Of a stretch of 64,000 bases of DNA, positions 1-64,000 are shown piece after piece. The stretch spans positions 1,871,001-1,935,000 of the forward strand of contig CP126122.1 of assembly GCA_030123565.1 (NCBI GenBank), written 5' to 3'. How positions within the stretch are numbered: position 1 is the first letter of the stretch; every line of letters begins with the position of its first letter. Origin of the DNA: Nitrospira sp. (lineage in GTDB: Bacteria > Nitrospirota > Nitrospiria > Nitrospirales > Nitrospiraceae). The notes beneath the pieces were generated by a model that made no database searches, was not told the DNA's origin, and saw nothing but the letters and a program-made list of their open reading frames with translations. Both the position numbers and the translations under genes were made by a program.

Positions 1-1099
1 CCGGGAGCGTGGGCATGCCCGGCTCCGGATGTTCCAAGAGGATCTCCACGGCCTTGCCATAGTGCAACGCCGCCGTGGCGCCGTCCCCCTTTTCCTCACA
101 CAGCTCCCCGAACAGTTCCAACATCGGAACCGACGCCGGTTCGACCTTGAGATATTCGGTAATCAACGACTCGGCGACCGGATGGTCCTGCGCGCGCAAC
201 GCCGCCCCGGCCAAAAATCGATATTCGCCGAGCGCCACTTGCAGGTTGCCCTGCAGCAGATGCAGTCGGGCGAGGAGCCGGCAGATTTCAGGGTTTCCCG
301 GCTCCCGGCTCAAGAGTTGCGTGAGCATGGCTTCAGCACCGGCATATTGCCCTTCTTCGATGCGGCGGGTGGCTTCCGCCATGAGATCGCATCCCTCACC
401 GGCTTTAGCGGTGGCGGTAGCCGGCTTGGCGGTCTTGGCCGGATTGGCTGACGCGGTCCCGCCCTTTTCCAGCATCACGATGATTTCTTTCGCTTCGGCG
501 TTCGTCGGATCCAAGCGCAGCACCGCCATGTAGGCCGATTTCGCCTCTTCATGGCGCTGCGAGGCCGAGCGCTCACGCCCGAGCTGGAGGTAGACACGGA
601 TGGCTTCGTCTTGCAAATTTTCCTGGACGCAGAGTTCTGCCACGCGCTGCTGGGCGTCCACATTGGAGGGATCCTGGGAGACGATTTTGCGATAGACCTC
701 CAACGCGTCTTTGGTCCGCCCCTCCTTGAGATAAAATTTTCCCAAGGTCAAATAGTCTTGGACGGCGCTGCTCAACAGTCCCCGCTCGGCATTCAAATCG
801 CCGAGATGGCGGTAGACCTCGAACCGGGAGGCATCGACCTTGAGGATCTTCTTATAGGCTGCGATGGCCTTGAGGAGGGACCCTTCGGCTCGAAAGGCGG
901 CGGCCGCCTGGAGGAAGGCGGCAATCGCTTCCCCGTTGGCGTTGCGCTTGAGCTGAAGGTCGCCGATGGAGTTGAAAATGGTGCCGTCGGTGGGAGCGTC
1001 GGCGGTCAGTTTCCGCCACTCGGCGATGGCAGCATCGTACTGGCCTTTGGAGGCAAACAGCTGGGCGTTTTGCAGGACTGTCCGGCGGTCGACTGGCAC
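1..1099 (-). CDS. TPR-repeat protein, C-terminal end cut by the window edge
   Basis: An open frame runs from a GTG at 1099 to the left edge without a stop, about 366 codons visible. Translation shows successive 34-residue helical repeats of the tetratricopeptide type, with typical A/G-Y-x-x-A and D-P-x-N boundaries such as DAIRVYLQLG-like and VLRLDPTNAEAKE. A short Ala/Lys/Thr-rich linker (near residue 220) splits an N-terminal repeat block from a second block. No signal peptide is evident, so a cytoplasmic scaffold is likely. The start is chosen because GGGGA lies six bases upstream of the GTG; the frame is open further upstream, so it is not certain. TPR proteins mediate protein-protein contacts; the partner cannot be read from the sequence. 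The next gene upstream is the cold-shock gene on the same strand. Confidence 0.75.
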   Translation of the reverse strand, partial: MPVDRRTVLQNAQLFASKGQYDAAIAEWRKLTADAPTDGTIFNSIGDLQLKRNANGEAIAAFLQAAAAFRAEGSLLKAIAAYKKILKVDASRFEVYRHLGDLNAERGLLSSAVQDYLTLGKFYLKEGRTKDALEVYRKIVSQDPSNVDAQQRVAELCVQENLQDEAIRVYLQLGRERSASQRHEEAKSAYMAVLRLDPTNAEAKEIIVMLEKGGTASANPAKTAKPATATAKAGEGCDLMAEATRRIEEGQYAGAEAMLTQLLSREPGNPEICRLLARLHLLQGNLQVALGEYRFLAGAALRAQDHPVAESLITEYLKVEPASVPMLELFGELCEEKGDGATAALHYGKAVEILLEHPEPGMPTLP

Positions 1100-1221
1100 T
1101 GAGATTCCCCATCCCCTCGTTGAGAATCCACGCTAACAGTCTGCCTGGGCTTTGTCAAAACAAATGGGAAAACGGCGGGAACCGCGAACGCGGCTTCGAG
1201 AGGGGGGCCGGCGGGCAGAAG

Positions 1222-1254
1222 CCACGGCCTCTCCATGCGACGGAGAGGCCGTGG
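1222..1254 (-). terminator. Strong hairpin downstream of the cold-shock gene
   Basis: A perfect 13-bp inverted repeat (CCACGGCCTCTCC and its complement) encloses a 7-base loop. It begins 18 bases after the stop of the cold-shock gene and lies between that gene and the TPR gene. There is only a short pyrimidine stretch after the stem rather than a clear T-run, so termination may be partial or the hairpin may stabilise the mRNA 3' end. Confidence 0.6.
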
Positions 1255-1272
1255 TTCTCATGGAGAGGCCGG

Positions 1273-1491
1273 TCAGGAAGTCGGGGCAAGGTCCTTCAAG
1301 ACATTCGCCGCTTGAGGCCCCTTGGCCCCCTGCACGATGTCGAACTCGACGTTTTCGCCCTCTTTCAACGTCTTGAATCCTTCACCCTGCAGCGCGGAAT
1401 AGTGGACGAAGACATCGTCTCCGCCGTCAAGCTTGATGAACCCGAATCCTTTACGATCATTGAACCATTTCACTGTCCCTTTGGTCTTCAC
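1273..1491 (-). CDS. Cold-shock domain protein (CspA family)
   Basis: A 72-residue protein, the usual length for CspA-type single OB-fold RNA chaperones. Both nucleic-acid-binding motifs are intact: RNP1-like KGFGFI (residues 14-19) and RNP2-like DVFVHYSAL (26-34), with the aromatic WF at 9-10. Family members melt RNA secondary structure in the cytoplasm and may be induced by cold or be constitutive. The start is GTG, supported by an AAAGGAGG Shine-Dalgarno five bases upstream. A perfect TTGACA -35 box about 195 bases upstream implies a long untranslated leader, as in cold-regulated csp genes. It is followed by a strong hairpin and is probably monocistronic. Which paralogue of the genome it is cannot be told. 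Confidence 0.95.
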
Positions 1492-1664
1492 ACAGTCCTC
1501 CTTTCCTCAACGCACAAACATAATGGGCGCATCAGCTCGTCGGCTGAATCGCATGGAATGATGACGATAAAAGGAGAAACGACGGCGGCGAGCGCGGCGG
1601 CTCTTGCGGGGCGTTCAGGCAATCTTCAAACCGACCCATCTTGACCTGCTGAAAAGTGCGCAGC

Positions 1665-1693
1665 CATGTACCATGAGGTGAATATCTTGTCAA
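1665..1693 (-). promoter_or_regulatory. Putative sigma-70 promoter of the cold-shock gene
   Basis: On the minus strand TTGACA (1688-1693) is followed after 17 bases by TACATG (1665-1670). The -35 is perfect, the -10 only a partial match. Transcription from here would give a leader of roughly 165 bases before the GTG, in line with the long 5' UTRs of csp genes. Confidence 0.4.
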
Positions 1694-1724
1694 GCGGATA
1701 TTTACCGTGGGTCTACCTGATCTG

Positions 1725-1753
1725 TTTACAAGCCCCGCGGACTCTTCTATAGT
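1725..1753 (+). promoter_or_regulatory. Putative sigma-70 promoter of lptF-lptG
   Basis: TTTACA (1725-1730), 17 bases, TATAGT (1748-1753). The predicted start of transcription near 1760 leaves about 35 bases before the lptF start codon. Confidence 0.5.
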
Positions 1754-1794
1754 GCAGCTACCGAAGACTTCGATGTAGGATCTCGACCGCCCTC

Positions 1795-2880
1795 GTGCTG
1801 CACACCATCCTGGATCGCTACATTTTTCGCGAACTTCTCTCGCCGTTCAGCATCAGCCTGGGCGCGCTCTGCTTTGTCATGCTCACGAAAGAGCTGCTGC
1901 GGCTGGTGGAACTTCTGGTGACCAAGGGGGTCGGGTTTCTGTCGGTGCTGAAGGTGTTCGCCCACCTGCTCCCCTCGTTTCTGGTCCTTACCCTACCCAT
2001 CGCTGGGATCATCGCCTCCATCACGGCCTTCGGACGATTGTCGCTGGACAAGGAACTCGTGGCCATGCGCGCCGCGGGGCTCAGTCTGTTGCGGCTCTCC
2101 CATTCGGTCTTTCTCTTTGCCGCGCTGGTCTGCGGCCTGACCCTGGCGCTGGCACAGTATGGACAGCCCTGGAGCAACGTGAACCTCAAGAAAGTGGCGC
2201 TCAACCTGCTGCGCGACGAACTCGTCTTGGAACTCGATCGCGGGGTGTTCAACGAGGCCATCCCCAAGATGGTGATCTATGTGCCGGATACGCAGCAGGG
2301 ACAGGCCCCCAAGGGAATCTTCGTGGCCGACGAGCGGAATCCGGCCGATCCTCGTATCATCGTGGCGCAGCAATATCTGGTCATGACCGATCCCGCCACC
2401 AGCCAGGTCGCGTTACGGCTTATGAACGGCGTGATCCATAGCCGACCGCAAAACGCCGAGGAATACCAGAAAATTTCCTTCACCACCTACGATCTCAAGT
2501 TGAGCGTGAGCACAAGCCTCTATGGGGCCGAAGAGCGCACCCCGATGGACGTCATCAGGGCCAAGCTGGAGAGCACCGGGTGGACGGATACGAATGCGCT
2601 CCGGCGGCTGATGGAATACTATAAAGATCTGGCCTTTCCGACCGCCTCCCTCGTGTTCTGCATCCTGGGTGTCCCGGTGGGAATCGTGTCGAAACGATCC
2701 GGCAGCATCGGAGGATTCGCCGTCGGCGTGGTCGTGGTCATTGCTTACTACATCCTCAATGTCGCCTGCGAATTTCTGGTCACCACCCTGTGGATTTCGC
2801 CCTTCGCCGGCGCCTGGCTGCCCAACGTGATCTTCGCCCTCGTCACGATCCTGTGGTTTTATCGTATGAGCCGACAATAG
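1795..2880 (+). CDS. lptF: LPS export ABC transporter permease LptF (YjgP family)
   Basis: A 361-residue member of the YjgP/YjgQ family. It has three membrane helices at the N-terminus (about 15-38, 55-78, 98-120), a soluble periplasmic beta-jellyroll-like middle (about 121-270) and three helices at the C-terminus. The N-terminal LDRYIFRELLSPF is typical. LptF and LptG form the inner-membrane channel of the Lpt machine, which with the LptB ATPase pulls LPS from the inner membrane to the periplasmic bridge. The start is GTG with no strong ribosome site; no better start lies near. lptG follows after three bases, so they form an operon. The order of the two paralogues, first as LptF and second as LptG, is assigned by sequence flavour and position. 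Confidence 0.88.
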   Translation: MLHTILDRYIFRELLSPFSISLGALCFVMLTKELLRLVELLVTKGVGFLSVLKVFAHLLPSFLVLTLPIAGIIASITAFGRLSLDKELVAMRAAGLSLLRLSHSVFLFAALVCGLTLALAQYGQPWSNVNLKKVALNLLRDELVLELDRGVFNEAIPKMVIYVPDTQQGQAPKGIFVADERNPADPRIIVAQQYLVMTDPATSQVALRLMNGVIHSRPQNAEEYQKISFTTYDLKLSVSTSLYGAEERTPMDVIRAKLESTGWTDTNALRRLMEYYKDLAFPTASLVFCILGVPVGIVSKRSGSIGGFAVGVVVVIAYYILNVACEFLVTTLWISPFAGAWLPNVIFALVTILWFYRMSRQ

Positions 2881-2883
2881 CCG

Positions 2884-3975
2884 ATGACCATTCTCTTTCG
2901 ATACATGTTGCGCGAATATGTGAAGATCTTCGGCATGTGCTTTGCCGGACTCATGACGATCTATCTGGTCATCGACTTCTTCGAGAAGGTCCGCCGGTTC
3001 CTGCGGTACGACGCCCATGCGCTCGATGTGTTGGCCTATTTCGCGCTTAAGACTCCGGCCATCTCCTACCAGATCGCCCCGCTGGCGGTCCTGATGGCGA
3101 CCCTGCTGACCATCGGGCTGCTGTCGCGCAGCCATGAAATCACCGCCATGCGCAGCTGCGGCATCAGTCTCTATTGGATCACCTCCCCGTTTTTGTTTTT
3201 CGGCGCCCTGCTCGCGATGGTCCTGTTCCTCTTCAGCTCGACCGTCATTCCGCTCGCCCTCACCTATGCGGACCAGATCAAGACCCAGCGGATCGAAAAA
3301 CGCGCGGCTCCCGTTTCGCTGAAGGCCGCGCAACCCTGGATCAGCCTCGGTGGCCAGACGTTGATGAACATCGACAGCATCGAACCGGGGGGCGCCGTGT
3401 TGCGGAATGTGCGCCTCTATCGCTTGAGTCCGACGTTTCAATTGGAACAGATCGCGGAAGCACAGCGGGCGGTGTACGGCGCTCAAGGGTGGGCCTTGCA
3501 CGAGGGAACCAGGCGTGTGTTCCACGAAGACGGCGTGGTCTCGGTGAGTACGTTCCTCGTCGAGCCGTTGCCCCTGGCGCACATTCCCGACGACTTCACC
3601 ACCTGGTTGGAATTGGACTCGGAAACGATGACGCTCCGTGATATCCGTTCCTACGTCGATCGCCTCCGGCAGAACGGCACCATGCTGCCGCGCCTGCTGA
3701 CCGATTATTATGGCCGCATCGCCTTTCCCTGTGTCACCTTCATCATGGTGGTCGTCGGCATTGCGCTGAGCCTTCGCCGGACCGGCGTGCGCGGCAGCGG
3801 CATGGCCATGGGGATCGGGCAGGCGATGGCGGTGGGATTTTTCTACTGGTCGACCCATTCCGTGGCGATCGCGCTGGGACGCGGCGGCGCGCTCTCGCCG
3901 ATGCTGGCCGGCTGGATGGCCAATTTGGTGTTTCTGACCTTCGGCTGTTATCTCTTGCTGAAGGTGCGTTACTGA
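2884..3975 (+). CDS. lptG: LPS export ABC transporter permease LptG (YjgQ family)
   Basis: A 363-residue protein of the same fold as its upstream neighbour: N-terminal TILFRYMLREYVKIF, then three helices, a periplasmic domain of about 150 residues and three C-terminal helices. The conserved cytoplasmic segment SHEITAMRSCGIS (about residues 82-94) matches the coupling-helix region that contacts LptB in this family. It works with LptF to extract LPS. It starts three bases after the lptF stop and is probably translationally coupled. A hairpin at 4000-4029 and a 133-base gap separate it from fabF. Confidence 0.88.
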   Translation: MTILFRYMLREYVKIFGMCFAGLMTIYLVIDFFEKVRRFLRYDAHALDVLAYFALKTPAISYQIAPLAVLMATLLTIGLLSRSHEITAMRSCGISLYWITSPFLFFGALLAMVLFLFSSTVIPLALTYADQIKTQRIEKRAAPVSLKAAQPWISLGGQTLMNIDSIEPGGAVLRNVRLYRLSPTFQLEQIAEAQRAVYGAQGWALHEGTRRVFHEDGVVSVSTFLVEPLPLAHIPDDFTTWLELDSETMTLRDIRSYVDRLRQNGTMLPRLLTDYYGRIAFPCVTFIMVVVGIALSLRRTGVRGSGMAMGIGQAMAVGFFYWSTHSVAIALGRGGALSPMLAGWMANLVFLTFGCYLLLKVRY

Positions 3976-3999
3976 CGATCGGAATGGACGTGTGGCGGC

Positions 4000-4029
4000 G
4001 CAGGCTTCAGATTGCAGTCGAAGGCCTGC
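4000..4029 (+). terminator. Weak hairpin between lptG and fabF
   Basis: GCAGGCTTC and GAAGGCCTGC pair with one bulged base around an 11-base loop. There is no T-run after it, so it may attenuate rather than end transcription from lptG. Confidence 0.3.
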
Positions 4030-4108
4030 CTCATTGACTGGTGACGCCACCTTCCGGTAAGTAGACTGGCCGCATCTATCGTGACAGGGAGGCAGTGAAC
4101 GGGATCCT

Positions 4109-5365
4109 ATGTCGACCAGAGTCGTCATCACAGGCCTTGGAGTGGTTTCTCCCATCGGTATCGGGGTGCCGCAATTTTGGAAGGCGGCGCTGGAGGGCCG
4201 GTCCGGGATCTCGGCCATCACCTCGTTCGATCCGTTCCCCCTCGAAGGGTACCGGTCGCGCGTCGCGGGACGGATTCCGGATTTTTCTCCCGAGCAGTAT
4301 CTGCCGGCCGGCCAGGGGGACCGAGTGGACCGTTACGCGCAGTTCGCCCTCGTGGCGGCCAAGGAAGCGTTGGCCGATGCGGGATTCCGAATGGAGCGAG
4401 AAGATTCGCACCGCGTCGGAGTGGTCGTCGGCGCCGGCATGGGCGGCATGGTCATGGGCGAGCGGGAAATCACCCAATTGTACGAACAGAAACGCCCGCA
4501 CCGCGTGCATCCGAACTTCATTCCTGTGATCACCTTGAACTCCGCCTCCGGCATCGTCGCGATGGCCTATGGAGCCAAGGGTCCCAACTTCACCATTTCG
4601 ACCGCCTGCTCCTCAAGCGCCCATGCGCTGGGACAGGCCATGAACTGTATCCGCGCCGGAACGGCGGATGCGGTGATCGTCGTCGGCGCCGATGCCAGCA
4701 TTACGCCCCTGGTCTTCGCAGGATTTTGCTCGCTTCGCGCCCTTTCGACGAAGTATAACGATGCGCCGGAACGGGCATCGCGCCCCTTCGACCGCGGGCG
4801 GGATGGGTTCGTCATGGGTGAAGGGGCCGGGGCCTTGATTCTTGAATCCCTTGCCCATGCGAAGAAGCGCAAGGCCAGGATGTATGCGGAAGTGGCAGGC
4901 TACGCTGCGACCAGCGAAGCCTACCACATGGTGATCCCGCGGGAAGACGGCGCGGAGGTGGCGACCACGATGCGCCTGGCGTTGAAAGATGCCGGCGTCA
5001 CGCCGGCGCAAGTCGATTACATCAATGCCCATGCCACCTCGACGACGGTAGGCGATGCGGTCGAGGTCAAGGCGATCCGCCAGTTGTTCAAGTCGCGGGC
5101 GGACAAGATCGCCGTCAACGCGACGAAGTCGCTGATCGGCCATACGTTGGGAGCAGCCGGGTCCCTCGCAGGCATCGTGGCCGCCTTGACCCTCGACAGC
5201 GGCCAGGTCCATCCGACGCTCAACTTGGAAGATCCGGACCCGACCTGCGCCCTCGCAGGACTGTCCAGGGAACCGCAGACCAGGAAGGCCAAGGTGGCGA
5301 TGGTCAATGCATTCGGATTCGGCAGCAACAACGCGGCGGTCGTCTTGAAAAAAATAACGTCCTGA
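4109..5365 (+). CDS. fabF: Beta-ketoacyl-ACP synthase II (KAS II)
   Basis: A 418-residue thiolase-fold enzyme that condenses malonyl-ACP with acyl-ACP in fatty-acid elongation. The active-site residues are all visible: nucleophile Cys167 in STACSSS, His308 in NAHATST, Lys340 and His345 in GHTLGAAG. The length is that of FabF, and the N-terminus (STRVVITGLGVVSPIG) is typical. It is followed by an acyl carrier protein and lpxD, not by the fabD/fabG genes that usually surround the housekeeping copy. This suggests a KAS working on the acyl chains of lipid A, though a housekeeping role cannot be excluded. A ribosome site (GGGAGG) lies upstream of the ATG. Confidence 0.92.
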   Translation: MSTRVVITGLGVVSPIGIGVPQFWKAALEGRSGISAITSFDPFPLEGYRSRVAGRIPDFSPEQYLPAGQGDRVDRYAQFALVAAKEALADAGFRMEREDSHRVGVVVGAGMGGMVMGEREITQLYEQKRPHRVHPNFIPVITLNSASGIVAMAYGAKGPNFTISTACSSSAHALGQAMNCIRAGTADAVIVVGADASITPLVFAGFCSLRALSTKYNDAPERASRPFDRGRDGFVMGEGAGALILESLAHAKKRKARMYAEVAGYAATSEAYHMVIPREDGAEVATTMRLALKDAGVTPAQVDYINAHATSTTVGDAVEVKAIRQLFKSRADKIAVNATKSLIGHTLGAAGSLAGIVAALTLDSGQVHPTLNLEDPDPTCALAGLSREPQTRKAKVAMVNAFGFGSNNAAVVLKKITS

Positions 5366-5429
5366 CCGGCATCATGCCGACACATGCCCATTCAGCAGCT
5401 ACGACGGAGAGGAACGAAGGACACCGGTT

Positions 5430-5732
5430 ATGGCCAAGAAGACAGAGGTTTCCGATAAAATCATCCACGCGCTGGCGGACTACCTCAAGCGGGACGCTGC
5501 GTCCATCCATGCCACCTATCATCTGCGCGATGACCTCGGATTGGATTCGATGGCCGTGATCGAATTGCTGTATCGGATCGAAGAAGTCTTCAACCTCCAA
5601 ATCCCCGATCAGGATCTGGTCGACTTGACCACCGTCGGACAGGTGATCGAGTACGTCCAAGGCCGGGTAGCTCCTTCCCAGTCTCCCTCGAAAAAGCGCG
5701 CGGGCCGATCGATCAAGGGCAAGAGGAACTGA
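5430..5732 (+). CDS. Acyl carrier protein with basic C-terminal tail
   Basis: A 100-residue carrier protein. Ser40 in the [12 protein letters not shown] motif is the 4'-phosphopantetheine attachment site, and acidic helix II (YRIEEVF) follows as in ACPs. The usual DSL is DSM here. After the four-helix domain (about residues 1-80) a Ser/Pro/Lys/Arg-rich tail of about 18 residues is added ([16 protein letters not shown]), which is not part of classical AcpP and gives the end of a normally acidic protein a strong positive charge. It sits between fabF (64 bases upstream) and lpxD (4 bases downstream). A dedicated carrier for hydroxyacyl chains used by LpxD is a reasonable inference; a general ACP is the alternative. 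Confidence 0.85.
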
Positions 5733-5736
5733 CCGC

Positions 5737-6819
5737 ATGACGACCGCAGCGCGACGCGATCCGTTGTCACTCCGGACCATCCACGAGTTTTTGGGAGGAG
5801 ACCTGATCGGTTCACCGGACGCCGTCGTCACCGGCTTGGCCAGTCTGGATCAGGCAGGACCGGGCGACCTCGCGTTCCTGGCGTCAGGACGTGAGCTGAA
5901 AACCTTGCAAGGCGCTTCCATCGGCGCCCTCATCGTCGGACGACGGCTCCCTGATTTCACTTCCCCACAACTGGTCGTCGAGAATCCCGCCTATGCCTTT
6001 GCGCGCGCCGCCCAACAGTTTTTTGTGCAACCGGCCCGCCTGCGCGGCATCGCCCGGGAGGTCATTCGCGGCGAGGACGTGACCATCGGGGCGGACGCAT
6101 CGATTTGGCCGGGCGTGACGCTCGGAGACCGTGTTTCCATCGGCGCCCGCGTGACCCTCTATCCTGGAGTGTTCATCGGCGACGACACGGTGATCGGCGA
6201 CGATGCCCTGCTCTACCCGAATGTGGTGGTGCGCGAAGGCTGCCGCCTCGGATCCCGCGTGATCGTCCACAGCGGAACGGTCATCGGCAGCGACGGCTTC
6301 GGCTATGTTCAGTACCATGGACGGCACCAGAAAATTCCCCAGCTCGGCGGCGTGATCATCGAGGACGATGTGGAATTGGGCGCCAACGTGACCGTCGATC
6401 GCGCCACCTTCGGAAACACCGTGATCAAACGGGGAACCAAGATCGACAACCTGGTGCAGATCGCGCACAACGTGGTGGTGGGCGAACATAATATTCTCGT
6501 GGCGCAGGTCGGCATCGCAGGGAGTACGACCTTGGGACGCCACGTGATGGTCGGCGGTCAGGCCGGTCTGGCCGATCATTTACAGATCGGCGATCAGGTC
6601 ATGATTGCCGCGAAATCCGGCGTCACGAGAAGCCTGGAACCCAACCAAATCGTGTCCGGCGCCCCGGTCATGCCGCACGCCACGTTTCTCAAAGTGCAGG
6701 CGGTGATTCCGCAATTGCCGGAATTACGCCGGCGTATCCGCGAGTTGGAGGAACGGCTTGAACAACTCGAACGGGCCAAACCGACTTCCATAGCGGCGCG
6801 CAAGCCTCGCCGAAAGTAG
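5737..6819 (+). CDS. lpxD: UDP-3-O-acylglucosamine N-acyltransferase LpxD
   Basis: A 360-residue left-handed beta-helix acyltransferase that transfers a 3-hydroxyacyl chain from ACP to the 2-amino group of UDP-3-O-acylglucosamine, the third step of lipid A synthesis. An N-terminal uridine-binding domain (about 1-105) precedes hexapeptide repeats (I/V-G-x-x-x-x) up to about residue 310. The catalytic histidine corresponds to His244 in QIAHNV, and GSDGFGY (184-190) is the conserved loop. The C-terminus is a charged helix (about 330-350) used for trimer and ACP contacts, then a short basic tail (AARKPRRK). AGAGGAAC gives a good ribosome site. It follows the acyl carrier gene by 4 bases. Confidence 0.95.
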
Positions 6820-6837
6820 CGTCCCCTCGCCTGACCG

Positions 6838-7362
6838 TCACTTCTCCAGGACCTTCCGCCAAAAAAACAGCTTCGCCCAGAAAAATCCCGCCCAGGGTAA
6901 CAGATAGGCCGCAACCGGATAGACCGCGCCGTAGAGGACGCTGACGGTCGATCCGAACACCAGCAGGGCCAAGCCCGCGATGTAGGCGACGGGCACCCAG
7001 GGCGACCCGCTTGATTGGGCTTGGCTCGACGAGCCGTCACGCTTGGGACGTCCGCTCTTTTTGGTCGTAGGTTGTCTGATCCGTTCGGCAAAGATTTCGG
7101 GGCGGTCACGCAGAATCGACCGGTGGTACGTCGTCTGCAACCAACCCAGCAGCCCCCCCAATGCCAAGAGTCCTGAACTTTGCACGAACGTCTCCCAGGT
7201 ATAGCTGTCGGTGCCGATAAGTTGATACCCGAGCGCACCGACTCCTCCGAGCATGGAAAGCAAACCGAGAATGCCGGCGGGAAATAAAATATAGGCCTTG
7301 ACGTAGGCCGTCGCCCCTGCGTCGTACCCTTCTTGTGGTTTGACCGTGACCAGTTTCGGCAT
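6838..7362 (-). CDS. Conserved membrane protein of unknown function
   Basis: From the ATG at 7362 the product is 174 residues. Two hydrophobic segments lie near the N-terminus (about 18-40 and 48-68), then a hydrophilic, Lys/Arg/Ser/Gln-rich stretch (about 90-120, including a KKSGRPKRDGSS run), then two more membrane segments (about 122-165) and a basic end (FWRKVLEK). I recognise no family. The frame is open upstream to 7740 but that extension has low-complexity, non-protein-like composition, so the internal ATG is preferred even though its ribosome site is poor. It converges on lpxD with 18 bases between stops. Confidence 0.55.
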   Translation of the reverse strand: MPKLVTVKPQEGYDAGATAYVKAYILFPAGILGLLSMLGGVGALGYQLIGTDSYTWETFVQSSGLLALGGLLGWLQTTYHRSILRDRPEIFAERIRQPTTKKSGRPKRDGSSSQAQSSGSPWVPVAYIAGLALLVFGSTVSVLYGAVYPVAAYLLPWAGFFWAKLFFWRKVLEK

Positions 7363-7875
7363 GGCCGTGATGGTCGTACAATCCCAACCTTCACCGCAAG
7401 AGGAAAGAGAGGCGAACCGATAAATACATGCCTCCGACGATGTGATAGGTTTCTGGGCCGTCCATTCTTGAACGGGCACCATTGTTGGGGATAGCCACCT
7501 CGCTGCAGAAAGCCCCTCGAAACGAACGGACGCATCGGCCGCGTGATGCCGCAGTCGATTTCCTGTGGAGCCGCTCCGGCAAACGTTTTCGGCCGATTGC
7601 TGTGCGATCTGCCGCGATCGATCTGCAGGATGGTGTCCGTGCCGAAACCTCGTCACAACAACCTGTCCACAAGAACTGTGGACCGTCTGTGTGCAACCAT
7701 GTGGATAGCCGGCCAACCAACGGGCTGCATGTGCATTCACGCGATCTGCTCAAGGATTAGGCGGAGTGAATCGTGATTTCTCAGCGAGATAGGTGACTGT
7801 TCGACTTTGTGCGGTGAGAATATCTCGGGAGCAGGAGGTTCACTGAGGCACTGCCGGCAAGCAATCGAAAACCGG
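7363..7875. other. 513-base interval without a convincing gene
   Basis: The interval lies between the HD-GYP gene and the small membrane protein, both on the minus strand. Short frames on both strands have no protein-like composition. It contains an inverted repeat with three DnaA-box-like 9-mers at 7664-7708. I see no clear terminator for the chemosensory operon here and no strong promoter for the small membrane protein. Confidence 0.5.
7665..7708. repeat. Inverted repeat with DnaA-box-like sequences
   Basis: GTCCACA and TGTGGAC form a perfect 7-bp inverted repeat around AGAAC (7665-7683). A third similar word, TGTGGATAG, follows at 7700-7708; its complement CTATCCACA differs from the DnaA box TTATCCACA by one base. 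The other two differ more. Its role is unknown. Confidence 0.4.
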
Positions 7876-9957
7876 TTACGCCAAAGGCAGGATTTCAAAA
7901 ATCGCCGCCCGTTCCACGCGGCCGATATCGACCCACTGTTGAGCCAGGAGAACCAGCGCCACCAACCGTTCCTCCACTGCAGCCAACCGTTCGCGGACGG
8001 CGGTAGGTTTGTGTTGGGCGGTGACCCGAAGGAATGTGCGCAGGCCATGCAAAAACAGGGTGATGTTCGAGGCTGAGACGCGATCCGCCGCGTCATAGAG
8101 CCGGTCGATCGCCTCGAAGACCGGTTCCAAGGCCTGAGGTGAGAACGGTCGCTCTTCGCTCGCACGGCCGATGTCGCCGAGGGTGGCGATCAAGGCCGGG
8201 ACATGGGCCTGCATCTGCGCCAGAAACTGCTCGTCCAGCTCATCCAGGTCTTTCAGGATACGGCCGACAGCCCGCGCATCGACCGCCTCCCCGCTCTGTT
8301 CCATCTCGCGCTCGGACCGTTGAATGACCGTCTCCAACTCGTCACGAACCGGCTGGAGCGACCGCCCTCTGGCCATATGCAATTGTCGCAAGGCATCGAG
8401 GATGGGAGTGGACGGCAACAGGCTTGGACCCGCGTCCCGTCTGGGGCATTCCGAACTCGGCCCCGCTTCCACATCGGTCGGCGGAGGCGACGCAGCAGGG
8501 CGAACCTGCTCGGATGCATCGGCGCCGACGGCTTCGCCCCGAACCGTTTCAACCTGTTCGAGTTCCTGTATCATCCTGGCGATTCGCAGCAGACCTTCTC
8601 GAAGCGAAGCCACATGATGGGCCGCCACGACTCGCTCATACTTGCCTGCGGCCTGGAGGAGCGGGAGCAGCGTGGTCGCCGTCTCCTCCACCTCAGTCAG
8701 ACCGACGGTCGCAGCGGATCGGGCGAGGTTGCTCACGCTCTGCCACAGAATCGTGGCCAGTCTGGCGCGACGAGGTTGCTCGCTCGTCGTATCCAGGCGC
8801 TCGAGCGCCGTCTGAATTTGGTTCAACCATTCACGGGCTTCGAGCGCAAAGAGCCCAAGAATCTCCCGGCGCACGGGCGTCGCCTCTTCAGCAACATCCG
8901 CCGCCGATACGGCCTGAGCGGAAGCCGCAAGGGACGGGGACTTCTCTACCGCGGTCTGAATCACGCTGGCAATCGCATCAAGGCTCTCCAGCAGCGCCGC
9001 AAAGTGATCCGATGTGTCCGCGGACGAGCCGGCGGACTCAGCCGGCGGAGGCGGCGGCGAGAAGGTCACCCGTTCCAGGGCGGGCGGATCGACGGTCTCC
9101 ACCACCGACACCTGAGGCAGCAGGCTGAGGTCGAGGCAACGAGGCGCGTCGGCAACGGACTCCTCCTGCTCGCCGACGATGCGAATGACGGGGCGCGAAG
9201 GGTAGCGGGGCGTGATGCGGACGACCACTCCCTCCTCTCCGCTGCTCAAACGAACCTTGGTTCCCAGCGGATACACGGACAACTGCTCGACCAGGGCTTT
9301 CATGATCTCACGCGGAAAGGCAGTGCGTTCGGTGTTGAGCAATTCGCGGACGGCCTCATGCGGAAGCATGCGCCGGCGATAGGGACGTGGGCTGACGAGC
9401 GCGTCGAAAATATCCACGAGGCCGATGATCTGCGCCAGTTCATTGATCTCTCGTCCCTTCAAGCGGCTGGGGTATCCCTGCCCCATCCCCCGTTCATGGG
9501 CCTGCAGCACGACTTCGGCGAGCCAAGCGTAGTCCGCGCCGAGACGTCCGATCACGTCGCTCCCTAATCGGGGATGTTGCTCGACGAGGGCCCGTTCATC
9601 GGAGGTCAAGCGACCGGTTTTCGTCAGCAAGTGCTGCGGCACGGCGAAAATACCGATGTCGTGCAGCAGTCCGGCCAACGCAAGGCGCCGCAATTCCGCG
9701 CCGTAGTAGCCGAGACCGATGCCGACCTTCGTACACAGGATCCCCACGTTGACGAGGTTGGTGACCAACGGAGGGCCGGGGGGACTGGAGAGCGCCTCGA
9801 CGACCAACTGATCGTTTTCCTGAATGGCATCGACGATGGTTCCGGCAAGATGGGTCACCTCCGCGAGGTCCACCTGTTTCTGTCGCTGAACGGCGGCGGT
9901 CACCTGCAAGAGCGACGCTTCGATTTGCCGATAGAGATTCTGTTCCGTCCCACCCAT
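7876..9957 (-). CDS. Degenerate HD-GYP protein with C-terminal pseudo-Hpt module
   Basis: A 693-residue product from the ATG at 9957, which has GAGGGG upstream. Residues about 60-215 form an HD-GYP domain, the fold of cyclic-di-GMP phosphodiesterases: HD at 99-100, QHP at 127-129 and GYP at 161-163 are present. The first metal histidine of the family is replaced (TNLVNV where THSVNV is usual), HDIGK reads HDIGI, and the HH pair before GYP is AH, so catalysis is doubtful. A small beta-rich segment follows (230-262), then a linker and, from about 365, an Hpt-like helical region where Ser409 stands at the phosphoacceptor position. The rest (about 500-693) is shared with the product of 10898-11866. 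It is last in the chemosensory operon and may bind rather than cleave c-di-GMP. Confidence 0.8.
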   Translation of the reverse strand: MGGTEQNLYRQIEASLLQVTAAVQRQKQVDLAEVTHLAGTIVDAIQENDQLVVEALSSPPGPPLVTNLVNVGILCTKVGIGLGYYGAELRRLALAGLLHDIGIFAVPQHLLTKTGRLTSDERALVEQHPRLGSDVIGRLGADYAWLAEVVLQAHERGMGQGYPSRLKGREINELAQIIGLVDIFDALVSPRPYRRRMLPHEAVRELLNTERTAFPREIMKALVEQLSVYPLGTKVRLSSGEEGVVVRITPRYPSRPVIRIVGEQEESVADAPRCLDLSLLPQVSVVETVDPPALERVTFSPPPPPAESAGSSADTSDHFAALLESLDAIASVIQTAVEKSPSLAASAQAVSAADVAEEATPVRREILGLFALEAREWLNQIQTALERLDTTSEQPRRARLATILWQSVSNLARSAATVGLTEVEETATTLLPLLQAAGKYERVVAAHHVASLREGLLRIARMIQELEQVETVRGEAVGADASEQVRPAASPPPTDVEAGPSSECPRRDAGPSLLPSTPILDALRQLHMARGRSLQPVRDELETVIQRSEREMEQSGEAVDARAVGRILKDLDELDEQFLAQMQAHVPALIATLGDIGRASEERPFSPQALEPVFEAIDRLYDAADRVSASNITLFLHGLRTFLRVTAQHKPTAVRERLAAVEERLVALVLLAQQWVDIGRVERAAIFEILPLA

Positions 9958-9992
9958 CGAACCCCTCTTTCCTTCTTCCGCCTCACCAATAC

Positions 9993-10833
9993 TTAACTCA
10001 CGCGCCCGGCTTCTCGTACCACCCATTCGTCGATTTCAGAGGAGCGGTTCATGGCCCCCACCAAGAGGCACAAGTCGCACAAGGAATTGATCAACCGGCA
10101 GACGCCCCCGCTCTGGTGAAACACCATCGCCAGGGCTTCCTCTGTGAAGAGCGCGCGTGAACAACCGGCAATAGCCAAGCGGGCCGCCACATACCGCCGC
10201 ACGTCTTCGGCGCCGAACGCATCAAGATGGCAGCGGATGGCCAACCGTTGTTCCAGTTGCGGAATCCGCGCGACTTTCTTTCGCAAATCCGGTTGCCCGA
10301 GCAGCACCAACGTGAGAAGGAACCGGGTGTTCGTCTGGAAATTGAGCAGCAGACGTAGTTCCTCAAAGAGACGTTGACTGTCGATCGCCTGGGCTTCATC
10401 CACGAAGATGACCGTATCGACATCCCGACGATAGTTCGTCATGAGGTGCTCGTTCAATCGATGCAGAAGCCGCACCTTCGAGCCGCCGGCCGCGACGCCC
10501 AGTTGGCACAACACTTCGTTGAGAAAGTCCTTGGCCGAGAAAGAGGGATTGGCGATCATGGCGACATCGTAACGGGATTCAGGCAACCCGAGCACCACGG
10601 CGCGACTGAGAAGCGTTTTTCCACAACCGATCTCCCCGGTCAGCATCACGGCCCCTTTCCGCGCCTGGATACCATAAGAGCAGTCGTTGCCTGACGGCCT
10701 CATGGGCGGCGGAAGGAACGTAAAAGCCGGGATCAGGAACATTTTCAAAGGGCCGGCACCGGAGGCCCCAATACCCTTCGTACGTACAATCTGCAACGAT
10801 CGACTGCGGAGACGTCCGCAGGATGGTGTTCAT
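9993..10833 (-). CDS. ExeA/GspA-type AAA+ ATPase, interrupted by a frameshift
   Basis: The protein would read, from the ATG at 10833, MNTILRTSPQ... YWGLRCRPFENVPDPGFYVPS...HEAVRQRLL, then YGIQARKG, Walker A GEIGCGKT, Walker B VIFVDEAQ and an AAA+ lid ending in GRVS. This is the layout of ExeA/GspA ATPases. The two parts lie in different frames: at about 10674-10678 the minus strand reads CTCTTATGG where CTCTATGG would keep the frame, so one base is extra. All motifs after the break are intact, and an in-frame ATG near 10706 could give a shortened product. It may be a real lesion, a sequencing error or a recoding site. ExeA helps assemble the secretin with peptidoglycan in type II systems; here it lies in the chemosensory operon, away from the gsp genes, with no exeB beside it. 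Confidence 0.75.
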
Positions 10834-10897
10834 AACAAGATTCGGCCGGCTGTCGATGGAACTTCCTCGCCAAGACGTCGGACGGATAGGACGAAGG

Positions 10898-11866
10898 TCA
10901 GGCCGCCGGCAACAGCCTGCCCATCGCCTCTCGCTCCTGTTGTCCTGCGGTGATCCATTCCTCGATGGTGGCACGCACGGCATGAATTCGTGTTTCCACC
11001 GATTCCACCCGCTGAGAAGCGAGCACGACCCGACGCTGGACGATGAGTGAGAGAAAACTTTGGAGGCCCGACAGAAAGGTGACGAGAGGGGAGGCATTGG
11101 CCTGTTTGGCAATGCTCTGAAGTTGTTCGAGATTCTGAATACATCCGCCCAACACATCGTCTGGCTCCAATAACGCCAATCCTTCCCGGCGAAGCCTCGT
11201 CAGACTTTGAGCGACGGCAGGCAACTGTTGCCGCAGCGTCCCCAAGAACTGCTCGTCCGCACCCTGAAGATCGACGAGAATCTGGTGAAACCTGGTCGCC
11301 TGCATCTGCCCTACCCCCTGCCTCGCTTCCTGTTCCAGGCGCTGCATGACCTGCGGAATCAACCTGCGGGAAGGGAGCCCCGCCGCCGCGTGCTCGTCAT
11401 GCAGCGTCCGCAGGGCGTTCAGCAACGTCAAGAGATCGGCGGCCGGCTCGGATTGAGGCGGCACCTCCCACGACGGGCCTAGATCGAGCGTCATTCCAGT
11501 CGCCGTCGTCACGGACGCGCTGACGATGCGGAATTGTTCGCGGACTGTGACATAGTCCTGATTCGTGGCCGTGGTGCGGTCTTTCAGCGTATCGATGAAG
11601 GGGAGAAGGGCAAAGGTGGCACGTTCGACATCGGAGAGATTGACCGTGGCCGCGGAGCCGCCGAGACTGGTAATGCCTCGCACGACGGCGTCCACGAGTT
11701 GCATATGGCGGTCCGGATCAGGTTGGCCTTCGAGTTCGGTCAGGGCCGAGTGGATTTGGAGCAGCCACTCCTGAGCCTCCTGGCCGAACAACTCGACCAG
11801 CTCTTTTTGAAACTCGTCCTCGGTCTGTTCTGGTTCGATCGACAAGGCGTCCTGCCCGTGACTCAT
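10898..11866 (-). CDS. Pseudo-Hpt protein, paralogue of the HD-GYP C-terminal half
   Basis: A 322-residue, mostly helical protein with no signal peptide or membrane segment. Residues about 20-115 align with Hpt domains: LFGQEAQEWLLQIHSAL matches the first helix of the CheA Hpt repeats, and TSLGGSAATVNL stands where HTLKGSAHTVGF is found, so Thr66 replaces the phosphoacceptor histidine. The remainder (about 140-322) aligns along its whole length with the C-terminus of the HD-GYP protein, including a shared DEQFL segment and a similar end (MGRLLPAA versus FEILPLA). It lies between the receiver/coiled-coil gene and the ExeA gene, in the same operon. I infer a docking or structural role rather than phosphotransfer. 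No named family is recognised for the C-terminal part. Confidence 0.75.
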   Translation of the reverse strand: MSHGQDALSIEPEQTEDEFQKELVELFGQEAQEWLLQIHSALTELEGQPDPDRHMQLVDAVVRGITSLGGSAATVNLSDVERATFALLPFIDTLKDRTTATNQDYVTVREQFRIVSASVTTATGMTLDLGPSWEVPPQSEPAADLLTLLNALRTLHDEHAAAGLPSRRLIPQVMQRLEQEARQGVGQMQATRFHQILVDLQGADEQFLGTLRQQLPAVAQSLTRLRREGLALLEPDDVLGGCIQNLEQLQSIAKQANASPLVTFLSGLQSFLSLIVQRRVVLASQRVESVETRIHAVRATIEEWITAGQQEREAMGRLLPAA

Positions 11867-11901
11867 GCACTCGCCCGGAGGATTGGACGGGTGAAGGATT
11901 C

Positions 11902-13344
11902 CTAACGTTTCCCCTTACCGAGCTGCGACGCAAGGCCTGCGATCTCCCCCAGTTTTCGGGCCATGTCTTCAAATCGCCGATTGGACTGTTCGGCCTGTTG
12001 CTCTGCTTCGGTCGCACGTTTCATCAACTGCGTCGACCGCTCCCGTTCGCCGGCCAATTCCGTATCGAGTTCCTGGGCACGTTGCACTACCTCTTCCAAC
12101 TGTTTCACCTGGGTCAGCAATGTGGCCGCGGTTTCCCGCTCCGTCGAGAGTATGGCCTCGAGTTCGGCGATGCGCGCGCGTTCTTTCTGGAGAGCCCCTT
12201 CCAACCCAGGGACCTGTGCCGCAATATTTCCCAATTCGGCATTGTGGTTCCTGAGCTGCTCTCCCTCCTCACGTTCGCCCGCGAGTTGCGTTTCAAGGTC
12301 ACGGGCACGACTTTCCGCATGTTCAAGTGCGGTGATCTGTTGGACCAATTGCGCGGCTGCGTCTCGTTCCGCCGTCAGCGTCGCTTCCAATTCAAGGATA
12401 CGCCCGGCTTGATGGGCGCTGGCCGCAACTTGTTGCGAAAGGTCTTCCGTATATCGGCGCGCTTCTGCCAAAGCAGCTTCAAGCTCGCCAGCCCGATGGG
12501 CTTCCCTTGATACGTCGGCCAGTTGCTCTGCAAGAGCGCCCCGCTGTGCACGCTCCTCTGCCAACGCCAGATCGAGCGCCGCCATGCGCGAAGACCAGTC
12601 TTCAACCTGCGCGCGTTGTTCAGCCAGAGCAGTCTGCAGTTGCTGTATCTGCTCATGACTCTGTCGGCCTTCACAGGCGAGTTGTTCTTCAAGCTCGGCG
12701 ATGCGAGCCTCGCGCTGGGCCATGGCCGCCGCGTGGCGTTCATCGGTTTCACTCGACACATTCGGCGCGACGGCTTGAGAAGCCGGACTGGACGCTGTCG
12801 CGTCGGGAATATTCACCGTAAGTCGTATCGCATCCGGTTCGGCAGGATGCATGGTTGCAGAACGTTCAGACTCTTCCGGTGAGCGCACGATCGACGCAGT
12901 CGGACGCTCTTCGACGACAGACCGGTCCGTGCGGGCCTGGCTTGGAGCCGGTTCCGGAGCCGGCGCCGGCTTCGCCTGGCGCTTCGTGAGGAGATCCAGC
13001 ACCCGATCTTTCAGCGAGGTTCCCTGAAACGGTTTCTTCAATACCCCGTCGGCTTTGCATGATTCCGCCTGGCGGGACACCTCGTCGTTGACGATCCCGC
13101 TAATCAACAGCACGGGAATATCCGCCAGGTTCGCCTGTGCCCTGATGAACGAACAGACTTCGTAACCGCTTTTGTCCGGCATAATGACGTCGGACACGAT
13201 CAAATCCGGACGGTCCTTGCTGAGAAGGGCCATCGCTTCCGAGCCGTTCGCAGCCAGGGTCACTCCCATCCCGGCCTCCGTCAGAAGGCGTTCGGCTACC
13301 TTACGAACCGCGATACTGTCATCGGCAATCAAGATCTTGGGCAT
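11902..13344 (-). CDS. Receiver domain fused to a long coiled coil
   Basis: A 480-residue protein. Residues 1-125 are a CheY-like receiver with the acidic pair at 8-9, phosphoacceptor Asp52 in VSDVIMPDKSG and the KKPF lysine motif. A Pro/Ala-rich linker (KPAPAPEPAPS) follows, then from about 190 to 470 an Ala/Glu/Gln-rich stretch with heptads and repeated ELEA/ELETQLAGERE-like units, predicted to be a continuous coiled coil. No DNA-binding or enzymatic output is present. In comparable proteins such as FrzS-like receivers, phosphorylation steers localisation or assembly; that role is an inference here. The ATG has AGAGGA five bases upstream. It sits between a CheW-like gene and the pseudo-Hpt gene. 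Confidence 0.85.
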   Translation of the reverse strand: MPKILIADDSIAVRKVAERLLTEAGMGVTLAANGSEAMALLSKDRPDLIVSDVIMPDKSGYEVCSFIRAQANLADIPVLLISGIVNDEVSRQAESCKADGVLKKPFQGTSLKDRVLDLLTKRQAKPAPAPEPAPSQARTDRSVVEERPTASIVRSPEESERSATMHPAEPDAIRLTVNIPDATASSPASQAVAPNVSSETDERHAAAMAQREARIAELEEQLACEGRQSHEQIQQLQTALAEQRAQVEDWSSRMAALDLALAEERAQRGALAEQLADVSREAHRAGELEAALAEARRYTEDLSQQVAASAHQAGRILELEATLTAERDAAAQLVQQITALEHAESRARDLETQLAGEREEGEQLRNHNAELGNIAAQVPGLEGALQKERARIAELEAILSTERETAATLLTQVKQLEEVVQRAQELDTELAGERERSTQLMKRATEAEQQAEQSNRRFEDMARKLGEIAGLASQLGKGKR

Positions 13345-13369
13345 GTCGTTCCTCTGGATGCCGGGACGC

Positions 13370-13849
13370 TCATGAACCGGTACGGATCGATGAGGTCCCC
13401 AACGTCGTCAGGTTGATGATGGGAAGTTCTTCCTCGCCGGCAACACAGGTCCCGGCGATATCGGGATCGGCGCCGGGGCGATAGTGAACCACAGACTGCG
13501 CCACCAGGTGAAGCGATGGAACCTGGGGATCGATACGGATGGCAATGGGCCCGTCTACGTGTTTGACGATCAAACACAACGATTCACTCTCTCGCATGGC
13601 GCGATTGAATTTCGCCGCAAGGTCGAACACCGGAAAGCAGCCCTTCTCCCGACGGATCAGTGAGGTGACGAACGGCGTATCGCTGGGAACCAACATGGCG
13701 CCCGGCCATGGCACGACGCCGTCGATCTCCTCGGTTTTCGCCGCCAACCGTCGCCCCGCCACTGAAAACACCACCATACCCTGTCCGCGCGCCTGAGCGA
13801 CGCCCTTCCTTTCCACCCGAGACTGCCTGCGCAACTGAGCACGTAGCAT
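13370..13849 (-). CDS. CheW-like adaptor protein
   Basis: A 159-residue single CheW-fold protein. After a basic N-terminus (MLRAQLRRQSRVERK) the beta-barrel begins with MVVFSVAGRRLAAKTEEIDGVV; the family arrangement continues with a segment resembling the CheW G-x-x-x-R-x-x-x-P-V-F-D-L core (RREKGCFPVFDL). CheW proteins bridge receptors and CheA in the signalling array. It is one of three CheW-type products here and is clearly different from the canonical one at 19894-20430. AGGGG lies seven bases before the ATG. It is 16 bases downstream of the other CheW-like gene. It could couple a particular receptor set or inhibit coupling. Confidence 0.75.
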   Translation of the reverse strand: MLRAQLRRQSRVERKGVAQARGQGMVVFSVAGRRLAAKTEEIDGVVPWPGAMLVPSDTPFVTSLIRREKGCFPVFDLAAKFNRAMRESESLCLIVKHVDGPIAIRIDPQVPSLHLVAQSVVHYRPGADPDIAGTCVAGEEELPIINLTTLGTSSIRTGS

Positions 13850-13865
13850 GGTCGAGCCCCTGTGG

Positions 13866-14432
13866 TTATGTCACACAACTCGATGAAATCGACACAGCCT
13901 CTTCTCGACCGGTCGAAGGGAGCCGGAGCATGGATTCGGCATGTCCGGATCGGCGTTCAGAAACCTGAAACGTATCCAGGACATCTTTGCGGGAAGGGAG
14001 TTCAAGCACCCAGAAAGGGTTGGTAATGAGCGCGACGTACGCGGATTCGACCAGGAAGCCCAGCAGCCGGTCGCGCTCCCCTCCTCGAAACTGCGGCGGG
14101 AGCGGATGGACGTGTGTCCGTTCCACGTCCACGAGGCCCAAGACCCCATCGACCACAAACGCTCGTGACCGCTGCTCATTGCCGTACAGCACGACCCTTG
14201 TCTCGGCAGTCGTCGCCGTGGCCACGATGGTCAGACGCCCGGAAAGATCGGTCCACTCATAGGAGGAATGGGCCCAGACGACGGGTCCTTCGGAACCGGC
14301 CTCGGCCGGCGTAATGATGCCGCGCACCCACTGAGCGGGAAATGCAAAATGCGTGGGACCGATGAGCGCCACCAGAAACCTGATCGCCTGACCACCGGAC
14401 GACACGACGGCCTTATGTCCTCGAAGTCCCAT
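13866..14432 (-). CDS. Diverged CheW-like protein
   Basis: A 188-residue protein, weakly similar to CheW: IRFLVALIGPTHFAFPAQWVRGIITPAEAG resembles the first CheW strands, and the body keeps alternating beta strands, VVDGVLGLVDV being close to the VDEVLGV segment of the fold. The usual central G-x-x-N-x-R-G motif is absent, and the region has WTDLSGRLTIV instead. It follows cheA by 47 bases and precedes the second CheW-like gene, so a coupling or decoy role in the same array is inferred. There is a tail of about 35 residues after the fold (STGREEAVSISSS). Assignment rests on fold pattern and position, not on strong motifs. Confidence 0.6.
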   Translation of the reverse strand: MGLRGHKAVVSSGGQAIRFLVALIGPTHFAFPAQWVRGIITPAEAGSEGPVVWAHSSYEWTDLSGRLTIVATATTAETRVVLYGNEQRSRAFVVDGVLGLVDVERTHVHPLPPQFRGGERDRLLGFLVESAYVALITNPFWVLELPSRKDVLDTFQVSERRSGHAESMLRLPSTGREEAVSISSSCVT

Positions 14433-14479
14433 ACGTGACTTTCATTGTGCCAGCGAAAGGGTGAATCGGCAAAACGTTC

Positions 14480-17400
14480 CTATTTTCTGGCGCCGGTTTC
14501 GCGGGCCGTCCACCTCTGCACTTCTTGAATCAAGGCCCGTTCTTCGACCGGTTTGGCGATATAACCAGACGCGCCCACATTGACGGCCATCTGGCGGTGT
14601 TTTGCCCCGGCCCTCGTGGTCATCACGAGGATCGGTGTCTCGCGGGTCTGAAGTCTCGCGCGAAGCGCTTGGATCACTTCATACCCGTTCAACTTGGGCA
14701 TTTCGAGATCGGTGATGATGAGCCGATAGTTCTGTGTCGATGCTTTGCGGCACCCTTCCTCGCCGTCTACCGCCGTTTCGACCGTATAGCCGGCAGCCTC
14801 AAGCATGCGTCCGACGAATTTTCTGATGCTGAGCGAGTCGTCGATCAACAATAGGGGAAGCTGTTTGGATGCAGACTGCGCCGGGACAGGCTGAACCGGT
14901 TCATCATGTATGGACGATACGGCATCGTCATGTCCGGTCGGCAACGCTTGATAATACTCACGTGTCGCCAGCCGACTGACATCCAGGACCAGGACGACCC
15001 GTCCCTCGGGATCGATGGTGGCGCCCCCGAATACGGAACGTTCATAGGGCTTCAGCGCCCCCAGCGACTTGATGACGATTTCTTGCCTGCCCAACAGTTC
15101 GTCCACGGCACAACCAAGCGGGCCGGTGGAGGTCCGGACGACGACCACGGGGGTGGAACGATCGACGGGACCCGATTCCCGGCGAATGAGGGCGCCGAGC
15201 GGAAACACCTCGATGGCCTCATCACCGATCTGCATCATCGACCGACCACCCATTTGCTGGATCGTGGAAGCGGTCGACATCGTCACTTCGCGCACGCTGG
15301 GGAGAGGGATCGCATACCGCTCCTTCTCGACACGGACAAGCAGCGCGGTCGCGATCAAGAGGGTGAGCGGGAGATGCATCGTAAACTTCGTGCCCTCCCC
15401 GCGCACCGATTCCACTTCGATGTGACCGTTCATAGTCTCGATCACACGTTTGACTACGTCCATGCCGACCCCGCGGCCCGCTAGATCGCCGACGGCATCA
15501 GCAGTAGAAAAACCGGGGAGGAAGATAAACTTGATGACTTCACTTTCAGGCAGGGATGCGGCGACTTCCGGCTTGACGAGGCCCAACTTGACCGCCTTCG
15601 CCTTGATCTTCCCAATATCGAGCCCCGCGCCATCGTCCTCGACTTCGATGATCACCGAATTTCCCCGATGCGCCGCGTGGAGATAGACCGTACCGGCTGC
15701 CGGTTTGCCTTGGCTGAGACGGGTGCCGGCCGGCTCGATCCCGTGGTAGACCGCGTTCCTAACCAGGTGGACGAGCGGATCGACGAGACGCTCGACGACG
15801 CCGGTGTCGATTTCGGTATGTTCGCCGGAGGTAACCAAATTGACTTCCTTGCCGGTGGCGCGTGCCATTTCACGCGCCGCACGGCGGAACCTGGTAAAGG
15901 GCGTTCCGATCGGCACCATTCGAGCCCGGGCGATTTCGTCGCGCATCCCCAGCGTCAACTGCTGCAACTGCCCCATGTCATCCTGTGCACGGTGAATCGA
16001 CCCGCTCAACTGCGACATGGATTCGGTGATATCCGCTGTGACTTCGCTGATTCGCCGAGCCAGGATGTTGAAGTCGTCGTATTTGTCGAATTCCAAACTC
16101 CCGAAATCACTGACGCCGAGAAAGGGCTGCGGCACCGCCTCGCCTGACGACTTGGGTGACGGCTGAAAGGAGAAGGTATGTTTATCCTCGAACGTCCGAA
16201 CGGCATCGATCAACCGATTCTTGTTGGCCAACACTTGGGAGGCCAGTTGATCCAGTGTCCGCAATCGCTGTTCGAGGCGCCCACGATCGATCACCAGTTC
16301 GCCGACCAGGTTCAATAGGCGTTCCAAGCGATCACGACTGACGCGGATCACCTCCCGTTCCTCACCGGTTTTTCCGTCGCCGCCCTTGACCGGCTCGGCT
16401 CCGGCCGCTTCCGGCACATTTTCCACCGCAACGGCTTCCGAGGGCGACGGTACGACAGATGGTGTCGCACCGGGTCCGGGCTGGATATGCCCCAGCTGCT
16501 TCAGTTCTTCCAGTAAGGCGGCAAACCGTTGTCTCATGCGCCCCAGCGTGGAAGGATCGCGCCGCATCAAGCTCCGAATGACATCGATCGCCCGCAGCAA
16601 CAAGTCCGTATGCCCGGGAAGGAGATGGAGCTGTCCCTCACGGACTGCTCCCATGAAATCTTCAATGTGGTGCGTCAGGTCCCCGATCGCCTGGAACCCG
16701 ACGGTATAGGCCGACCCTTTGAGCGTATGGGCCGTGCGAAAGAGTTCATGAATGGTTTCAGGATTCGCGGTCTCCCTGTCCAAACGCAACAGGTGAGCCT
16801 CAAGGGTTTCCAAATACTCCTGAGCTTCCGGAGCGAAATAGGACATCACTTCGGGATCGAGCGCCGGGATCAGATACCCTTCCGCAAGAACATCTGCCTG
16901 AGCCTCGCTCACAGGCTGAACCGCTGAATTTTCGGCGGACGTCGCAGCGACCGCCACCTCCTGCAGCGTGGTCGTCTCAAAGCGATCAGGCCCGGCTGGT
17001 TCCGCCCCCGCGCGATTCACTCCGGATTCCAACTCCTGAAGCAATGTCTTGATTCGGGGAACCTCCCGCTTCAAACGGGACAGGTGCCGAGAATCTCGCT
17101 CCATGAGGGAACGGATGACCTGAACCGCCTGCCGAATAGATGTTATCCAATGGGGTGCGATGACCGCGCGCCCCTCTCGAACGGCAATCATGCAGGTTTC
17201 GATCGGATGGGCTACATCGCCGACCACCTGAAACCCGACGGTATGGGCGGACCCTTTCAGGGTGTGAGCCACTCGATATAACTGATGGACGGCCTCGGGA
17301 TCCTGTAGATCGGTTTCCAATCGCTGGAGCAGCGTTTGGATGGTGCGGAGATATTCCTCCGCCTCGGGGGAAAAATAAGACAGGACTTCGTGGTCCAGGT

Positions 17401-17878
17401 TGGGAATGAGGTAGTCGTCCGCCGGCCCATCCATATTCGCGCCGGCATCTACGGAGGCGTTACCGGGATCAGCCGGCATCAATTCGGCACAGCGCCGGAC
17501 GAACTCTTCGACGACCGATGGATCCTCGCTCCCTCCCCGTCCGATCTGTTCGACCTGGCCTCGAAAGGACGCCGCGACTTCCCGAATCAACAGGAGGATC
17601 GCCGGCCATCGCTCAGCAGGAATGTCTTGGACCCGTTCCAGCGTCTCCTCAAGCAACGCCCCAAGTCTGCCGAGGCCGGTAAATCCATAGAGAAGCGCCG
17701 CCCCCTTCAGCTTGTGCCCGACGGCATGGTACTCGGCCACTTCCTCCGGTTCCGGACAGGACTTCCCCTCCGGGTGCAGGGCCTTCCAGAACCGTCCCAT
17801 ATCGTCACCGGCCTCGGCGACGAAAATGGCCACCAACTGGTCGCGATCAAAATCAGAACTCATTGAGCCACTCGACAT
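14480..17878 (-). CDS. cheA: CheA-type hybrid histidine kinase with three Hpt domains and a receiver
   Basis: An 1132-residue soluble kinase. Three Hpt domains carry phosphoacceptors His55 (GHKLKGA), His205 (AHTLKGSA) and His384 (AHTLKGSA); the second and third are close repeats about 179 residues apart, each opening with YLIP-x-LD-x-EV-x-SYF. A dimerisation region (about 510-660), the HATPase domain (N-box near 702-714, DDGAGLD at 748-754, GRGVGMDVV at 801-809), a regulatory CheW domain (about 845-975) and a C-terminal receiver with Asp1057 follow. The layout is that of ChpA/PilL-like kinases of pilus-type chemosensory systems. It phosphorylates response regulators such as the CheY at 20434. 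An ATG at 17863 (MSSDF) is an alternative start. It lies 36 bases after the MCP gene. Confidence 0.93.
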   Translation of the reverse strand: MSSGSMSSDFDRDQLVAIFVAEAGDDMGRFWKALHPEGKSCPEPEEVAEYHAVGHKLKGAALLYGFTGLGRLGALLEETLERVQDIPAERWPAILLLIREVAASFRGQVEQIGRGGSEDPSVVEEFVRRCAELMPADPGNASVDAGANMDGPADDYLIPNLDHEVLSYFSPEAEEYLRTIQTLLQRLETDLQDPEAVHQLYRVAHTLKGSAHTVGFQVVGDVAHPIETCMIAVREGRAVIAPHWITSIRQAVQVIRSLMERDSRHLSRLKREVPRIKTLLQELESGVNRAGAEPAGPDRFETTTLQEVAVAATSAENSAVQPVSEAQADVLAEGYLIPALDPEVMSYFAPEAQEYLETLEAHLLRLDRETANPETIHELFRTAHTLKGSAYTVGFQAIGDLTHHIEDFMGAVREGQLHLLPGHTDLLLRAIDVIRSLMRRDPSTLGRMRQRFAALLEELKQLGHIQPGPGATPSVVPSPSEAVAVENVPEAAGAEPVKGGDGKTGEEREVIRVSRDRLERLLNLVGELVIDRGRLEQRLRTLDQLASQVLANKNRLIDAVRTFEDKHTFSFQPSPKSSGEAVPQPFLGVSDFGSLEFDKYDDFNILARRISEVTADITESMSQLSGSIHRAQDDMGQLQQLTLGMRDEIARARMVPIGTPFTRFRRAAREMARATGKEVNLVTSGEHTEIDTGVVERLVDPLVHLVRNAVYHGIEPAGTRLSQGKPAAGTVYLHAAHRGNSVIIEVEDDGAGLDIGKIKAKAVKLGLVKPEVAASLPESEVIKFIFLPGFSTADAVGDLAGRGVGMDVVKRVIETMNGHIEVESVRGEGTKFTMHLPLTLLIATALLVRVEKERYAIPLPSVREVTMSTASTIQQMGGRSMMQIGDEAIEVFPLGALIRRESGPVDRSTPVVVVRTSTGPLGCAVDELLGRQEIVIKSLGALKPYERSVFGGATIDPEGRVVLVLDVSRLATREYYQALPTGHDDAVSSIHDEPVQPVPAQSASKQLPLLLIDDSLSIRKFVGRMLEAAGYTVETAVDGEEGCRKASTQNYRLIITDLEMPKLNGYEVIQALRARLQTRETPILVMTTRAGAKHRQMAVNVGASGYIAKPVEERALIQEVQRWTARETGARK

Positions 17879-17914
17879 CCGAGCGGGTTTACAGCACCGC
17901 TCTTTTAGAGTTCT

Positions 17915-19789
17915 CTACGCGAGCTTGAACTGGGCGACCGATGAGTTGAGGCTTTCGGCTAACTTTGCCATGTCCTCGATCGTGAGCCGTGTTGAGTCCG
18001 TCTGTTTCTGCGTCGCGACCGCACCGCCGGTGAATTCCTTGATGGCTCGACCGACTTTTTCCGTCGAGGCGGTCTGTTCGGATGCCGCGCTCGCGATGTT
18101 GTGGGCCAATTCGGACGACCGTTTTGCGATGTCTGAAATTTCGGCGAACACGTCACCGGTCCGGAGCGCCGATGCCGAGCCGGCTTCCACCGCCTGCGTT
18201 TCATGTTCCATCGCGACGACCGCATCCTGCGTTTCCGTTTGAATCACCTTTACGAGATCGGCGATTTCGCGGGTGGCCTGTGTGGAGCTTTCCGCCAGTT
18301 TTCTGACTTGATCGGCGACGACGGCGAATCGCGCTCCGGCCTCGCCGGCGCCGGCCGCCTCGATGGCGGCGTTCAGCGCGAGCAGGTTGGTCTGATTGGC
18401 AATATCGCGGATCGTGGACACGATTTGGGAAATTTCGAGCGATCGGTCTCCGAGACCTTTCACCTGCTTGGACATACGTTGCACCGCGGACCGGATGCTC
18501 TGCATGTCGCGCACGGTTTCCTGCACCGCGACGTTGCCTCGTTCCGTCGCTGAAAGCACCTGCTTGGCGGAATCAGAAGACGCGCCGGCGGTCGTCGCCA
18601 CCTGGCGCATACCGGCGGCCAATTGTTCGACCGCCCCCAGGGTGCGCACCGACTCTTCCGCCTGCATCCGGGCGGTTCCTGACATCTGACCGGCTGAATC
18701 CCGCAACGTTCCGGCAGACTTGTTGACGCGATCGGCGGCCTCACGAACCTGCTTCAGCAATTGCCCGAACCGCGAGATCATGAGATTGAACCCGTCGGCC
18801 AGGTTTCCGAACATGTCCGCCGTCACTTCACCTCGTTTCGTCAAATCGCCCTTCCCGACATCGGAGACCAGCACGAGAAATTGCATCAACCGTTTTTGCA
18901 TGGTGTCCCGCTCTTCCTCCGTCGACACCAAAGCCGTAATGCGGTCGAGCATGGAGTTGAACGCCGTGGCCATCTGGCCCAACTCATCATGCGACTGGAT
19001 CTTGGCACGGGCTTGCAAATTGCCGCCGGCGGCCTGAGTCGCAACATTGGCGATATGGGTGATGCCGCGTGACAGAAACGTGGCCAATAGGTATCCGACG
19101 AAAATTCCGATGGCCACGGCGACCAGACCGCCGGCGACCAGAATGAACGTACCGTTGGAGGCCAGCGATTGCGCGTCGTCGTTGAGATCCTTGGCGACCG
19201 CCTCGATGCTGGTGACCTGCTCATTGTGGCGCTTCACGGCATTTTCGAACGACGGCGTCAGGTTGACGGTCAAGGCCAGGACACCGAGGGCCCGCATTTG
19301 TTCGGCCTGTGCGGAGGACAAGGTGGTGCGATCGAAACTGTCCGCCATGGCGCTCAAGGCCCCGTCCGCATCCTGAAAATATTTCTTCAGCGCCGGTTCG
19401 AACAGGGCCAGGTCCCGCGTTTCGTCTCGGCCTGAACGCGAGGCGCGCAAGGTCGTGGCTTTATAGTTGTTCAACGCTTTTTCGATTTCCGCCTTCAACG
19501 GAGCCAGCTTGACCACTTCCTGGGCGAAGTCGGCCTGTTTGGTGGCCGCCGCGAGATCCAGCAAGATCTGGTGATGTTTGGTCAACGCGGTTCCCATCTG
19601 CGCAAATTCGGCCAACGGCACCGTATACTCGACGTACACCGTTTGTGACTGTGTACTCAGTTGGCGCAGGGTGAACACACCGACACTGGCCATGATCATG
19701 ATGATGAAACTGACGAGTCCGAAACTGAGCAGCAGTTTCGACTGAGTCTTCATGTCTTGGAATCGATTCATGACGCCTTGCCCGATCAT
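17915..19789 (-). CDS. Methyl-accepting chemotaxis protein with altered hairpin tip
   Basis: 624 residues from the ATG at 19789, which has GGAGGAG upstream. A membrane helix (about 20-41), a helical periplasmic ligand domain (42-212), a second membrane helix (213-238), a HAMP domain and a second HAMP-like segment (about 300-350) lead to the antiparallel signalling hairpin. The tip (456-500) reads [17 protein letters not shown], then [22 protein letters not shown]. Most MCPs have ARAGEQGRGFAVVA here, so the conserved arginine is Gly480 and the GRG is GAR. These residues lie in the zone that touches CheA and CheW. Two HAMP units and the neighbouring hybrid CheA resemble PilJ of the Pil-Chp system. 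There is no C-terminal methylation-enzyme tether, and no cheR or cheB is in the operon. Confidence 0.92.
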
Positions 19790-19893
19790 GGTGCGCTCCT
19801 CCTTGTTCGCTTTTCCCTCGGCGTTCGGCAGCCGGTGCACGATCTCCGGTCACGCACGCCCGCGAAGATTCGAGTCGTTGCTCGTGATCCTAC

Positions 19894-20430
19894 CTACAAC
19901 CCGGTTCCGCCTCCGTCGACTTGTTCAAAGACCTGCGGAACCTCCAGGACCCCTCCCAGGCGCTCATCCAGGCGAAGGACGGCCGATATGCAGGGTGGCG
20001 CACCGGCCGGCCCACCCTGCATAGTCGGCAGTAAGTCTTCACGAGAGACGGTGCGAATCTCCGGTGCATGATCGACAAGGACCCCGATGTGCCTGGAGCC
20101 CTGACGGATGACGACCGCAAAAGGGAGGGCTGAATCGACGACGGCCAAGCCCAGGCTTCCCCGCAAATCGACCAGAGAAATGACCGTGCCCCGGAGATTG
20201 GTTACCCCCGTCAGGATACCCGGCATGCCCGGAACGACGGTCACGGATTCCACCTCGAACACTTCGCTGACATGACGGAGATCGACGGCGAACAGCTCTC
20301 CCCCCAGCGTCAGCACGCACATGCGCAGAGTTCCTTCGGCCGTCACGGCGGAGGGTCTCGATGTGCCGGAGGATCCGTGAGCCGGGGATGGTTCGAGCGG
20401 TTGAGGATGGGTCGCCGGAACTGAGGCCAT
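19894..20430 (-). CDS. cheW: CheW coupling protein
   Basis: A 178-residue CheW. After a Pro/Ser-rich N-terminal extension of about 30 residues, the fold runs LRMCVLTLGGELFAVDL, VSEVFEVESVTVVPGMP, then the core GVTNLRGTVISLVDLR with the conserved asparagine, arginine and glycine that contact receptor and kinase, and IGVLVDHAPEIRTVS. It couples the MCP and CheA in the array. It starts 3 bases after the stop of the CheY gene and precedes the MCP gene. This is the most canonical of the three CheW-type proteins in the operon. Confidence 0.9.
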   Translation of the reverse strand: MASVPATHPQPLEPSPAHGSSGTSRPSAVTAEGTLRMCVLTLGGELFAVDLRHVSEVFEVESVTVVPGMPGILTGVTNLRGTVISLVDLRGSLGLAVVDSALPFAVVIRQGSRHIGVLVDHAPEIRTVSREDLLPTMQGGPAGAPPCISAVLRLDERLGGVLEVPQVFEQVDGGGTGL

Positions 20431-20433
20431 GGG

Positions 20434-20796
20434 TTAGTTCAGTGCCCGTTTGACGGCTGCCACCAAATCTTCGGCCTTAAAGGGCTTCACGACGTAGCCG
20501 TTCGCCCCCTGTTGCTGGCCCCAAAACTTGTCGCTCTCCTGCCCCTTCGAGGTGCAGAGTACGATCGGAATGCCTTTGAAGCGGTCGTCGTTCTTGAGAT
20601 CGCGGCAGGTCTGGAATCCGTTGCGTCCCGGCATGACGACATCCAACACGATCAGGTCCGGCTTGTCGACCGCCAGTTTCTCTTCGAGTTTATCCGTGTT
20701 CGGATAAGACACGACTGTATGGTTGGCAGACTTGAGATATCCCTCGATCATCTGCAATTCGGCGTAGGAATCATCGACGACAACGATCTTGCTCAT
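20434..20796 (-). CDS. CheY-like single-domain response regulator
   Basis: 120 residues from the ATG at 20796, preceded by GGGGAGGAAG. It is a lone receiver: the acidic pair in VVDDSYAE (residues 8-9), the phosphoacceptor aspartate in LIVLDVVMPGRNGFQ (near 54), the conserved Thr/Ser in LCTSKGQ and Lys in VVKPFKAEDL. The sequence is closest in style to PilG/PilH-type regulators (LDVVMPG-x-NGFQ), which act on type IV pilus motors. Here it is the likely diffusible output of the CheA encoded downstream. It follows the haem protein by 68 bases. Confidence 0.9.
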   Translation of the reverse strand: MSKIVVVDDSYAELQMIEGYLKSANHTVVSYPNTDKLEEKLAVDKPDLIVLDVVMPGRNGFQTCRDLKNDDRFKGIPIVLCTSKGQESDKFWGQQQGANGYVVKPFKAEDLVAAVKRALN

Positions 20797-20864
20797 GAGC
20801 GCTTCCTCCCCTTCAATCCGATTAAATGTGCGTAATGAATGTCCTATCGAATCAGTTGCAGCGG

Positions 20865-21599
20865 CTATCGCATGGGAATGATGATGCTGATGGCGCCGGC
20901 CAAGTCGCCTTCTTTCCACCCTTCCTTCTTGGCGCCCGTGATGTCGCGCTCGCCTTTGGGATTTCCGTGACAGCCGAGGCAGGAGGCCGAGGCATATTCC
21001 GGATCCATCATCCGCAACACCGGCTTTCCGTCGATCATGGTGGCCTTGCTGTAGGGCTGCCCCTTGGGATGGCGTGTATCGGCAAAAATCCGGAGCACTT
21101 CGGATTCGAAATCGTCCGGTCGATTTCCAGGGAACCGATAATCCGTCCCTGTCAACTTCATGCGAATGCCGGTTTTGCGATAGAAACGCTCACCGGCCTT
21201 GCGGGCGAACACGGCTGGAATGATGCCCTTGAAACCGACTCCCTGTTTATTGATGACCGGTTGAGCTTCATCGATAACTTCCTTCTCCGATTCCACCATG
21301 GCAAGGAAAAGCGGAGCCTGCGCCGTGCTGTTGGGGCGACTCAGATCGATTTTCGTGGCCTTGCGAAACCGCTCGATCACTTGATTGGCGACATAGTCGC
21401 CGGTGAATCCCTTGTCGCCTTTGCCGGCGTCATTGATGGTGGCTTGATGTTCCGAAATCACACCACGACCGACCTGCAAAAGTTTGATGAGCAGTTCTGC
21501 AGTCTCCACCTCAGTATTGGCCAGTGCAGGACCGGCTGTACCGACACAGGTCGCCAACAGCGCGGCAACCATGGATTTCTTGATGAAATTGTTCGCCAT
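20865..21599 (-). CDS. Periplasmic single-haem protein (Tll0287-like, DUF3365)
   Basis: A 244-residue exported protein. A Sec signal peptide (residues 1-28, cleavage after PALA) leads into a domain of the DUF3365/Tll0287-like type, a PAS-like haem fold, with the conserved segments ADTRHPKG-x-PYS, MDPEYASASCLGCHG and GDLAGAISI. One c-type haem site is present, CLGCH at 207-211. Such domains occur as sensor modules of chemoreceptors and kinases. Here the protein is soluble and encoded first in a chemosensory operon, so a periplasmic redox or gas sensor for the MCP is an attractive inference. A GGAGGAGG ribosome site and a promoter lie upstream. Confidence 0.8.
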   Translation of the reverse strand: MANNFIKKSMVAALLATCVGTAGPALANTEVETAELLIKLLQVGRGVISEHQATINDAGKGDKGFTGDYVANQVIERFRKATKIDLSRPNSTAQAPLFLAMVESEKEVIDEAQPVINKQGVGFKGIIPAVFARKAGERFYRKTGIRMKLTGTDYRFPGNRPDDFESEVLRIFADTRHPKGQPYSKATMIDGKPVLRMMDPEYASASCLGCHGNPKGERDITGAKKEGWKEGDLAGAISIIIPMR

Positions 21600-21670
21600 G
21601 CCCCCTCCTCCACCTGTTTCAGGTCACACCGTGCCCTGCCACGACCCACATTTCTCTGACGTTCCCTACA

Positions 21671-21698
21671 AAGATAGCGCAAAATTCGTCGTTGACAA
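21671..21698 (-). promoter_or_regulatory. Putative sigma-70 promoter of the chemosensory operon
   Basis: On the minus strand TTGTCA (21693-21698), 16 bases, then TATCTT (21671-21676). It would give a leader of about 65 bases before the haem-protein start codon. The remaining gene-free DNA up to 21994 (end of cbiP) shows no gene; only a weak 5-bp hairpin near 21930-21950 could serve as a cbiP terminator. Confidence 0.45.
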
Positions 21699-21994
21699 TT
21701 TTGAGAACACAATCGCTCCGGTGCAGAGCGACTCAGCCTCGGTTGGGCGTGTGCACGATCGGTGCCAGAGAAAACAATTACTTAGGCTCGCAGAGATGGA
21801 GGAAGGAGAAACAGAAGAAGTCTGTGATTTTGTGAATGATTAGGTGTGGACGATCAACTATACCCACTATGCTCAGACATAATCCCGCCCTTACTGGTTT
21901 GTTCAAGATTTCGGCGGTCGCGCCAAAGTTTGGTCGTTTTCAGGCCGACCGTGAAGATATTTTCAACGAACCGAGTCGAGAAATTCCCGGTCGT

Positions 21995-23569
21995 CTAGGC
22001 CCTCCCCTCCTGCCGCATCAGACTCCAGATCGGGCCAAGGTCAAGGTGCTGTTCGACATGGTCCGCCCATCGATCCAGCGCGTTCGTTCGTCTGTCATTT
22101 ACCACCTGGGAACGGGCGAGATCGACGTCCGGAAGCCCCTTGCGGCTGCGCAACCTGTTCAGCCATGCCCGGCGAAACGACGCCTGATCAAACAAGCCAT
22201 GGATATAGGTTCCCCAGACCAAGCCATCGCCGCGCACCGCCCCATCCAGATACTTATCGTCTTGCCCCCCTTCTCCACCGCGGCATTCTTCGGCTGGATC
22301 CACCGCCGTGTGAAATCGAAAACAAGGCCGATGCCCATGACGATCCGTCCGTCCCATGTGAACGAGATAGCCACGGACCGGCAGCGCAGCCGTTCCGCTG
22401 AGGTGCAAGGCATGGGCTTGGACTTGCTCGGTAATTTTGTCCGGCATCATGATCGTGGTGAGGTCTAAGAATTCAAAGCCCCTTCCCGGACCTCCTGATT
22501 CCACACCATCGGGATCGACGATCCGTCGCCCCAACATCTGGTACCCTCCGCAGATGCCCACCAATTCTCCTCCCCCTTGTACGTGGCCTTGCAACAGCGG
22601 TTCGAACCCCTTCTCGCGAAGATAGTCAAGGTCCGCCAGCGTCGTTTTCGTGCCGGGAATCAGGATGGCATCTGCCCCGGCCGCCTCCTCTGGGCCGGCC
22701 ACATAACGCAGCCGTACATCCGACTCTTCGGCGAGGGCGTTGAAATCGGTGAAGTTGCTCATGTGCGGGAGCAGCAACACGGCGATATTGACAGAGTCTG
22801 CCTCGAAAGGGGCTCGCTGTCGCGTTTCCACGTCGAGACTATCCTCTTGATCGAGCGCAAGGTCTCTCAGGAACGGCAACACCCCCAACACAGGAATACC
22901 CGTTCGTTCCGTGAGGAAACGGACTCCGCCGGCGAAGAGCGCCGCATCCCCACGAAACTTATTGATGACGATACCGCACACCCGCGCCCGTTCTTCCTGG
23001 GCGATGAGATCGAGCGTCCCGACGATTTGTGCAAACACACCACCACGATCGATGTCCGCCACCAGCACCACCTGGGCATCGGCCATCTCGACGACCGGCC
23101 AGTTCACCAGATCGCGGTTGCGAAGATTGACCTCCGCAGCACTGCCGGCGCCTTCGATGACGATGACTTCATATTGCGAGGCCAGGCGGGAGTAACTCTC
23201 TCGCACTGCGCAAAACAGGTCGGAATTCCTGGTCCGGGTGAAATAGGCCCGGGCATCCATGGTGGAAAAGACCCTCCCCTGCACGATGACCTGCGACCTG
23301 GAATTGGATTCCGGTTTGAGCAGGATGGGATTCATATCCACATGGGGTGAAATCCCGCAGGCTTCGGCCTGCAGGGCCTGGGCACGCCCGATCTCACCGC
23401 CCTCAGATGTGACGAAGGAGTTCAGCGACATGTTCTGCGCCTTGAACGGAGCAACGCGAACGCCGGCCCGATGCAGGAGCCGACACAAGCCGGAAGCGAC
23501 CAGGCTCTTCCCGACATCGGAACCGGTGCCCAGGATCGCAATGGCTTTGGTGTGAGGGAAATTCGGCAT
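21995..23569 (-). CDS. cbiP: Cobyric acid synthase CbiP/CobQ
   Basis: A 524-residue glutamine-dependent amidotransferase that amidates side chains b, d, e and g of adenosylcobyrinic a,c-diamide. The N-terminal domain is a dethiobiotin-synthetase-like ATPase with P-loop GTGSDVGKS (10-18) and QNMSLNSFV; the C-terminal class I glutaminase domain has the nucleophile cysteine in GICGGYQMLG and the histidine in TYIHGLFD. Length and ends are normal. It is the last gene of the cobalamin operon, 27 bases after cbiZ. The ATG has no clear ribosome site, so coupling to upstream translation is possible. Confidence 0.95.
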   Translation of the reverse strand: MPNFPHTKAIAILGTGSDVGKSLVASGLCRLLHRAGVRVAPFKAQNMSLNSFVTSEGGEIGRAQALQAEACGISPHVDMNPILLKPESNSRSQVIVQGRVFSTMDARAYFTRTRNSDLFCAVRESYSRLASQYEVIVIEGAGSAAEVNLRNRDLVNWPVVEMADAQVVLVADIDRGGVFAQIVGTLDLIAQEERARVCGIVINKFRGDAALFAGGVRFLTERTGIPVLGVLPFLRDLALDQEDSLDVETRQRAPFEADSVNIAVLLLPHMSNFTDFNALAEESDVRLRYVAGPEEAAGADAILIPGTKTTLADLDYLREKGFEPLLQGHVQGGGELVGICGGYQMLGRRIVDPDGVESGGPGRGFEFLDLTTIMMPDKITEQVQAHALHLSGTAALPVRGYLVHMGRTDRHGHRPCFRFHTAVDPAEECRGGEGGQDDKYLDGAVRGDGLVWGTYIHGLFDQASFRRAWLNRLRSRKGLPDVDLARSQVVNDRRTNALDRWADHVEQHLDLGPIWSLMRQEGRA

Positions 23570-23596
23570 GGACTGTCGCCGGGTAGTGAGAATGGT

Positions 23597-24346
23597 TTAG
23601 GTTCGGCGTTGCGTGGCCCACTGCGTCGCTCGGGCCAGGCCTTTCGTGAGGCATTCAGCAGTGACTCGCCCGATCATGGATCCGATTTCGGTATGGGTGC
23701 CGGCATAGGGATGCCATGGCCCGTCGCCCCTCAGGGCACAGGCGACGACCACCGCATCCGTTCCCGTTCCAGTCGCGCCGGGGCGACCGGTCCAGCTCGG
23801 AACGGCATGGTCGCGCAACACCCCTGTCTTGCTCTCGGTCGCGACTTGAACCGCACAGACCAGGGCCGGAGCAGCCAGACAGGCATTCGTCACGAGGATG
23901 AGATTGATCGTGCCCACCGTACGATCACCCGTCTCGCCATGCATACGACGAGTCGGTTCGCCGGCCCGCACCGCATTGGTCACGCCGACCGTTGCAAAAC
24001 ACTCAACCCAGATGCGGCCCTCTGCACTGCGACCGGTGACCATCTGCTTCATCGGGACGGCCGTCATGAGGCCGACGCAATCCCGGTCCACTCCGAGCGT
24101 CTCGGCCAGGCGCCGAAGGTAGCGGCTTGGATCACCCCAACGGCGGCTCGATACCGGTCGCCCAGCGGCAATTTGCCGGACGGGATCGGGAGCAACCTGG
24201 TGATTCAGGATGTAGCGGGTCGTGCAAAGTCCTCCCCCTCTCGGGGCAGAAGACAAGACTCGCATGCGAGTTCCCAGGTCGATAACGAGGGTCCCCTCAG
24301 CGATTCGATGACAGGTCGAGAGATGGTCCGAGAGAGGGGCCGTCAT
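23597..24346 (-). CDS. cbiZ: Adenosylcobinamide amidohydrolase CbiZ
   Basis: 249 residues from the ATG at 24346, which overlaps the cobD stop as ATGA. CbiZ removes the aminopropanol arm from incoming cobinamide-type corrinoids to give cobyric acid, so that salvaged corrinoids can be rebuilt with the cell's own lower ligand. Family motifs are visible: VGVTNAVRAGEP, GTINLILVTNACL, then E-SKTGVLRDHAVPS and GTGTDAVVVA. It lies between cobD and cbiP and is in the same operon as the uptake genes. The frame extends upstream into cobD, but that extension is not family sequence. Confidence 0.9.
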   Translation of the reverse strand: MTAPLSDHLSTCHRIAEGTLVIDLGTRMRVLSSAPRGGGLCTTRYILNHQVAPDPVRQIAAGRPVSSRRWGDPSRYLRRLAETLGVDRDCVGLMTAVPMKQMVTGRSAEGRIWVECFATVGVTNAVRAGEPTRRMHGETGDRTVGTINLILVTNACLAAPALVCAVQVATESKTGVLRDHAVPSWTGRPGATGTGTDAVVVACALRGDGPWHPYAGTHTEIGSMIGRVTAECLTKGLARATQWATQRRT

Positions 24347-25461
24347 GCGCCACCGCCGCAAAGGACTTGAGAGAGGGCCGTCAAAAGACGATCGTTCTCG
24401 GCCCTCGTTCGAACCGCCACCCGCACCGAGCGGGCGTTCAATCCCGGCACCTGCGAACAATCCCTGATCAAGATGCCCTGTCGACGAAGGGCCGCAACCG
24501 CCGTGCCCGCCTTCAAACCGACCGGCAACTCCATCAGGATGAAATTCGCTGCAGAGGGAAAGACCGAGCAACCAGGTAGTCGTTCCAACCCCTTCAGCAA
24601 ACGCGACCGCTCTCGATCCATGAACCGCAAGCTCTGCCCGGCATGCCGCACATCCCGAAGAGCAGCCATGGCGGCCCGCTGGGCCGGCATGTTCACGGAC
24701 CAGGGAGGCTGGTGCCCCGCGATTCGCGCAATGATGTACGGCTTCGCCGTCACATAGCCCACGCGAAGCCCGGGTAAGCCATAGAATTTCGTAAAGCTGC
24801 GCAACACGACCGTACGGGCAGGGAGGGCCTGCGAGAGAATTGACGCGTCACCACAATAGTCGGCAAACGTTTCATCCACGAGAAACCAGAGGCCACGACG
24901 AGCTGCCAGGCGCGCCAGCCTCCTCACCGCTGCTGCATCGCAGACCTGTCCCGTCGGACTATTCGGATTGCAGAGGAACAAGGCATCGATGGGCAGGCGA
25001 TTGTTTCCACCCCGTGAGATTCCATGCAAGAGATCATGTAGGTCTTCGATCGGCGGACGATAACCATCGGCGCGATCCGCCATCACCATGTTGACTCGTC
25101 CTCCGCACCGTTTCATCGCCGCGGCATATTCAGAAAACGTCGGCCCGACGACCAGCAGGTGTCGAATCTGCAAGGCCGTGGGAAGCAGGTGAATCAACTC
25201 TGTAGAACCGTTTCCGATCAGAAATTCACCGGCAGGCCGTCGCCAATGGGCGGCCAGCGCTTGACGCAGGTCCCAACAGGTCGGGTCGGGATAATGCCGA
25301 AGCAGAGGCATCGCCCGGTCGAACGCCAGCAGCGCCGAGGCCGACGGTCCCAAGGGATTGATGCTGGCGCTGAAATCCAGGAGGCGATGGAATCCTCGTC
25401 CCAACTCCCGAGCCGCCGCATAGACATCCCCCCCGTGACCGATACGCGTCATCATCACCAT
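24343..25461 (-). CDS. cobD: CobD/CobC-type PLP enzyme (threonine-phosphate decarboxylase)
   Basis: A 372-residue fold-type I PLP enzyme. The PLP lysine is in SFTKFYGLPGLRVGY, NPNSPTG binds the cofactor ring region and LVDETFADY carries the conserved aspartate. It is most similar in pattern to L-threonine-O-3-phosphate decarboxylase, which makes aminopropanol phosphate for the nucleotide loop. The N-terminal HGGDVYAAA and FSASINPLGP are hallmarks of that group versus histidinol-phosphate aminotransferase. It overlaps the cbiB end by 7 bases and the cbiZ start by 4. The substrate is assigned from context and motifs. Confidence 0.9.
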   Translation of the reverse strand: MVMMTRIGHGGDVYAAARELGRGFHRLLDFSASINPLGPSASALLAFDRAMPLLRHYPDPTCWDLRQALAAHWRRPAGEFLIGNGSTELIHLLPTALQIRHLLVVGPTFSEYAAAMKRCGGRVNMVMADRADGYRPPIEDLHDLLHGISRGGNNRLPIDALFLCNPNSPTGQVCDAAAVRRLARLAARRGLWFLVDETFADYCGDASILSQALPARTVVLRSFTKFYGLPGLRVGYVTAKPYIIARIAGHQPPWSVNMPAQRAAMAALRDVRHAGQSLRFMDRERSRLLKGLERLPGCSVFPSAANFILMELPVGLKAGTAVAALRRQGILIRDCSQVPGLNARSVRVAVRTRAENDRLLTALSQVLCGGGA

Positions 25462-26405
25462 AACGACAGCAGGGCGAACCCCAGGCCCAATCCGGAGGTC
25501 ACAACCATGATGCGCAATGCCTGCGCGATATGGTCGGACGTCAATGGGGCCCTGTCGTCGCCGATCAACGGCCGATCGTGAGGAACCCCGTCATAATAGT
25601 TCCGGCCGCCGAGCTGAACGCCCAAGGCGCCGGCCATGGCTGCTTCCGGCCTCCCGCTGTTCGGGCTGGGGTGTTTGTCCCCGTCTCGATGCAATAGGTA
25701 CCAACTGTCTCGCATACGTTCCCATCGGCCGGTCGCCAATCCCGCCGCCAACGAGATGAAGCCGCCGGTCAGACGGGCTGGAATCCAATTCACCAGGTCG
25801 TCGAGCCGAGCGGAGGCCCACCCGAGATGTTCGTACCGGGCATCGCGGTGACCGACCATCGAATCGAGCGTATTGATCGCCTTGTAGGCCAACGCGAGCG
25901 GCGCGCCGCCGAGCGTCAGGTACACAAGCGGAGCGATGATGCCGTCGGAAGTACTTTCTGCAATCGTCTCCACCGTCGCGCGCACAATTTCAGGTTCCGC
26001 CAAGTCGGCGCTGTCGCGGCCCACGATCATCGCGACCGCTTCGCGTGCACCAGAAAGATTTCCCTGCATCAATTCACGGCCGATTGCCTGAACATGGTCG
26101 AACAGGTCACGCCCAGCGAGGGTCGTATAGGCCAATCCGATTCCGACCGCCTGGCCGAGCAGCGGCGAAAACGACTCCGCCTGCGCGATCACGAAGGTCC
26201 CGGCAACATAGACGGCCGCCGGTAATCCGATCGCGAGACCGGTTCCTGCGATTTGTAGCGCCTGCTCGGTCCGGCACAGGTTCCTGATTCGGTCATCGAA
26301 CCAGGCGATGACGCTGCCCATCCCCCTGACCGGATGGGGCAACCAGCGGGGATCCCCCGCCGTCACATCGAGCGCTGCCGCGAGCAACAGATCACCGCCG
26401 GTCAT
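25455..26405 (-). CDS. cbiB: Adenosylcobinamide-phosphate synthase CbiB
   Basis: A 316-residue integral membrane protein that joins aminopropanol (phosphate) to adenosylcobyric acid. Family segments are present: AAALDVTAGDPRWLPHPVRGMG at the start in shortened form, ESTSDGIIAPLVYLTLGGAPLALAYKAINT in the middle, and a region with RPEAAMAGALGVQLGG near the C-terminus. Several hydrophobic helices and the normal length support it. It overlaps the cobS stop by 4 bases (ATGA) and cobD by 7, so translation is probably coupled. Confidence 0.94.
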   Translation of the reverse strand: MTGGDLLLAAALDVTAGDPRWLPHPVRGMGSVIAWFDDRIRNLCRTEQALQIAGTGLAIGLPAAVYVAGTFVIAQAESFSPLLGQAVGIGLAYTTLAGRDLFDHVQAIGRELMQGNLSGAREAVAMIVGRDSADLAEPEIVRATVETIAESTSDGIIAPLVYLTLGGAPLALAYKAINTLDSMVGHRDARYEHLGWASARLDDLVNWIPARLTGGFISLAAGLATGRWERMRDSWYLLHRDGDKHPSPNSGRPEAAMAGALGVQLGGRNYYDGVPHDRPLIGDDRAPLTSDHIAQALRIMVVTSGLGLGFALLSLW

Positions 26406-27157
26406 CGTCCCATCACCGAAAGCGGGATCAGCAGCAGAAAGAGGATCTCGATCAATTCATTGGTGGCGCCGAGCAGGTCTCCCGTCACCCCGCCGAACCA
26501 TTCACGACAAGCGCTTCGCACCAAGGCAACCAGGACCAGTCCTCCTCCCATGGTCGCAACAGCCGCAGGAACACCCAACCCGGCCGCAAGCGCCGCCACC
26601 ATGACGAGGCTCGACAGGGCCACATGCTGCATGGACAAATGGGAGAGAAACGGCGCGGCCAACCCACCTTCGTTCCTCGCATAGGGAGAAGACCAGGCGA
26701 CCGCCACCATGGCCCAGCGGCCAAGCGCCGGCATACAAAGCAACACCGGCAGCCGGAGTGCCTGGGGGAGGGCGAGCAACCCGGCATAGCGCAACAGCAA
26801 CGACAAAAACAGTCCCGTGGCGCCAAGCGCTCCGATGCGAGGGTCACGCATGATGCGCAATCGGTCGGCCGGCGTGCGACCGCCTGCCAGTCCGTCCAAT
26901 GTGTCAGCCAATCCATCCTGATGCAGGCCGCGCGTCAACAACACCAGCAGCAGGATCAACAGCCCATTCACGACCTCTGCAGCCAGAAACCACCGCAAGC
27001 CCTTGTCGGCGAGCGCGAGCAGGCCGCCGATCATGAGGCCGACCGTCGAATACCAGGCCATCGACGTGGCCAGCTCTGTGGCAGTCGGCTCATGATGGCT
27101 CCGGCTGATCGGGATCGCCGTCAAAAAATGCCAGGCGAAGACAAAGGGTCTGGTCAT
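26402..27157 (-). CDS. cobS: Cobalamin synthase CobS
   Basis: 251 residues from the ATG at 27157, the family length. It is the membrane-bound adenosylcobinamide-GDP ribazoletransferase that joins the two halves of cobalamin. The DGLADTLDGLAGG motif for metal and phosphate binding and MRDPRIGALG are intact, with about six membrane helices around them. The frame is open 44 codons upstream into cobT, but that part is not family sequence. The ribosome site is weak and the gene starts 10 bases after cobT, so coupling is likely. Confidence 0.94.
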   Translation of the reverse strand: MTRPFVFAWHFLTAIPISRSHHEPTATELATSMAWYSTVGLMIGGLLALADKGLRWFLAAEVVNGLLILLLVLLTRGLHQDGLADTLDGLAGGRTPADRLRIMRDPRIGALGATGLFLSLLLRYAGLLALPQALRLPVLLCMPALGRWAMVAVAWSSPYARNEGGLAAPFLSHLSMQHVALSSLVMVAALAAGLGVPAAVATMGGGLVLVALVRSACREWFGGVTGDLLGATNELIEILFLLLIPLSVMGR

Positions 27158-27167
27158 GGCGGCTAAG

Positions 27168-28220
27168 TCAGTCACGTTCCGATACACCGGCTTCATCAAA
27201 CGTCGCCATCTCGGTGAGAATCTTGATCGAGGCCTGCACCAGGCCCATACCCAGACAGGCCCCCGTGCCTTCACCAAGCCGGAGGTCAAGGTCGAAGAGC
27301 GGCTTCAGACCGAGGTGATCCAGAATGGCCTGATGCCCCCGTTCCACGGATCGATGCGAGGCGATCAGGTAGTCCCGGCAACGAGGCTGCAATCCCACGG
27401 CGATCAATGCGGCGGCCCCGGCGATGAACCCATCCAAGACCACCGGCACCCTCGCTGCCGCAGCGCCTAGCATGAGTCCGGCCAGACCGCCGATTTCCAA
27501 CCCACCGACCTTGGCCAGGGTGTCGAGCGCGTCCGTCCGATCTGGACGGTGCCGGTCGAGGGCCTCTTGGATGACCATGACCTTGTGAGCATGGGCTGCC
27601 TCGTCGATCCCGGTTCCGCGCCCCGTCACCTCGGCCACCGGGCGACCAGTCATCACCGCCGTGATCGCCGCACTCGGTGTCGTGTTGCCAATACCCATAT
27701 CGCCGGTCCCGATCAACCCGATACCTTCGCGCGATGCCTCGGTTGCCAGATCGACACCGATCTGCAGCGCCTCCCTGGCCTGCTCGCGACCCATCGCCGG
27801 TTCGACCAACAGATTCTTTGTCCCAGCCATGACCCTTTTCTGAATGAGTCCTGGCACGGCGCCGAACTCGTAGGCCACACCGATGTCCACGACCCGTACA
27901 TCGACCCCGACATGGCGGGCCAACACATTGACCCCTGCACCGCCTCGAAGGAAGTTCAACACCATCTGCGGCGTCACCTCACGTGGATAGGCGCTCACCC
28001 CTTCGATCGCGACGCCGTGATCTGCGGCAAAGGTGAACACAGCCCCGCGCGGCAGGTTCGGTTTCACCTCACCAGTAATCGTGGCGTACCGGACGGCCAT
28101 CTCTTCAAGCCGGCCCAGACTACCCAGGGGTTTTGTCAGCCGGTTAAGACGGGCCTGTACCTGTGCCGAAACGTCAGCATCAAGCGGTCGAATCTGTGCC
28201 AGCGCCTCATCGAGCGTCAT
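27168..28220 (-). CDS. cobT: DMB phosphoribosyltransferase CobT
   Basis: 350 residues from the ATG at 28220, with AGGGGAG upstream. CobT transfers phosphoribose from nicotinate mononucleotide to dimethylbenzimidazole to give alpha-ribazole phosphate. The family sequence is intact: LTKPLGSLGRLE near the start, FAADHGVA, GTGDMGIGNTT-type loop and RLGEGTGACLGM, which contains the catalytic glutamate. It is 13 bases after cobU. Together with bluB upstream it supplies the lower ligand nucleotide. Confidence 0.96.
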   Translation of the reverse strand: MTLDEALAQIRPLDADVSAQVQARLNRLTKPLGSLGRLEEMAVRYATITGEVKPNLPRGAVFTFAADHGVAIEGVSAYPREVTPQMVLNFLRGGAGVNVLARHVGVDVRVVDIGVAYEFGAVPGLIQKRVMAGTKNLLVEPAMGREQAREALQIGVDLATEASREGIGLIGTGDMGIGNTTPSAAITAVMTGRPVAEVTGRGTGIDEAAHAHKVMVIQEALDRHRPDRTDALDTLAKVGGLEIGGLAGLMLGAAAARVPVVLDGFIAGAAALIAVGLQPRCRDYLIASHRSVERGHQAILDHLGLKPLFDLDLRLGEGTGACLGMGLVQASIKILTEMATFDEAGVSERD

Positions 28221-28233
28221 TCCATCTCCCCTA

Positions 28234-28770
28234 TCACTTGAGCTTGAGCGATTGGCCGCTGATGACGACATAGACCTCGTCTGCTGCATCGGCCACCTGC
28301 TGATTCACGCCACCTGCCAGATCGCGAAAGGCACGTGCACTCCGGTTGGCCGGCACCAGACCGAATCCCAGTTCGTTGCTGACCAGCACCACTCGGGCGG
28401 GAACTGCACGAATGGCCTGCAGCAGATCATCGACCGGCTCGGTGATGTCCTTGTCTGTGATGCGGCGCCCGCACAGATTGCTCAACCAAAGCGTCAGGCA
28501 ATCCACGACGATCGTACGATAGGCCTTGCCCTCCGATCGGAACCACGCGGCCAACTCACGCGGCACTTCCGCCGTCACCCACTCGGCAGAACGGGTCGCA
28601 CGATGCCGCTTGATCCGATCCGCCATTTCGCCGTCGAGGGCCTCGCCGGTCGCCACGAAGGCCTTGGGCCCGCTCCGTCCCGCCAGTTCAAGCGCCGCTT
28701 GACTCTTTCCGGATGACGCTCCGCCCAACACCAAAACAAGCCGCGACCGTTTGTTCGCTTTTTTTTTCAT
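28234..28770 (-). CDS. cobU: Adenosylcobinamide kinase / guanylyltransferase CobU
   Basis: 178 residues from the ATG at 28770. The P-loop GGASSGKS is near the N-terminus, followed by HR-ATR-S-AEW, whose histidine carries the guanylyl intermediate in the family, and VSNELGFGLVPANR. The enzyme phosphorylates and then GTP-activates adenosylcobinamide for CobS. A basic KKKANKRSR start precedes the first strand. It begins 4 bases after the upstream adenosyltransferase stop. Confidence 0.94.
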   Translation of the reverse strand: MKKKANKRSRLVLVLGGASSGKSQAALELAGRSGPKAFVATGEALDGEMADRIKRHRATRSAEWVTAEVPRELAAWFRSEGKAYRTIVVDCLTLWLSNLCGRRITDKDITEPVDDLLQAIRAVPARVVLVSNELGFGLVPANRSARAFRDLAGGVNQQVADAADEVYVVISGQSLKLK

Positions 28771-28774
28771 CCAC

Positions 28775-29371
28775 TCACTCGTCGGTCGCACCGGCATCCC
28801 GTTGCCACAGAAATTCCGGTTCACCCTGAGTCTTTGCCACCCACCGGGCTAGGACAAACAGGGCGTCGCTCAAACGGTTCAAGTATTTGTTGAGCTCTGC
28901 CGCGACCGGTTCCTCGCGCGTCAGACGGATGCAGATGCGCTCGGCGCGGCGGCAAATCGTCCGCGCCTGATGGAGCGTCGCCGACACCTTCCCCCCACCG
29001 GGCAGAATAAATTCCTTGAGCGGCGCCAGATCCTTCTGGCAGCGGTCGATCATGCGCTCAAGCTTCGTGACATCCTGTGCCGTGACCGTCGGCATGTTTT
29101 TGAATGTCTGCCCCGGCGCCGTGGCGAGGATGCTGCCGACATCGAACAACTTGTTCTGGACCCAACGAAGGTCCTCTTCAAGTTGCGTCGAGGCGGCCGA
29201 CTTCGTGACGGCTTCGGCGTTCATCGCCCGCACCAACCCCACGGACGCATTCAATTCATCGACCGTGCCGTAGGCTTCGACACGCAGACAGTCTTTCCAG
29301 ACCTGCTGCCCTCCCGCTAGTCTCGTTTGGCCCGCATCGCCGGTTCTCGTATAGACCTTGGTGATTCGCAT
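28775..29371 (-). CDS. PduO-type ATP:cob(I)alamin adenosyltransferase
   Basis: A 198-residue four-helix-bundle enzyme of the PduO/MMAB family that makes adenosylcobalamin or adenosylcobinamide from the cob(I) form. The N-terminal YTRTGDAGQTRLAGG binds ATP, and helix motifs AYGTVDELNASVG, FILPGGGK and CRRAERICIRL are intact. A second, unrelated adenosyltransferase (CobO type) is encoded about 900 bases upstream in the same operon. The start overlaps the bluB end by 55 bases. It lies directly before cobU. Confidence 0.95.
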   Translation of the reverse strand: MRITKVYTRTGDAGQTRLAGGQQVWKDCLRVEAYGTVDELNASVGLVRAMNAEAVTKSAASTQLEEDLRWVQNKLFDVGSILATAPGQTFKNMPTVTAQDVTKLERMIDRCQKDLAPLKEFILPGGGKVSATLHQARTICRRAERICIRLTREEPVAAELNKYLNRLSDALFVLARWVAKTQGEPEFLWQRDAGATDE

Positions 29372-30093
29372 CCCGCTGTTCTCCCCTTCCCCCCCACTCT
29401 ATTGCCCCATGCCTCATAGTGCACCAGATCCTCGACCGGCAGTCTGGCCCGCCAGCCGGCCGTTTCAAGATCAGGCTTCGCCGCAAATTCCGATACGTAG
29501 CCGAGACAGAGGTAGGCCAGCACCTTCACCGGCCTCGGAATGCCGAGCACCCGTTTCAGCGCGGCGTGATTCAAGATACTCACCCACCCGACTCCGATCC
29601 CCTCTACCCGTGCCGCCAGCCAGAGATTCTGAATGGCGCAACAGGTACTGTACAGATCTGTATCCCGTACGGTCGAACGTCCAAGAACATGAGGACCGCC
29701 TCGTTGCCTGCTGCAGGTCACGCAAAGGTTGACCGACGATTCTTCGATGCCTTCCAGTTTGAGGCTCCGGTAGAGTTCCGCACGAGGTTTCCTGTACCGC
29801 AGGGCCGCCGCCTCATTCGTCTTGTCGAAGAGCTGCTTCACCGCGCGCTTCGTCTCACGAACACGCACGACGACAAAATCCCAGGGCTGCATGAACCCTA
29901 CCGATCCTGCATGGTGTGCGGCGTTCAGCAAGCGAGCGAGAACCTCGTCGGGAATCGGCGTCGGCAGAAAATTTCGACGGACATCCCGGCGCTCGAAAAT
30001 CGCCCGATAGACCGCCTCACGCTCGGCGTTGGAAAACGGTTCCTGACAATCGCCTGAGGATCGTACCGCCATCTCTCGCTCGTCACGTGCCAT
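29317..30093 (-). CDS. bluB: 5,6-dimethylbenzimidazole synthase BluB
   Basis: 258 residues from the ATG at 30093. It is a nitroreductase-fold flavoprotein that cleaves reduced FMN with oxygen to give dimethylbenzimidazole. Family segments include AIFERRDVRRNFLP, AAHHAGSVGFMQPWDF, GVGWVSIL and LCLGYV. It is about 35 residues longer than usual at the C-terminus because the frame reads into the start of the adenosyltransferase gene. The first codons overlap the end of the CWC gene by 11 bases; an ATG at 30072 is an alternative. The need for oxygen fits an aerobic host. Confidence 0.93.
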   Translation of the reverse strand: MARDEREMAVRSSGDCQEPFSNAEREAVYRAIFERRDVRRNFLPTPIPDEVLARLLNAAHHAGSVGFMQPWDFVVVRVRETKRAVKQLFDKTNEAAALRYRKPRAELYRSLKLEGIEESSVNLCVTCSRQRGGPHVLGRSTVRDTDLYSTCCAIQNLWLAARVEGIGVGWVSILNHAALKRVLGIPRPVKVLAYLCLGYVSEFAAKPDLETAGWRARLPVEDLVHYEAWGNRVGGKGRTAGCESPRSIREPAMRAKRD

Positions 30094-30298
30094 GGGGTTC
30101 GCCCTGCGAAACGTTTGGTCCGATGGCACCACTCGCGACTTGCTTCAAACAGGTAGGACAGAGGCAATCCTGAAAACGCGCCGCAATCCAATCCATCTGC
30201 TCTTCTGTGATGCCGACTGTTCCACACCAACATTGATAACCGCTACAGGAGAACGGTTGGCCGCAATGTTCGCAGGTCTTGGTCGCCGGTCCTCTCAA
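30083..30298 (-). CDS. Small cysteine-rich CWC-type protein
   Basis: A 71-residue protein with a TTG start that overlaps the cobO stop (TTGA). Seven cysteines and one histidine are arranged as CEHCGQPFSC near residue 9, CWCG near 23 and CLCPTCL near 45. This fits the Cys_rich_CWC family, probable zinc-binding proteins of unknown role. The frame joins two cobalamin genes by overlaps at both ends, which argues for a genuine product made at a fixed ratio. A role in cobalamin assembly is inferred from context only. Confidence 0.75.
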   Translation of the reverse strand: MRGPATKTCEHCGQPFSCSGYQCWCGTVGITEEQMDWIAARFQDCLCPTCLKQVASGAIGPNVSQGEPHGT

Positions 30299-30894
30299 AA
30301 TTCCACCCCAGCCTGCGCCTTGATGCCTTTGCGGAACGGATGTTTCACCTGTTTCATCTCGGTCACGAGATCCGCAACCTCGATCAACTCGGCCGGAGCC
30401 CCCCGGCCGGTGACGATCACATGTTGCATGGGCGGGCGTTTCTGCAAACGCGGCAGGACTTCGCCGACGGCCACATAACCATGGTTGAGCGCAATGTTGA
30501 ACTCATCCAAAATCACCATCGCATAGGAAGGATCGTCCAAAAACTCGCAGACCTGCGCCCAGGCCCGCTGCGCGAATTGAATATCGCGCTCGCGATCCTG
30601 CGTCTCCCAGGTATACCCTTCCCCCATGCGAAGAAACATCACCCGGTCGCCGAGCGACTTCAACACCCGCTCCTCCGCCGTATCGATGGCGCCCTTGATG
30701 AACTGCACGACCGCCACCTTCATGCCATGGCCGACACAGCGCAGCGCCATCCCGAACGCGGCGGTGGTCTTCCCCTTGCCCGCACCGGTGTAGACGATCA
30801 GAAGGCCCTTCTCTTCCTGCGCCGCCTCGATCCGTCGATCCACCGAGGCTTTCAATCGCTGCATCCTGGCTTGATGGTCCTGCTGATCCGTCAT
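30295..30894 (-). CDS. cobO: Corrinoid adenosyltransferase CobO/BtuR
   Basis: 199 residues from the ATG at 30894, with GGAAAGG upstream. A P-loop enzyme: YTGAGKGKTTAAFG near residue 40, then VVQFIKGAIDTAEE, ILDEFNIALNHGY and VTGRGAPAELIEVADLVTEM, all typical of CobO/BtuR/CobA. It adenosylates cob(I)yrinic acid diamide and later intermediates. It starts one base after cbiA. It is the second adenosyltransferase type in this operon. Confidence 0.95.
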   Translation of the reverse strand: MTDQQDHQARMQRLKASVDRRIEAAQEEKGLLIVYTGAGKGKTTAAFGMALRCVGHGMKVAVVQFIKGAIDTAEERVLKSLGDRVMFLRMGEGYTWETQDRERDIQFAQRAWAQVCEFLDDPSYAMVILDEFNIALNHGYVAVGEVLPRLQKRPPMQHVIVTGRGAPAELIEVADLVTEMKQVKHPFRKGIKAQAGVEF

Positions 30895-30895
30895 G

Positions 30896-32290
30896 TCAAA
30901 CCTTTCCAATAGAAGAAACGGTCCTTCGTGATCCACGCACGGCGGTCAGTAGGTCCGATGCGACTTCCGGATGGCTCCCGAAGTGCAAGTGACTATAGAG
31001 GGCGAGGGTGTTGCCCGCCCTCAACCCATCCTGACCGATCGATTGGCCTTCAGCGTCCGACAGACTGCAGGCATAGTGCAACAGGCCCTTCGGTTCCAGC
31101 GTGGAATAATGGAACTCATGCCCGCGCAGCGACGCGCCGGGCGGGCCAAGGAGACAGGGCTGAGTCACCTCGACCGTCCGATAGCCTAATGTGAGGCCGG
31201 CTTTGCGCATGACCGCTTCTGCCGGAAAGATCCCGGCCATCTCATGTCGCAAGCCGTCACAGTCGCGGATCGCCTCTGTCAGGTACATGAGCCCGCCGCA
31301 TTCGGCATAGAGGGCCCCGCCACGTTCGGCGAATGTCCGCACCGCGGTTCGCATCGTGGTATTGGCAGCCAGAGCCTCACCGTAGAGTTCCGGGTAGCCG
31401 CCGCCGAAGTAGAGTAGATCCACAGCAGGTAATTCCATATCGCGCAGGGGTGAAAACTTCACGATCTCCGCCCCCGCCGCTTCGAGCAGGTCCAGATTGT
31501 CCTGGTAGTAAAAACAAAAGGCTGCATCGTAGGCGCAGCCGATACGAACCGGCGACTGCCGCCCCGCCCTGGCAGGCGCCGTCACGTCGCCCACAACATC
31601 ACCTGCGGACCTGGCCAAGACCTCCACCAGATCCAGATCCACCGTCTCTGCTGCGGACCGAGCCAGCCGATCGTAGAGATCGCTCTGCCCCTGTTCGATG
31701 GCGGTCCTCAGACCAAGATGCCGGTCCTGGATCGTCACGGACGCATCGGGGTGCAAGTAGCCGACGACCGCCAGGTCCGTTTTCGCCTCCACCGCCTCTC
31801 GCAACAGGCGGTAATGGCCCTCGCTGCCAACTCGATTGAAGAGCACCGCGCGAACCTGTAAGGCAGGGTCGAACTTCGCGTAACCGGACGCCATGGCGGC
31901 AGCAGATCGGGCCATCGCGCTGCCGTCGATAACCAGCAGAACCGGCGCATTCAGCTGCTTCGCCAATTCGGCCGTACTGCCTCGCTCCGTCACCGGTGAG
32001 CTGCCGTCGAAAAGTCCCATCATACCTTCGATGATGGACAGGTCCGCGTCGGCGGAGGCACGGGCAAAGATGCTGCAATTGAGGGCCTCTCCCAACATCC
32101 AGCCGTCCAGGTTGCGCGAGGGCCGCCCGGTCACAACCTGGTGGTGGCCCGGATCGATAAAGTCCGGCCCTGCCTTGAATGGTTGGACGAGCAGCCCCCT
32201 GGCCTTCAGCGCCGCCATGAGCGCCAGGGTGACGGTCGTCTTGCCGGCACCGCTATTGGTGCCGGCGATGACCAGACGAGGACGTTGCAT
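30896..32290 (-). CDS. cbiA: Cobyrinic acid a,c-diamide synthase CbiA
   Basis: A 464-residue ATP- and glutamine-dependent amidotransferase. The ATPase domain has GTNSGAGKTTVTLALMAAL near the N-terminus and the family loops GPDFIDPGHH and EGMMGLFDG. The glutaminase domain has the nucleophile cysteine in YAECGGLMYL and the histidine in GHEFHYS. It amidates the a and c side chains, the first of the amidations that CbiP completes. GAGGAG lies before the ATG. It follows btuB by 32 bases in the same transcript, so it is under the second riboswitch. Confidence 0.95.
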   Translation of the reverse strand: MQRPRLVIAGTNSGAGKTTVTLALMAALKARGLLVQPFKAGPDFIDPGHHQVVTGRPSRNLDGWMLGEALNCSIFARASADADLSIIEGMMGLFDGSSPVTERGSTAELAKQLNAPVLLVIDGSAMARSAAAMASGYAKFDPALQVRAVLFNRVGSEGHYRLLREAVEAKTDLAVVGYLHPDASVTIQDRHLGLRTAIEQGQSDLYDRLARSAAETVDLDLVEVLARSAGDVVGDVTAPARAGRQSPVRIGCAYDAAFCFYYQDNLDLLEAAGAEIVKFSPLRDMELPAVDLLYFGGGYPELYGEALAANTTMRTAVRTFAERGGALYAECGGLMYLTEAIRDCDGLRHEMAGIFPAEAVMRKAGLTLGYRTVEVTQPCLLGPPGASLRGHEFHYSTLEPKGLLHYACSLSDAEGQSIGQDGLRAGNTLALYSHLHFGSHPEVASDLLTAVRGSRRTVSSIGKV

Positions 32291-32322
32291 CAGGTGCTCC
32301 TCATCTCTTCTTCATGCCTTTC

Positions 32323-34305
32323 TCATGCCTTGCCGCCCAACGTGAAACGCAGACCGCCGAAAATAGAACGAATCGGCGTGCCGGCGCTGGCGATCTCTTC
32401 GTACTTCTCGTTGAACAGGTTTTCGGCCCGGAGATAGGCCTGCACCTGCTTGGTCACATCGTAGGTCACAGCCAATGACCAGACATCGAAGGCCCGCAGA
32501 TTTTGTTGATCATTGGTGGTGTTGAAACGTGATCCGACATAGCGGCCGGTCACGGTGATCCAAAGGGGATCGATAGGTTGGTAGCTGACCATGGCACTCC
32601 ACTGATCGGTGGGCCATCGAGGGAGACGGCTGTGGGTATCCAAATCGCGCGTAAGTGTGTTGGTATATTGAGCCTGCAGGATGACGCTCTTCAAGAAGGG
32701 CCTGTCGCTGGAATAGGTATAGGACAAACCGGCCTCCCATCCCTTGGTGGAGGCCTCACCCAGTTGCTGCGGACAGAAGCCGAACGTGCTGAACGGCGCG
32801 CAAAAGACCGGATCGAACGTCGTGATGATCAAGTTCCGGTAACGATTCCAGAAGAACCCGCCGGTGAACTTGAGCTGTTTGGAGAAGAAATACTGATCGA
32901 TCCCCACGTCCATACTCTGGTTCTTTTCCGGCCCCAGATTGGGATTACCGAAATTGGGAAAAAACAATTCGTTCATGCTGGGCGCACGAAATCCGGTGGA
33001 ATAGCCGGCGCGGAACTTGGTGTCGGTTTCTTTGAGAAGATATCCACCGGTCAGCCGGTAGGTGGTGGCATCACCGAACACGTTGTAACTGTCATGCCTG
33101 ATTCCGGCGGTCGCGAAGACCCGGTCCCAGAGGTTGAATTGCGCCTGGGCGAACCCGGCGTTGGAACTCAGGATGCGGTTGGTGAGCCCGGTGTCGTTCT
33201 CGCCCTGCTGTTCACGAAATTGATAGCCGGCGGTGAGCAACAACAGTTTGGTGACTTGAACATTATGCTGCCACTCCAAACGATTGGAGAGCACGCGGGT
33301 TTCGTTCGGAGTTCCGAACGGTGTACTGAACACACCGGTGACGACATTGCGCTGGAGGGTGCCGGGCAGAAACAACGAGGCTTCCTGCGAGCGCGCCAAC
33401 GTCAACTTCTGGGTCCACCAACTCGTGATGGGCTGTTCGTAACTGCCGCTGAACACATACTGCTGCGTCCGGCTCTTCGACCCGAAGACATCGCTCGGAG
33501 CGGTCGCCGACAGATTGTCGAGGTTGACATCGGAATTCATCCAACGCATGGTGAAGTCGAGCCGCCCGTCGCGCGGAAGATCCACCCCGATCCGGCCCGA
33601 TCCCTGCCAATTGTGGTAGCCGTCGCGCTCGGTGGCGCCGCGCCGGTAATTGACCGCCGAAAAACTGGATGTGTCCCAGCGGGAGAGCGTGAAACTGTAA
33701 TCGACGATGCCCTTCTTCCCCGAGAGGTTTCCGCCTTCGCGCAAGGAGGCGAAGGATCCGTATTCCAGAAACCCGCCGGCGGAGAGCGGCCCCTGGCCCC
33801 TCTTCGTCACGATGTTGATGACGCCTCCCATCGCATCAGACCCCCACAACATGCTCTGCGCGCCGCGTAGGATTTCGATGCGTTCGATGTTGTCGGTCCT
33901 CAGGTTGGAAAAGTCATAACTGCCCAGGGTCCCGCTGTTGACGATCGCGCCGTCGATGAGCACCAGCGTCTGACTTGAACTGCTCCCGCGAATCCTGGCG
34001 TTGGCCTCCGTGCCAGGTCCGCCGTTCGAGAAGATGGCGACTCCCTGGGCCAATTGAAGCGCATCGATCACGCTCCGGATGTTTTGTTTTTTCATGTCCT
34101 CTTCGGTGATGACTTGCACGGCGCTGGTCACCTGGCTCACCGGCACCGGAGTCTTTGTGGCCGAGATCACGACTTCTTCGGTCTGCACGACCGGTTCCGG
34201 TTCGACCGGCGCTTCGGCGAACGAGGTACTGGCCCAGAACGACGACACAGAGGCTATACACACGACGGCACAACCGACGGACCACTCCTCAATCACACGC
34301 AACAT
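32323..34305 (-). CDS. btuB: TonB-dependent outer-membrane receptor, BtuB type
   Basis: A 660-residue receptor. A signal peptide (about 1-30) is followed by a TonB box-like TEEVVISATKTPV, a plug domain (about 45-165, with RIRGSSSSQTLVLIDG and the plug motif RIEILRGAQSMLWGSDAMGGVINIVTKR, given in part) and a 22-strand barrel ending in GGLRFTLGGKA, slightly different from the usual final aromatic. The substrate, cobalamin or another corrinoid, is inferred from the cobalamin riboswitch directly upstream and from the corrinoid genes on both sides. The mature N-terminus is Pro/Glu/Val-rich. Length is normal for BtuB-like receptors. Confidence 0.9.
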   Translation of the reverse strand: MLRVIEEWSVGCAVVCIASVSSFWASTSFAEAPVEPEPVVQTEEVVISATKTPVPVSQVTSAVQVITEEDMKKQNIRSVIDALQLAQGVAIFSNGGPGTEANARIRGSSSSQTLVLIDGAIVNSGTLGSYDFSNLRTDNIERIEILRGAQSMLWGSDAMGGVINIVTKRGQGPLSAGGFLEYGSFASLREGGNLSGKKGIVDYSFTLSRWDTSSFSAVNYRRGATERDGYHNWQGSGRIGVDLPRDGRLDFTMRWMNSDVNLDNLSATAPSDVFGSKSRTQQYVFSGSYEQPITSWWTQKLTLARSQEASLFLPGTLQRNVVTGVFSTPFGTPNETRVLSNRLEWQHNVQVTKLLLLTAGYQFREQQGENDTGLTNRILSSNAGFAQAQFNLWDRVFATAGIRHDSYNVFGDATTYRLTGGYLLKETDTKFRAGYSTGFRAPSMNELFFPNFGNPNLGPEKNQSMDVGIDQYFFSKQLKFTGGFFWNRYRNLIITTFDPVFCAPFSTFGFCPQQLGEASTKGWEAGLSYTYSSDRPFLKSVILQAQYTNTLTRDLDTHSRLPRWPTDQWSAMVSYQPIDPLWITVTGRYVGSRFNTTNDQQNLRAFDVWSLAVTYDVTKQVQAYLRAENLFNEKYEEIASAGTPIRSIFGGLRFTLGGKA

Positions 34306-34351
34306 GCTACATCTCCCTTTCGCTCGAAGGGATCAGTCGAAACAACCGTCA

Positions 34352-34590
34352 GTTGGGTCTCCTGACTTGCGGCTCATCGTTTCCCTGCGCCTTCCCAGCG
34401 GAGCGTGAAGCGTGAAGCGTCGTTCGTGAAGCGTTCAGAAGGGATCTTCTGCGCTTCACGAGATACGATTCACGAACCACGCCGCTCGCCAGTGGCTCAA
34501 TGCAGGGTCACTCCCCGCTTACAGTGGCGGCACCGTGATGGTTTTGCACCATCTTCCCCGACGCTGACGGCGTCTTCCTGACACGCCTCT
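34352..34590 (-). promoter_or_regulatory. Cobalamin riboswitch upstream of btuB
   Basis: On the minus strand the aptamer core reads GGGGAAGATGGTGCAAAACCATC (34540-34560), GGTGCCGCCACTGTAAGC and GGGAAGGCGC, closing with the B12-box-like GCAAGTCAGGAGACCC (34355-34370). These are the conserved joints of class I cobalamin aptamers. It lies about 50 bases upstream of the btuB start and begins about 70 bases after btuD, so it controls btuB and the biosynthetic genes behind it. A repeat-like insert occupies the peripheral hairpin (34404-34477). Confidence 0.88.
34404..34477 (-). repeat. Palindromic repeat insert inside the btuB riboswitch
   Basis: The stretch contains the word GTGAAGCGT three times on the plus strand and its near complement (GCGCTTCACGAGATACG) in inverted orientation, forming a long imperfect hairpin. 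It sits between the two conserved parts of the aptamer, where natural aptamers vary. It looks like a dispersed intergenic repeat element. Confidence 0.5.
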
Positions 34591-34659
34591 CTCCAATTGA
34601 CCTCGTACCCCGTTTCAGTCACACGGGTGGGCCGGGCACGAACCCATCCCGCGACAATG

Positions 34660-35559
34660 TCAGCCGTTCCTGAAGGGCACGAACTGCCGCGGCAACGTGA
34701 TCCGCGGGAGCCCGGACTCGGGATGTGGATCGATCAAGACCTCACAGCCATAGACCCTTCGCAACACATCGACCTGCATCACCTCCGAGGGCGTTCCCAT
34801 CGAACAGACCGCCCCCCCTTTCAACATCACGATCCGATCGCAATATTGGCTGGCCAGGTTCAAGTCATGCGACACGATCACGACGGTCAGGCCCCGTTCG
34901 TCGCTCAAACGACGCAGGACCGAGCAAATCTCAATTTGATGTTGAAGATCGAGGAATGCGGTCGGCTCATCGAGCAGCAACACTGTGGGCGCTTGGGCGA
35001 GGGCGCGCGCGACCATGGTGCGTTGGCGTTCGCCGCCGGAGAGGTCGGTCACCGCCCGCGATGCGAGATGGCCGATGTCCATGGTGGCCATCGCCTCGGC
35101 CGCCGTCGCGCAATCATCCCGATTTTCCCAACCGAACCCAAGATTCCATCGCGTCCGCCGGCGGTGGGGAAATCGCCCCATGAGTACCGTTTCCGCCACC
35201 GTGAAGGGAAACAGCTGCGCGCTCTCTTGCGGGACGAAGGCCACCGTTCTCGCGCCCTCCTCCTGCGAGAGGTCGATCAGGTTCTGTTCGAATAACGCGA
35301 TGGTTCCCAGTTGGGGGACGGCAAGTTTGGCCAACAGTTTCAACAATGAGGTCTTCCCCGATCCATTGGGACCGACGATGCCGAGGATCTCACCCGACTC
35401 GACCTGCAGGCTCACATCCCGGAGCACCCACCGAGCATCCTGCGCGCCTGGCCTGCCATAGCAGAAATGCACGTGACGCACATCGTAGGCACGGGCAACC
35501 GGTTGCCCGGAAGGACCGACAGCGGCTGCGGCAGGGCTCCGACCGATAGGACGGCTCAT
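34660..35559 (-). CDS. btuD: Corrinoid ABC transporter ATPase BtuD
   Basis: A 299-residue ABC ATPase of the iron-chelate/B12 type. Walker A GPNGSGKTSLL, the Q-loop FVPQESAQLF, the signature LSGGERQR and Walker B VLLLDEPTAFLDL followed by the switch histidine in VIVSHDLN are complete. An N-terminal extension of about 20 residues (RPIGRSPAAAAV) comes before the first strand. The start overlaps the btuC stop by 4 bases. It powers BtuC for uptake of corrinoids across the inner membrane. It ends about 70 bases before the second riboswitch. Confidence 0.92.
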   Translation of the reverse strand: MSRPIGRSPAAAAVGPSGQPVARAYDVRHVHFCYGRPGAQDARWVLRDVSLQVESGEILGIVGPNGSGKTSLLKLLAKLAVPQLGTIALFEQNLIDLSQEEGARTVAFVPQESAQLFPFTVAETVLMGRFPHRRRTRWNLGFGWENRDDCATAAEAMATMDIGHLASRAVTDLSGGERQRTMVARALAQAPTVLLLDEPTAFLDLQHQIEICSVLRRLSDERGLTVVIVSHDLNLASQYCDRIVMLKGGAVCSMGTPSEVMQVDVLRRVYGCEVLIDPHPESGLPRITLPRQFVPFRNG

Positions 35560-36710
35560 GCCAACCGATCCTTTCGCCAGACCAGGAGGTAGACGAAGAA
35601 CGGACCGCCTGCCAAGGCCGTGATGATTCCGACCGGAACTTCCGACGGCACAAAGACGGTTCTGGCAATCGTATCTGCCACCATCAAAAACATCCCCCCC
35701 ACCAGCGCCGAGGCCGGCAGGAGCAAGCGATGGTCCGCTCCCACCACCAATCGCACGGCATGTGGAATCACCATGCCGATGAACCCGATCATGCCGCTGA
35801 CCGACACCACGGCTCCTGTCAACAGAGCCGAGATCAGAAAGATGAACCGTTTAGCCCGTTCCGTCTCGACCCCGAGGGAACGTGCAGGCTCCTCGCCCAA
35901 GGCGAGGATGTTCAGCACCCGGACTTGTTTGAAGAGCAGCACCAATCCGACGAACAAATAGACCGAGAGCGCAGCCAGCGCCGGAAAAGCCGGTGCCTGG
36001 AGGGATCCCATGAGCCAGGCCATCATGCCGAAGGAACGGTTCGGCTCCATGATCGAGGTGATGAACATGATCAGGGCTGAGAAAATGGCATTGAGGATCA
36101 CTCCCGCCAACAGCACCGAATGGATCGGCAGGCGGTCGTAGATGACGGCCATGCGGTAGATGACGAGCAGGGCCAGCAATCCACCAAGAAATCCACAGAG
36201 CGGCAAGGCCGACAGGGCGAGCAGGGTCGTCCCAATCCCGAACAACACCGCCACCGCCACCCCCAACGCCGCACCGCTCGACACGCCGAGCACATAGGGG
36301 TCGGCCAATGGATTCCGGAGCAGGGCTTGCAAGGCCACACCGACAGACGCCAGGCAGACTCCCACCAAAAAGCCCAAAAAAATTCTCGGCAACCGGACCT
36401 GCAACAGGATCACGCCGGTCGTGTCGAGGGTCTCCTTGTCGCCGGACAGACCAAAGAACAAGGATGCGAACAGCTGCGCGATGTGCCCCAACCCGACATA
36501 TTGCGTCCCGAGTTGCAAGCAGGCCAGTGCAAGCAGGATGGCCGCGACGGACAGGCCGCCCATGATGGCGCACCAACGGGACGGGGTCAGGATCGCGCCC
36601 TGGAATGGTTGGTCAAGCCCGGTGGTTTGAGTGGGTGCGGGAGATAGCGACGGCGAGGTCAGCGGGGGTTGTGGGGCGGACGACGTGGGGTGGCCGGCGG
36701 AGGACATCAT
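35556..36710 (-). CDS. btuC: Corrinoid ABC transporter permease BtuC (FecCD family)
   Basis: A 384-residue permease with ten predicted membrane helices. Conserved FecCD segments are present: VRLPRIFLGFLVG, ALLRNPLADPYVLGVSSGAALG, and near the end MIGFIGMVIPHAVR and PSEVPVGIITALAGGPFF. An N-terminal Pro/Ser/Thr-rich extension of about 40 residues precedes the first helix, longer than usual. It overlaps btuF and btuD by 4 bases each. Cobalamin specificity is inferred from the riboswitch upstream. Confidence 0.93.
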   Translation of the reverse strand: MMSSAGHPTSSAPQPPLTSPSLSPAPTQTTGLDQPFQGAILTPSRWCAIMGGLSVAAILLALACLQLGTQYVGLGHIAQLFASLFFGLSGDKETLDTTGVILLQVRLPRIFLGFLVGVCLASVGVALQALLRNPLADPYVLGVSSGAALGVAVAVLFGIGTTLLALSALPLCGFLGGLLALLVIYRMAVIYDRLPIHSVLLAGVILNAIFSALIMFITSIMEPNRSFGMMAWLMGSLQAPAFPALAALSVYLFVGLVLLFKQVRVLNILALGEEPARSLGVETERAKRFIFLISALLTGAVVSVSGMIGFIGMVIPHAVRLVVGADHRLLLPASALVGGMFLMVADTIARTVFVPSEVPVGIITALAGGPFFVYLLVWRKDRLA

Positions 36711-37777
36711 GGACGAAGGGGGGCCGTCTCGGAGGGAAATGCCTCAGGATGGATCACCTTAGCGAGCTGCTCCAGGCCCTCCATGACGCGCGGACCGGGG
36801 CGGTTGAGCGCGTTTGCCGACACCTCACGCAGGTGATTCTGCTGCACGGCGGACAAGGTCGTCCAACGATGCCATTCCTGCTGTTCGCTTCGCGGCACCG
36901 TTTCAACCGAACCCATCGGGAAGATGATCACCTCGGGATTCGCTTTCAGCACGGTTTCCATTTCGAGCCTGGGATAGGGCGCTGACGCGTCGGACGCGAT
37001 ATTGATGCCTCCCGCCAGGCCGATCATCTGATGGATGTAACTGCCTGGTCCCACGGTGATCAGCGGCCGGCTATTGAGCACATAGAGCACCCGCCGGCGC
37101 GGCAACGGCTCGACGAGGCTGCTGATCTCGGCCATGCGCTGCCGCATGGCGAGCGTCACGGCATGGGCCGCCGAGGAGCGATCGAAAATTCGCCCCAGCT
37201 GGTGAATGTGGGAGAAGATATTTTCCAGCGACGTCGCGTCGATCAGGAAAACCGGCACCTTCAGCTCATCCAGCTTGACCAGTATGTTCGCGCGCGAAAA
37301 TTCACGCGGGGCCACCACCATGTCGGGACGGAGCGCCAGGAGGGACTCGAGGTTGGGATTGGCATAGCCGACTTTCGGTTTGGTCGCCGCTGCGGCGGGA
37401 AAATCGCAGAACTCCGTCACGCCGACGATCTGTTCATCCAGCCCCAACGCGAACAATATCTCCGTGATGCTCGGCGCCAGCGAGACGACCCGGCTGGGAG
37501 CCTTGGCGACATAGAGTTTTCGCCCCGCATCGTCGATGAACGTGCGCGGCGTGATGTTCGCCATGAACGGCATACCGGTGAGGATGCCCTGTTGACGACG
37601 TTTCATCACGCTCGGATCCCCAGGCGAATCTCCAAGGGCACCGACAGAGCAGAGCAGGAGGACATAACAGACGATTCCGACGAGTCCGATCGCGAACGGG
37701 CGGAAGCGAAGGGTTCGAGCGGCGCGCAAATAAAAAATCCCCAGGGCCTGGAGGAACCCTGAGGATTGCACCCGCAT
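36707..37777 (-). CDS. btuF: Corrinoid-binding protein BtuF with N-terminal membrane segment
   Basis: 356 residues from the ATG at 37777, chosen for GGCGAGG before it; a GTG at 37804 is also in frame. It is a helical-backbone, class III substrate-binding protein: RVVSLAPSITEILFALG, GVTEFCDFP, RPDMVVAPREFS and VLYVLNSRPLITVG match the BtuF fold. The N-terminus is unusual: about 30 residues, then a hydrophobic stretch (about 30-48) with cysteines but no proper lipobox, so it may be an uncleaved anchor or a long signal peptide. It feeds BtuC/BtuD and is the first gene behind the upstream riboswitch. Confidence 0.88.
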   Translation of the reverse strand: MRVQSSGFLQALGIFYLRAARTLRFRPFAIGLVGIVCYVLLLCSVGALGDSPGDPSVMKRRQQGILTGMPFMANITPRTFIDDAGRKLYVAKAPSRVVSLAPSITEILFALGLDEQIVGVTEFCDFPAAAATKPKVGYANPNLESLLALRPDMVVAPREFSRANILVKLDELKVPVFLIDATSLENIFSHIHQLGRIFDRSSAAHAVTLAMRQRMAEISSLVEPLPRRRVLYVLNSRPLITVGPGSYIHQMIGLAGGINIASDASAPYPRLEMETVLKANPEVIIFPMGSVETVPRSEQQEWHRWTTLSAVQQNHLREVSANALNRPGPRVMEGLEQLAKVIHPEAFPSETAPLRP

Positions 37778-37825
37778 CGTATCCTCGCCTATTCCCCAGC
37801 CCACGAGGGAATAAAGGGTCTCTCC

Positions 37826-38044
37826 TCGGGCAGGTCTTCTGGCTTATGGTTCGTCCTACTCCCCGCGCCTTCCCATCTTCGGAGCGATCAGCTCCCAGCT
37901 TTCAGCGATCAGAATATAACTGAAGGCTGATTACTGACAGCGAGCAGCATTCCCAGACAGTGGCGCCTGCGGGTTTCGTCCCCATTTACAGCGGCGGGAC
38001 CGCGAGGGCCTTTCACCCTCTTCCCTTGACCCAAGGCGTATGTG
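37826..38044 (-). promoter_or_regulatory. Cobalamin riboswitch upstream of btuF
   Basis: The minus strand reads GGGAAGAGGGTGAAAGGCCC (near 38005-38024), GGTCCCGCCGCTGTAAATGGGG, a peripheral hairpin, GGGAAGGCGCGGGGAGTAGG, and the B12-box ATAAGCCAGAAGACCTGCCC (37828-37847). The last is an almost exact consensus. It lies between the promoter at 38055-38084 and btuF and probably represses the uptake operon when cobalamin is plentiful. Confidence 0.92.
37882..37947 (-). repeat. Palindromic repeat insert inside the btuF riboswitch
   Basis: AGCGATCAG occurs twice (near 37883 and 37903) with related inverted words (CTGATTACTGACAGC) in the second half, so the stretch folds into an imperfect hairpin. 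It is at the same peripheral place as the insert in the btuB riboswitch, though the sequence differs. Confidence 0.45.
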
Positions 38045-38054
38045 AACGACAGGA

Positions 38055-38084
38055 ACTCTAGGAGAGCACGGCCAAGCTTGTCAA
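38055..38084 (-). promoter_or_regulatory. Putative sigma-70 promoter of the cobalamin uptake operon
   Basis: TTGACA (38079-38084) is followed after 18 bases by TAGAGT (38055-38060) on the minus strand. The inferred transcription start, near 38048, lies a few bases before the riboswitch aptamer. Confidence 0.6.
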
Positions 38085-38169
38085 GTTGAAACTTGCTCCA
38101 TCGAGCTGTTGTACGGGTTCGTTCGGCGGGAGATCCTCCCCCATTTAAACGAGTAGACGAAAGAGACAA

Positions 38170-38427
38170 CTACGGGCGGTACCGCAGCTTCAAAATGAGA
38201 ATGGCCAGGGTCAGCACCAGGGTAATGAGGTTCGCCAGAATGATCGGAAGGGCGCCGAGCAACAGCCCATAGATCAACCAGAGAAAGACCCCTGTCGTGA
38301 AGGTCAGCAACATTCCCAAGGAGACGTCCTGGGCCGAGCGGGTGCGCCAGGTCTGCTGGAGTTGGGGGATGAACGCGATGGTGGTGAGGGTGCCTGCGAG
38401 CAATCCGATAAACGTGACCTGATCCAT
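38170..38427 (-). CDS. SemiSWEET family transporter (PQ-loop, MtN3-like)
   Basis: 85 residues from the ATG at 38427, the size of bacterial SemiSWEETs, which are three-helix bundles that act as dimers and move sugars along their gradient. The first helix carries the PQ motif in IPQLQQTWRTRSAQDVS; two more hydrophobic helices follow (FTTGVFLWLIYGLL and LVLTLAILILKL). GAGG lies eight bases before the start. The frame extends 17 codons upstream, but that part is not family-like. It is divergent from rpmB and upstream of the cobalamin promoter, with no apparent link to either. Substrate unknown. Confidence 0.88.
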   Translation of the reverse strand: MDQVTFIGLLAGTLTTIAFIPQLQQTWRTRSAQDVSLGMLLTFTTGVFLWLIYGLLLGALPIILANLITLVLTLAILILKLRYRP

Positions 38428-38502
38428 GTCCGAAACCTCGATGGGAGCGAAGACGACCCTGATGAGAGGGACCGGCACAACCTATGAATCCACAACGGCA
38501 GC

Positions 38503-38532
38503 TTGTCATGAACCGCGGCGCTATGGTAGCAT
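38503..38532 (+). promoter_or_regulatory. Putative sigma-70 promoter of rpmB
   Basis: TTGTCA (38503-38508), 18 bases, TAGCAT (38527-38532), about 55 bases before the GTG start of rpmB. Confidence 0.4.
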
Positions 38533-38586
38533 CCCTGGCGTTTGAGGACCAGTCGTCGACGGACGCAGCAACAAAGGAGTAGGCTC

Positions 38587-38778
38587 GTGGCATTTGCTTG
38601 TGATCTCTGCGGGAAAAAGCATCAAACCGGAAACAACGTCAGTCATGCGAACAACAAGACCAAGCGCGTCTTCAATCCCAACCTGCAACGTGTGAAGGCA
38701 CTCGTGAACGGTTCGGCGTTGCGCATCCGCGTCTGCACCCGCTGCCTGCGGTCCGGCCTGGTCAAGAAAGCCGTCTGA
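38587..38778 (+). CDS. rpmB: Large ribosomal subunit protein bL28
   Basis: 63 residues from the GTG at 38587, which has AAAGGAGT upstream. The conserved [19 protein letters not shown] block and the C-terminal [11 protein letters not shown] are typical of bL28. Two cysteine pairs, Cys5/Cys8 and Cys50/Cys53, form the zinc ribbon, so this is the zinc-binding (C+) form. The gene stands alone on the plus strand between a SemiSWEET gene and a lipoprotein gene. A TTG further upstream is in frame but would add unrelated residues. Confidence 0.95.
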
Positions 38779-39041
38779 TCATTCCGCTCCTTTCCCCTGT
38801 CTCGTCGGTTCGTCTCTGCACCTACGCTTGAGGTGTGTCTGCCTGTACGTCCCTGCAGGGCGATTCTTCAGATCGGCATATTGAACGAAGACTCCCCTGC
38901 TTCCTGACCCGGCCGTGCCCCTCCAACTCTTTGCCGTATGGTATCTGTCGGCCTGCAGACGGACCGACGCCATCGGTGTACAATCTCTCTGGTCATCGTG
39001 GGGATGACACCACGCCGGCCATGCTCGAACCGGGAGGAGAC

Positions 39042-39416
39042 ATGATGAAGATCAACTGGACACAGGGCATCTTGACCATGGCCTTCTTGGTGGCAGCCTG
39101 CAGCCACTTTCAAAACAGAGAAGCAGCCTATCTGGATTCGGTCAAGGGTCGGGCGACCCAAGCCGAGGTACGGCAAGAATTGGGCCCCCCTCATGCCGTC
39201 AGGCAGGCTGAGGACGGGAAAACCCTGTGGGTGTATGAAGTGCGAGAACAACAGTCAGGAAACCGGTTCACGCCTCCAGGGATGTGGTGCGAACAATATC
39301 TCCTCACCTTCGACGACCACGCCCTGCTGACCGGCTGGAAACAGCTCTCGCACTTCCACGGCGGCGAACTCATGCCGACGGAATGCATACCGGGAGCGGA
39401 ACAGCCGAAGTCGTAG
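39042..39416 (+). CDS. BamE/SmpA-like small lipoprotein
   Basis: 124 residues from the first of two adjacent ATGs, preceded by GGAGGAGA. The signal sequence ends in the lipobox VAAC, giving lipid attachment at about residue 20. The mature part holds GRATQAEVRQELGPPHAV, then DGKTLWVYEV, the pattern of the two-helix/three-strand SmpA/BamE fold. BamE assists outer-membrane protein assembly, but many unrelated small lipoproteins share the fold, so the name is only a fold assignment. A TACAAT box (38979-38984) could be its -10 element. It converges on the secretion operon. Confidence 0.7.
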   Translation: MMKINWTQGILTMAFLVAACSHFQNREAAYLDSVKGRATQAEVRQELGPPHAVRQAEDGKTLWVYEVREQQSGNRFTPPGMWCEQYLLTFDDHALLTGWKQLSHFHGGELMPTECIPGAEQPKS

Positions 39417-39631
39417 TGAAGCCGAAGAACCGGGCCGTCGGAGCAAGGTTCACGGAAGCGTTGATAGGGGTGCCGGAATGGGGAGAATGAACGAGGATCA
39501 CGGAATGGGAAGAGGTCGGGATGAAAGCCTGAAAGGGATGGTCAGGTAGCTGGTAAGGCAGGAGAACTATAGCTGGTAGTACTGTGTTCGAGAATCTAGA
39601 GATGGTCAGAAGAACCTTCGCGGCACCACAC

Positions 39632-40579
39632 CTATTCGATTTCGAAGGCGACAATCGTGCTCGATCCATCGGCGCGTGATCGTTGCACCACCGCACGACT
39701 GTTCTTCGTTGTCTCTCCAATCTCAGCACTGATACGAACGATGAAATAATCACTCCATACGTCATAGGCGTTCACGAGGCGAAGCTCTTTTGCGACGGCT
39801 TCGACACTCATCACTTTATCGAGGTCTTTCAGGCTGCGAAATGGTCGCGCCTGGACAATATCCATCGCCATAGCAGGCGTGATCTTTGCGTTCAGGGACT
39901 GGATCACGATGGGATCCGCAGTATTGATATTGATCCATCCGTCTGACAGGAATGGGTATACCGTAATATACTGCTGCAATCGCTGAAAAGAATCATCGGT
40001 CATGCCTCGTACTAGACGGAGTTCATCCAATGTCTGTACCGCCTCGTTGGCAGTCCGATAGGGAGGGGTCAGGGATTCATAATAGCGGGTTTCCGCTCCG
40101 TTCCGTTCCGGAACGTCATCCTCGTCTACCCAGTCCGTCAGTGTTTCGACCAATCGCGGATCGAGATTCAACGCCGTGAAGAGTCGCTTGAAACGAAGGA
40201 CGGTCGCCTCGCGTTGTTTCGAATCCTTGGGCAATGCCAGATCATTGATGTTTAATTTACTTCGCTCATCTGAAATTGAGACGTTTACGAGGCCTTCTCC
40301 CAGCGAAAGCGGGCTTGGGAGCAGTTTCCAACTGTCCGTCAACCCATCAAATGTCTGGCCAGCCTTGAGGTCCCTGATGGTGTCTTCCAGGAGGACCGCC
40401 CGCGCAGTTTGAAGTCCCGCCCAGTTCAACGCCGAGGCGCTCACTGCGTCCCGGAATCCCGCCGCTGCCTTCAATTCACGCCGGGCTTCCGTGTCGAATC
40501 CCAGGATAACCACAATCAACAGGGAAACGGCCAGCAGGACTATCGGGAGCACGATACCGCGTTCATCCCTCTCGCTCAT
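39632..40579 (-). CDS. gspK: Type II secretion minor pseudopilin GspK
   Basis: A 315-residue GspK. The prepilin cleavage region is DERG-IVLPIVLLAVSLL, lacking the Glu at +5 as is normal for the tip pseudopilin. The body has the GspK core (INDLALP, LTDWVDEDD, YYESL, ELRLVRGMTD and ININTAD). GspK caps the pseudopilus with GspI and GspJ. It starts inside the end of gspM (17-base overlap) and is the last gene of the operon. In most type II operons gspK precedes gspL, so the position is unusual. Confidence 0.92.
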   Translation of the reverse strand: MSERDERGIVLPIVLLAVSLLIVVILGFDTEARRELKAAAGFRDAVSASALNWAGLQTARAVLLEDTIRDLKAGQTFDGLTDSWKLLPSPLSLGEGLVNVSISDERSKLNINDLALPKDSKQREATVLRFKRLFTALNLDPRLVETLTDWVDEDDVPERNGAETRYYESLTPPYRTANEAVQTLDELRLVRGMTDDSFQRLQQYITVYPFLSDGWININTADPIVIQSLNAKITPAMAMDIVQARPFRSLKDLDKVMSVEAVAKELRLVNAYDVWSDYFIVRISAEIGETTKNSRAVVQRSRADGSSTIVAFEIE

Positions 40580-41114
40580 ATGTCACGACCAACAGCACGG
40601 CATCGACCAGATAGGTGACGTCAGACTTTGACCTCAACTGAACCCGTTTAACCTGAAGCAAATGAGGAGCGCTTTCGATTTGAACCAGCATCTTCAGAAC
40701 CTGAGACAAAAGGACGTCACCCAGTCTGATCTCAACGCCGCTTTCCTTATAACCTTGATTCACTGATGGAACCAACGGGCTCATCGCGGCGATCTGATTC
40801 CGAACCCCGGCCTGAGAGGCCGCATCTTCCAGCAGAGAAAGCAGGGAGGGCTGAAACTTTCCCTCGGCCATCCGGTGCTCAAGGGAAGCCTGTTGAATTC
40901 GTGCCGCCTCGTAAGCTCTCGCCAAGGTCGTCAACTCAGGTAACTCACCTAGTTTTCTGGCGATCTGCCGGTCGGCCTTCTCAATTCTCATCACGAGCGG
41001 GTCAATAATGAAGACGAACGACAAACTCGTGATCGCGAGCCCAACAACACCTATGACAATTATACGCTCGTATCCGGCGAAGGTGTTCCAACGTTGGAGG
41101 ATGATCTGTCTCAT
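40563..41114 (-). CDS. gspM: Type II secretion inner-membrane protein GspM
   Basis: A 183-residue protein with one N-terminal membrane helix (about 18-40), a coiled-coil stretch (about 45-85) and a ferredoxin-like periplasmic domain. This is the bitopic layout of GspM/PilO. It forms a complex with GspL to hold the assembly platform. It starts one base after the gspL stop and overlaps gspK by 17 bases. Sequence identity within this family is always low, so the call rests on fold pattern and position. Confidence 0.8.
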   Translation of the reverse strand: MRQIILQRWNTFAGYERIIVIGVVGLAITSLSFVFIIDPLVMRIEKADRQIARKLGELPELTTLARAYEAARIQQASLEHRMAEGKFQPSLLSLLEDAASQAGVRNQIAAMSPLVPSVNQGYKESGVEIRLGDVLLSQVLKMLVQIESAPHLLQVKRVQLRSKSDVTYLVDAVLLVVTYEREG

Positions 41115-41115
41115 G

Positions 41116-42690
41116 CTAGGGCATGGCTATGGTCAGTCGAAACATGACTTGGCCGGGTAAGGAACCGACCGACACGTCGCGAATTGTGATTTCCTGCACT
41201 TCGGGGATCGCCTGAAGCTTTCGTTTTATCAGTTCAACCGAGTCAAACGAATCGGTCATGCCCTCGATCTGGACGGCGTTTGGTTCAATCGTGAGGCCGA
41301 TGAGGTTGAGCTTGGTGCCTTGAGGAAATTGCGTGACCAGTGCGGTGAGGCGCGGAAGAACGGGCACATGGTCGCCTCCCATCAATTCCTTTGCCTTTTG
41401 AGCCGCCGACAGGGCGGTCTTCGCCTGATCCAGTTCATCGGTGATCGGGGCGATATCCGGAAAATGTTTCTGGAACATCGTGCGCGACGTTTCGCTGAGG
41501 GTGCGCAAGCGTTGTTCTTTCAAAACAACGTTGGTTGCCAAGTCCGCGAAGCCCAGAAGCGCGATCAACACAACGCCAAACCCAAGCCGCCTGAATGAGC
41601 CCAGCGGGTTTTGCCCCTTGGGTGAGGCATTCGATAGTGCGTTCTTCAAATCGATTCCGGAACCCGATTGAGGCCGCACAAACAGGATAGGCGTCTTCAT
41701 CGGTCTTCCCAATAGAGCGAGACCAAGAGCGATCGAATAGGCAGATCGCCACCGAACCTGATGGAGAAACGACACATGTAACGGCTCAAGCTTCAAACGC
41801 TGACTCAACTCGCGCGTCAGGGCCGGAATCCCGGCTCCGCCACCACAAAACAAGACTTGCCGCACGGGCGTTTCGGCGGTGGACTGGTATGTGTGCAAGG
41901 TTAACCGAAGCTCTCGGAGCAGTGTGCTGAATCCCGGCTCTATCATTCCTCCGGCGGAGCCGATCAGGTCGTGGTCGTCATGAACATCCGGAGCCGAAAC
42001 CGGTCCTGCCGTGGATCGCGTCAGATGATTCAAGCCATGGCCAATGGTTCTGAGCAACCACGGATTTCCCTTTAGCGTCACGCAGATCGTCGTCTTGGAA
42101 GCGCCGATGTCGATGATCACTAGATTCGGTGGAAATCCCTGGCGTCGCTCGCGGAGAAAACGAGATATCGAGAACAGGGCAAGTGCATCCGGTTGAACCG
42201 CCGTCGGTTCGAATCCGGCTTCACGCATCCGCTGGATATGAGCTGTGAGCATCTCTACCGAAGCGATGGCGACCACGGCATGGCACAGGGCGCCTTGTCT
42301 TGACACCGTTGCGCTTCGGGAAGAAGGAAGGACCTGATACCCAACCGCCGCCTCGTCCAATGGCAGGGGAATCATGCTTTCCACTTCATTGGGAACCAGT
42401 TGCCCGACTTTTCTGATGTCGTGAAATGGAACCCCGATCGTTCGGAGGCTTATCTCACCACAGGTGACCGCTGTGACGAGAGGCAAGCCGACCAGCCGAT
42501 TCGCATGCATGAACTCCTTCACGAATCGAGTCCGCTGATCGATATCCGTCCAAGGGAATTCAACCGGGACGACGCGCCGAAAATAGGTGATGGATTTACG
42601 GCCGCCCATCGTCTGTCGCAGGCGAACGGCTTTGATCGATGACACGCCGATATCGAGTCCAACGATATCGGCGCCGCTCAGCGTCACCAT
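41116..42690 (-). CDS. gspL: Type II secretion protein GspL (PilM/PilN-like)
   Basis: A 524-residue protein. The N-terminal half is an actin-like cytoplasmic domain: GADIVGLDIGVSSIKAVRL is the PilM-type start, and LVIIDIGASKTTICV is the second phosphate loop. A membrane helix near residues 375-395 (LGFGVVLIALLGFADLA) leads to a periplasmic PilN-like ferredoxin domain. GspL links the ATPase GspE to GspM and the pseudopilus platform. The actin-like part has more PilM character than proteobacterial GspL. It is followed at one base by gspM. Confidence 0.87.
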   Translation of the reverse strand: MVTLSGADIVGLDIGVSSIKAVRLRQTMGGRKSITYFRRVVPVEFPWTDIDQRTRFVKEFMHANRLVGLPLVTAVTCGEISLRTIGVPFHDIRKVGQLVPNEVESMIPLPLDEAAVGYQVLPSSRSATVSRQGALCHAVVAIASVEMLTAHIQRMREAGFEPTAVQPDALALFSISRFLRERRQGFPPNLVIIDIGASKTTICVTLKGNPWLLRTIGHGLNHLTRSTAGPVSAPDVHDDHDLIGSAGGMIEPGFSTLLRELRLTLHTYQSTAETPVRQVLFCGGGAGIPALTRELSQRLKLEPLHVSFLHQVRWRSAYSIALGLALLGRPMKTPILFVRPQSGSGIDLKNALSNASPKGQNPLGSFRRLGFGVVLIALLGFADLATNVVLKEQRLRTLSETSRTMFQKHFPDIAPITDELDQAKTALSAAQKAKELMGGDHVPVLPRLTALVTQFPQGTKLNLIGLTIEPNAVQIEGMTDSFDSVELIKRKLQAIPEVQEITIRDVSVGSLPGQVMFRLTIAMP

Positions 42691-42730
42691 CGCATCGCAC
42701 CCTTAAAAAATGGGTTGGTATGCAGCATGA

Positions 42731-43360
42731 TCAAAGGGCTTGTGAAGAAATGATGACTAAATCGGAGAACGTACGCAGTTCATTTCTTGTGTCCGCGAAC
42801 GTCAGCTCCATCATGACGACTCGCGGAAGAGCCTTCTTCAACACTCCGTCCCATTCATTCACCCATTTCTCTGCTGTGCCATCGTAATAACGCACGTTGA
42901 AAGCCACGACTCCGAATGCGATATCAACCCGCTCAATGGGCTCGGGCACGATGCCGTAGAGATGGCGAAGCACCAAGCGGGTCACCCGATCGCCATCCCG
43001 TGCATAAACAACACGGATGGAACCGGGCTGCACAGGCGCCCCTTGAGAGGAAACATCCCGGCTTTTGGAGACAAACGCGAGCACATCGTCCGCATATCCT
43101 CCCAAGACGCCATCCTTGCCCATGAACGGAAACGCTGGATGGGGTCTGGCCATCATGAGCTCTTCGGCCATCATGGCAAGGGATAGCCTCGCCTGACGAT
43201 CGATCTCGTACCCTGCGTCGATCATTTCTATGGCGCCGAAGGTGCCGGAGAACGTCATGACGATCAAGCTCATCAGCAATCCGAGGATCGTCACACCGAT
43301 TAGAAGCTCGATCAGAATGAAGCCGTTCTCACGACTTCCGCTTCGGCCCGACAAACACAT
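42731..43360 (-). CDS. gspJ: Type II secretion minor pseudopilin GspJ
   Basis: A 209-residue pseudopilin. The leader is MCLSGRSGSREN-G, cut before FILIELLIGVTILGLL, with Glu at +5 as required. The rest is the larger beta-rich head seen in GspJ. It forms the tip complex with GspI and GspK. The start lies 32 bases inside gspI, so translation is coupled. A gap of 40 bases separates it from gspL, where gspK would normally be. Confidence 0.88.
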   Translation of the reverse strand: MCLSGRSGSRENGFILIELLIGVTILGLLMSLIVMTFSGTFGAIEMIDAGYEIDRQARLSLAMMAEELMMARPHPAFPFMGKDGVLGGYADDVLAFVSKSRDVSSQGAPVQPGSIRVVYARDGDRVTRLVLRHLYGIVPEPIERVDIAFGVVAFNVRYYDGTAEKWVNEWDGVLKKALPRVVMMELTFADTRNELRTFSDLVIISSQAL

Positions 43361-43757
43361 AGCTAGTCAACTCCACGAATTCTTCATCGAGACCGCGCGT
43401 CCATGAGACCCGCACGCGGACCTCTCGAATGGAATCGGAGGCTGTCGGTATGACGCGGCGAATCCATCGGAATTCCGATAGGTAACCGATCCCTCCATAC
43501 AAACCCAGGCTTTCTTGTGGCCCGATACTAAAGTCCCCACCCTGTTCGCCGACCAAGGGACGGTCCTGAACAGAAAGTTCGACCAGCTTGGCATGAGCCA
43601 AAAGGGTCGCGGTGGTCATGGCCCGAGCATAACCGACCAGTTCGATATCGCGGTTCCGCAGCCCCAAAAGGAGGGTAAGCGTCATCCCAAGGATGACTAC
43701 GGCGACCATGATCTCGACGAGGGTGAATCCGCGCTCAGCCTTGGTCACATGAATCAC
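43329..43757 (-). CDS. gspI: Type II secretion minor pseudopilin GspI
   Basis: A 142-residue pseudopilin with leader MIHVTKAERG and the cleaved helix FTLVEIMVAVVILGMTLTLLL. GspI initiates the tip of the pseudopilus. The head has the conserved aromatic RWIRR-VIPT-like segment of the family. It overlaps gspH by 4 bases and gspJ by 32. Confidence 0.9.
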   Translation of the reverse strand: MIHVTKAERGFTLVEIMVAVVILGMTLTLLLGLRNRDIELVGYARAMTTATLLAHAKLVELSVQDRPLVGEQGGDFSIGPQESLGLYGGIGYLSEFRWIRRVIPTASDSIREVRVRVSWTRGLDEEFVELTSYVFVGPKRKS

Positions 43758-44356
43758 GTTCGCGGTTTGGGCGAAACAGGGCGAAGGGAGCGAAAGAAGG
43801 AAAGCAGCGTTGGAGGAATCGGAGGCGGGATAAGGTCTAGGACCTGATCAGTGATGCGTACGTGTCCTGAGAATCGACCCAATGTCAACGACAACACGTG
43901 GTTATCCAGGTCGGACAGCAGAATCACGGCTGGATCGACACGCCCATCAGGATGCAGTTCGACGAATGCCCTCCCGGCCGCCACTTTGCCCTGGCGAGAG
44001 GTAGTGATCCGACCAATCCGAACCGAATTCGTCAACGAGAGGCCGTCGGCGAGAGCATCGTCGTATGGACGATGTTCGCCGTCGCGCGTCGCGATGACCG
44101 CCCAATAATTCTGCCGGTCGATATCAAAATAGAGACGGTATGTCTGCTTTGAAGATACCGCGGCGTCGTGCAGCAAGTGAATCGCCCCGACGATCCGACG
44201 GCTGGCATCTTTCAGCGGATCATGTAATCCGATGAGGGGGAAGGCCAGACTCAGAACCATACCCATTATGCAGAGAGTGACGATGACCTCCAACAAGGTA
44301 AACCCCATCTCTGAAGTCTCAGTCCTTGTCGAGGTTCCAATTTGTAATATCGGCAT
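43754..44356 (-). CDS. gspH: Type II secretion minor pseudopilin GspH
   Basis: About 200 residues from an ATG at 44356, inside the end of gspG. The pilin helix is MG-FTLLEVIVTLCIMGMVL, with Glu at +5. An ATG two codons before the cleavage site would leave almost no leader; the upstream ATG has an AAGG ribosome site and gives a leader of 17 residues that contains an arginine, so it is preferred. The head is a beta-rich GspH/FimT-like domain. The C-terminus is extended by a Pro/Arg-rich tail (PPPIPPTLLSFF, RSLRPVSPKPRT). Confidence 0.8.
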   Translation of the reverse strand: MPILQIGTSTRTETSEMGFTLLEVIVTLCIMGMVLSLAFPLIGLHDPLKDASRRIVGAIHLLHDAAVSSKQTYRLYFDIDRQNYWAVIATRDGEHRPYDDALADGLSLTNSVRIGRITTSRQGKVAAGRAFVELHPDGRVDPAVILLSDLDNHVLSLTLGRFSGHVRITDQVLDLIPPPIPPTLLSFFRSLRPVSPKPRT

Positions 44357-44747
44357 TATTGCCTTCACCGCCGGTTTGTCCATCCGCCCCCAACGAAACG
44401 ATCTCGTAATCACCGCGAGGGCTCGGATGTCTATACTTATAGGGAGTTCCCCAGGGATCGTTGGGTATGTTCGGCATATAGCCGCCGGTCTTCCATTTTC
44501 TCGGTACGATACCGACCGTTGGCCGATCAACGAGCGCTTTCAATCCCTGTTCGGTGCTGGGATACACACTGTTGTCCAGTTTATAGAGTTGCAACGCGCC
44601 TTCGATGCTTCTGATCTGAACCTTCGCAGCGTCATGCCTTGCATCATCCGAGCGATTCACGATTCTCGGAATGACAAGGGCGGCCAGGACGGCCAGAATC
44701 GCGACCACGATCATGACCTCAATGAACGTAAAGCCCTTTTCATTCAT
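44319..44747 (-). CDS. gspG: Type II secretion major pseudopilin GspG
   Basis: A 142-residue major pseudopilin. MNEKG is cut before FTFIEVMIVVAILAVLAALVIP. The head has the calcium-site region and signature of GspG: YPSTEQGLKALV, PNDPWGTPYKY and VSLGADGQTGGEG. It builds the shaft of the pseudopilus. Length and motifs are fully typical. It starts 3 bases after gspF. Confidence 0.97.
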   Translation of the reverse strand: MNEKGFTFIEVMIVVAILAVLAALVIPRIVNRSDDARHDAAKVQIRSIEGALQLYKLDNSVYPSTEQGLKALVDRPTVGIVPRKWKTGGYMPNIPNDPWGTPYKYRHPSPRGDYEIVSLGADGQTGGEGNNADITNWNLDKD

Positions 44748-44750
44748 AAT

Positions 44751-45974
44751 TCACCTGATGAACTGGTTCATTTGAAAAATGGGCAGGAGAATGGCCAACA
44801 CAATGAAGAACACGATGACACCCATGACCAGTACCATGATGGGCTCCATAAGCGATGTGAGTCGCGTCATGATCCGGTTTACCTCACCGTCATAAATGTG
44901 GGATACCTTTTCCAGCAACTCTTCCAACGCGCCGCTTTTTTCCCCTACCGCGATCATGTGAATGGCGAGAGACGGGAACACGCCGCTTCGTTTCAATGGA
45001 TCGGCAATACTTTCTCCTTCACGAATGTGATTTTGTGCGCGTGACACGGCCTCCTCAAGAACCCGGTTGTTCATGACCCCCTTCGCGACGTCGAGGGCAT
45101 CGAGAACCGGCACCCCGTTGGACAACATGGCCGAAAGCGTTCCCGCAAGACGCGAAATGGATACCATCCGCACGACATTCCCGACGAGCGGGAGCCGAAG
45201 AATAACCCGATCAATATGAGCCCGTCCCGTCGGACTCGCCACGGCGCGCCCAAGCCCTGCGCCCGCAACGAGAACCAGGCCGAGCAGCGCCAGCCAATAG
45301 TCGGCCAAGAAACGACTGACGGCAATGAGCACGACCGTAGGCCAGGGCAGAGCCTGGTGTACATCATTGAAGACGGTCGTAATCCGCGGAACCACGAAGA
45401 TCATCAGAAAACACAACACACCGACGCCGACGCATAGCATGACGGCAGGATAGATGATGGCATTGGTGATCTTGTTTTTTAGATCGACTTGCTGATCCAA
45501 ATAGCTGGCCAAACGGCCGAGTACCGGTTCCAAGGTTCCAGCGGTTTCTCCTGTTCGCACCATATTCACGTAGACTGGGGTGAAATCCCTTGGAAAGGAT
45601 TCCAAGGCCTTGCTGAATGCCCTCCCTTCTCGTATGTGTTCACGTATGTGGGCCAAGACCTGCTTGGCGGCTCGTTCGTCGCTTTGTTCGATCAGAACAG
45701 TCAGCGCCTCCACCAGAGGCAGGCCGGCCGCCAACAAGGTCGCAAGATGGCGCGTAAGGAGCGCCACTTCCCGCTTGCGGAGCAGCCCCTGGCTCCCCGG
45801 TCGCGCGGTCGAAGAAACGGCCCATAAGTCGGCTCCTTGCTGTTCAAGCACGGCAGTCGGATAGATGCCGTTATTTCGGAGCCTTTGCCGCGCGCTTCTC
45901 GGGTTATCAGCATCGATGATACCGGTCAGCCCGCGCCCTTCCACACTCAAACCTTTATACGCGTAAATCGGCAT
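44751..45974 (-). CDS. gspF: Type II secretion platform protein GspF
   Basis: A 407-residue polytopic protein. The start MPIYAYKGLSVEGRGLTGII is the GspF cytoplasmic domain; two repeats of the T2SF domain (about 70-195 and 270-400) each end in membrane helices, and three helices in all are seen. It is the inner-membrane core that GspE drives. It starts 6 bases after the gspE stop. Confidence 0.95.
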   Translation of the reverse strand: MPIYAYKGLSVEGRGLTGIIDADNPRSARQRLRNNGIYPTAVLEQQGADLWAVSSTARPGSQGLLRKREVALLTRHLATLLAAGLPLVEALTVLIEQSDERAAKQVLAHIREHIREGRAFSKALESFPRDFTPVYVNMVRTGETAGTLEPVLGRLASYLDQQVDLKNKITNAIIYPAVMLCVGVGVLCFLMIFVVPRITTVFNDVHQALPWPTVVLIAVSRFLADYWLALLGLVLVAGAGLGRAVASPTGRAHIDRVILRLPLVGNVVRMVSISRLAGTLSAMLSNGVPVLDALDVAKGVMNNRVLEEAVSRAQNHIREGESIADPLKRSGVFPSLAIHMIAVGEKSGALEELLEKVSHIYDGEVNRIMTRLTSLMEPIMVLVMGVIVFFIVLAILLPIFQMNQFIR

Positions 45975-45980
45975 GGCGGT

Positions 45981-47696
45981 TTACAGATCGATTTCGTGCT
46001 GCATGATCCGCATGACTTCCTCCGTCGCGGTCAGGCCTTGGAGCACCTTGCTCGCGCCTTCTTGCTTGAGTGTTTTCATGCCTTTTTTCATCGCCGCCTG
46101 ATGAATCACATTCGAATCGGCCTTCGAGACGATAAGCCGGCGGATTTCGTCGTCGACAAGGAGAAATTCATAAATCCCGGTCCTGCCTCGATAACCGGTG
46201 TGATTACACTCGCGGCATCCGCTCCTCCGATAGAATGGACCCACGTCATCCCCATGATCGACGCCCAATTTCATCAACTCCTCACGTGTCGGCCGATAAG
46301 GTTTTCGACAGTGGGTGCACACCAGACGCACGAGTCGCTGCGCGACGATGGCAACGACCGATGAAGCAACGAGAAACGGCTCAATGCCCATGTCGATCAG
46401 GCGGGTAATCGCCCCGGCCGCGTCATTGGTATGAAGGGTTGAAAAGACGAGATGCCCGGTCAGGGACGCATGGATCGCGATTTCAGCGGTTTCGGCGTCA
46501 CGGATCTCACCGACCATAATCACGTCCGGATCCTGCCGGAGAATCGATCTCAAACCAGCGGCGAACGTGAGAGCGATCTTCGGATTGATTTGCATCTGGT
46601 TAATCCCTTGAAGCTGATACTCCACCGGATCTTCGATCGTGATGATGTTCTTGTCTGGCTCGTTGATATGGCTCAGCGCGGCATAGAGGGTTGTCGTTTT
46701 TCCGCTGCCCGTCGGCCCGGTGACGAGGAGGATACCGTGATTGAATTGGATGAGCTGCCTGATGAGCGCCAACTTCCGATCCGAAATGCCGATTTCCGAA
46801 AGGCTCAGCAGGCGGTTCTCTTTTTCGAGCAGCCGCAGGACCACCCGTTCTCCATGTGAGGTCGGAATCACGGAGACGCGGAGATCGACATCCTTGCCGG
46901 CCGTGCGGATTCTGAACCTGCCGTCCTGCGGAAGGCGTTTTTCGGCGATGTTCAGGCCCGCCATAATCTTGATGCGAGCGATGATGCTGGCTTGGAGTCG
47001 CTTCGGGGGAGACAGAACCGGATAGAGCACACCGTCAATCCGATTTCTCACCATCAAGCCTTTCTGGTACGACTCGAAGTGAATATCGCTTGCGCGGTTC
47101 TTGGCAGCTTGGAACAGGAGACTGTTGACCAAGCGAATCACCGGGGCTTCGTCCGCCGCATCCAATAAGTCTTGCGGCTCATTCAAATCGTTCGCCAGAC
47201 GATCGAGGTCTTCGTCGGAGGAGAGGTCTTTCATGACCTCTTCGGTTGTTCCGCTCGCTGCTCGGTCATAGGCCTGATTCAGACAGGCTATCAGCGAGGC
47301 CGGAGTAGTTATGACCGGGCGAACCTGGCAACCCAGCAGCAACCGGAAGTCGTCGAGCGCGTCCAACTCCAGAGGATTGATGACGGCCATAACGACATAT
47401 CCCTGTTCCTGGTAGAGCGGCAACATGCAGTACCGCCTGGCAAATCCTATGGGAATCTTCGCCACCAAGCTTGCGTCGATCATGGCGTTGTCGAGCTGAG
47501 GCACCCAGGGAAGCTCAAATTGAATGGACAGCGCCTGGAGCAGATCCTCCTCACGGATCAGCCGTCGTTTGAGCAGAAGTTCGCCCAGTAACCCTCCTTT
47601 GGTCGTCTGTATCTCCAATACGTCATTAAGCTTACCCGAGGGTAAGCCGAACTTTTCGCATAAGATCTCACCCAACATTGGACATCCATAGCTCAC
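45981..47696 (-). CDS. gspE: Type II secretion ATPase GspE
   Basis: A 571-residue ATPase. The N-terminal MSHA-type/N1E domain (about 1-150) is followed by the ATPase core with Walker A TGPTGSGKTTTLYAAL, the Asp box ITIEDPVEYQL, Walker B VGEIRDAETAEIA and the His box. The zinc-binding tetracysteine is complete: CTHC and, after about 30 residues, CREC. It powers pseudopilus assembly. The start is a GTG with GGGG upstream; an ATG at 47678 is possible. Confidence 0.96.
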   Translation of the reverse strand: MSYGCPMLGEILCEKFGLPSGKLNDVLEIQTTKGGLLGELLLKRRLIREEDLLQALSIQFELPWVPQLDNAMIDASLVAKIPIGFARRYCMLPLYQEQGYVVMAVINPLELDALDDFRLLLGCQVRPVITTPASLIACLNQAYDRAASGTTEEVMKDLSSDEDLDRLANDLNEPQDLLDAADEAPVIRLVNSLLFQAAKNRASDIHFESYQKGLMVRNRIDGVLYPVLSPPKRLQASIIARIKIMAGLNIAEKRLPQDGRFRIRTAGKDVDLRVSVIPTSHGERVVLRLLEKENRLLSLSEIGISDRKLALIRQLIQFNHGILLVTGPTGSGKTTTLYAALSHINEPDKNIITIEDPVEYQLQGINQMQINPKIALTFAAGLRSILRQDPDVIMVGEIRDAETAEIAIHASLTGHLVFSTLHTNDAAGAITRLIDMGIEPFLVASSVVAIVAQRLVRLVCTHCRKPYRPTREELMKLGVDHGDDVGPFYRRSGCRECNHTGYRGRTGIYEFLLVDDEIRRLIVSKADSNVIHQAAMKKGMKTLKQEGASKVLQGLTATEEVMRIMQHEIDL

Positions 47697-47768
47697 TGAT
47701 ATGACCCCAGTCTGTAGCTATTGGACTTCCAGTCTGTGACATCCCAATCGGCGAAATACAACATCAGG

Positions 47769-49337
47769 TCAACGATCTTTTGGCACTGCGACCTGTGCTG
47801 AATCCTTGATCAAAGGCCGCTGTAGCAGACGGTCGGTTGTGCTTTGAACGTAGGGCGTTTCTTCGATCGCATTCTCTTGCATGACCGGCTCCAGTTCGAG
47901 GTGTTTCTTCACGTTCAACTCGACCATCTGAGCCTCATCCTCGATCACATGCGGCGTCAGAAAGACGAGCAGATTGAGTTTATCAACCTGTTGGGCCTGG
48001 CTCTTGAAGAGCCAGCCCAGCAACGGAATATCGCCGAGGAGAGGAACTTTTCTCTCAACCAGCGTAAGATTATCCCGTACCAGCCCTCCAAGCACGACCG
48101 TCTGTTGATCCGGAACAATGGTGATAGTTTCCATGGCCCGTTTCGTGGTGGTCGGGCCGACAGGAATCTGGGCATTGCCTGACCCGATGGTCTGCGGCAC
48201 GGCATCTGAGATCGCGGTAATTTCCTGCTTCACCTCCATCCTGGTCCGCTTATCTTCCAGAACCTGCGGCGTAATCTCCAGCGTAACTCCGACATCCTTT
48301 CGTTCGATTGTGACCAACGTTCCACCGGTGATGCCCTGTGCCTGTCCTGTGGGAAATGGCCGATTCTCTCCGACAATAATCTTAGCTTTCTGATTGTCCG
48401 CTGCCAGAAGTTGAGGAGTCGACAAAACGTTAGCGTCAGACGTGGCCATGAGCAATTGCAGAAACAGTCGCACCGTAGCAGTGTTGAGCACATTGACCGT
48501 TCCGGCTCCCGACGTACCGGTCGTTCCGGTCCCAGTCAGCAACTGCGCAATCGAGGCGATGTCTTCAGGCGCTCGATTTACCCCTCCCAATGCGAACACA
48601 GACCCCTTTTGAATCAAGGCCAACGCCTGAACCGGATCAATACCGATCGATCGTAAACGATTGAGACTGACCTCCAAGATGACCGCTTCGACGAAGACCT
48701 GATTACGCCGGGTATCGAGCGACTGAATGACCGACACAAGTCGGCCATAATCCGACTTGGTCGCACTCACGATCAGCGAGTTTGTAGGTTTGTCCGCAAA
48801 GACCTGGACCGACGCTTCAAATTCATTCGCCTGGCGTAGCGGTAGCCGCCCGCCGACCGGTGGCGCGGCTACGGAAGACCGTGCGACGACATTGGTCAAC
48901 ACTGCTGCCGTATCATTCGCCAACGCATGTTTGAGTTTATAGACATAGACGTTTCGTTCCGGCGGGGAATCGGCAACTTGGACGATTTGAATGAGATTGC
49001 CTTTAGGAATGGCCGCAAGCCGCCGGACTTCCAACGCCGATAGAAAAATATTGTACGCTTGCTCCGGAGTGACCTTGGTCGATGAAAACACCGTGATCTT
49101 GCCGGTTACCTTCTCGTCCAAGACAAAGTTTTTTCCGCTCAATTCGCTGATGAATCGAATAAACACCTGCAGATCGACTTCATTGAAGTCAAGTGTCACC
49201 GAGCCTGTCCGCTGAATGGGTGCCTGCGCCCAGGTCGAACTCATTCCCAAGAGTTGGATAAACAGCAGCAGCGGGGCAAACACCCAGCATCCGGCGGTCA
49301 ATCCACAAGTCTTCACGATGATCCTCTTACGCACCAA
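47769..49337 (-). CDS. gspD: Type II secretion secretin GspD, short form
   Basis: A 522-residue outer-membrane secretin. The signal peptide (about 1-38) is followed by an N0 domain (VTLDFNEVDLQVFIRFI), one KH-like N domain ending in NSLIVSATKSDYGRL, and the secretin core with VPLLGDIPLLGWLF and LLVFLTPHVIED. Standard GspD has about 650 residues with N0 to N3, so one or two N domains appear to be missing. The tail (about 60 residues) could be a pilotin-binding S domain. A GTG start with GAGGAG upstream is chosen. It lies 76 bases after gspC. Confidence 0.94.
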   Translation of the reverse strand: MVRKRIIVKTCGLTAGCWVFAPLLLFIQLLGMSSTWAQAPIQRTGSVTLDFNEVDLQVFIRFISELSGKNFVLDEKVTGKITVFSSTKVTPEQAYNIFLSALEVRRLAAIPKGNLIQIVQVADSPPERNVYVYKLKHALANDTAAVLTNVVARSSVAAPPVGGRLPLRQANEFEASVQVFADKPTNSLIVSATKSDYGRLVSVIQSLDTRRNQVFVEAVILEVSLNRLRSIGIDPVQALALIQKGSVFALGGVNRAPEDIASIAQLLTGTGTTGTSGAGTVNVLNTATVRLFLQLLMATSDANVLSTPQLLAADNQKAKIIVGENRPFPTGQAQGITGGTLVTIERKDVGVTLEITPQVLEDKRTRMEVKQEITAISDAVPQTIGSGNAQIPVGPTTTKRAMETITIVPDQQTVVLGGLVRDNLTLVERKVPLLGDIPLLGWLFKSQAQQVDKLNLLVFLTPHVIEDEAQMVELNVKKHLELEPVMQENAIEETPYVQSTTDRLLQRPLIKDSAQVAVPKDR

Positions 49338-49413
49338 TCTCCTCTGCCTTTATTGAGGCAAGCGCCAAAGATCACGATCCAGATAATACAAGACTCGTCT
49401 CCGAACCAAGAGG

Positions 49414-49989
49414 TCAATTGATGACGGATCCGGGCGCTTCGTAGCTGGCAGCGTCACGCTGGACTCCAAATGAGTAAGCGCGTTTGACGTTTTGGAGTTC
49501 GAGGAATTCCTGTTGATGCCCTCGCCGAATGAGAATGCCCTCCTCTCGAATCTCGTCAATCTCCCCCACGTTGGGTATCGAGTCGTGAAGGCGATAGAGT
49601 GTCTGTTTTTTCGTGCCGACATCCTCGATCACAGCACGGCGCAATGGTTGGGGTCCAGACGCTGTGCCGATTAACCTCACCTTTGCCGCAGCTTCAATTG
49701 GTGGTTCGGCGGACTGTACGTTTGCAGGCTCAGCCGTCGAGAGAGTTTCCGGCACTCCCCCGGCAGCTCCCTGCGACAACGCCTGCCGAGAATCAAAAAT
49801 CCCGCTGGCCATGATCTCCTCTGCAAGCCGTTGGTAATCGACGCCGGCGCTATCGGAGCTTACGGCTGCGGGGAGGACCTCGCCGACCCTATCCACCTCT
49901 TCTGGCTGAGACATGATCGTCTTGATAAGATGCGCAGCCAGGAGTGCACCGCTCATGATCAGGACGGCTACGAACAACCGTTGAAACAT
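49414..49989 (-). CDS. gspC: Type II secretion protein GspC, without PDZ domain
   Basis: A 191-residue bitopic protein. A single N-terminal membrane helix (about 5-25), a Pro/Ala/Ser-rich linker and a homology-region domain (about 105-170: KVRLIGTASGP, RRAVIEDVGTKKQTLY, GILIRRGHQQEFLEL). Standard GspC ends in a PDZ or coiled-coil domain; none is present. It links GspD to the inner-membrane platform. It is first of the gsp genes, 93 bases after the PRC-barrel gene. Confidence 0.85.
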   Translation of the reverse strand: MFQRLFVAVLIMSGALLAAHLIKTIMSQPEEVDRVGEVLPAAVSSDSAGVDYQRLAEEIMASGIFDSRQALSQGAAGGVPETLSTAEPANVQSAEPPIEAAAKVRLIGTASGPQPLRRAVIEDVGTKKQTLYRLHDSIPNVGEIDEIREEGILIRRGHQQEFLELQNVKRAYSFGVQRDAASYEAPGSVIN

Positions 49990-50082
49990 GACATTGCCAT
50001 CAGAAACGGGTGTTTCATCTGGAAAAATCGAGATGAGGAAGCAAGTGACCGGTCATTTCTTGAATGTTGCGAGAGCGGCGAC

Positions 50083-50367
50083 TCACGAGATGCCGAGTAC
50101 ACTCGAACCGAGATCGTTACGACCTGGAGAACGCTGGCTCTGAGACTTCGGAATGGCTACATGGACTTGGTTTTCCGGCACGCGAAGAATGATGTCCTGG
50201 TGGACGATTCTGAAATTTTCCCACGGCACCCGTAACAGGCGGCCGCTGTTACTCAACAGCACGTCGGCGGAGACGATTCGTCTCGTCACCGGATCGATGA
50301 CCAATCTCTTGATATTGCCCCAGATCTCCATATCACGTGTCTTCACCGCCCAATGTTCACTCTTCAT
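50083..50367 (-). CDS. PRC-barrel domain protein
   Basis: 94 residues from the ATG at 50367, which has a perfect AAGGAGG six bases upstream. The segment IWGNIKRLVIDPVTRRIVSADVL followed by VPWENFRIV resembles the PRC-barrel fold found in photosynthetic reaction centres, RimM and many small regulators. It is soluble with no signal peptide. It stands between the second SLBB gene and gspC on the same strand. Function unknown; a weak TTGACC/GATATG promoter (50413-50441) may drive it. Confidence 0.65.
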   Translation of the reverse strand: MKSEHWAVKTRDMEIWGNIKRLVIDPVTRRIVSADVLLSNSGRLLRVPWENFRIVHQDIILRVPENQVHVAIPKSQSQRSPGRNDLGSSVLGIS

Positions 50368-50651
50368 CGGCCGCCTCCTTTTTGCCGCTCTAAGCGGTTG
50401 GTCGTGATGAACCATATCGGAGTCGTTCATGTGGAGGTCAAATCGGAACGGTCTTCATCGGCCTATCATCGATACGCCTTGGCGGAAAGATCGCGAGCGC
50501 ATCCTTCATCGCCCAACTGCCGAGGTACATTGAACGAGGGAAGGGTCTGAACCCGACACCACACCGAGCAGTCGTCGTTTTAGAACGCTTCGGCGCTTCC
50601 TGGGATGATATCGGCGAGCGCAACTCACGGACACACAGCACATCCGCCGTC

Positions 50652-52337
50652 TCAAAAAAAGCTCCGCGGGACCACGAGGATGTCCTCGGGCAAGACGATT
50701 GTTTCCAACGTAACCTGAATCGACTGCTCCTGTCCGTTCACCTTTCGTAGCACCTTCGTGCTGCTTTCCGCTGCCTTATCGGTGAAACCACCAGCCATGG
50801 TAATGACCTTGTGAACCGTCAGGTCCCGCTCATAGGGATAATCGCCCGCTCGCTTCACCTCCCCGTTCACATAGACTTTCCTCACCTGCGGCACCACGAG
50901 AAAGTCATCCGGCAGCACCGGTGCATCCAGTGCAATGTCGATCGGTTGGGCCACGCCGTCTGTCATCCTGGTTACCTTGATTGATCCCCGGTCCGCTTTT
51001 TCTGTCCAGCCTCCGGCTAGACTCAATGCCTTATGTACCGTCATTCCTTTTTCATAGAGGTACCGTCCGGGGGTCTTCACTTCCCCGCTCACATACACGC
51101 GCTGACCCTCTGCCACCACGATGATGTCATCCGGCAACACCAGACTCTCTAAGCCCACAGCTACCGTCTCCTCATGACCATTAACCTGTCGGAGCACTTG
51201 GAAGGCTCCCCGTTCCGCCTTCTCCGTCAGGCCGCCGGCCATCGCCAGCGCCTTGTGGACCGTGAGACCGTCTTTGTGGGGATACCCCCCCGGGGTCTTC
51301 ACTTCCCCGCTCGCGTAGAATTTGTAGTTCTCGGCTTCCACTACAATGATGTCATCCGGCAGTACCGTCGTCTCGGGGGTCACCGCCAGTGTCTCGGCTA
51401 CCCCACCGGCGATTCGAGTCAGCTTGAGTGGCCCCCGTTCTGCCTTCTCGGTCCGTCCGCCAGCCAGGCTGACCGCCTTGTGCACCGCCATTCCTTTTTC
51501 ATAGAGGTATCGGCCAGGGGTCTTCACTTCCCCGCTCACATAGATACGCCGGCCTTCCGTCACCACGATGATGTCATCCGGCAGCAACAGACCATCCAGT
51601 TCGACTGGCAGCGTCTCCTCACGACCGTCAATCTGCCGAAGCACCTGGAAGGCTCCCCGCTCCGCCTTCTCCGTCAGGCCGCCGGCCATCGCCAGCGCCT
51701 TGTGGACCGTCAGCCCATCTTTGTAAGGATACCCCCCCGGGGTCTTCACTTCCCCGCTCGCGTAGAATTTGTAGTTCTCGGCTTCCACTACAATGATGTC
51801 ATCGGGCAGCACTGCCGTCTCGGGAGTCACCGCCGCGGTCTCGACCGTACCGCCGGTCACTCGTGTGAGCCTGAGGAGTCCTTTCTGTGCCTTTTCCGTC
51901 CGTCCACCTGCGACGCTCAATGCTTTGTGAACCGTAAGACCTTCTTCATACGGGTAACCTCCAGGGCTTTTGACTTCGCCACTCACATAGAAATTGCGGT
52001 GTCTGACGATATATGCCGTCACTTTAGGCATCCGAACATAACCACGCGCCAATCGGGCCGTCAGATCATCCTGTAACTCTTGAATAGTTTTTCCAGCGAC
52101 ATGGAGCGGTCCCAACAGAGGGAAATGAATACTTCCATCCCCGTCGATCTTACTTTCGATATTCAAATCCTCTTCGCCATAGACTTGAATGTGCACGAGA
52201 TCATTGACCCCGAGCCGATAACTCTGGTGCGAAGGCGGTGACGTGGCCAAACAGATTGCGGTCTCAAAACAGAGAATCAGTCCTAGACCTAACATCCACC
52301 AGTACCTATCCTGAACTCGACCCGCCATGATGTTCAC
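50652..52337 (-). CDS. Polysaccharide export protein with six SLBB domains
   Basis: A 561-residue exported protein. The signal sequence (about 1-33) is followed by a PES/Poly_export domain (YRLGVNDLVHIQVYGEEDL ... HFPLLGPL), then six SLBB repeats of about 75 residues, each starting like FYVSGEVKTPGGYPY and containing LTVHKAL-x-x-AGG. Wza-type exporters have two or three SLBB domains and a C-terminal outer-membrane helix; this one ends in VVPRSFF with no such helix, and no lipobox is present. Two repeat types alternate (PGRYLYE and PGGYPYK). It is a paralogue of the protein encoded next upstream. Secretion of the polysaccharide made by the locus is the likely role. Confidence 0.85.
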   Translation of the reverse strand: MNIMAGRVQDRYWWMLGLGLILCFETAICLATSPPSHQSYRLGVNDLVHIQVYGEEDLNIESKIDGDGSIHFPLLGPLHVAGKTIQELQDDLTARLARGYVRMPKVTAYIVRHRNFYVSGEVKSPGGYPYEEGLTVHKALSVAGGRTEKAQKGLLRLTRVTGGTVETAAVTPETAVLPDDIIVVEAENYKFYASGEVKTPGGYPYKDGLTVHKALAMAGGLTEKAERGAFQVLRQIDGREETLPVELDGLLLPDDIIVVTEGRRIYVSGEVKTPGRYLYEKGMAVHKAVSLAGGRTEKAERGPLKLTRIAGGVAETLAVTPETTVLPDDIIVVEAENYKFYASGEVKTPGGYPHKDGLTVHKALAMAGGLTEKAERGAFQVLRQVNGHEETVAVGLESLVLPDDIIVVAEGQRVYVSGEVKTPGRYLYEKGMTVHKALSLAGGWTEKADRGSIKVTRMTDGVAQPIDIALDAPVLPDDFLVVPQVRKVYVNGEVKRAGDYPYERDLTVHKVITMAGGFTDKAAESSTKVLRKVNGQEQSIQVTLETIVLPEDILVVPRSFF

Positions 52338-52411
52338 GTTAAGACGTTACTCCTGTGAATTCGCACGCTATTATTCACGAGGCGGCTCCAGTCGACTTTT
52401 TTCATCCGATC

Positions 52412-54790
52412 TTAGAAAAAACTGCGCGGAACCACGACGATATCTTCAGGGAGAATCATGGTATCCAGACTCACGTGAATCGACTGCTCTTGTCCATTGA
52501 TTTTGCGCAATACCTTTGTGTTACTCTCCGCCGCCTTGTCTGTAAAACCGCCGGCCATCGTGATCACTTGATGCACCGTTAAGCCTCTGTCATAAGGAAA
52601 ATCTCCCGCTCGCTTCACCTCTCCGTTCACATAGACCTTCTTCAACTGCGGTATCACGATAAAATCGTCCGGCAGCATCGGAGCGTCCAACGAGATCTCC
52701 ATCGTCTTGACGCCGTCGTCGGACACACGAGTCACCATGATGGTTCCCTTCTCTGCCTTTTCCGTCCATCCGCCGGCCATACTGAGCGCCTTGTGTACCG
52801 TCATGCCCTTTTCGAAAAGATACCGCCCCGGCGTCTTCACTTCTCCGCTCACATAGAATCGCCTGGCCTCCGCCACCACGACGATGTCATCCGGCAGCAG
52901 CAGGCTGTCCAACTCGACCGGCAACGTCTCCTCATGCCCATTGACCTGTCGGAGCACCTGGAACGTCCCCCGCTCCGCCTTCTCCGTTAACCCGCCGGCC
53001 ATGGCAATCGCCTTATGCACCGTGAGCCCGTCTTTATAGGGATAGCCACCTGGCGTCTTCACTTCCCCGCTCGTATAGAATTTGTAATTCTCTATCTCGA
53101 CCACAATGATGTCATCCGGCAACACCGTCATCTCCGGTTTCGCCGTCAGCGTCTCCGCCACCCCCTTCGTCACCCGCGTCACTTTGATTGAGCCGTTTTC
53201 GGCCTTCTCCGTCCGGCCTCCCGCGAGGCTCAGCGCCTTATGGATGGTCATCCCCGGTTCATAGAGATACCGCCCCGGCGTCTTCACTTCTCCGCTCACG
53301 TAGAATCGCCTGGCCTCCGCCACCACGACGATGTCATCCGGCAGCAGCAGGCTGTCCAACTCGACCGGCAACGTCTCCTCATGCCCATTGACCTGTCGGA
53401 GCACCTGGAACGTCCCCCGCTCCGCCTTCTCCGTTAACCCGCCGGCCATGGCAATCGCCTTATGCACCGTGAGCCCGTCTTTATAGGGATAGCCACCTGG
53501 CGTCTTCACTTCCCCGCTCGTATAGAATTTGTAATTCTCTATCTCGACCACAATGATGTCATCCGGCAACACCGTCATCTCCGGTTTCGCCGTCAGCGTC
53601 TCCGCCACCCCCTTCGTCACCCGCGTCACTTTGATTGAGCCGTTTTCGGCCTTCTCCGTCCGGCCTCCCGCGAGGCTCAGCGCCTTATGGATGGTCATCC
53701 CCGGTTCATAGAGATACCGCCCCGGCGTCTTCACTTCTCCGCTCACATAGAATCGCCTGGCCTCCGCCACCACGACGATGTCATCCGGCAGCAGCAGGCT
53801 GTCCAACTCGACCGGCAACGTCTCCTCATGCCCATTGACCTGTCGGAGCACCTGGAACGTCCCCCGCTCCGCCTTCTCCGTTAACCCGCCGGCCATGGCA
53901 ATCGCCTTATGCACCGTGAGCCCGTCTTTATAGGGATAGCCACCTGGCGTCTTCACTTCCCCGCTCGTATAGAATTTGTAATTCTCTATCTCGACCACAA
54001 TGATGTCATCCGGCAACACCGTCATCTCCGGTTTCGCCGTCAGCGTCTCCGCCACCCCCTTCGTCACCCGCGTCACTTTGATTGAGCCGTTTTCGGCCTT
54101 CTCCGTCCGGCCTCCCGCGAGGCTCAGCGCCTTATGGATGGTCATCCCCGGTTCATAGAGATACCGCCCCGGCGTCTTCACTTCTCCGCTCACATAGAAT
54201 CGCCTGGCCTCCGCCACCACGACGATGTCATCCGGCAGCAGCAAATTATCGAGACCGGCCGTAAGGACGATCTGTTTCCCGTCTATGTTCCGCAGGACAC
54301 GAACCGTGCTTCGCTCTGCCTTCTCGCTCAAGCCTCCTGCGAGACTCAGCGCCTTCCGAACACTCAACCCTTCTTCATAGGCATAACCGCCGGGTGCCTT
54401 CACCTCCCCATTCATATAAATGTTGCGGAACTTCACGACATAGGTCGTCACTTTAGGAGCCCGCACATAGCCGGCTTCCAGACGAGAGGTCAGATAGTCT
54501 TGTAACTCTTGGATGGTCTTCCCTGCGACATGCAAACTCCCGAGGAGAGGAAAGTTAATGTTGCCGTCTCCATCGATCTTACTTTCTGCCTTCAGGTCTT
54601 CTTCGCCGAAGACTTGAATTTTGACGACATCATTGGCGCCTAAACGATAACTCTGGCTCAACGACTGGGACTGAGGTTGAGCTAAACCAACTTCGCTGAG
54701 CAGGGCCGATGTCAAGACCAGGACCAGCACTAACCACCGACGTCGATGACCAACTTCCAGATGGCACCCATCGAAACGTTGCGGTTTCAC
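52412..54790 (-). CDS. Polysaccharide export protein with nine SLBB domains
   Basis: 792 residues from a GTG at 54790, which has AAGGAG upstream; the frame is open to 54904 but that part is not signal-peptide-like. A signal peptide (about 1-37, RRRWLVLVLVLTSALLS) leads to a PES domain (LGANDVVKIQVFGEEDL) and nine SLBB domains of about 75 residues. Three 149-residue double units are identical or almost so, encoded by the 447-bp repeats at 52818-54242. It ends in VVPRSFF. It shares no lipobox or terminal helix with Wza. The long string of domains could form an extended periplasmic duct or scaffold. It lies between the SDR fusion gene and the six-domain paralogue. Confidence 0.87.
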   Translation of the reverse strand: MKPQRFDGCHLEVGHRRRWLVLVLVLTSALLSEVGLAQPQSQSLSQSYRLGANDVVKIQVFGEEDLKAESKIDGDGNINFPLLGSLHVAGKTIQELQDYLTSRLEAGYVRAPKVTTYVVKFRNIYMNGEVKAPGGYAYEEGLSVRKALSLAGGLSEKAERSTVRVLRNIDGKQIVLTAGLDNLLLPDDIVVVAEARRFYVSGEVKTPGRYLYEPGMTIHKALSLAGGRTEKAENGSIKVTRVTKGVAETLTAKPEMTVLPDDIIVVEIENYKFYTSGEVKTPGGYPYKDGLTVHKAIAMAGGLTEKAERGTFQVLRQVNGHEETLPVELDSLLLPDDIVVVAEARRFYVSGEVKTPGRYLYEPGMTIHKALSLAGGRTEKAENGSIKVTRVTKGVAETLTAKPEMTVLPDDIIVVEIENYKFYTSGEVKTPGGYPYKDGLTVHKAIAMAGGLTEKAERGTFQVLRQVNGHEETLPVELDSLLLPDDIVVVAEARRFYVSGEVKTPGRYLYEPGMTIHKALSLAGGRTEKAENGSIKVTRVTKGVAETLTAKPEMTVLPDDIIVVEIENYKFYTSGEVKTPGGYPYKDGLTVHKAIAMAGGLTEKAERGTFQVLRQVNGHEETLPVELDSLLLPDDIVVVAEARRFYVSGEVKTPGRYLFEKGMTVHKALSMAGGWTEKAEKGTIMVTRVSDDGVKTMEISLDAPMLPDDFIVIPQLKKVYVNGEVKRAGDFPYDRGLTVHQVITMAGGFTDKAAESNTKVLRKINGQEQSIHVSLDTMILPEDIVVVPRSFF
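52818..54242 (-). repeat. 447-bp tandem repeat encoding pairs of SLBB domains
   Basis: Three full units and a part of a fourth follow each other at exactly 447-bp spacing, for example at 52846, 53293, 53740 and 54187. By eye the units are identical apart from isolated bases, such as CACGT versus CACAT at one boundary. Each unit is 149 codons, so the frame is kept. Confidence 0.9.
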
Positions 54791-54974
54791 GTGGATTCTC
54801 CTTCGAGTGCGCCGGTGGGATACAAGGCGCATATCTCGACACGGTAGGTTCAACTTGAACGCGGAGAAGATCGGCAACGCTTGTTCAGTGGTGTAGATAT
54901 GCACGATCGGAATGAGGTCTGCAACGGCTTGCCAAGAGCAACGCGCGAGGAAGGCCTTTCGATATACCGCCGCA

Positions 54975-56558
54975 TCAACTCGCTGCGCTGACCGTGGAAC
55001 CTGTGTCCAATGGGACGGTCTTAATATTCATCAGATCTACCGCCCATCCCATTTCTCGTCGCATGAGATTGGAGTTATGTTCTTCGCTGAGAAACGTCAC
55101 GTTGCTGTACATGGGATGCCGATAGTCAGGTACTTCACCTCGTTTCAAAGCAGCGATAACTTGGGTCACCCCCTGTTCCAGCGTCCACTGAGGGACGAAC
55201 TCCAACACCCGCGCGATTTTTGTAAAATCGACTCGATAATTGCGAAAATCTGCGCCGGCCTCCTGCTCCGTCACAACCGTGCCAGGAACCAATGATCGAA
55301 TAATCTGCGCGACGTCTCTCAGCTGATAATTTTGTGCGTTGGACCCCACATTGAAGACTTGATTGTGAATGAGTTCTATCGGCGCCTCAACTGCGTTCGT
55401 TAACGCCAAGGCGGCATCATCGACATGCACGAACGGTCTCCATTGGTCCGCACCGAAGACATAGAGTTTTCCATCCGCGAGGGCTTTGGCAGTCAACAAA
55501 TTCACCACTAAATCAAATCTCGTGCGTCCTGAAAGTCCATAGACCGTGCCGAAACGAAGAATGACGGGAGAGAAAACGTCGCTGGCCAATGGCATCAATA
55601 CCCTCTCCGACGCCAACTTGCTTCGTGCGTAGAGAGAAAGCGGATTCACGACGGACCGTTCGTCCAGCGTTTCCTCGTTGGAGCCGAACACGGAACACGT
55701 ACTTGCAAAGTAGAAGCGTTTGATCCCGCTGCCCTTCGCCACCTCGGCCACCATTCGGGTCGCGATCAAATTCACTTCGATGGTCAATTCCTCATCCAGA
55801 GAACAGGCTTGGTCGCCGACAATGGCCCCTAGATGGATGACATCATCCACTCCTTTCATGGCGCGGACAACCTTGTCCATGTGCCGAAAATCACCCTGAA
55901 TGATTTCAAGGTTTGAATAGCCTGCGAGGTTGGCTATAGGCTCCTTTCCAAAAAGGAGCAAATCGAACAACCGCACCTCATACCCCCGCTGCAGCAATTT
56001 CGGCAGCAGCGCTGATCCGATAAATCCCGCCCCGCCGATGACGAGGACTCTCCTCGTTCCCTGCCGCGTGATATTCGGCCCATGCGCGGCTGGTTCGCGA
56101 TCATCAATCGCTCTCCAAATCATAGTCCACAGCCGTGCGACAATGAGTTCCGCGCATGTCAGAAACCAGCCGATGAACAAAACGCTGCGAGGGAGCGAGA
56201 CTCCGACGCGTAAGAAGAAAGAGACAAATCCAAAGATGAGATAGCTCAAACTGACCCCTTGGGCGACGACGAGTGCTTTATAGTGCCCCTCATAATATCT
56301 TCCGCGTGTGTAAAATCCGCTGCCGTAAAACACTACGACCGAAATGAGCGTAAGGAGCCAAACGCTAGCCACATATTCATCAACATATTCCATCAGAACG
56401 TTCTGTGGCGGTCCATTTCCCTGTATCCCGATTTCAAAAATAAACCGTACCACCAAGGCCGAAGCCCAGGCTCCGTTCACCATCATGGCGTCGGCCGCAA
56501 TCCGCGCCCACGTCTTCGGCGACAGACATGTCCTTCCGGCTGCTCTCATGATCGTCAC
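54975..56558 (-). CDS. CapD-like membrane domain fused to an SDR epimerase
   Basis: A 527-residue protein. Residues 1-150 have four membrane helices (about 24-44, 66-82, 95-116, 122-145) of the kind found at the N-terminus of CapD/WbpM and of polyprenyl glycosylphosphotransferases, including LPRSVLFIGWFLT. The usual CoA-binding-like domain is missing. From 170 an extended SDR begins: VLVIGGAGFIG (175-181 in the glycine motif), the Asp in LFDLL, FASTCSVFG and the catalytic YARSK. It is most like NDP-sugar epimerases or dehydratases. It overlaps the aminotransferase gene by 4 bases (ATGA), so they probably act in one nucleotide-sugar pathway. Confidence 0.85.
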   Translation of the reverse strand: MTIMRAAGRTCLSPKTWARIAADAMMVNGAWASALVVRFIFEIGIQGNGPPQNVLMEYVDEYVASVWLLTLISVVVFYGSGFYTRGRYYEGHYKALVVAQGVSLSYLIFGFVSFFLRVGVSLPRSVLFIGWFLTCAELIVARLWTMIWRAIDDREPAAHGPNITRQGTRRVLVIGGAGFIGSALLPKLLQRGYEVRLFDLLLFGKEPIANLAGYSNLEIIQGDFRHMDKVVRAMKGVDDVIHLGAIVGDQACSLDEELTIEVNLIATRMVAEVAKGSGIKRFYFASTCSVFGSNEETLDERSVVNPLSLYARSKLASERVLMPLASDVFSPVILRFGTVYGLSGRTRFDLVVNLLTAKALADGKLYVFGADQWRPFVHVDDAALALTNAVEAPIELIHNQVFNVGSNAQNYQLRDVAQIIRSLVPGTVVTEQEAGADFRNYRVDFTKIARVLEFVPQWTLEQGVTQVIAALKRGEVPDYRHPMYSNVTFLSEEHNSNLMRREMGWAVDLMNIKTVPLDTGSTVSAAS

Positions 56559-57781
56559 CTTCTGTACGCAGACGTTACGGCTTGAACCGAGTCAATGACA
56601 TCATGGACATCGTCCTCGGTCATGCCGGGATAGAGCGGCAGTGACACGATCCTGTCATAGAGATATTCGGCCTGTTTCAGATCGCCATGACGATACCTGT
56701 ATTGTTTCTGATAATAGGGATGCAGATGAACGGGGATGAAGTGCACGCTCGTCCCGATGTTTCGAATTCGAAGCGCCTCAATGAATTGCGCACGGTCGAT
56801 CGTCATTCGTTCGAGCGCCAATCGGATCACATACAGATGCCAGGCATGCGTGCGTGTCGGATGCACCAGCGGCGTCTCGACTTCCGGAATATCACGAAAG
56901 ACCTCCGTATAGAGCCGCGCATACCGTGCACGTGTTTCGATGAACCCGTCGAGCTTCTTGAGCTGGTGAATTCCCAAGCTGGCCTGAATGTCGGTCATGT
57001 TACATTTGTACCCCGGCTCCAAGACTTCGTAAAACCAGCTCTCGGAGCCCATGTATCGTTTCCATGCGTCTCGATTCATTCCGTGCAGCGTCAACAAACG
57101 CATGCGCTCGGCCAGCGTACCATCCGCCGTTGCAATCAGACCCCCTTCACCGGTGGTCAGGTTCTTGATCGCATAAAAACTGAAGCATACGACATGTCGT
57201 TCCGAACCGTAGACTGTGGAGTGCCGAGCGTCGCCTATCTTCATGCCTCGGTATTCCGCGCCGGTGGCATGTGCAGCATCTTCGATCACGGCAAGGTTGT
57301 GCCGACGAGCGACTTCATAAAGCGCCTTCAATTCGCAAGCCTGTCCGCTATAGTGCACCAGCATGACGGCCTTCGTGCGGGGCGTAATCGCTCGTTCGAC
57401 CGCCTCAGGCGTGACGTTGAAATCCTCCCCGACATCGATCAATACAGGCCGCGCGCCCAGGTGCACGACGACATTGGCGGAAGCGCAAAACGTCAGTGTC
57501 GGAACGATGACTTCGTCGCCCGGCCCGACCCCTAAAGCCGTGAGTGCAATATGGAGGGCGGCCGTGCAGGAGCTCACGGCGATGGCATAGGGCGTTCCGA
57601 CATACTGCGCGAATGCGTCCTCAAATAGTTTGACCTTGGGACCTGTCGTGATCCAACCGGAACGAAGCGAGTCGACGACCTCCGCGATTTCCTCTTCTCC
57701 TATGGAAGGCAGCGCGAATGGAAGAAAGTTTGATCGTGAGACTGCGAACGAGTTTTTCAGCAGCATATCCTTCACTTTCAA
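56555..57781 (-). CDS. DegT/DnrJ/EryC1/StrS aminotransferase
   Basis: A 408-residue PLP enzyme of the sugar aminotransferase family. The PLP lysine is in SFYAIKNLTTGEGGLI, with VIEDAAHATGA as the cofactor aspartate motif and SSCTAALHIAL the N-terminal loop. It converts a keto-sugar nucleotide into an amino sugar. Its stop overlaps the start of the SDR fusion, which may make its keto substrate. An alternative start at the sixth codon (MLLKNSF) is possible. Confidence 0.94.
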   Translation of the reverse strand: MKVKDMLLKNSFAVSRSNFLPFALPSIGEEEIAEVVDSLRSGWITTGPKVKLFEDAFAQYVGTPYAIAVSSCTAALHIALTALGVGPGDEVIVPTLTFCASANVVVHLGARPVLIDVGEDFNVTPEAVERAITPRTKAVMLVHYSGQACELKALYEVARRHNLAVIEDAAHATGAEYRGMKIGDARHSTVYGSERHVVCFSFYAIKNLTTGEGGLIATADGTLAERMRLLTLHGMNRDAWKRYMGSESWFYEVLEPGYKCNMTDIQASLGIHQLKKLDGFIETRARYARLYTEVFRDIPEVETPLVHPTRTHAWHLYVIRLALERMTIDRAQFIEALRIRNIGTSVHFIPVHLHPYYQKQYRYRHGDLKQAEYLYDRIVSLPLYPGMTEDDVHDVIDSVQAVTSAYRR

Positions 57782-57880
57782 GAGAGATGAGGTGTGTGAC
57801 CAGCGACCGTCGTGCCGACAGACTGACCAGTGCGAGATAAATTGGAGCGCGCCGGGGCTCGTACCTGTTGAGGCCCGACC

Positions 57881-58783
57881 TCAGCGGGTGACGGTTCCGA
57901 GCATGCGGTTGAATGTTCGCTTGGCGGTGACTCCCCAGCGAGTATCTTTCAGACCGATGGCATCGCAAGACCCATCAAGCAGGCGCGCGAAGGTGAACCG
58001 TCCGAAAGGCTCCACCATGTGACGACGGAGCCATTTGCCGCTGCGCAGACGGGCCACGGTGTTGGATCCGGTAAGCGTGACGAATGAAGCGAGGTAGCCG
58101 GCCTCTTCGACCATATCCTCCAAACGCTGGCTGAAATCTCCTGAAGCGCCCTTGGGATAACTGAAGAACCGGACAGCCGAACCGAGCCGATCTTCAATAA
58201 GCGCCCTGGAGGAAACTATCTCGTTCCTTGCCATCTCAAGAGGAAGTGTCGTCAGCACACGGTGGCTCCTGGTGTGAGAACCGATCGTAAACACGTCCTG
58301 CATGGCCCGGATGTGGTCCCAATCGAGTGCAGGGTTCGGCATGGGAAGGCGCTCGTCGTGTGGGAATGATGTGGTGGTTCCGATATAGTCTGTGGCGGGG
58401 AACAAGATGGCCTTTAATCCCATGCTTTGAAGAACGGGATAGGCGTTCTCATAGACATCTCGATATCCGTCATCGAACGTGATGAGCACCGCCTTGCCGG
58501 GAAGCCGCCCCCCATGTGCCACCACCCCTATCAAATCTTCCGGCGAGATGACCGTATAGTGTTCCGTGAGAAACCGTAACTGACGCGCAAACAGATGAGG
58601 CGTCACCGACAGGGTATTACCGGGGATCTCATTAATCTTGTAGTAAATGAGAATGCGAAGTGCCGGCGCGGATCCAAGCACCTGCGCAGCCGACGTCATA
58701 CCGGAAAGCAGTGATGTGCCGCCCAACAGCGTGTAGACCATATTCTTGATCCGCTGCTTTCGGATGACTTGTTTCGTAGTCAC
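57881..58783 (-). CDS. Polysaccharide deacetylase (NodB domain)
   Basis: About 300 residues. The NodB motifs are clear: TFDDGYRDVYENAYPVL (metal-binding aspartates), SHTRSH (the two histidines) and FFSYPKGA (the arginine/proline motif). It removes acetyl groups from N-acetyl sugars of a polysaccharide. The start is uncertain: GTGs at 58825 and 58783 and an ATG at 58741 are in frame; 58783 gives KQVIRKQRIKNMVYTLLGG, a plausible cytoplasmic or membrane-proximal lead. Its gap to the methyltransferase is short and the direction is the same. Confidence 0.85.
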   Translation of the reverse strand: MTTKQVIRKQRIKNMVYTLLGGTSLLSGMTSAAQVLGSAPALRILIYYKINEIPGNTLSVTPHLFARQLRFLTEHYTVISPEDLIGVVAHGGRLPGKAVLITFDDGYRDVYENAYPVLQSMGLKAILFPATDYIGTTTSFPHDERLPMPNPALDWDHIRAMQDVFTIGSHTRSHRVLTTLPLEMARNEIVSSRALIEDRLGSAVRFFSYPKGASGDFSQRLEDMVEEAGYLASFVTLTGSNTVARLRSGKWLRRHMVEPFGRFTFARLLDGSCDAIGLKDTRWGVTAKRTFNRMLGTVTR

Positions 58784-58841
58784 GATGAGACTGTTTAAAG
58801 AGAAATGCCAATCGCCCTGCCGCACTCGTTCGGTTCGGACC

Positions 58842-59759
58842 TCACGCAGGAAGCAATGTGACCTCAAATCCAAAGACCCGCAATTCTTCTTCCGGCATCG
58901 TCCGAAACGGTAGAACGAGCTTCCGTCGTGGTATCGGGACTTCGTCCCACCGCTTGACCGCGACAACCGTCACCTTGAATCCGGCGCGTCGGAACACGGT
59001 CAGCATGTCGGAATACCGTAGCCGGTTGGCATAAAACCCGCACCGCGCAACAGCATCGGATTCCCATATCGAATCGCGGAATCGTAAATGATGAAGCTCC
59101 TTGACGAACAGGTCGGAAAGATCCACGACATGAGAGCACAGGCCGTCGTCCTTCAAGACTCGACGGAGTTCGCGCATGGTATCCAGCAGTTCCGCTCGTC
59201 GTACGCTCTGAAGCACTGCCTGGGACCAGATGAAGTCTACGGATCGCGAGGGAATGGCGCGGAGGGACGACAACCCGCTTGATCCGTAGGTTGCACGACA
59301 GAGCGGCAACAAATCGCCGATGGAAGTCACCCGCTCCACAGGTGGAGCGGGCAGGCCTTGACGACGAACAAATGATGCCATTTCTGCATACTTCTTGAGA
59401 TCCTTCACGGCAAAGTCTCCGACGTCGATCAGATAGGAGGCGGAAACTCCGACCGCAGAAGCAATCACGGCTGAAAAAAGGGAATCGCCTGGCCCGAGTT
59501 CCAATGCAACGATTTCTTCGGGACGTTTCGTCGCTCGAACTTTGTTGAAGTGACGGGTGAACACTTGAAAAGCATACGATGGATCTTCCATACGACCATG
59601 TTCAAATACGCCTAACCTGTGCCAAAAGTTGTATCCGCAAGGCAGACGTGAAGGCGCTATTCTCCCCGCCATCTTGACCCACCAGGGAGTTCTGGACTTC
59701 AACGTCCGCAGATCAATGAGACTCCCCTGCCTCAACCTCTGGATATAGGACGTATTCAT
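58842..59759 (-). CDS. SAM-dependent methyltransferase-like protein
   Basis: About 305 residues from the ATG at 59759; a GTG at 59903 would add 48. ALELGPGDSLFSAVIAS is a class I methyltransferase glycine motif, SRSVDFIWSQAVLQSV matches the acidic loop and post-motif II, and RELRRVLKDDGLCSHVVDL is the typical region after it. It probably methylates a sugar or carries out a related reaction in the polysaccharide pathway. The N-terminus (PCGYNFWHRLGVFEHGRMEDP) is shared by exopolysaccharide-locus methyltransferases. No substrate can be told. Confidence 0.75.
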   Translation of the reverse strand: MNTSYIQRLRQGSLIDLRTLKSRTPWWVKMAGRIAPSRLPCGYNFWHRLGVFEHGRMEDPSYAFQVFTRHFNKVRATKRPEEIVALELGPGDSLFSAVIASAVGVSASYLIDVGDFAVKDLKKYAEMASFVRRQGLPAPPVERVTSIGDLLPLCRATYGSSGLSSLRAIPSRSVDFIWSQAVLQSVRRAELLDTMRELRRVLKDDGLCSHVVDLSDLFVKELHHLRFRDSIWESDAVARCGFYANRLRYSDMLTVFRRAGFKVTVVAVKRWDEVPIPRRKLVLPFRTMPEEELRVFGFEVTLLPA

Positions 59760-59955
59760 CGCTCCGTCTATGCCGAGCAGCAACCCCGGCTTCCTTCCGG
59801 CCCTGGATAGAAAAGTAATTTGACGCGTACTCCTCTCGGATAAAGCCTCATCCGATAAGTACGATTCGGAATCGACCCTCAACGTCGGCGTGACACCCGC
59901 CACAATCTTGCTCGGTGCAGCCCGCTCATTAACGCATCACCTGTTCGGAAGACGC

Positions 59956-61188
59956 TCATCGATGGTCATGAATAAAGGGGGCGGGGTCAGATCGCCCATA
60001 GGTGCCGGTACCATACACGGCATCATGGTAATCAGAAATGGATGCAGTGTTCCGGCCATCTCCTAACAGCCACTGATACGCCGAAATCGTTTCCTCTGCG
60101 ACATGACGCGCGTCAAACTCCTTCACGACGATTTCGCGGCCTCGCAATCCCATCCTGTCCCGCAAGGCCCTATCGTAAATGAGCGTTCTAAGGGCTTGCG
60201 CCAGTGCCTGGGGATCTCGCGGCGGCACAAGCAATCCGTTCTCCCCATCTCTTACGATCTCTCTGCACCCCCTTACGCGGGTCGCAACAAGCGGTCTCGC
60301 GCAGGCCGCGGCCTCCAAAAGTACTTTCGGCAGTCCCTCTCCATAGGAAGGCAGCACTGCGATATGGGAGCCCGCGAAGATTTTGGCCATGTCATCTTGG
60401 TGTCCCCACCATTCGACAATCCCTTCGGCCTGCCAACGTCTAAGCTCGATTTCGGTATAGGTAGACGGATTTTCCCTATCGACTGCCCCCACTAAGGCTA
60501 GCCGCGCTCGGACGCCTTCCTGCTTCAATAGTCTGGCGGCCTCGAGAAATTCACCGACTCCCTTATCCCGTAACATTCGAGAGGCAAGGACCACGACGGG
60601 CTCCCCATCGGGCTGTGGAGATGGACTGAAATCGGAAGTATTGACACCAGCTCCGCGAATAATGAGCGCCTGGGACATCCTCACAAGGCCGGCCTCCACG
60701 AAGTCTTTACAGTCTTCCGTATTCTGAAAAATGACGACGGAACGAGGATGTCCCATCGCCCAGCGTAAAACGGGCTTGACGCCTACGCGGAGCAACCTAC
60801 GACGAGAGGAGTCGCCATTGTTCATATAGCCTAGGCCGGTAACGGCATTCACGATCGCCGGCACTCGGGCCAACCGCGCCGCAGTCGCCCCGAACATGAT
60901 CTGCTTGAGTGCAACGTGATGAATGATGTCGGGTCGCACACGACGATACAGCCGGATGAGCTCCACGAGAGAGCCCAATTCGTAGAGAGGTGACTGTATC
61001 CCTCGCCGTAATCGAATCGGCAGGAGTGTGAATTCTTCCTTTTCAATCTGCTTGGCATGCCGCTGAACCAGCGTGCCGACCGAGACTTCAAATCCTGAAT
61101 CCCGCGCTGTCCGAGCAAGATCGAGCCGATGTGAGCAGAAATAGGAATCATCATCGACGATATACAGGAGACGCGGCCTTCTACCCAC
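59956..61188 (-). CDS. Family 4 glycosyltransferase
   Basis: A 410-residue GT-B enzyme. The N-terminal RPRLLYIVDDDSYFCSHRLDLAR and the C-terminal nucleotide-sugar domain with ASRMLRDKGVGEFLEAA and the retaining-enzyme E-x7-E motif in EGLPKVLLEAAAC place it in GT4. It adds a sugar to the growing repeat unit on the inner membrane face. The GTG start has GGAGGG seven bases upstream. A stretch of about 45 residues after the fold (NTASISDYHDAVYGTG) is not usual. A 223-base gap without a visible gene separates it from the sugar transferase upstream. Confidence 0.92.
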   Translation of the reverse strand: MGRRPRLLYIVDDDSYFCSHRLDLARTARDSGFEVSVGTLVQRHAKQIEKEEFTLLPIRLRRGIQSPLYELGSLVELIRLYRRVRPDIIHHVALKQIMFGATAARLARVPAIVNAVTGLGYMNNGDSSRRRLLRVGVKPVLRWAMGHPRSVVIFQNTEDCKDFVEAGLVRMSQALIIRGAGVNTSDFSPSPQPDGEPVVVLASRMLRDKGVGEFLEAARLLKQEGVRARLALVGAVDRENPSTYTEIELRRWQAEGIVEWWGHQDDMAKIFAGSHIAVLPSYGEGLPKVLLEAAACARPLVATRVRGCREIVRDGENGLLVPPRDPQALAQALRTLIYDRALRDRMGLRGREIVVKEFDARHVAEETISAYQWLLGDGRNTASISDYHDAVYGTGTYGRSDPAPFIHDHR

Positions 61189-61411
61189 GAAGCACCCTCC
61201 TTGAGTCAGGGACAGGAGACATCGACACTGACCGATCGGCGACTATCCCCCACGATGGACGAATCGGACAGAGATCCCATCGCAACATTCTCCGGGAAAG
61301 AAACCTGTGAGGCAGTCCACATGGCGGCGACCGGGCGCAAGTTCGAATGACGTTCCGCACAGTGCCACCGATCACATCGCGTATCTCGCGCTGCACCAGG
61401 CTGCTCGAGAT

Positions 61412-62083
61412 TCACAGGTGGTGTCGGAACCGATGAGTGGTCGCCGCCTCAGCGGACGGAGAGCCTTTCGGAAGGTCCGTCGCCTCAGCGGCGCCTCCCG
61501 GAAACAGGCGCCATAGCGTCCTGAGGATCAACAACAGGTCAAAGCCCAGCGACGAGCGCCGCATATATTGTCTTGCCAGTGCCAACTTGTCCGGAAGAAT
61601 GTCACGCACGTATCTCTCTTCAGGATCGTCCGACCCCGCCAGTAACACCGATTCGTCGCGATATTTCAGCGAGGCGAGGTCTGTCAGCCCCGGACGAATG
61701 GTCAAAATCGTTTCGTACTCACTCCGAAACATTTCCACATATTGTCTGACTTCAGGCCGTGGTCCGACCACACTCATGTCGCCTTTGAGGACATTGATCA
61801 GTTGCGGAAGTTCGTCGAGTTTCGTTCGTCGAAGAAACGTCCCGACCGTCGTCACTCGCGGGTCACCCGTAGCCGTAAGGAGCCCTCCTCTTCGAGCGGC
61901 ATCCTGAACCATGGTTCGAAACTTATAGATCCTAAAGGGCCGGAACCCTTTGCCGATCCGTTCTTGACGGAAGAACACCGGGCCAGCCGAGTCATGTTTG
62001 ATCATGGCTGCCACCATGAGGAATACGGGGGCAAGCACCAGCAGGCCGCAGATGGACATCACGAGGTCTGCCATGCGTTTCAT
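61412..62083 (-). CDS. Initiating sugar transferase (WcaJ/PglC-like)
   Basis: A 223-residue phosphoglycosyltransferase. One N-terminal membrane segment (about 5-27), then [20 protein letters not shown] and [20 protein letters not shown] and [11 protein letters not shown], all motifs of the bacterial sugar transferase family. It transfers a sugar phosphate from a nucleotide sugar to undecaprenyl phosphate to begin repeat-unit synthesis. It lacks the large N-terminal domain of WcaJ/CpsE, so it is of the short PglC type. The C-terminal 30 residues are Ala/Thr/His-rich and unlike the family. Confidence 0.93.
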
Positions 62084-62246
62084 ATCGTTCCGTTCCCAAA
62101 GCCGGATGCGCGCTCAGGCCGATCGCTGAACGGATCCCCGAATCGTTCAGGCTTGTATGAGCGACGATAAGCGCCATACTTTCAATCGATCGGAGCGGAG
62201 AACTGAGCCTTCTCCCTGCATGCAATTTGGCGCAACGAAAAGGCTC

Positions 62247-64000
62247 CTAGACCGTGGTGGCATAACCTGATGCGGTCGTGACTTCTCTATGCGACACCGG
62301 GGCGATGTCTCTCCAATGAGACGCATCAGAGAGGTTCGAATGACTTTCCCCGGAGAGATGGTCCAATTGAAATTGCCACCGCAAAACAGGAATCTGATGT
62401 CGCGAGCAGAGTTTCATCACCAATCCCAAACGTCCCGCGGGAATCTTACGGGAGGATACGATGACGACGGAGATGTTGAGACAGCCAAAAATGGCGGACA
62501 AATTTCGGCTCGATCCGAGAATACGCACGGATCCGATCTTATGATTGATGAGCTGCGGATCGTCATCAAGAAAGCCTACGGGACACAACCCGAGCCCTTG
62601 ATTTTCCGTCAGTTCACGCAGAATGCATTCGCCGCGTCGTCCAGCTCCATAGATCAGGACATGATCTCCTTGTGCCACGGAAGTCCGGCGTCGAAGGTTG
62701 ACGAGGATCTTATAGGCGCAACACCTGTTCACCAGCAGGATGTACAAGAGCAGGCCATCTATGCCGAACAAGGCGGATATTCCTGAAGGAGGATCATAAA
62801 TGACCGACACCATATACGACAGGAGAACGGCAAGACCGACCGCCATACTGACAGGCAGCAGATCGTCGATGCCTACAATGCGGTTCACATCACGGTAGAG
62901 GCCGAACCCGAAGAAGACGCCGATCTGAATGATGAGAATGCATGGAAATGCGGTCACGTACCATGTCACGATTTCAAGTTCCCTGAGCTCGGAGTACTTC
63001 AACAGAAACGCCGCCCAATATGCAGTCGTGATCAGAAGGCCATCCAAGAGGACAATGAACCGCAACCGTGTGGACACCGCCCGCTCACACCAGCGCAGCA
63101 CGGTCCCGGTTTTTATGAAGGCGACTTCTTCGTACCCCAGTTTACGGATGCCGATGTAGGTTGCGACGATGACCGTCGAGAGAATGACTCCGGCGTTGCG
63201 GTATTGGGCGACGACTGCAAGAATCGCGAGACACGACAACCCGGCGGCGAGCGCGTACAGCGTCAGCACGGCGGATCGCTGGGTAAACCCCAATGCCAGC
63301 AGCCGGTGATGGACATGGTCTCGGTCTCCCTCGAACATGTGCTTCGCTGTGTTCATCCACTTCCTGAAAGCGATGCAGGGTTGTGGGCTCGCCCCAACAC
63401 TGCGAACGGCGCGGCGGACCATGGAGAGGATCGTGTCAAGGATGGGCAAGCCGAACACGAGGAGCGGGATGATCACCGGCAGGGCCGTGGCGCTCTTTTG
63501 AGAGCCGGTCACCGCCGTCACGGCCAGTATGTACCCGATGAACTGGCTTCCGGTATCGCCCAAGAAGATGGAAGCTGGATGGAAGTTATATCGGAGAAAC
63601 CCGATGAGTGCCCCGACAAGAATCAGTAAGAGCAACCCATCCGATGACGCTCCGCCTCCCATGAAAAAAATCGTCGCACTCGTCGCCGCCGCAATGATAC
63701 CTAATCCGCTGGCTAATCCATCCAGTCCGTCGATGAGGTTAAACGCATTGGTAAGGCCCACGATCCACAAAAATGTAAGGGGGATCGTGAGAACTCCCGC
63801 ATCGACCGTGCCGAGACCAAAGATCGAAATCGATTCGATTCGAACACCAAGCCAAATGGTGATCGCGGCGGCAGCGGATTGGAAGAGGAACTTTACCCAT
63901 GCCGGAACAGCACTGAGATCGTCATAAAAACCGACAAGAAAAAGAATGCCTGCCCCCGCCAGCACCGCGGTGGATTCCCGGATGTTTAAATTGCTGCCTC
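62247..64000 (-). CDS. WecA-like transferase fused to CapD-type N-terminal domains (5' end cut off)
   Basis: The frame is open at the right edge, so the true start is outside the window; about 584 codons are visible. Residues up to about 260 are a polyprenyl-phosphate N-acetylhexosaminyl-1-phosphate transferase of the WecA/MraY family (NLIDGLDGLASG, FLGDTGSQFIGY and a loop GDRDHVHHRLL). After a segment of about 30 residues the chain continues with a four-helix membrane domain and a CoA-binding-like Rossmann domain (HVLIYGAGRRGECILREL, GFLDDDP), the N-terminal part of CapD/WbpM. The C-terminal SDR of CapD is absent. The fusion would couple lipid-carrier loading with nucleotide binding. It lies first of the visible polysaccharide genes. 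Confidence 0.88.
   Translation of the reverse strand, partial: GSNLNIRESTAVLAGAGILFLVGFYDDLSAVPAWVKFLFQSAAAAITIWLGVRIESISIFGLGTVDAGVLTIPLTFLWIVGLTNAFNLIDGLDGLASGLGIIAAATSATIFFMGGGASSDGLLLLILVGALIGFLRYNFHPASIFLGDTGSQFIGYILAVTAVTGSQKSATALPVIIPLLVFGLPILDTILSMVRRAVRSVGASPQPCIAFRKWMNTAKHMFEGDRDHVHHRLLALGFTQRSAVLTLYALAAGLSCLAILAVVAQYRNAGVILSTVIVATYIGIRKLGYEEVAFIKTGTVLRWCERAVSTRLRFIVLLDGLLITTAYWAAFLLKYSELRELEIVTWYVTAFPCILIIQIGVFFGFGLYRDVNRIVGIDDLLPVSMAVGLAVLLSYMVSVIYDPPSGISALFGIDGLLLYILLVNRCCAYKILVNLRRRTSVAQGDHVLIYGAGRRGECILRELTENQGLGLCPVGFLDDDPQLINHKIGSVRILGSSRNLSAIFGCLNISVVIVSSRKIPAGRLGLVMKLCSRHQIPVLRWQFQLDHLSGESHSNLSDASHWRDIAPVSHREVTTASGYATTV

Follow-up and report, generated by a model that had tools for sequence, protein, structure and literature searches.

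The window analysed here, a 64,000-nucleotide stretch of DNA from Nitrospira sp., carries a Pil-Chp-type cluster by its make-up (a hybrid multi-Hpt CheA, a methyl-accepting chemotaxis protein, CheW proteins and a single-domain regulator); beside it lie a free protein, HptL, and an HD-GYP protein with a paralogous tail, both located where a sequence-only reading had placed them. The features are:

7876-10026, minus strand: HD-GYP protein ending in the paralogous tail; 716-aa ORF whose start is probably Met24 (position 9957) (ORF, BLASTP, Pfam)
7921-8265, minus strand: probable second pseudo-Hpt of the tail, residues 588-702, with Asp641 where the His is inferred to have stood (register, Pfam Hpt)
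8551-8877, minus strand: first pseudo-Hpt of the tail, residues 384-492, with Ser432 (Ser409 when counted from Met24) replacing the His (Pfam, model, residue comparison)
9247-9774, minus strand: degenerate HD-GYP domain, about residues 85-260 in ORF numbering (Pfam HD_5, E 3.9e-29; PmGH positions replaced)
9993-10796, minus strand: AAA_22 (ExeA/GspA-like) ATPase between the HptL and HD-GYP genes, its frame split in this genome
10898-11866, minus strand: HptL, free protein of 322 aa, a tandem of two pseudo-Hpts of which the second is probable (ORF, BLASTP, Pfam, model)
10943-11287, minus strand: probable second, diverged pseudo-Hpt of HptL, residues 194-308, with Glu247 where the His is inferred to have stood (CheA P1 alignment to the model, Pfam in relatives)
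11492-11815, minus strand: first pseudo-Hpt of HptL, residues 18-125, Thr66 (11669-11671) at the His position (Pfam Hpt, 1tqg match, hhalign)
11902-13344, minus strand: RRcc, a receiver domain with a long coiled coil after it (Pfam Response_reg, E 2.3e-22)
13370-13849, minus strand: CheW-like protein (Pfam)
13866-14432, minus strand: CheW-like protein (Pfam)
14480-17878, minus strand: hybrid CheA with three Hpt domains that carry His and a receiver at the C-terminus (Pfam, hhalign, residue comparison)
17915-19840, minus strand: methyl-accepting chemotaxis protein with 4HB sensor and HAMP (Pfam)
19894-20430, minus strand: CheW (Pfam)
20434-20919, minus strand: single-domain response regulator in a PilG/PilH-like position (Pfam)

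The start of the HD-GYP protein at Met24 has a purine-rich run upstream and leaves the preceding gene free of overlap. The gene order of the window is repeated in most of the loci fetched from relatives, and the HptL and tail modules remain adjacent to the chemosensory operon across these loci.

HptL residues 19-322 align with residues 385-716 of the HD-GYP protein (BLASTP; 95/337 identical, 28%, E 1e-29), a significant similarity that bears out the whole-length alignment proposed from the letters of the DNA. The fused copies make up one clade in the tree (support 100/99) and therefore point to a single duplication, which backs the duplication proposed earlier. The tail is absent from the HD-GYP protein in most loci of genus g6 and in g24; the fusion is therefore dispensable there. 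Tailless loci such as G033 were considered as a pre-fusion state, a reading set aside as the tree makes tail loss in part of g6 at least as likely.

In both modules the N-terminal half forms an Hpt bundle of the CheA P1 type that lacks the acceptor His. Pfam Hpt (PF01627) matches HptL at residues 22-86 with E 7.5e-5 and 23.3 bits and the fused copy at residues 388-490 with E 0.045 and 14.4 bits (cut-off 24.6 bits), and it matches 20 of 21 N-halves of the family. The profile built from the 21 N-halves recovers the T. maritima CheA P1 domain (E 2.1e-7), and the HptL N-half pairs with the third Hpt of the CheAs of the same operons at an hhalign probability of 96.9. The predicted structure models, built from 7 sequences, match CheA P1 (1tqg) with VIA Z scores of 13.0 for HptL and 16.4 for the tail (TMt 0.77 and 0.88); the Hpt-like bundle that had been proposed is thus matched by structure. 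Many unrelated helical bundles score nearly as high structurally as the Hpt matches.

The phosphoacceptor is lost throughout the family: the position is occupied in 92 HptL proteins by Thr (79), Ala (7), Ser (5) or Asn (1), and in 52 fused copies by Thr (24), Ser (12), Asn (9) or Gly (6) with one gap, so that His, whose presence in other genomes the sequence-only reading had left as a question, is absent from all 92 free copies and from the 51 fused copies that can be read at this site. Thr66 of HptL sits at the His position as had been read, and Ser409 of the fused copy holds if translation begins at Met24 (ORF numbering gives Ser432). The CheAs of the operon keep the His in nearly all copies of their three Hpts, and their third Hpt retains His, Lys, His and Glu in 81/81; residue comparison finds counterparts of these four in neither HptL nor the tail. 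Thr66 seemed invariant in a first sample (16/16), a claim dropped at 79/92 with more genomes; Thr is still commoner there than expected of a free position. This frequency would suit a true phosphoacceptor, as would the threonine and serine phosphotransfer domains that ChpA has by name in the available text of PMC12632253; that reading is nevertheless considered extremely improbable, with Ala, Ser or Asn in the remaining copies, the Lys, His and Glu partners gone, and the ChpA Hpt domains without His described as not phosphorylated in vitro (PMC10782961).

The core beside the lost acceptor is retained, with S71 in 91/92, A72 in 92/92 and T74 in 89/92 HptL proteins, and the flanking residues rank among the most conserved in the family. 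The motif, given as GSAATV for both proteins in the sequence-only reading, is TxLxGSAAT in HptL, and in the fused copies Arg, Lys or Gln takes the place of the Gly preceding Ser. Conservation of TxLxGSAAT could serve packing alone. Four-helix bundles are generic scaffolds, and with so many unrelated bundles scoring close to the Hpt matches, the fold might have been retained merely as a helical connector or dimeriser that contacts no receiver; this is thought unlikely, as the conservation is concentrated around the lost acceptor and the modules remain beside the chemosensory operon in the fetched loci.

The C-terminal region of about 180 residues is common to both proteins, as had been noted, but is not the nameless region it was taken for: it very probably contains a second, more diverged pseudo-Hpt. 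Pfam Hpt matches 10 of 28 C-halves of the family, more members than any other Pfam family does; the match to the tail (E 0.32) spans nearly the whole profile, and the C-half of one relative exceeds the cut-off (25.0 bits, E 2.2e-5). CheA P1 chains 1i5n, 2lp4 and 8c5v align to the HptL model from residue 194 or 199 to 308, to be read with the caveat that helical bundles in general give high structural scores. Profiles of the N-half and C-half align over 97 collinear columns with an hhalign P of 8.8e-4, which is weak as a test for an internal repeat; the score of a related profile pair was reached by 0/60 column shuffles, but the reversed profile equalled it over 24 columns. Against the C-half profile, shuffles scored as high as CheA Hpt2 in 1/60 and as the tail N-half in 4/60, whereas CheA Hpt3 was no better than shuffles (34/60 as high). 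Because the repeat test is weak at the profile level, the second Hpt, although strongly favored, is built on the single-sequence Pfam matches together with the model.

The HD-GYP domain looks catalytically inactive from its residues. None of the 79 HD-GYP proteins has an equivalent of E185, H189, K225 or H276 of PmGH (one gap at H189), and Ala mutants of H189, H276 and K225 in PmGH are each described as essentially abolishing activity (PMC4159591); the sequence-only reading had overlooked these missing catalytic residues. The HD pair, H250, H277, D305 and GYP are retained in 79/79, and the domain might therefore still bind some metal or show weak activity. That the protein is an active phosphodiesterase, belonging to an unusual metal class and regulated by the tail, would account for the retained residues, yet this is very doubtful given the missing equivalents and the PmGH mutants.

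All full-length HptL relatives found belong to two families of a single order. Elsewhere in the phylum, matches in more remote families were rejected as HptL: they cover only some 110 residues at the N-terminus of long frames, and the six frames opened (L158-L163) are CheA-like; a match in G057 (E 9.7e-6, a single short stretch) was left out as unconvincing. PilT is present in 40/41 genomes with HptL versus 6/20 without, an association confounded by kinship. In one of the two families (f2) all 7 HptL genomes have PilT and none has a flagellin match; the occurrence of HptL follows PilT more closely than flagellin.

Plants have a named class of pseudo-HPts, among them the single-domain AHP6, which has Asn at the site, acts by binding and inhibits the cytokinin relay. 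HptL and the tail share this anatomy, an Hpt fold without His, beside a CheA with three His-bearing Hpts, and could likewise be competitive inhibitors, sitting on receivers and keeping the true Hpts from passing phosphate to them; this is regarded as quite unlikely, as neither a second pseudo-Hpt nor an HD-GYP fusion would be necessary and FimL, the nearest bacterial precedent in such operons, is described as an anchor. The reading preferred here, given a probability of roughly one half, is that HptL and the tail dock receivers of the Pil-Chp-like cluster without phosphotransfer, as FimL does, and that the fused copy brings a receiver to the dead-looking HD-GYP domain. Both pseudo-Hpt tandems originate in this reading from a CheA-type Hpt and go back to one duplication; they retain the residues packed about the missing acceptor, where an Hpt bundle meets its receiver, but their chemistry is gone. 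The homology, the absence of acceptor and catalytic residues, the single duplication and the operon are computational results, whereas receiver docking, c-di-GMP binding and the pilus as target are inferred. The candidate receivers are the single-domain regulator, RRcc and the receiver of CheA, and no phosphate would be moved. The HD-GYP domain to which the fused copy recruits its receiver may, if anything, bind c-di-GMP or protein; chemosensory state and c-di-GMP would thereby converge on the type IV pilus. Both proteins are probably docking platforms coupling surface sensing to the second messenger. A bolder and decidedly tentative form of this proposal is a non-catalytic coupler, in which pseudo-Hpt tandem and pseudo-phosphodiesterase read receiver and c-di-GMP on one polypeptide, the free copy competes for the same receiver, and integration occurs by docking alone; if true, the coupler would provide Pil-Chp of the Nitrospiraceae with its c-di-GMP branch, replacing the degenerate FimX/PilZ set of Pseudomonas.

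PMC10782961 and PMC12632253 call it an open question what role Hpt domains lacking His play in the chemosensory systems of type IV pili. In Nitrospira, a nitrite-oxidising and ecologically central nitrifier, such domains occur apart from the kinase as small separate proteins; there are 92 natural variants, and a duplicate is joined to a protein of the c-di-GMP type. Since these proteins are small and free-standing, the scaffold hypothesis is directly testable with a few purified proteins.

The pair of HptL and the HD-GYP tail protein is not named in the literature found, judged mostly by title and start of abstract. AHP6 resembles the modules in its Hpt fold with the His replaced and differs in having one domain only, versus the tandem here. 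Bd1817 of Bdellovibrio is described as an HD-GYP fold without phosphodiesterase activity that is missing the Tyr of GYP (PMC4159591); the protein in the window, in contrast, keeps GYP and has lost metal ligands, and the available text mentions no pseudo-Hpt tail for Bd1817. Hpt together with EAL sequences is mentioned in PMC9756655. ChpA likewise has non-His Hpt folds in a type IV pilus chemosensory system, as described in PMC10782961 and PMC12632253; its domains sit inside the kinase, whereas those of the window are separate proteins beside a three-Hpt CheA. A strong precedent and the closest one, not named in the sequence-only reading, is FimL of Pseudomonas aeruginosa, described in PMC3019171 and PMC10519157 as having two Hpt-like domains with Gln at both acceptor sites in a Pil-Chp context and as recruiting PilG, for which it is an anchor, independently of PilG phosphorylation. 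Binding of FimV is a further property of FimL. Compared by description, both systems have two Hpt-like domains and neither domain has His, the second one here on weaker evidence; FimL has Gln at both sites, whereas the window has Thr66 and Glu247 in HptL and Ser and Asp in the tail, and here the pseudo-Hpts are encoded within the operon, with the duplicate fused to HD-GYP.

HptL and the C-terminal part (tail) of the HD-GYP protein are very probably FimL-type tandem pseudo-Hpts, Hpt-like domains devoid of the acceptor His, which have been duplicated and, in the case of the tail, fused to a degenerate HD-GYP domain. Both are encoded in a chemosensory cluster on the minus strand of the window, within a Nitrospira-type genome of 4.6 Mb; its members are a single receiver, CheW, an MCP, a hybrid CheA with three Hpt domains (Hpt1-3), two CheW-like proteins, RRcc (a receiver with a coiled coil), HptL, an AAA_22 ATPase and the HD-GYP protein. 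The genes of immediate concern are:

7876-10026, minus strand: HD-GYP protein with tail; start at Met24 (9957) preferred to the ORF start
9993-10900, minus strand: AAA_22/ExeA-like ATPase; frame split by a one-base difference from the near relative L048
10898-11866, minus strand: HptL, 322 residues

Met24 is preceded by a purine-rich run and is probably the true start of the HD-GYP protein. The N-terminal portion of the ATPase lies upstream in a different frame, owing either to decay or to an error in sequencing; L048 is the one fetched locus of the window's genus with an intact gene.

HptL and residues 385-716 of the HD-GYP protein are 28% identical across 337 aligned columns (E 1e-29), and when the families are compared by hhalign the N-terminal halves score 99.9% and the C-terminal halves 100%. 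The paired pseudo-Hpts described in the sequence-only reading are real, and its interpretation is sound.

The N-terminal half is an Hpt bundle without the acceptor His, as had been proposed. Pfam Hpt matches 20 of the 21 N-halves scanned, their profile retrieves the T. maritima CheA P1 domain (E 2.1e-7), and hhalign against the Hpts of 81 same-operon CheAs yields 81.6% (Hpt1), 96.3% (Hpt2) and 96.9% (Hpt3). The top PDB match of the predicted tail model is CheA P1 1tqg (Z 16.4, rmsd 1.7, 104 residues); the HptL model matches 1tqg with Z 13.0 and rmsd 2.4 over 104 residues, a level also reached by designed four-helix bundles. CheA P1 carries Lys, His and Glu at H+3, H+19 and H+22, counted from the acceptor His, residues with functional roles in that domain. 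Hpt3 retains all four residues in 81/81 operon CheAs; the acceptor His is present in 81/81 Hpt1 and 72/81 Hpt2 domains (two Asp, seven gaps). Across 92 HptL sequences the corresponding counts are His 0, Lys 1, His 2 and Glu 0, and the 52 tails have none of the four (one gap at the first two positions). The acceptor position is occupied by T79 A7 S5 N1 in HptL and by T24 S12 N9 G6 in tails, plus one gap that becomes Thr with a longer cut.

The C-terminal half, previously left unnamed, is very likely a second pseudo-Hpt. That of the window's HptL, scanned alone, has no Pfam Hpt match. Hpt is the commonest family matched by C-halves scanned alone (10/28, E up to 10); the top match, L138 of genus g20, reaches 25.0 bits over profile positions 4-84 of 84 (cut-off 24.6 bits), five C-halves from family f2 and genus g4 give E 0.0005 to 0.003, and the window's tail gives E 0.32. 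CheA P1 chains 1i5n, 2lp4 and 8c5v fit best on residues 194-308 of the HptL model (Z 10.2-10.7, rmsd 2.0-2.6), lower than the recommended threshold of Z 13 for bundles of helices. L249 is invariant (HptL 92/92, tails 52/52); with A253 it corresponds to the L and A of HxLKGSA, placing residue 247 at the His site, and the sequence and model registers agree. This residue is never His, being A50 E21 S12 Q3 T2 V2 G1 D1 in HptL and E26 D24 A2 in tails (Asp641 in the window); Glu or Asp thus occupies the site in 50/52 tails vs 22/92 HptL.

A profile matches 98/295 genomes of the phylum at E 1e-5, with full-length relatives confined to families f1 and f2 among the matches listed; 42/61 near genomes have an HptL match (41 without G057), including all 28 other genomes of the window's genus. 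From 100 stretches fetched by coordinates (L046 and L158-L163 excluded from counts, genome G009 outside this set), 92 HptL, 52 HD-GYP proteins with a tail and 27 without were counted; 26 of the tailless proteins belong to genus g6 and one to g24, and they include L114, ended by a contig edge. HptL lies on a different contig in genome G016, where L047 carries the HD-GYP gene alone, and eight loci (L036, L037, L039, L045, L108, L119, L137, L138) have HptL with no recognised HD-GYP gene despite more than 6 kb downstream. A tree built from 107 of 144 modules, after thinning of genus g1, places the tails together on one side of a single branch (support 100/99; 200/200 bootstrap trees), so the anticipated duplication occurred once. 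Within g6 the tails are scattered over the HptL tree, and thus tail loss is likely there. L137 and L147 of g6 have a long-branch HptL with a broken TxLxGSAAT motif and an adjoining divergent CheA, and neither stretch contains a recognised HD-GYP gene. A single TAG interrupts the aligned stretch of the HptL match in L005, L006 and L011 (genomes G020, G002 and G016); similarly, HptL of L033 stops early at a stop codon.

Aligned to the reference HD-GYP protein PmGH (4mcw), 79/79 operon HD-GYP proteins retain H221, D222, H250, H277, D305 and GYP, and none of the 79 has a counterpart of E185, H189, K225 or H276 (E185 and H189 each fall in a gap once). In PmGH, H189A and H276A are reported to essentially abolish activity, K225A to have a similar impact and E185A to cause a marked drop (PMC4159591).

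PilT (TIGR01420, E 1e-100) is found in 40/41 HptL genomes vs 6/20 others, and flagellin in 30/41 vs 7/20, both comparisons being confounded by kinship; the lone HptL genome without a PilT match, G031, is 80% complete. The seven f2 HptL genomes have PilT and no flagellin match, and a full type IV pilus set is described for one Nitrospira strain (PMC12542776).

It is hypothesized, by analogy, that HptL and the tail would dock receivers, and that the tail would carry a receiver to the pseudo-phosphodiesterase (the degenerate HD-GYP), which may bind c-di-GMP. FimL is reported to contain a pair of Hpt-like domains, each with Gln at its acceptor site (PMC3019171), and to help keep PilG at the pole, with recruitment persisting in PilG D58A and D58E (PMC10519157); HptL resembles FimL in having the same anatomy and in residing in the same kind of cluster.

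Follow-up and report, generated by a model that had tools for sequence, protein, structure and literature searches.

Class 3 of the OPX proteins was reported from an initial set whose members carry 1-7 SLBBs (PMC9603273), and one or two D2 domains have been described in proteins of this class (PMC9601211). High SLBB counts alone are not new, because members of class 1 with up to 14 SLBBs have been reported (PMC9603273). Each ring of Wza measures ~30 A, Wzc extends ~60 A above the inner membrane, and how class-3 OPX systems bridge the gap between the membranes is an open question (PMC9601211). The periplasm of Nitrospira has been described as wide (PMC3600790, PMC13049253, PMC4070959), and the literature searched contained no numerical value for its width. 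The OPX gene described here encodes nine SLBBs, as do genes of two other genomes, which places them outside the 1-7 range, a range that is descriptive and not defining (PMC9603273).

The gene lies in the window, by which we mean the whole 64-kb stretch of DNA analysed (positions 1871001-1935000 of a single-contig 4.62-Mb genome with a completeness of 100%); the genome belongs to the same genus as Candidatus Nitrospira defluvii (G023). With a neighbouring paralogue it forms a pair of OPX genes, with which a ~39-kb exopolysaccharide (EPS) locus ends; the locus reaches to about 1960.6 kb, and the genes upstream of the pair, nearly all on the OPX strand, make up the exopolysaccharide cluster.

54975..63965, minus strand: part of the EPS cluster upstream of the OPX genes
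52412..54904, minus strand: OPX gene with a putative signal peptide, Poly_export and nine SLBBs, 830 aa from the first GTG
50652..52337, minus strand: neighbouring paralogue with Poly_export and six SLBBs, 561 aa

The segment at 54975..63965 encodes an epimerase, a DegT aminotransferase, a deacetylase, a methyltransferase, a GT1, a bacterial sugar transferase and a GT4 (WecA-like), while the EPS locus as a whole contains glycosyltransferases, Bac_transf and a Wzy_C protein. Set against a Wzx/Wzy-dependent locus, it has an initiating transferase (Bac_transf), a polymerase protein (Wzy_C) and a PCP with kinase, the flippase being represented only by a MurJ-like candidate. The locus also encodes a Wzc-type co-polymerase of 760 aa with a tyrosine kinase domain, which adjoins the genome's only match to PF10082 (BBP2_2), an outer-membrane protein of the EpsL/PEP-CTERM type whose assignment as a beta-barrel is taken from the family model only. 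This barrel is also single per genome in N. defluvii and in the related species G003, where ~31 kb separate it from the OPX genes. An antiterminator of the UpxY/RfaH family (L115 5103-5648) opens the EPS locus, at the end opposite the OPX genes. On the other side of the OPX pair, a type II secretion block (39600-49989; GspC, GspD, GspE and GspJ-type) separates the pair from a block at 34.5-39.4 kb. The OPX genes of N. defluvii, G003 and the genomes G002 and G069 directly adjoin the counterpart of the latter block, and the GspD relatives found elsewhere in these four genomes are only ~30% identical, so that the secretion block looks like an insertion in the window lineage. The same genome has a further OPX with several SLBBs, of a different kind (G000:C1:22300-24000; L046 6362-9133), as a 924-aa ORF with Poly_export, several SLBB matches and a hydrophobic C-terminal segment.

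We identified the domains of the nine-SLBB protein by comparison with Pfam. Poly_export (PF02563) scored 80.9 bits against a cut-off of 28, and SLBB (PF10531) matched nine stretches with 402 bits; neither Wza_C (PF18412) nor GfcC (PF06251) was detected in this protein by Pfam. The true start of the gene is probably further in, for example at the GTG of VGHRRRWLVLVLVL. The domains that lie wholly or largely outside the repeats described below are as follows.

54440..54658, minus strand: Poly_export (PES) domain, residues 83-155 (Pfam)
54200..54421, minus strand: SLBB 1, type B, 74 aa, diverged; the array holds only its last 44 bp
52637..52858, minus strand: SLBB 8 (T1), diverged; the array holds only its first 41 bp
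52415..52636, minus strand: SLBB 9 (T2), ending VVPRSFF and followed by no helix spanning the outer membrane

The protein ends only a few residues past the last SLBB strand. By its domain content it is a class-3 OPX, that is, Wza-like with no outer-membrane helix, and the label of export protein given to it in the preliminary description is correct in this sense (Poly_export and SLBB, without Wza_C or GfcC). We also considered identity as a class-1 OPX (Wza) and rejected it, as the C-terminal Wza_C helix is absent. The best PDB sequence match was 9n9a, which is annotated as the class-3 OPX WzaB of Myxococcus xanthus. A structure model built from 12 sequences (pLDDT 74.9, pTM 0.30) predicted Poly_export followed by nine repeats of one strand-helix-strand pattern, and its best fold matches were Wza entries, with 2j58 at the top; the inter-domain certainty of the model is too low to show a stacking of repeats or rings.

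The central part of the gene, from SLBB 2 to SLBB 7, consists of a tandem array. Tandem Repeats Finder reported 52818-54243 with a period of 447, 3.2 copies, 99% matches and no indels, and a base-by-base comparison at an offset of 447 gave the following arrangement.

52818..54243, minus strand: tandem array with a 447-bp unit, 3.19 copies (three plus 85 bp; Tandem Repeats Finder and offset comparison)
53797..54243, minus strand: array copy 1, the 5'-most within the gene
53350..53796, minus strand: array copy 2
52903..53349, minus strand: array copy 3, bearing the sole variant base
52818..52902, minus strand: partial fourth copy, 85 bp, across the junction of SLBB 7 and SLBB 8
54159..54243, minus strand: 85-bp patch identical to 52818-52902, across the junction of SLBB 1 and SLBB 2

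Each unit encodes one 75-aa SLBB (type A) and one 74-aa SLBB (type B), and all units are in frame in the ORF at 52412-54904 on the minus strand. The only variant site in the array is a third codon position, with a G at 53300 where 52853, 53747 and 54194 have an A, and the change has no effect on the encoded residue. The 85 bp in excess of three copies matched perfectly at an offset of 1341, and identity was lost sharply at both borders. We found no direct repeats of comparable quality elsewhere in the 64-kb window, and chance is no candidate explanation for the array. These findings bear out the preliminary description, which had reported three full copies and a partial fourth of a nearly perfect 447-bp repeat, each encoding a pair of SLBBs and almost identical even at third codon positions; the dS that we measured among the copies is 0-0.009. 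It had placed the array at 52818-54242, of which the start is right and the end has to be moved one base further, to 54243. Its remark that the paralogue next door has the same domain style on diverged DNA also holds: the paralogue is only ~77-81% identical and has the order A-B-A-B-T1-T2, its units are about 66-81% identical to the matching array units with a dS of 1.1-1.75, and its own two A-B pairs differ by a dS of 0.68 and are thus older copies. The same comparison bears on whether purifying selection on the sequence of the domains could account for the uniformity. SLBB motifs are conserved at the protein level, as such selection predicts; however, the silent sites within the array are identical and the dS to the paralogue units exceeds 1, and we therefore ruled out this explanation, to which we assign practically no probability.

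The preliminary description further held that the array is either recent or kept uniform, and this agrees with the identical silent sites and with a unit that is present in a single copy at the same locus in a relative. This relative, G069, belongs to another genus of the family and has the same flanking genes around its OPX gene, which encodes five SLBBs in the order B-A-B-T1-T2 (lengths 74/75/74/74/74) and hence a single A-B pair. In this gene a 73-bp patch at the start of A recurs, with 72 matches and at an offset of exactly 447, where T1 begins, and the five-SLBB gene looks like the state before duplication. The preliminary description had also expected the repeat number to vary, between strains, and to alter the length of the protein. 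Since one genome per species was compared, the differences in SLBB number that bear this out are differences between species: at this locus the number is 5, 6, 7 or 9, and other relatives have 1, 2 or 4. At the threshold used, the long OPX type was found in 5 of the 29 genomes of the genus. As a separate observation, three OPX matches in OX638335.1, a gammaproteobacterial MAG (L066, L067, L068), lie exactly 21,399 bp apart, and the surrounding 20.6 kb are 53-83% identical without gaps, so that the spacing would reflect either assembly or a tandem repeat of large size that contains indels.

Taken together, these data point to a class-3 OPX of an EPS exporter that probably descends from a five-SLBB ancestor and whose A-B pair probably increased recently from one copy to three by unequal recombination. 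The ancestral gene of the window lineage would have had the order B-A-B-T1-T2, and the nearly identical patches at the starts of A and T1, 447 bp apart, would have served as substrates for unequal homologous recombination (or template slippage), by which the A-B pair was duplicated in frame; a recent amplification would then have given three A-B copies and thus nine SLBBs. The 85-bp patches at 54159-54243 and 52818-52902 may be a remnant of the recombination site. We consider the amplification recent because of the dS of 0-0.009, the single-copy gene of G069 with its matching patches, and the 85-bp patch of the window gene at the same junctions; furthermore, exact repeats of 55 bp flank a gap in this zone of the OPX gene of G002, which fits recombination there. 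We infer the amplification step from few genomes, and later exchange among the array copies may also have occurred, as conversion is known elsewhere in the family.

An older array that is maintained by conversion predicts the same uniformity as a recent amplification. The window gene and the nine-SLBB genes of N. defluvii and G003, which lie in the same genomic neighbourhood, share one length pattern (74, 75, 74, 75, 74, 75, 74, 74, 73). In N. defluvii and G003, three OPX genes with 2, 9 and 7 SLBBs stand in a row. Within each species the 9- and 7-SLBB genes are nearly identical over their final ~1,050 bp (99.6% in N. defluvii and 99.9% in G003), whereas the OPX genes of the two species are only ~83% identical to each other (differing by ~17%). 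The tracts begin at almost equal positions in the two species, 1053 bp (L037 7070-11576) and 1049 bp (L038 8566-12936) ahead of the stop codon, and end near it, and upstream of them the 9- and 7-SLBB genes differ by a dS of 1 to 2. As identity within species exceeds identity between species, the tracts were copied between neighbouring genes, and this copying continued after the species split. Gene conversion in this OPX family is thus demonstrated for neighbouring genes of two other species, and upkeep of the window array by conversion is possible. Within single genes there is also partial homogenisation: units 4 and 6 of the N. defluvii 9-SLBB gene are 91% identical, and exact runs of 53-95 bp occur.

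These features are what would be expected if the nine-SLBB gene were old, going back to an ancestor in common with Ca. N. defluvii, with its three pairs kept uniform by conversion and its SLBB number unchanged: the number, the unit-length pattern and the neighbourhood are equal, and both conversion between genes and homogenisation within them are seen. However, in a tree built from 224 columns of PES and T1T2, in which the branches of G069 are long, both window genes joined the G069 five-SLBB gene and G002, with the N. defluvii-type genes set apart (98/98), and in a tree of the units no unit of the window array paired with the unit at the same position of N. defluvii. We therefore regard a conserved ancestral nine as somewhat unlikely, because G069 carries five SLBBs, with just one A-B pair, at this locus and because the tree splits the lineages. 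Recent amplification from five SLBBs remains our preferred reading, and under it nine SLBBs may have arisen by two separate expansions, in the window and the N. defluvii lineages, rather than from an old shared number.

The preliminary description had also cautioned that short reads could misjudge the copy number, for which there is one clear case. In the short-read MAG G002, the OPX gene contains a gap of 100 N, each side of which ends in an exact 55-bp repeat, and the gene is split into two overlapping ORFs because of this gap in the array. The ends of contigs inside such genes in G013 and G055 had been considered as further repeat breakage and were rejected, as they have no repeated terminal k-mer. 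In genomes assembled from short reads, the length of multi-SLBB export proteins can be given wrongly. That the window array is itself an artefact, with a true copy number other than three, is suggested by the fact that such arrays do break assemblies, but the genome is a single contig of 100% completeness, the frame is preserved, one copy has a base of its own (the G at 53300), and genes with several pairs are also present in two further genomes that consist of one contig, among them the published N. defluvii chromosome. We consider an artefact very unlikely.

With regard to function, the composition of the EPS locus suggests that the nine-SLBB OPX is likely the periplasmic conduit between the Wzc-type co-polymerase and the EpsL-like beta-barrel. 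Poly_export would form a ring and the nine beta-grasp SLBBs are probably stacked on it as extra rings, which would run from the co-polymerase at the inner membrane to the beta-barrel in the outer membrane; we infer both the stacking and the binding of partners. At the figure for Wza, ten rings amount to about 300 A. A role in setting length is attractive given the wide periplasm of Nitrospira: the SLBB number would be a setting tuned by recombination, nine would have been reached twice independently because ten rings together with an ordinary-sized co-polymerase span this periplasm, and changes in copy number would fit the envelope. We nevertheless consider this quite unlikely, and the idea is weakened because only 5 of the 29 genomes of the genus carry the long OPX type, although a wide periplasm is described for all Nitrospira. 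A form of it in which a long OPX compensates for a short co-polymerase was rejected. In the EPS-locus co-polymerase the two predicted membrane segments start ~420 residues apart, as they do in the large two-segment protein beside the single-SLBB OPX genes of the same genome, and no compensation is seen. Independently of this, relatives with fewer units suggest that these OPX genes acquire segments and overwrite each other through recombination, with a change in the length of the export tube, and ring domains that change by exact in-frame pairs, likely as a series of 5, 7 and 9, provide a natural test of ring number against reach.

Compared with the described systems, the nine-SLBB protein is closest to the class-3 OPX (WzaX/S/B of M. 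xanthus with WzpX/S/B, and EpsY/EpsX), with which it shares the restriction to Poly_export and SLBB and a locus that also encodes a Wzc-type co-polymerase along with a beta-barrel; however, its barrel is ~33 kb away and not adjacent, and two OPX genes stand side by side. E. coli Wza, a class 1 OPX, has the same Poly_export and SLBB folds, in line with the top fold match to 2j58, but it combines two SLBBs with an outer-membrane helix, whereas the window protein has nine and none. A likeness to the export proteins of the EpsE/XrtA type is given by scores above the cut-off for TIGR03028 and TIGR03027, models of 239 and 169 positions made for short OPX, the score here being summed over the repeats. 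The amidotransferase and the outer-membrane protein of the locus also resemble those of XrtA/PEP-CTERM systems; the remaining XrtA-named proteins of the EPS locus fall below their cut-offs, so that membership in an XrtA system is unsupported. In the literature searched we found no paper that joins SLBB and gene conversion. The concerted evolution known from bacterial repeat genes is nonetheless matched in N. defluvii and G003, where paralogues are closer within a species than orthologues are between species, with the difference that the target here is in the OPX family, a periplasmic export channel.
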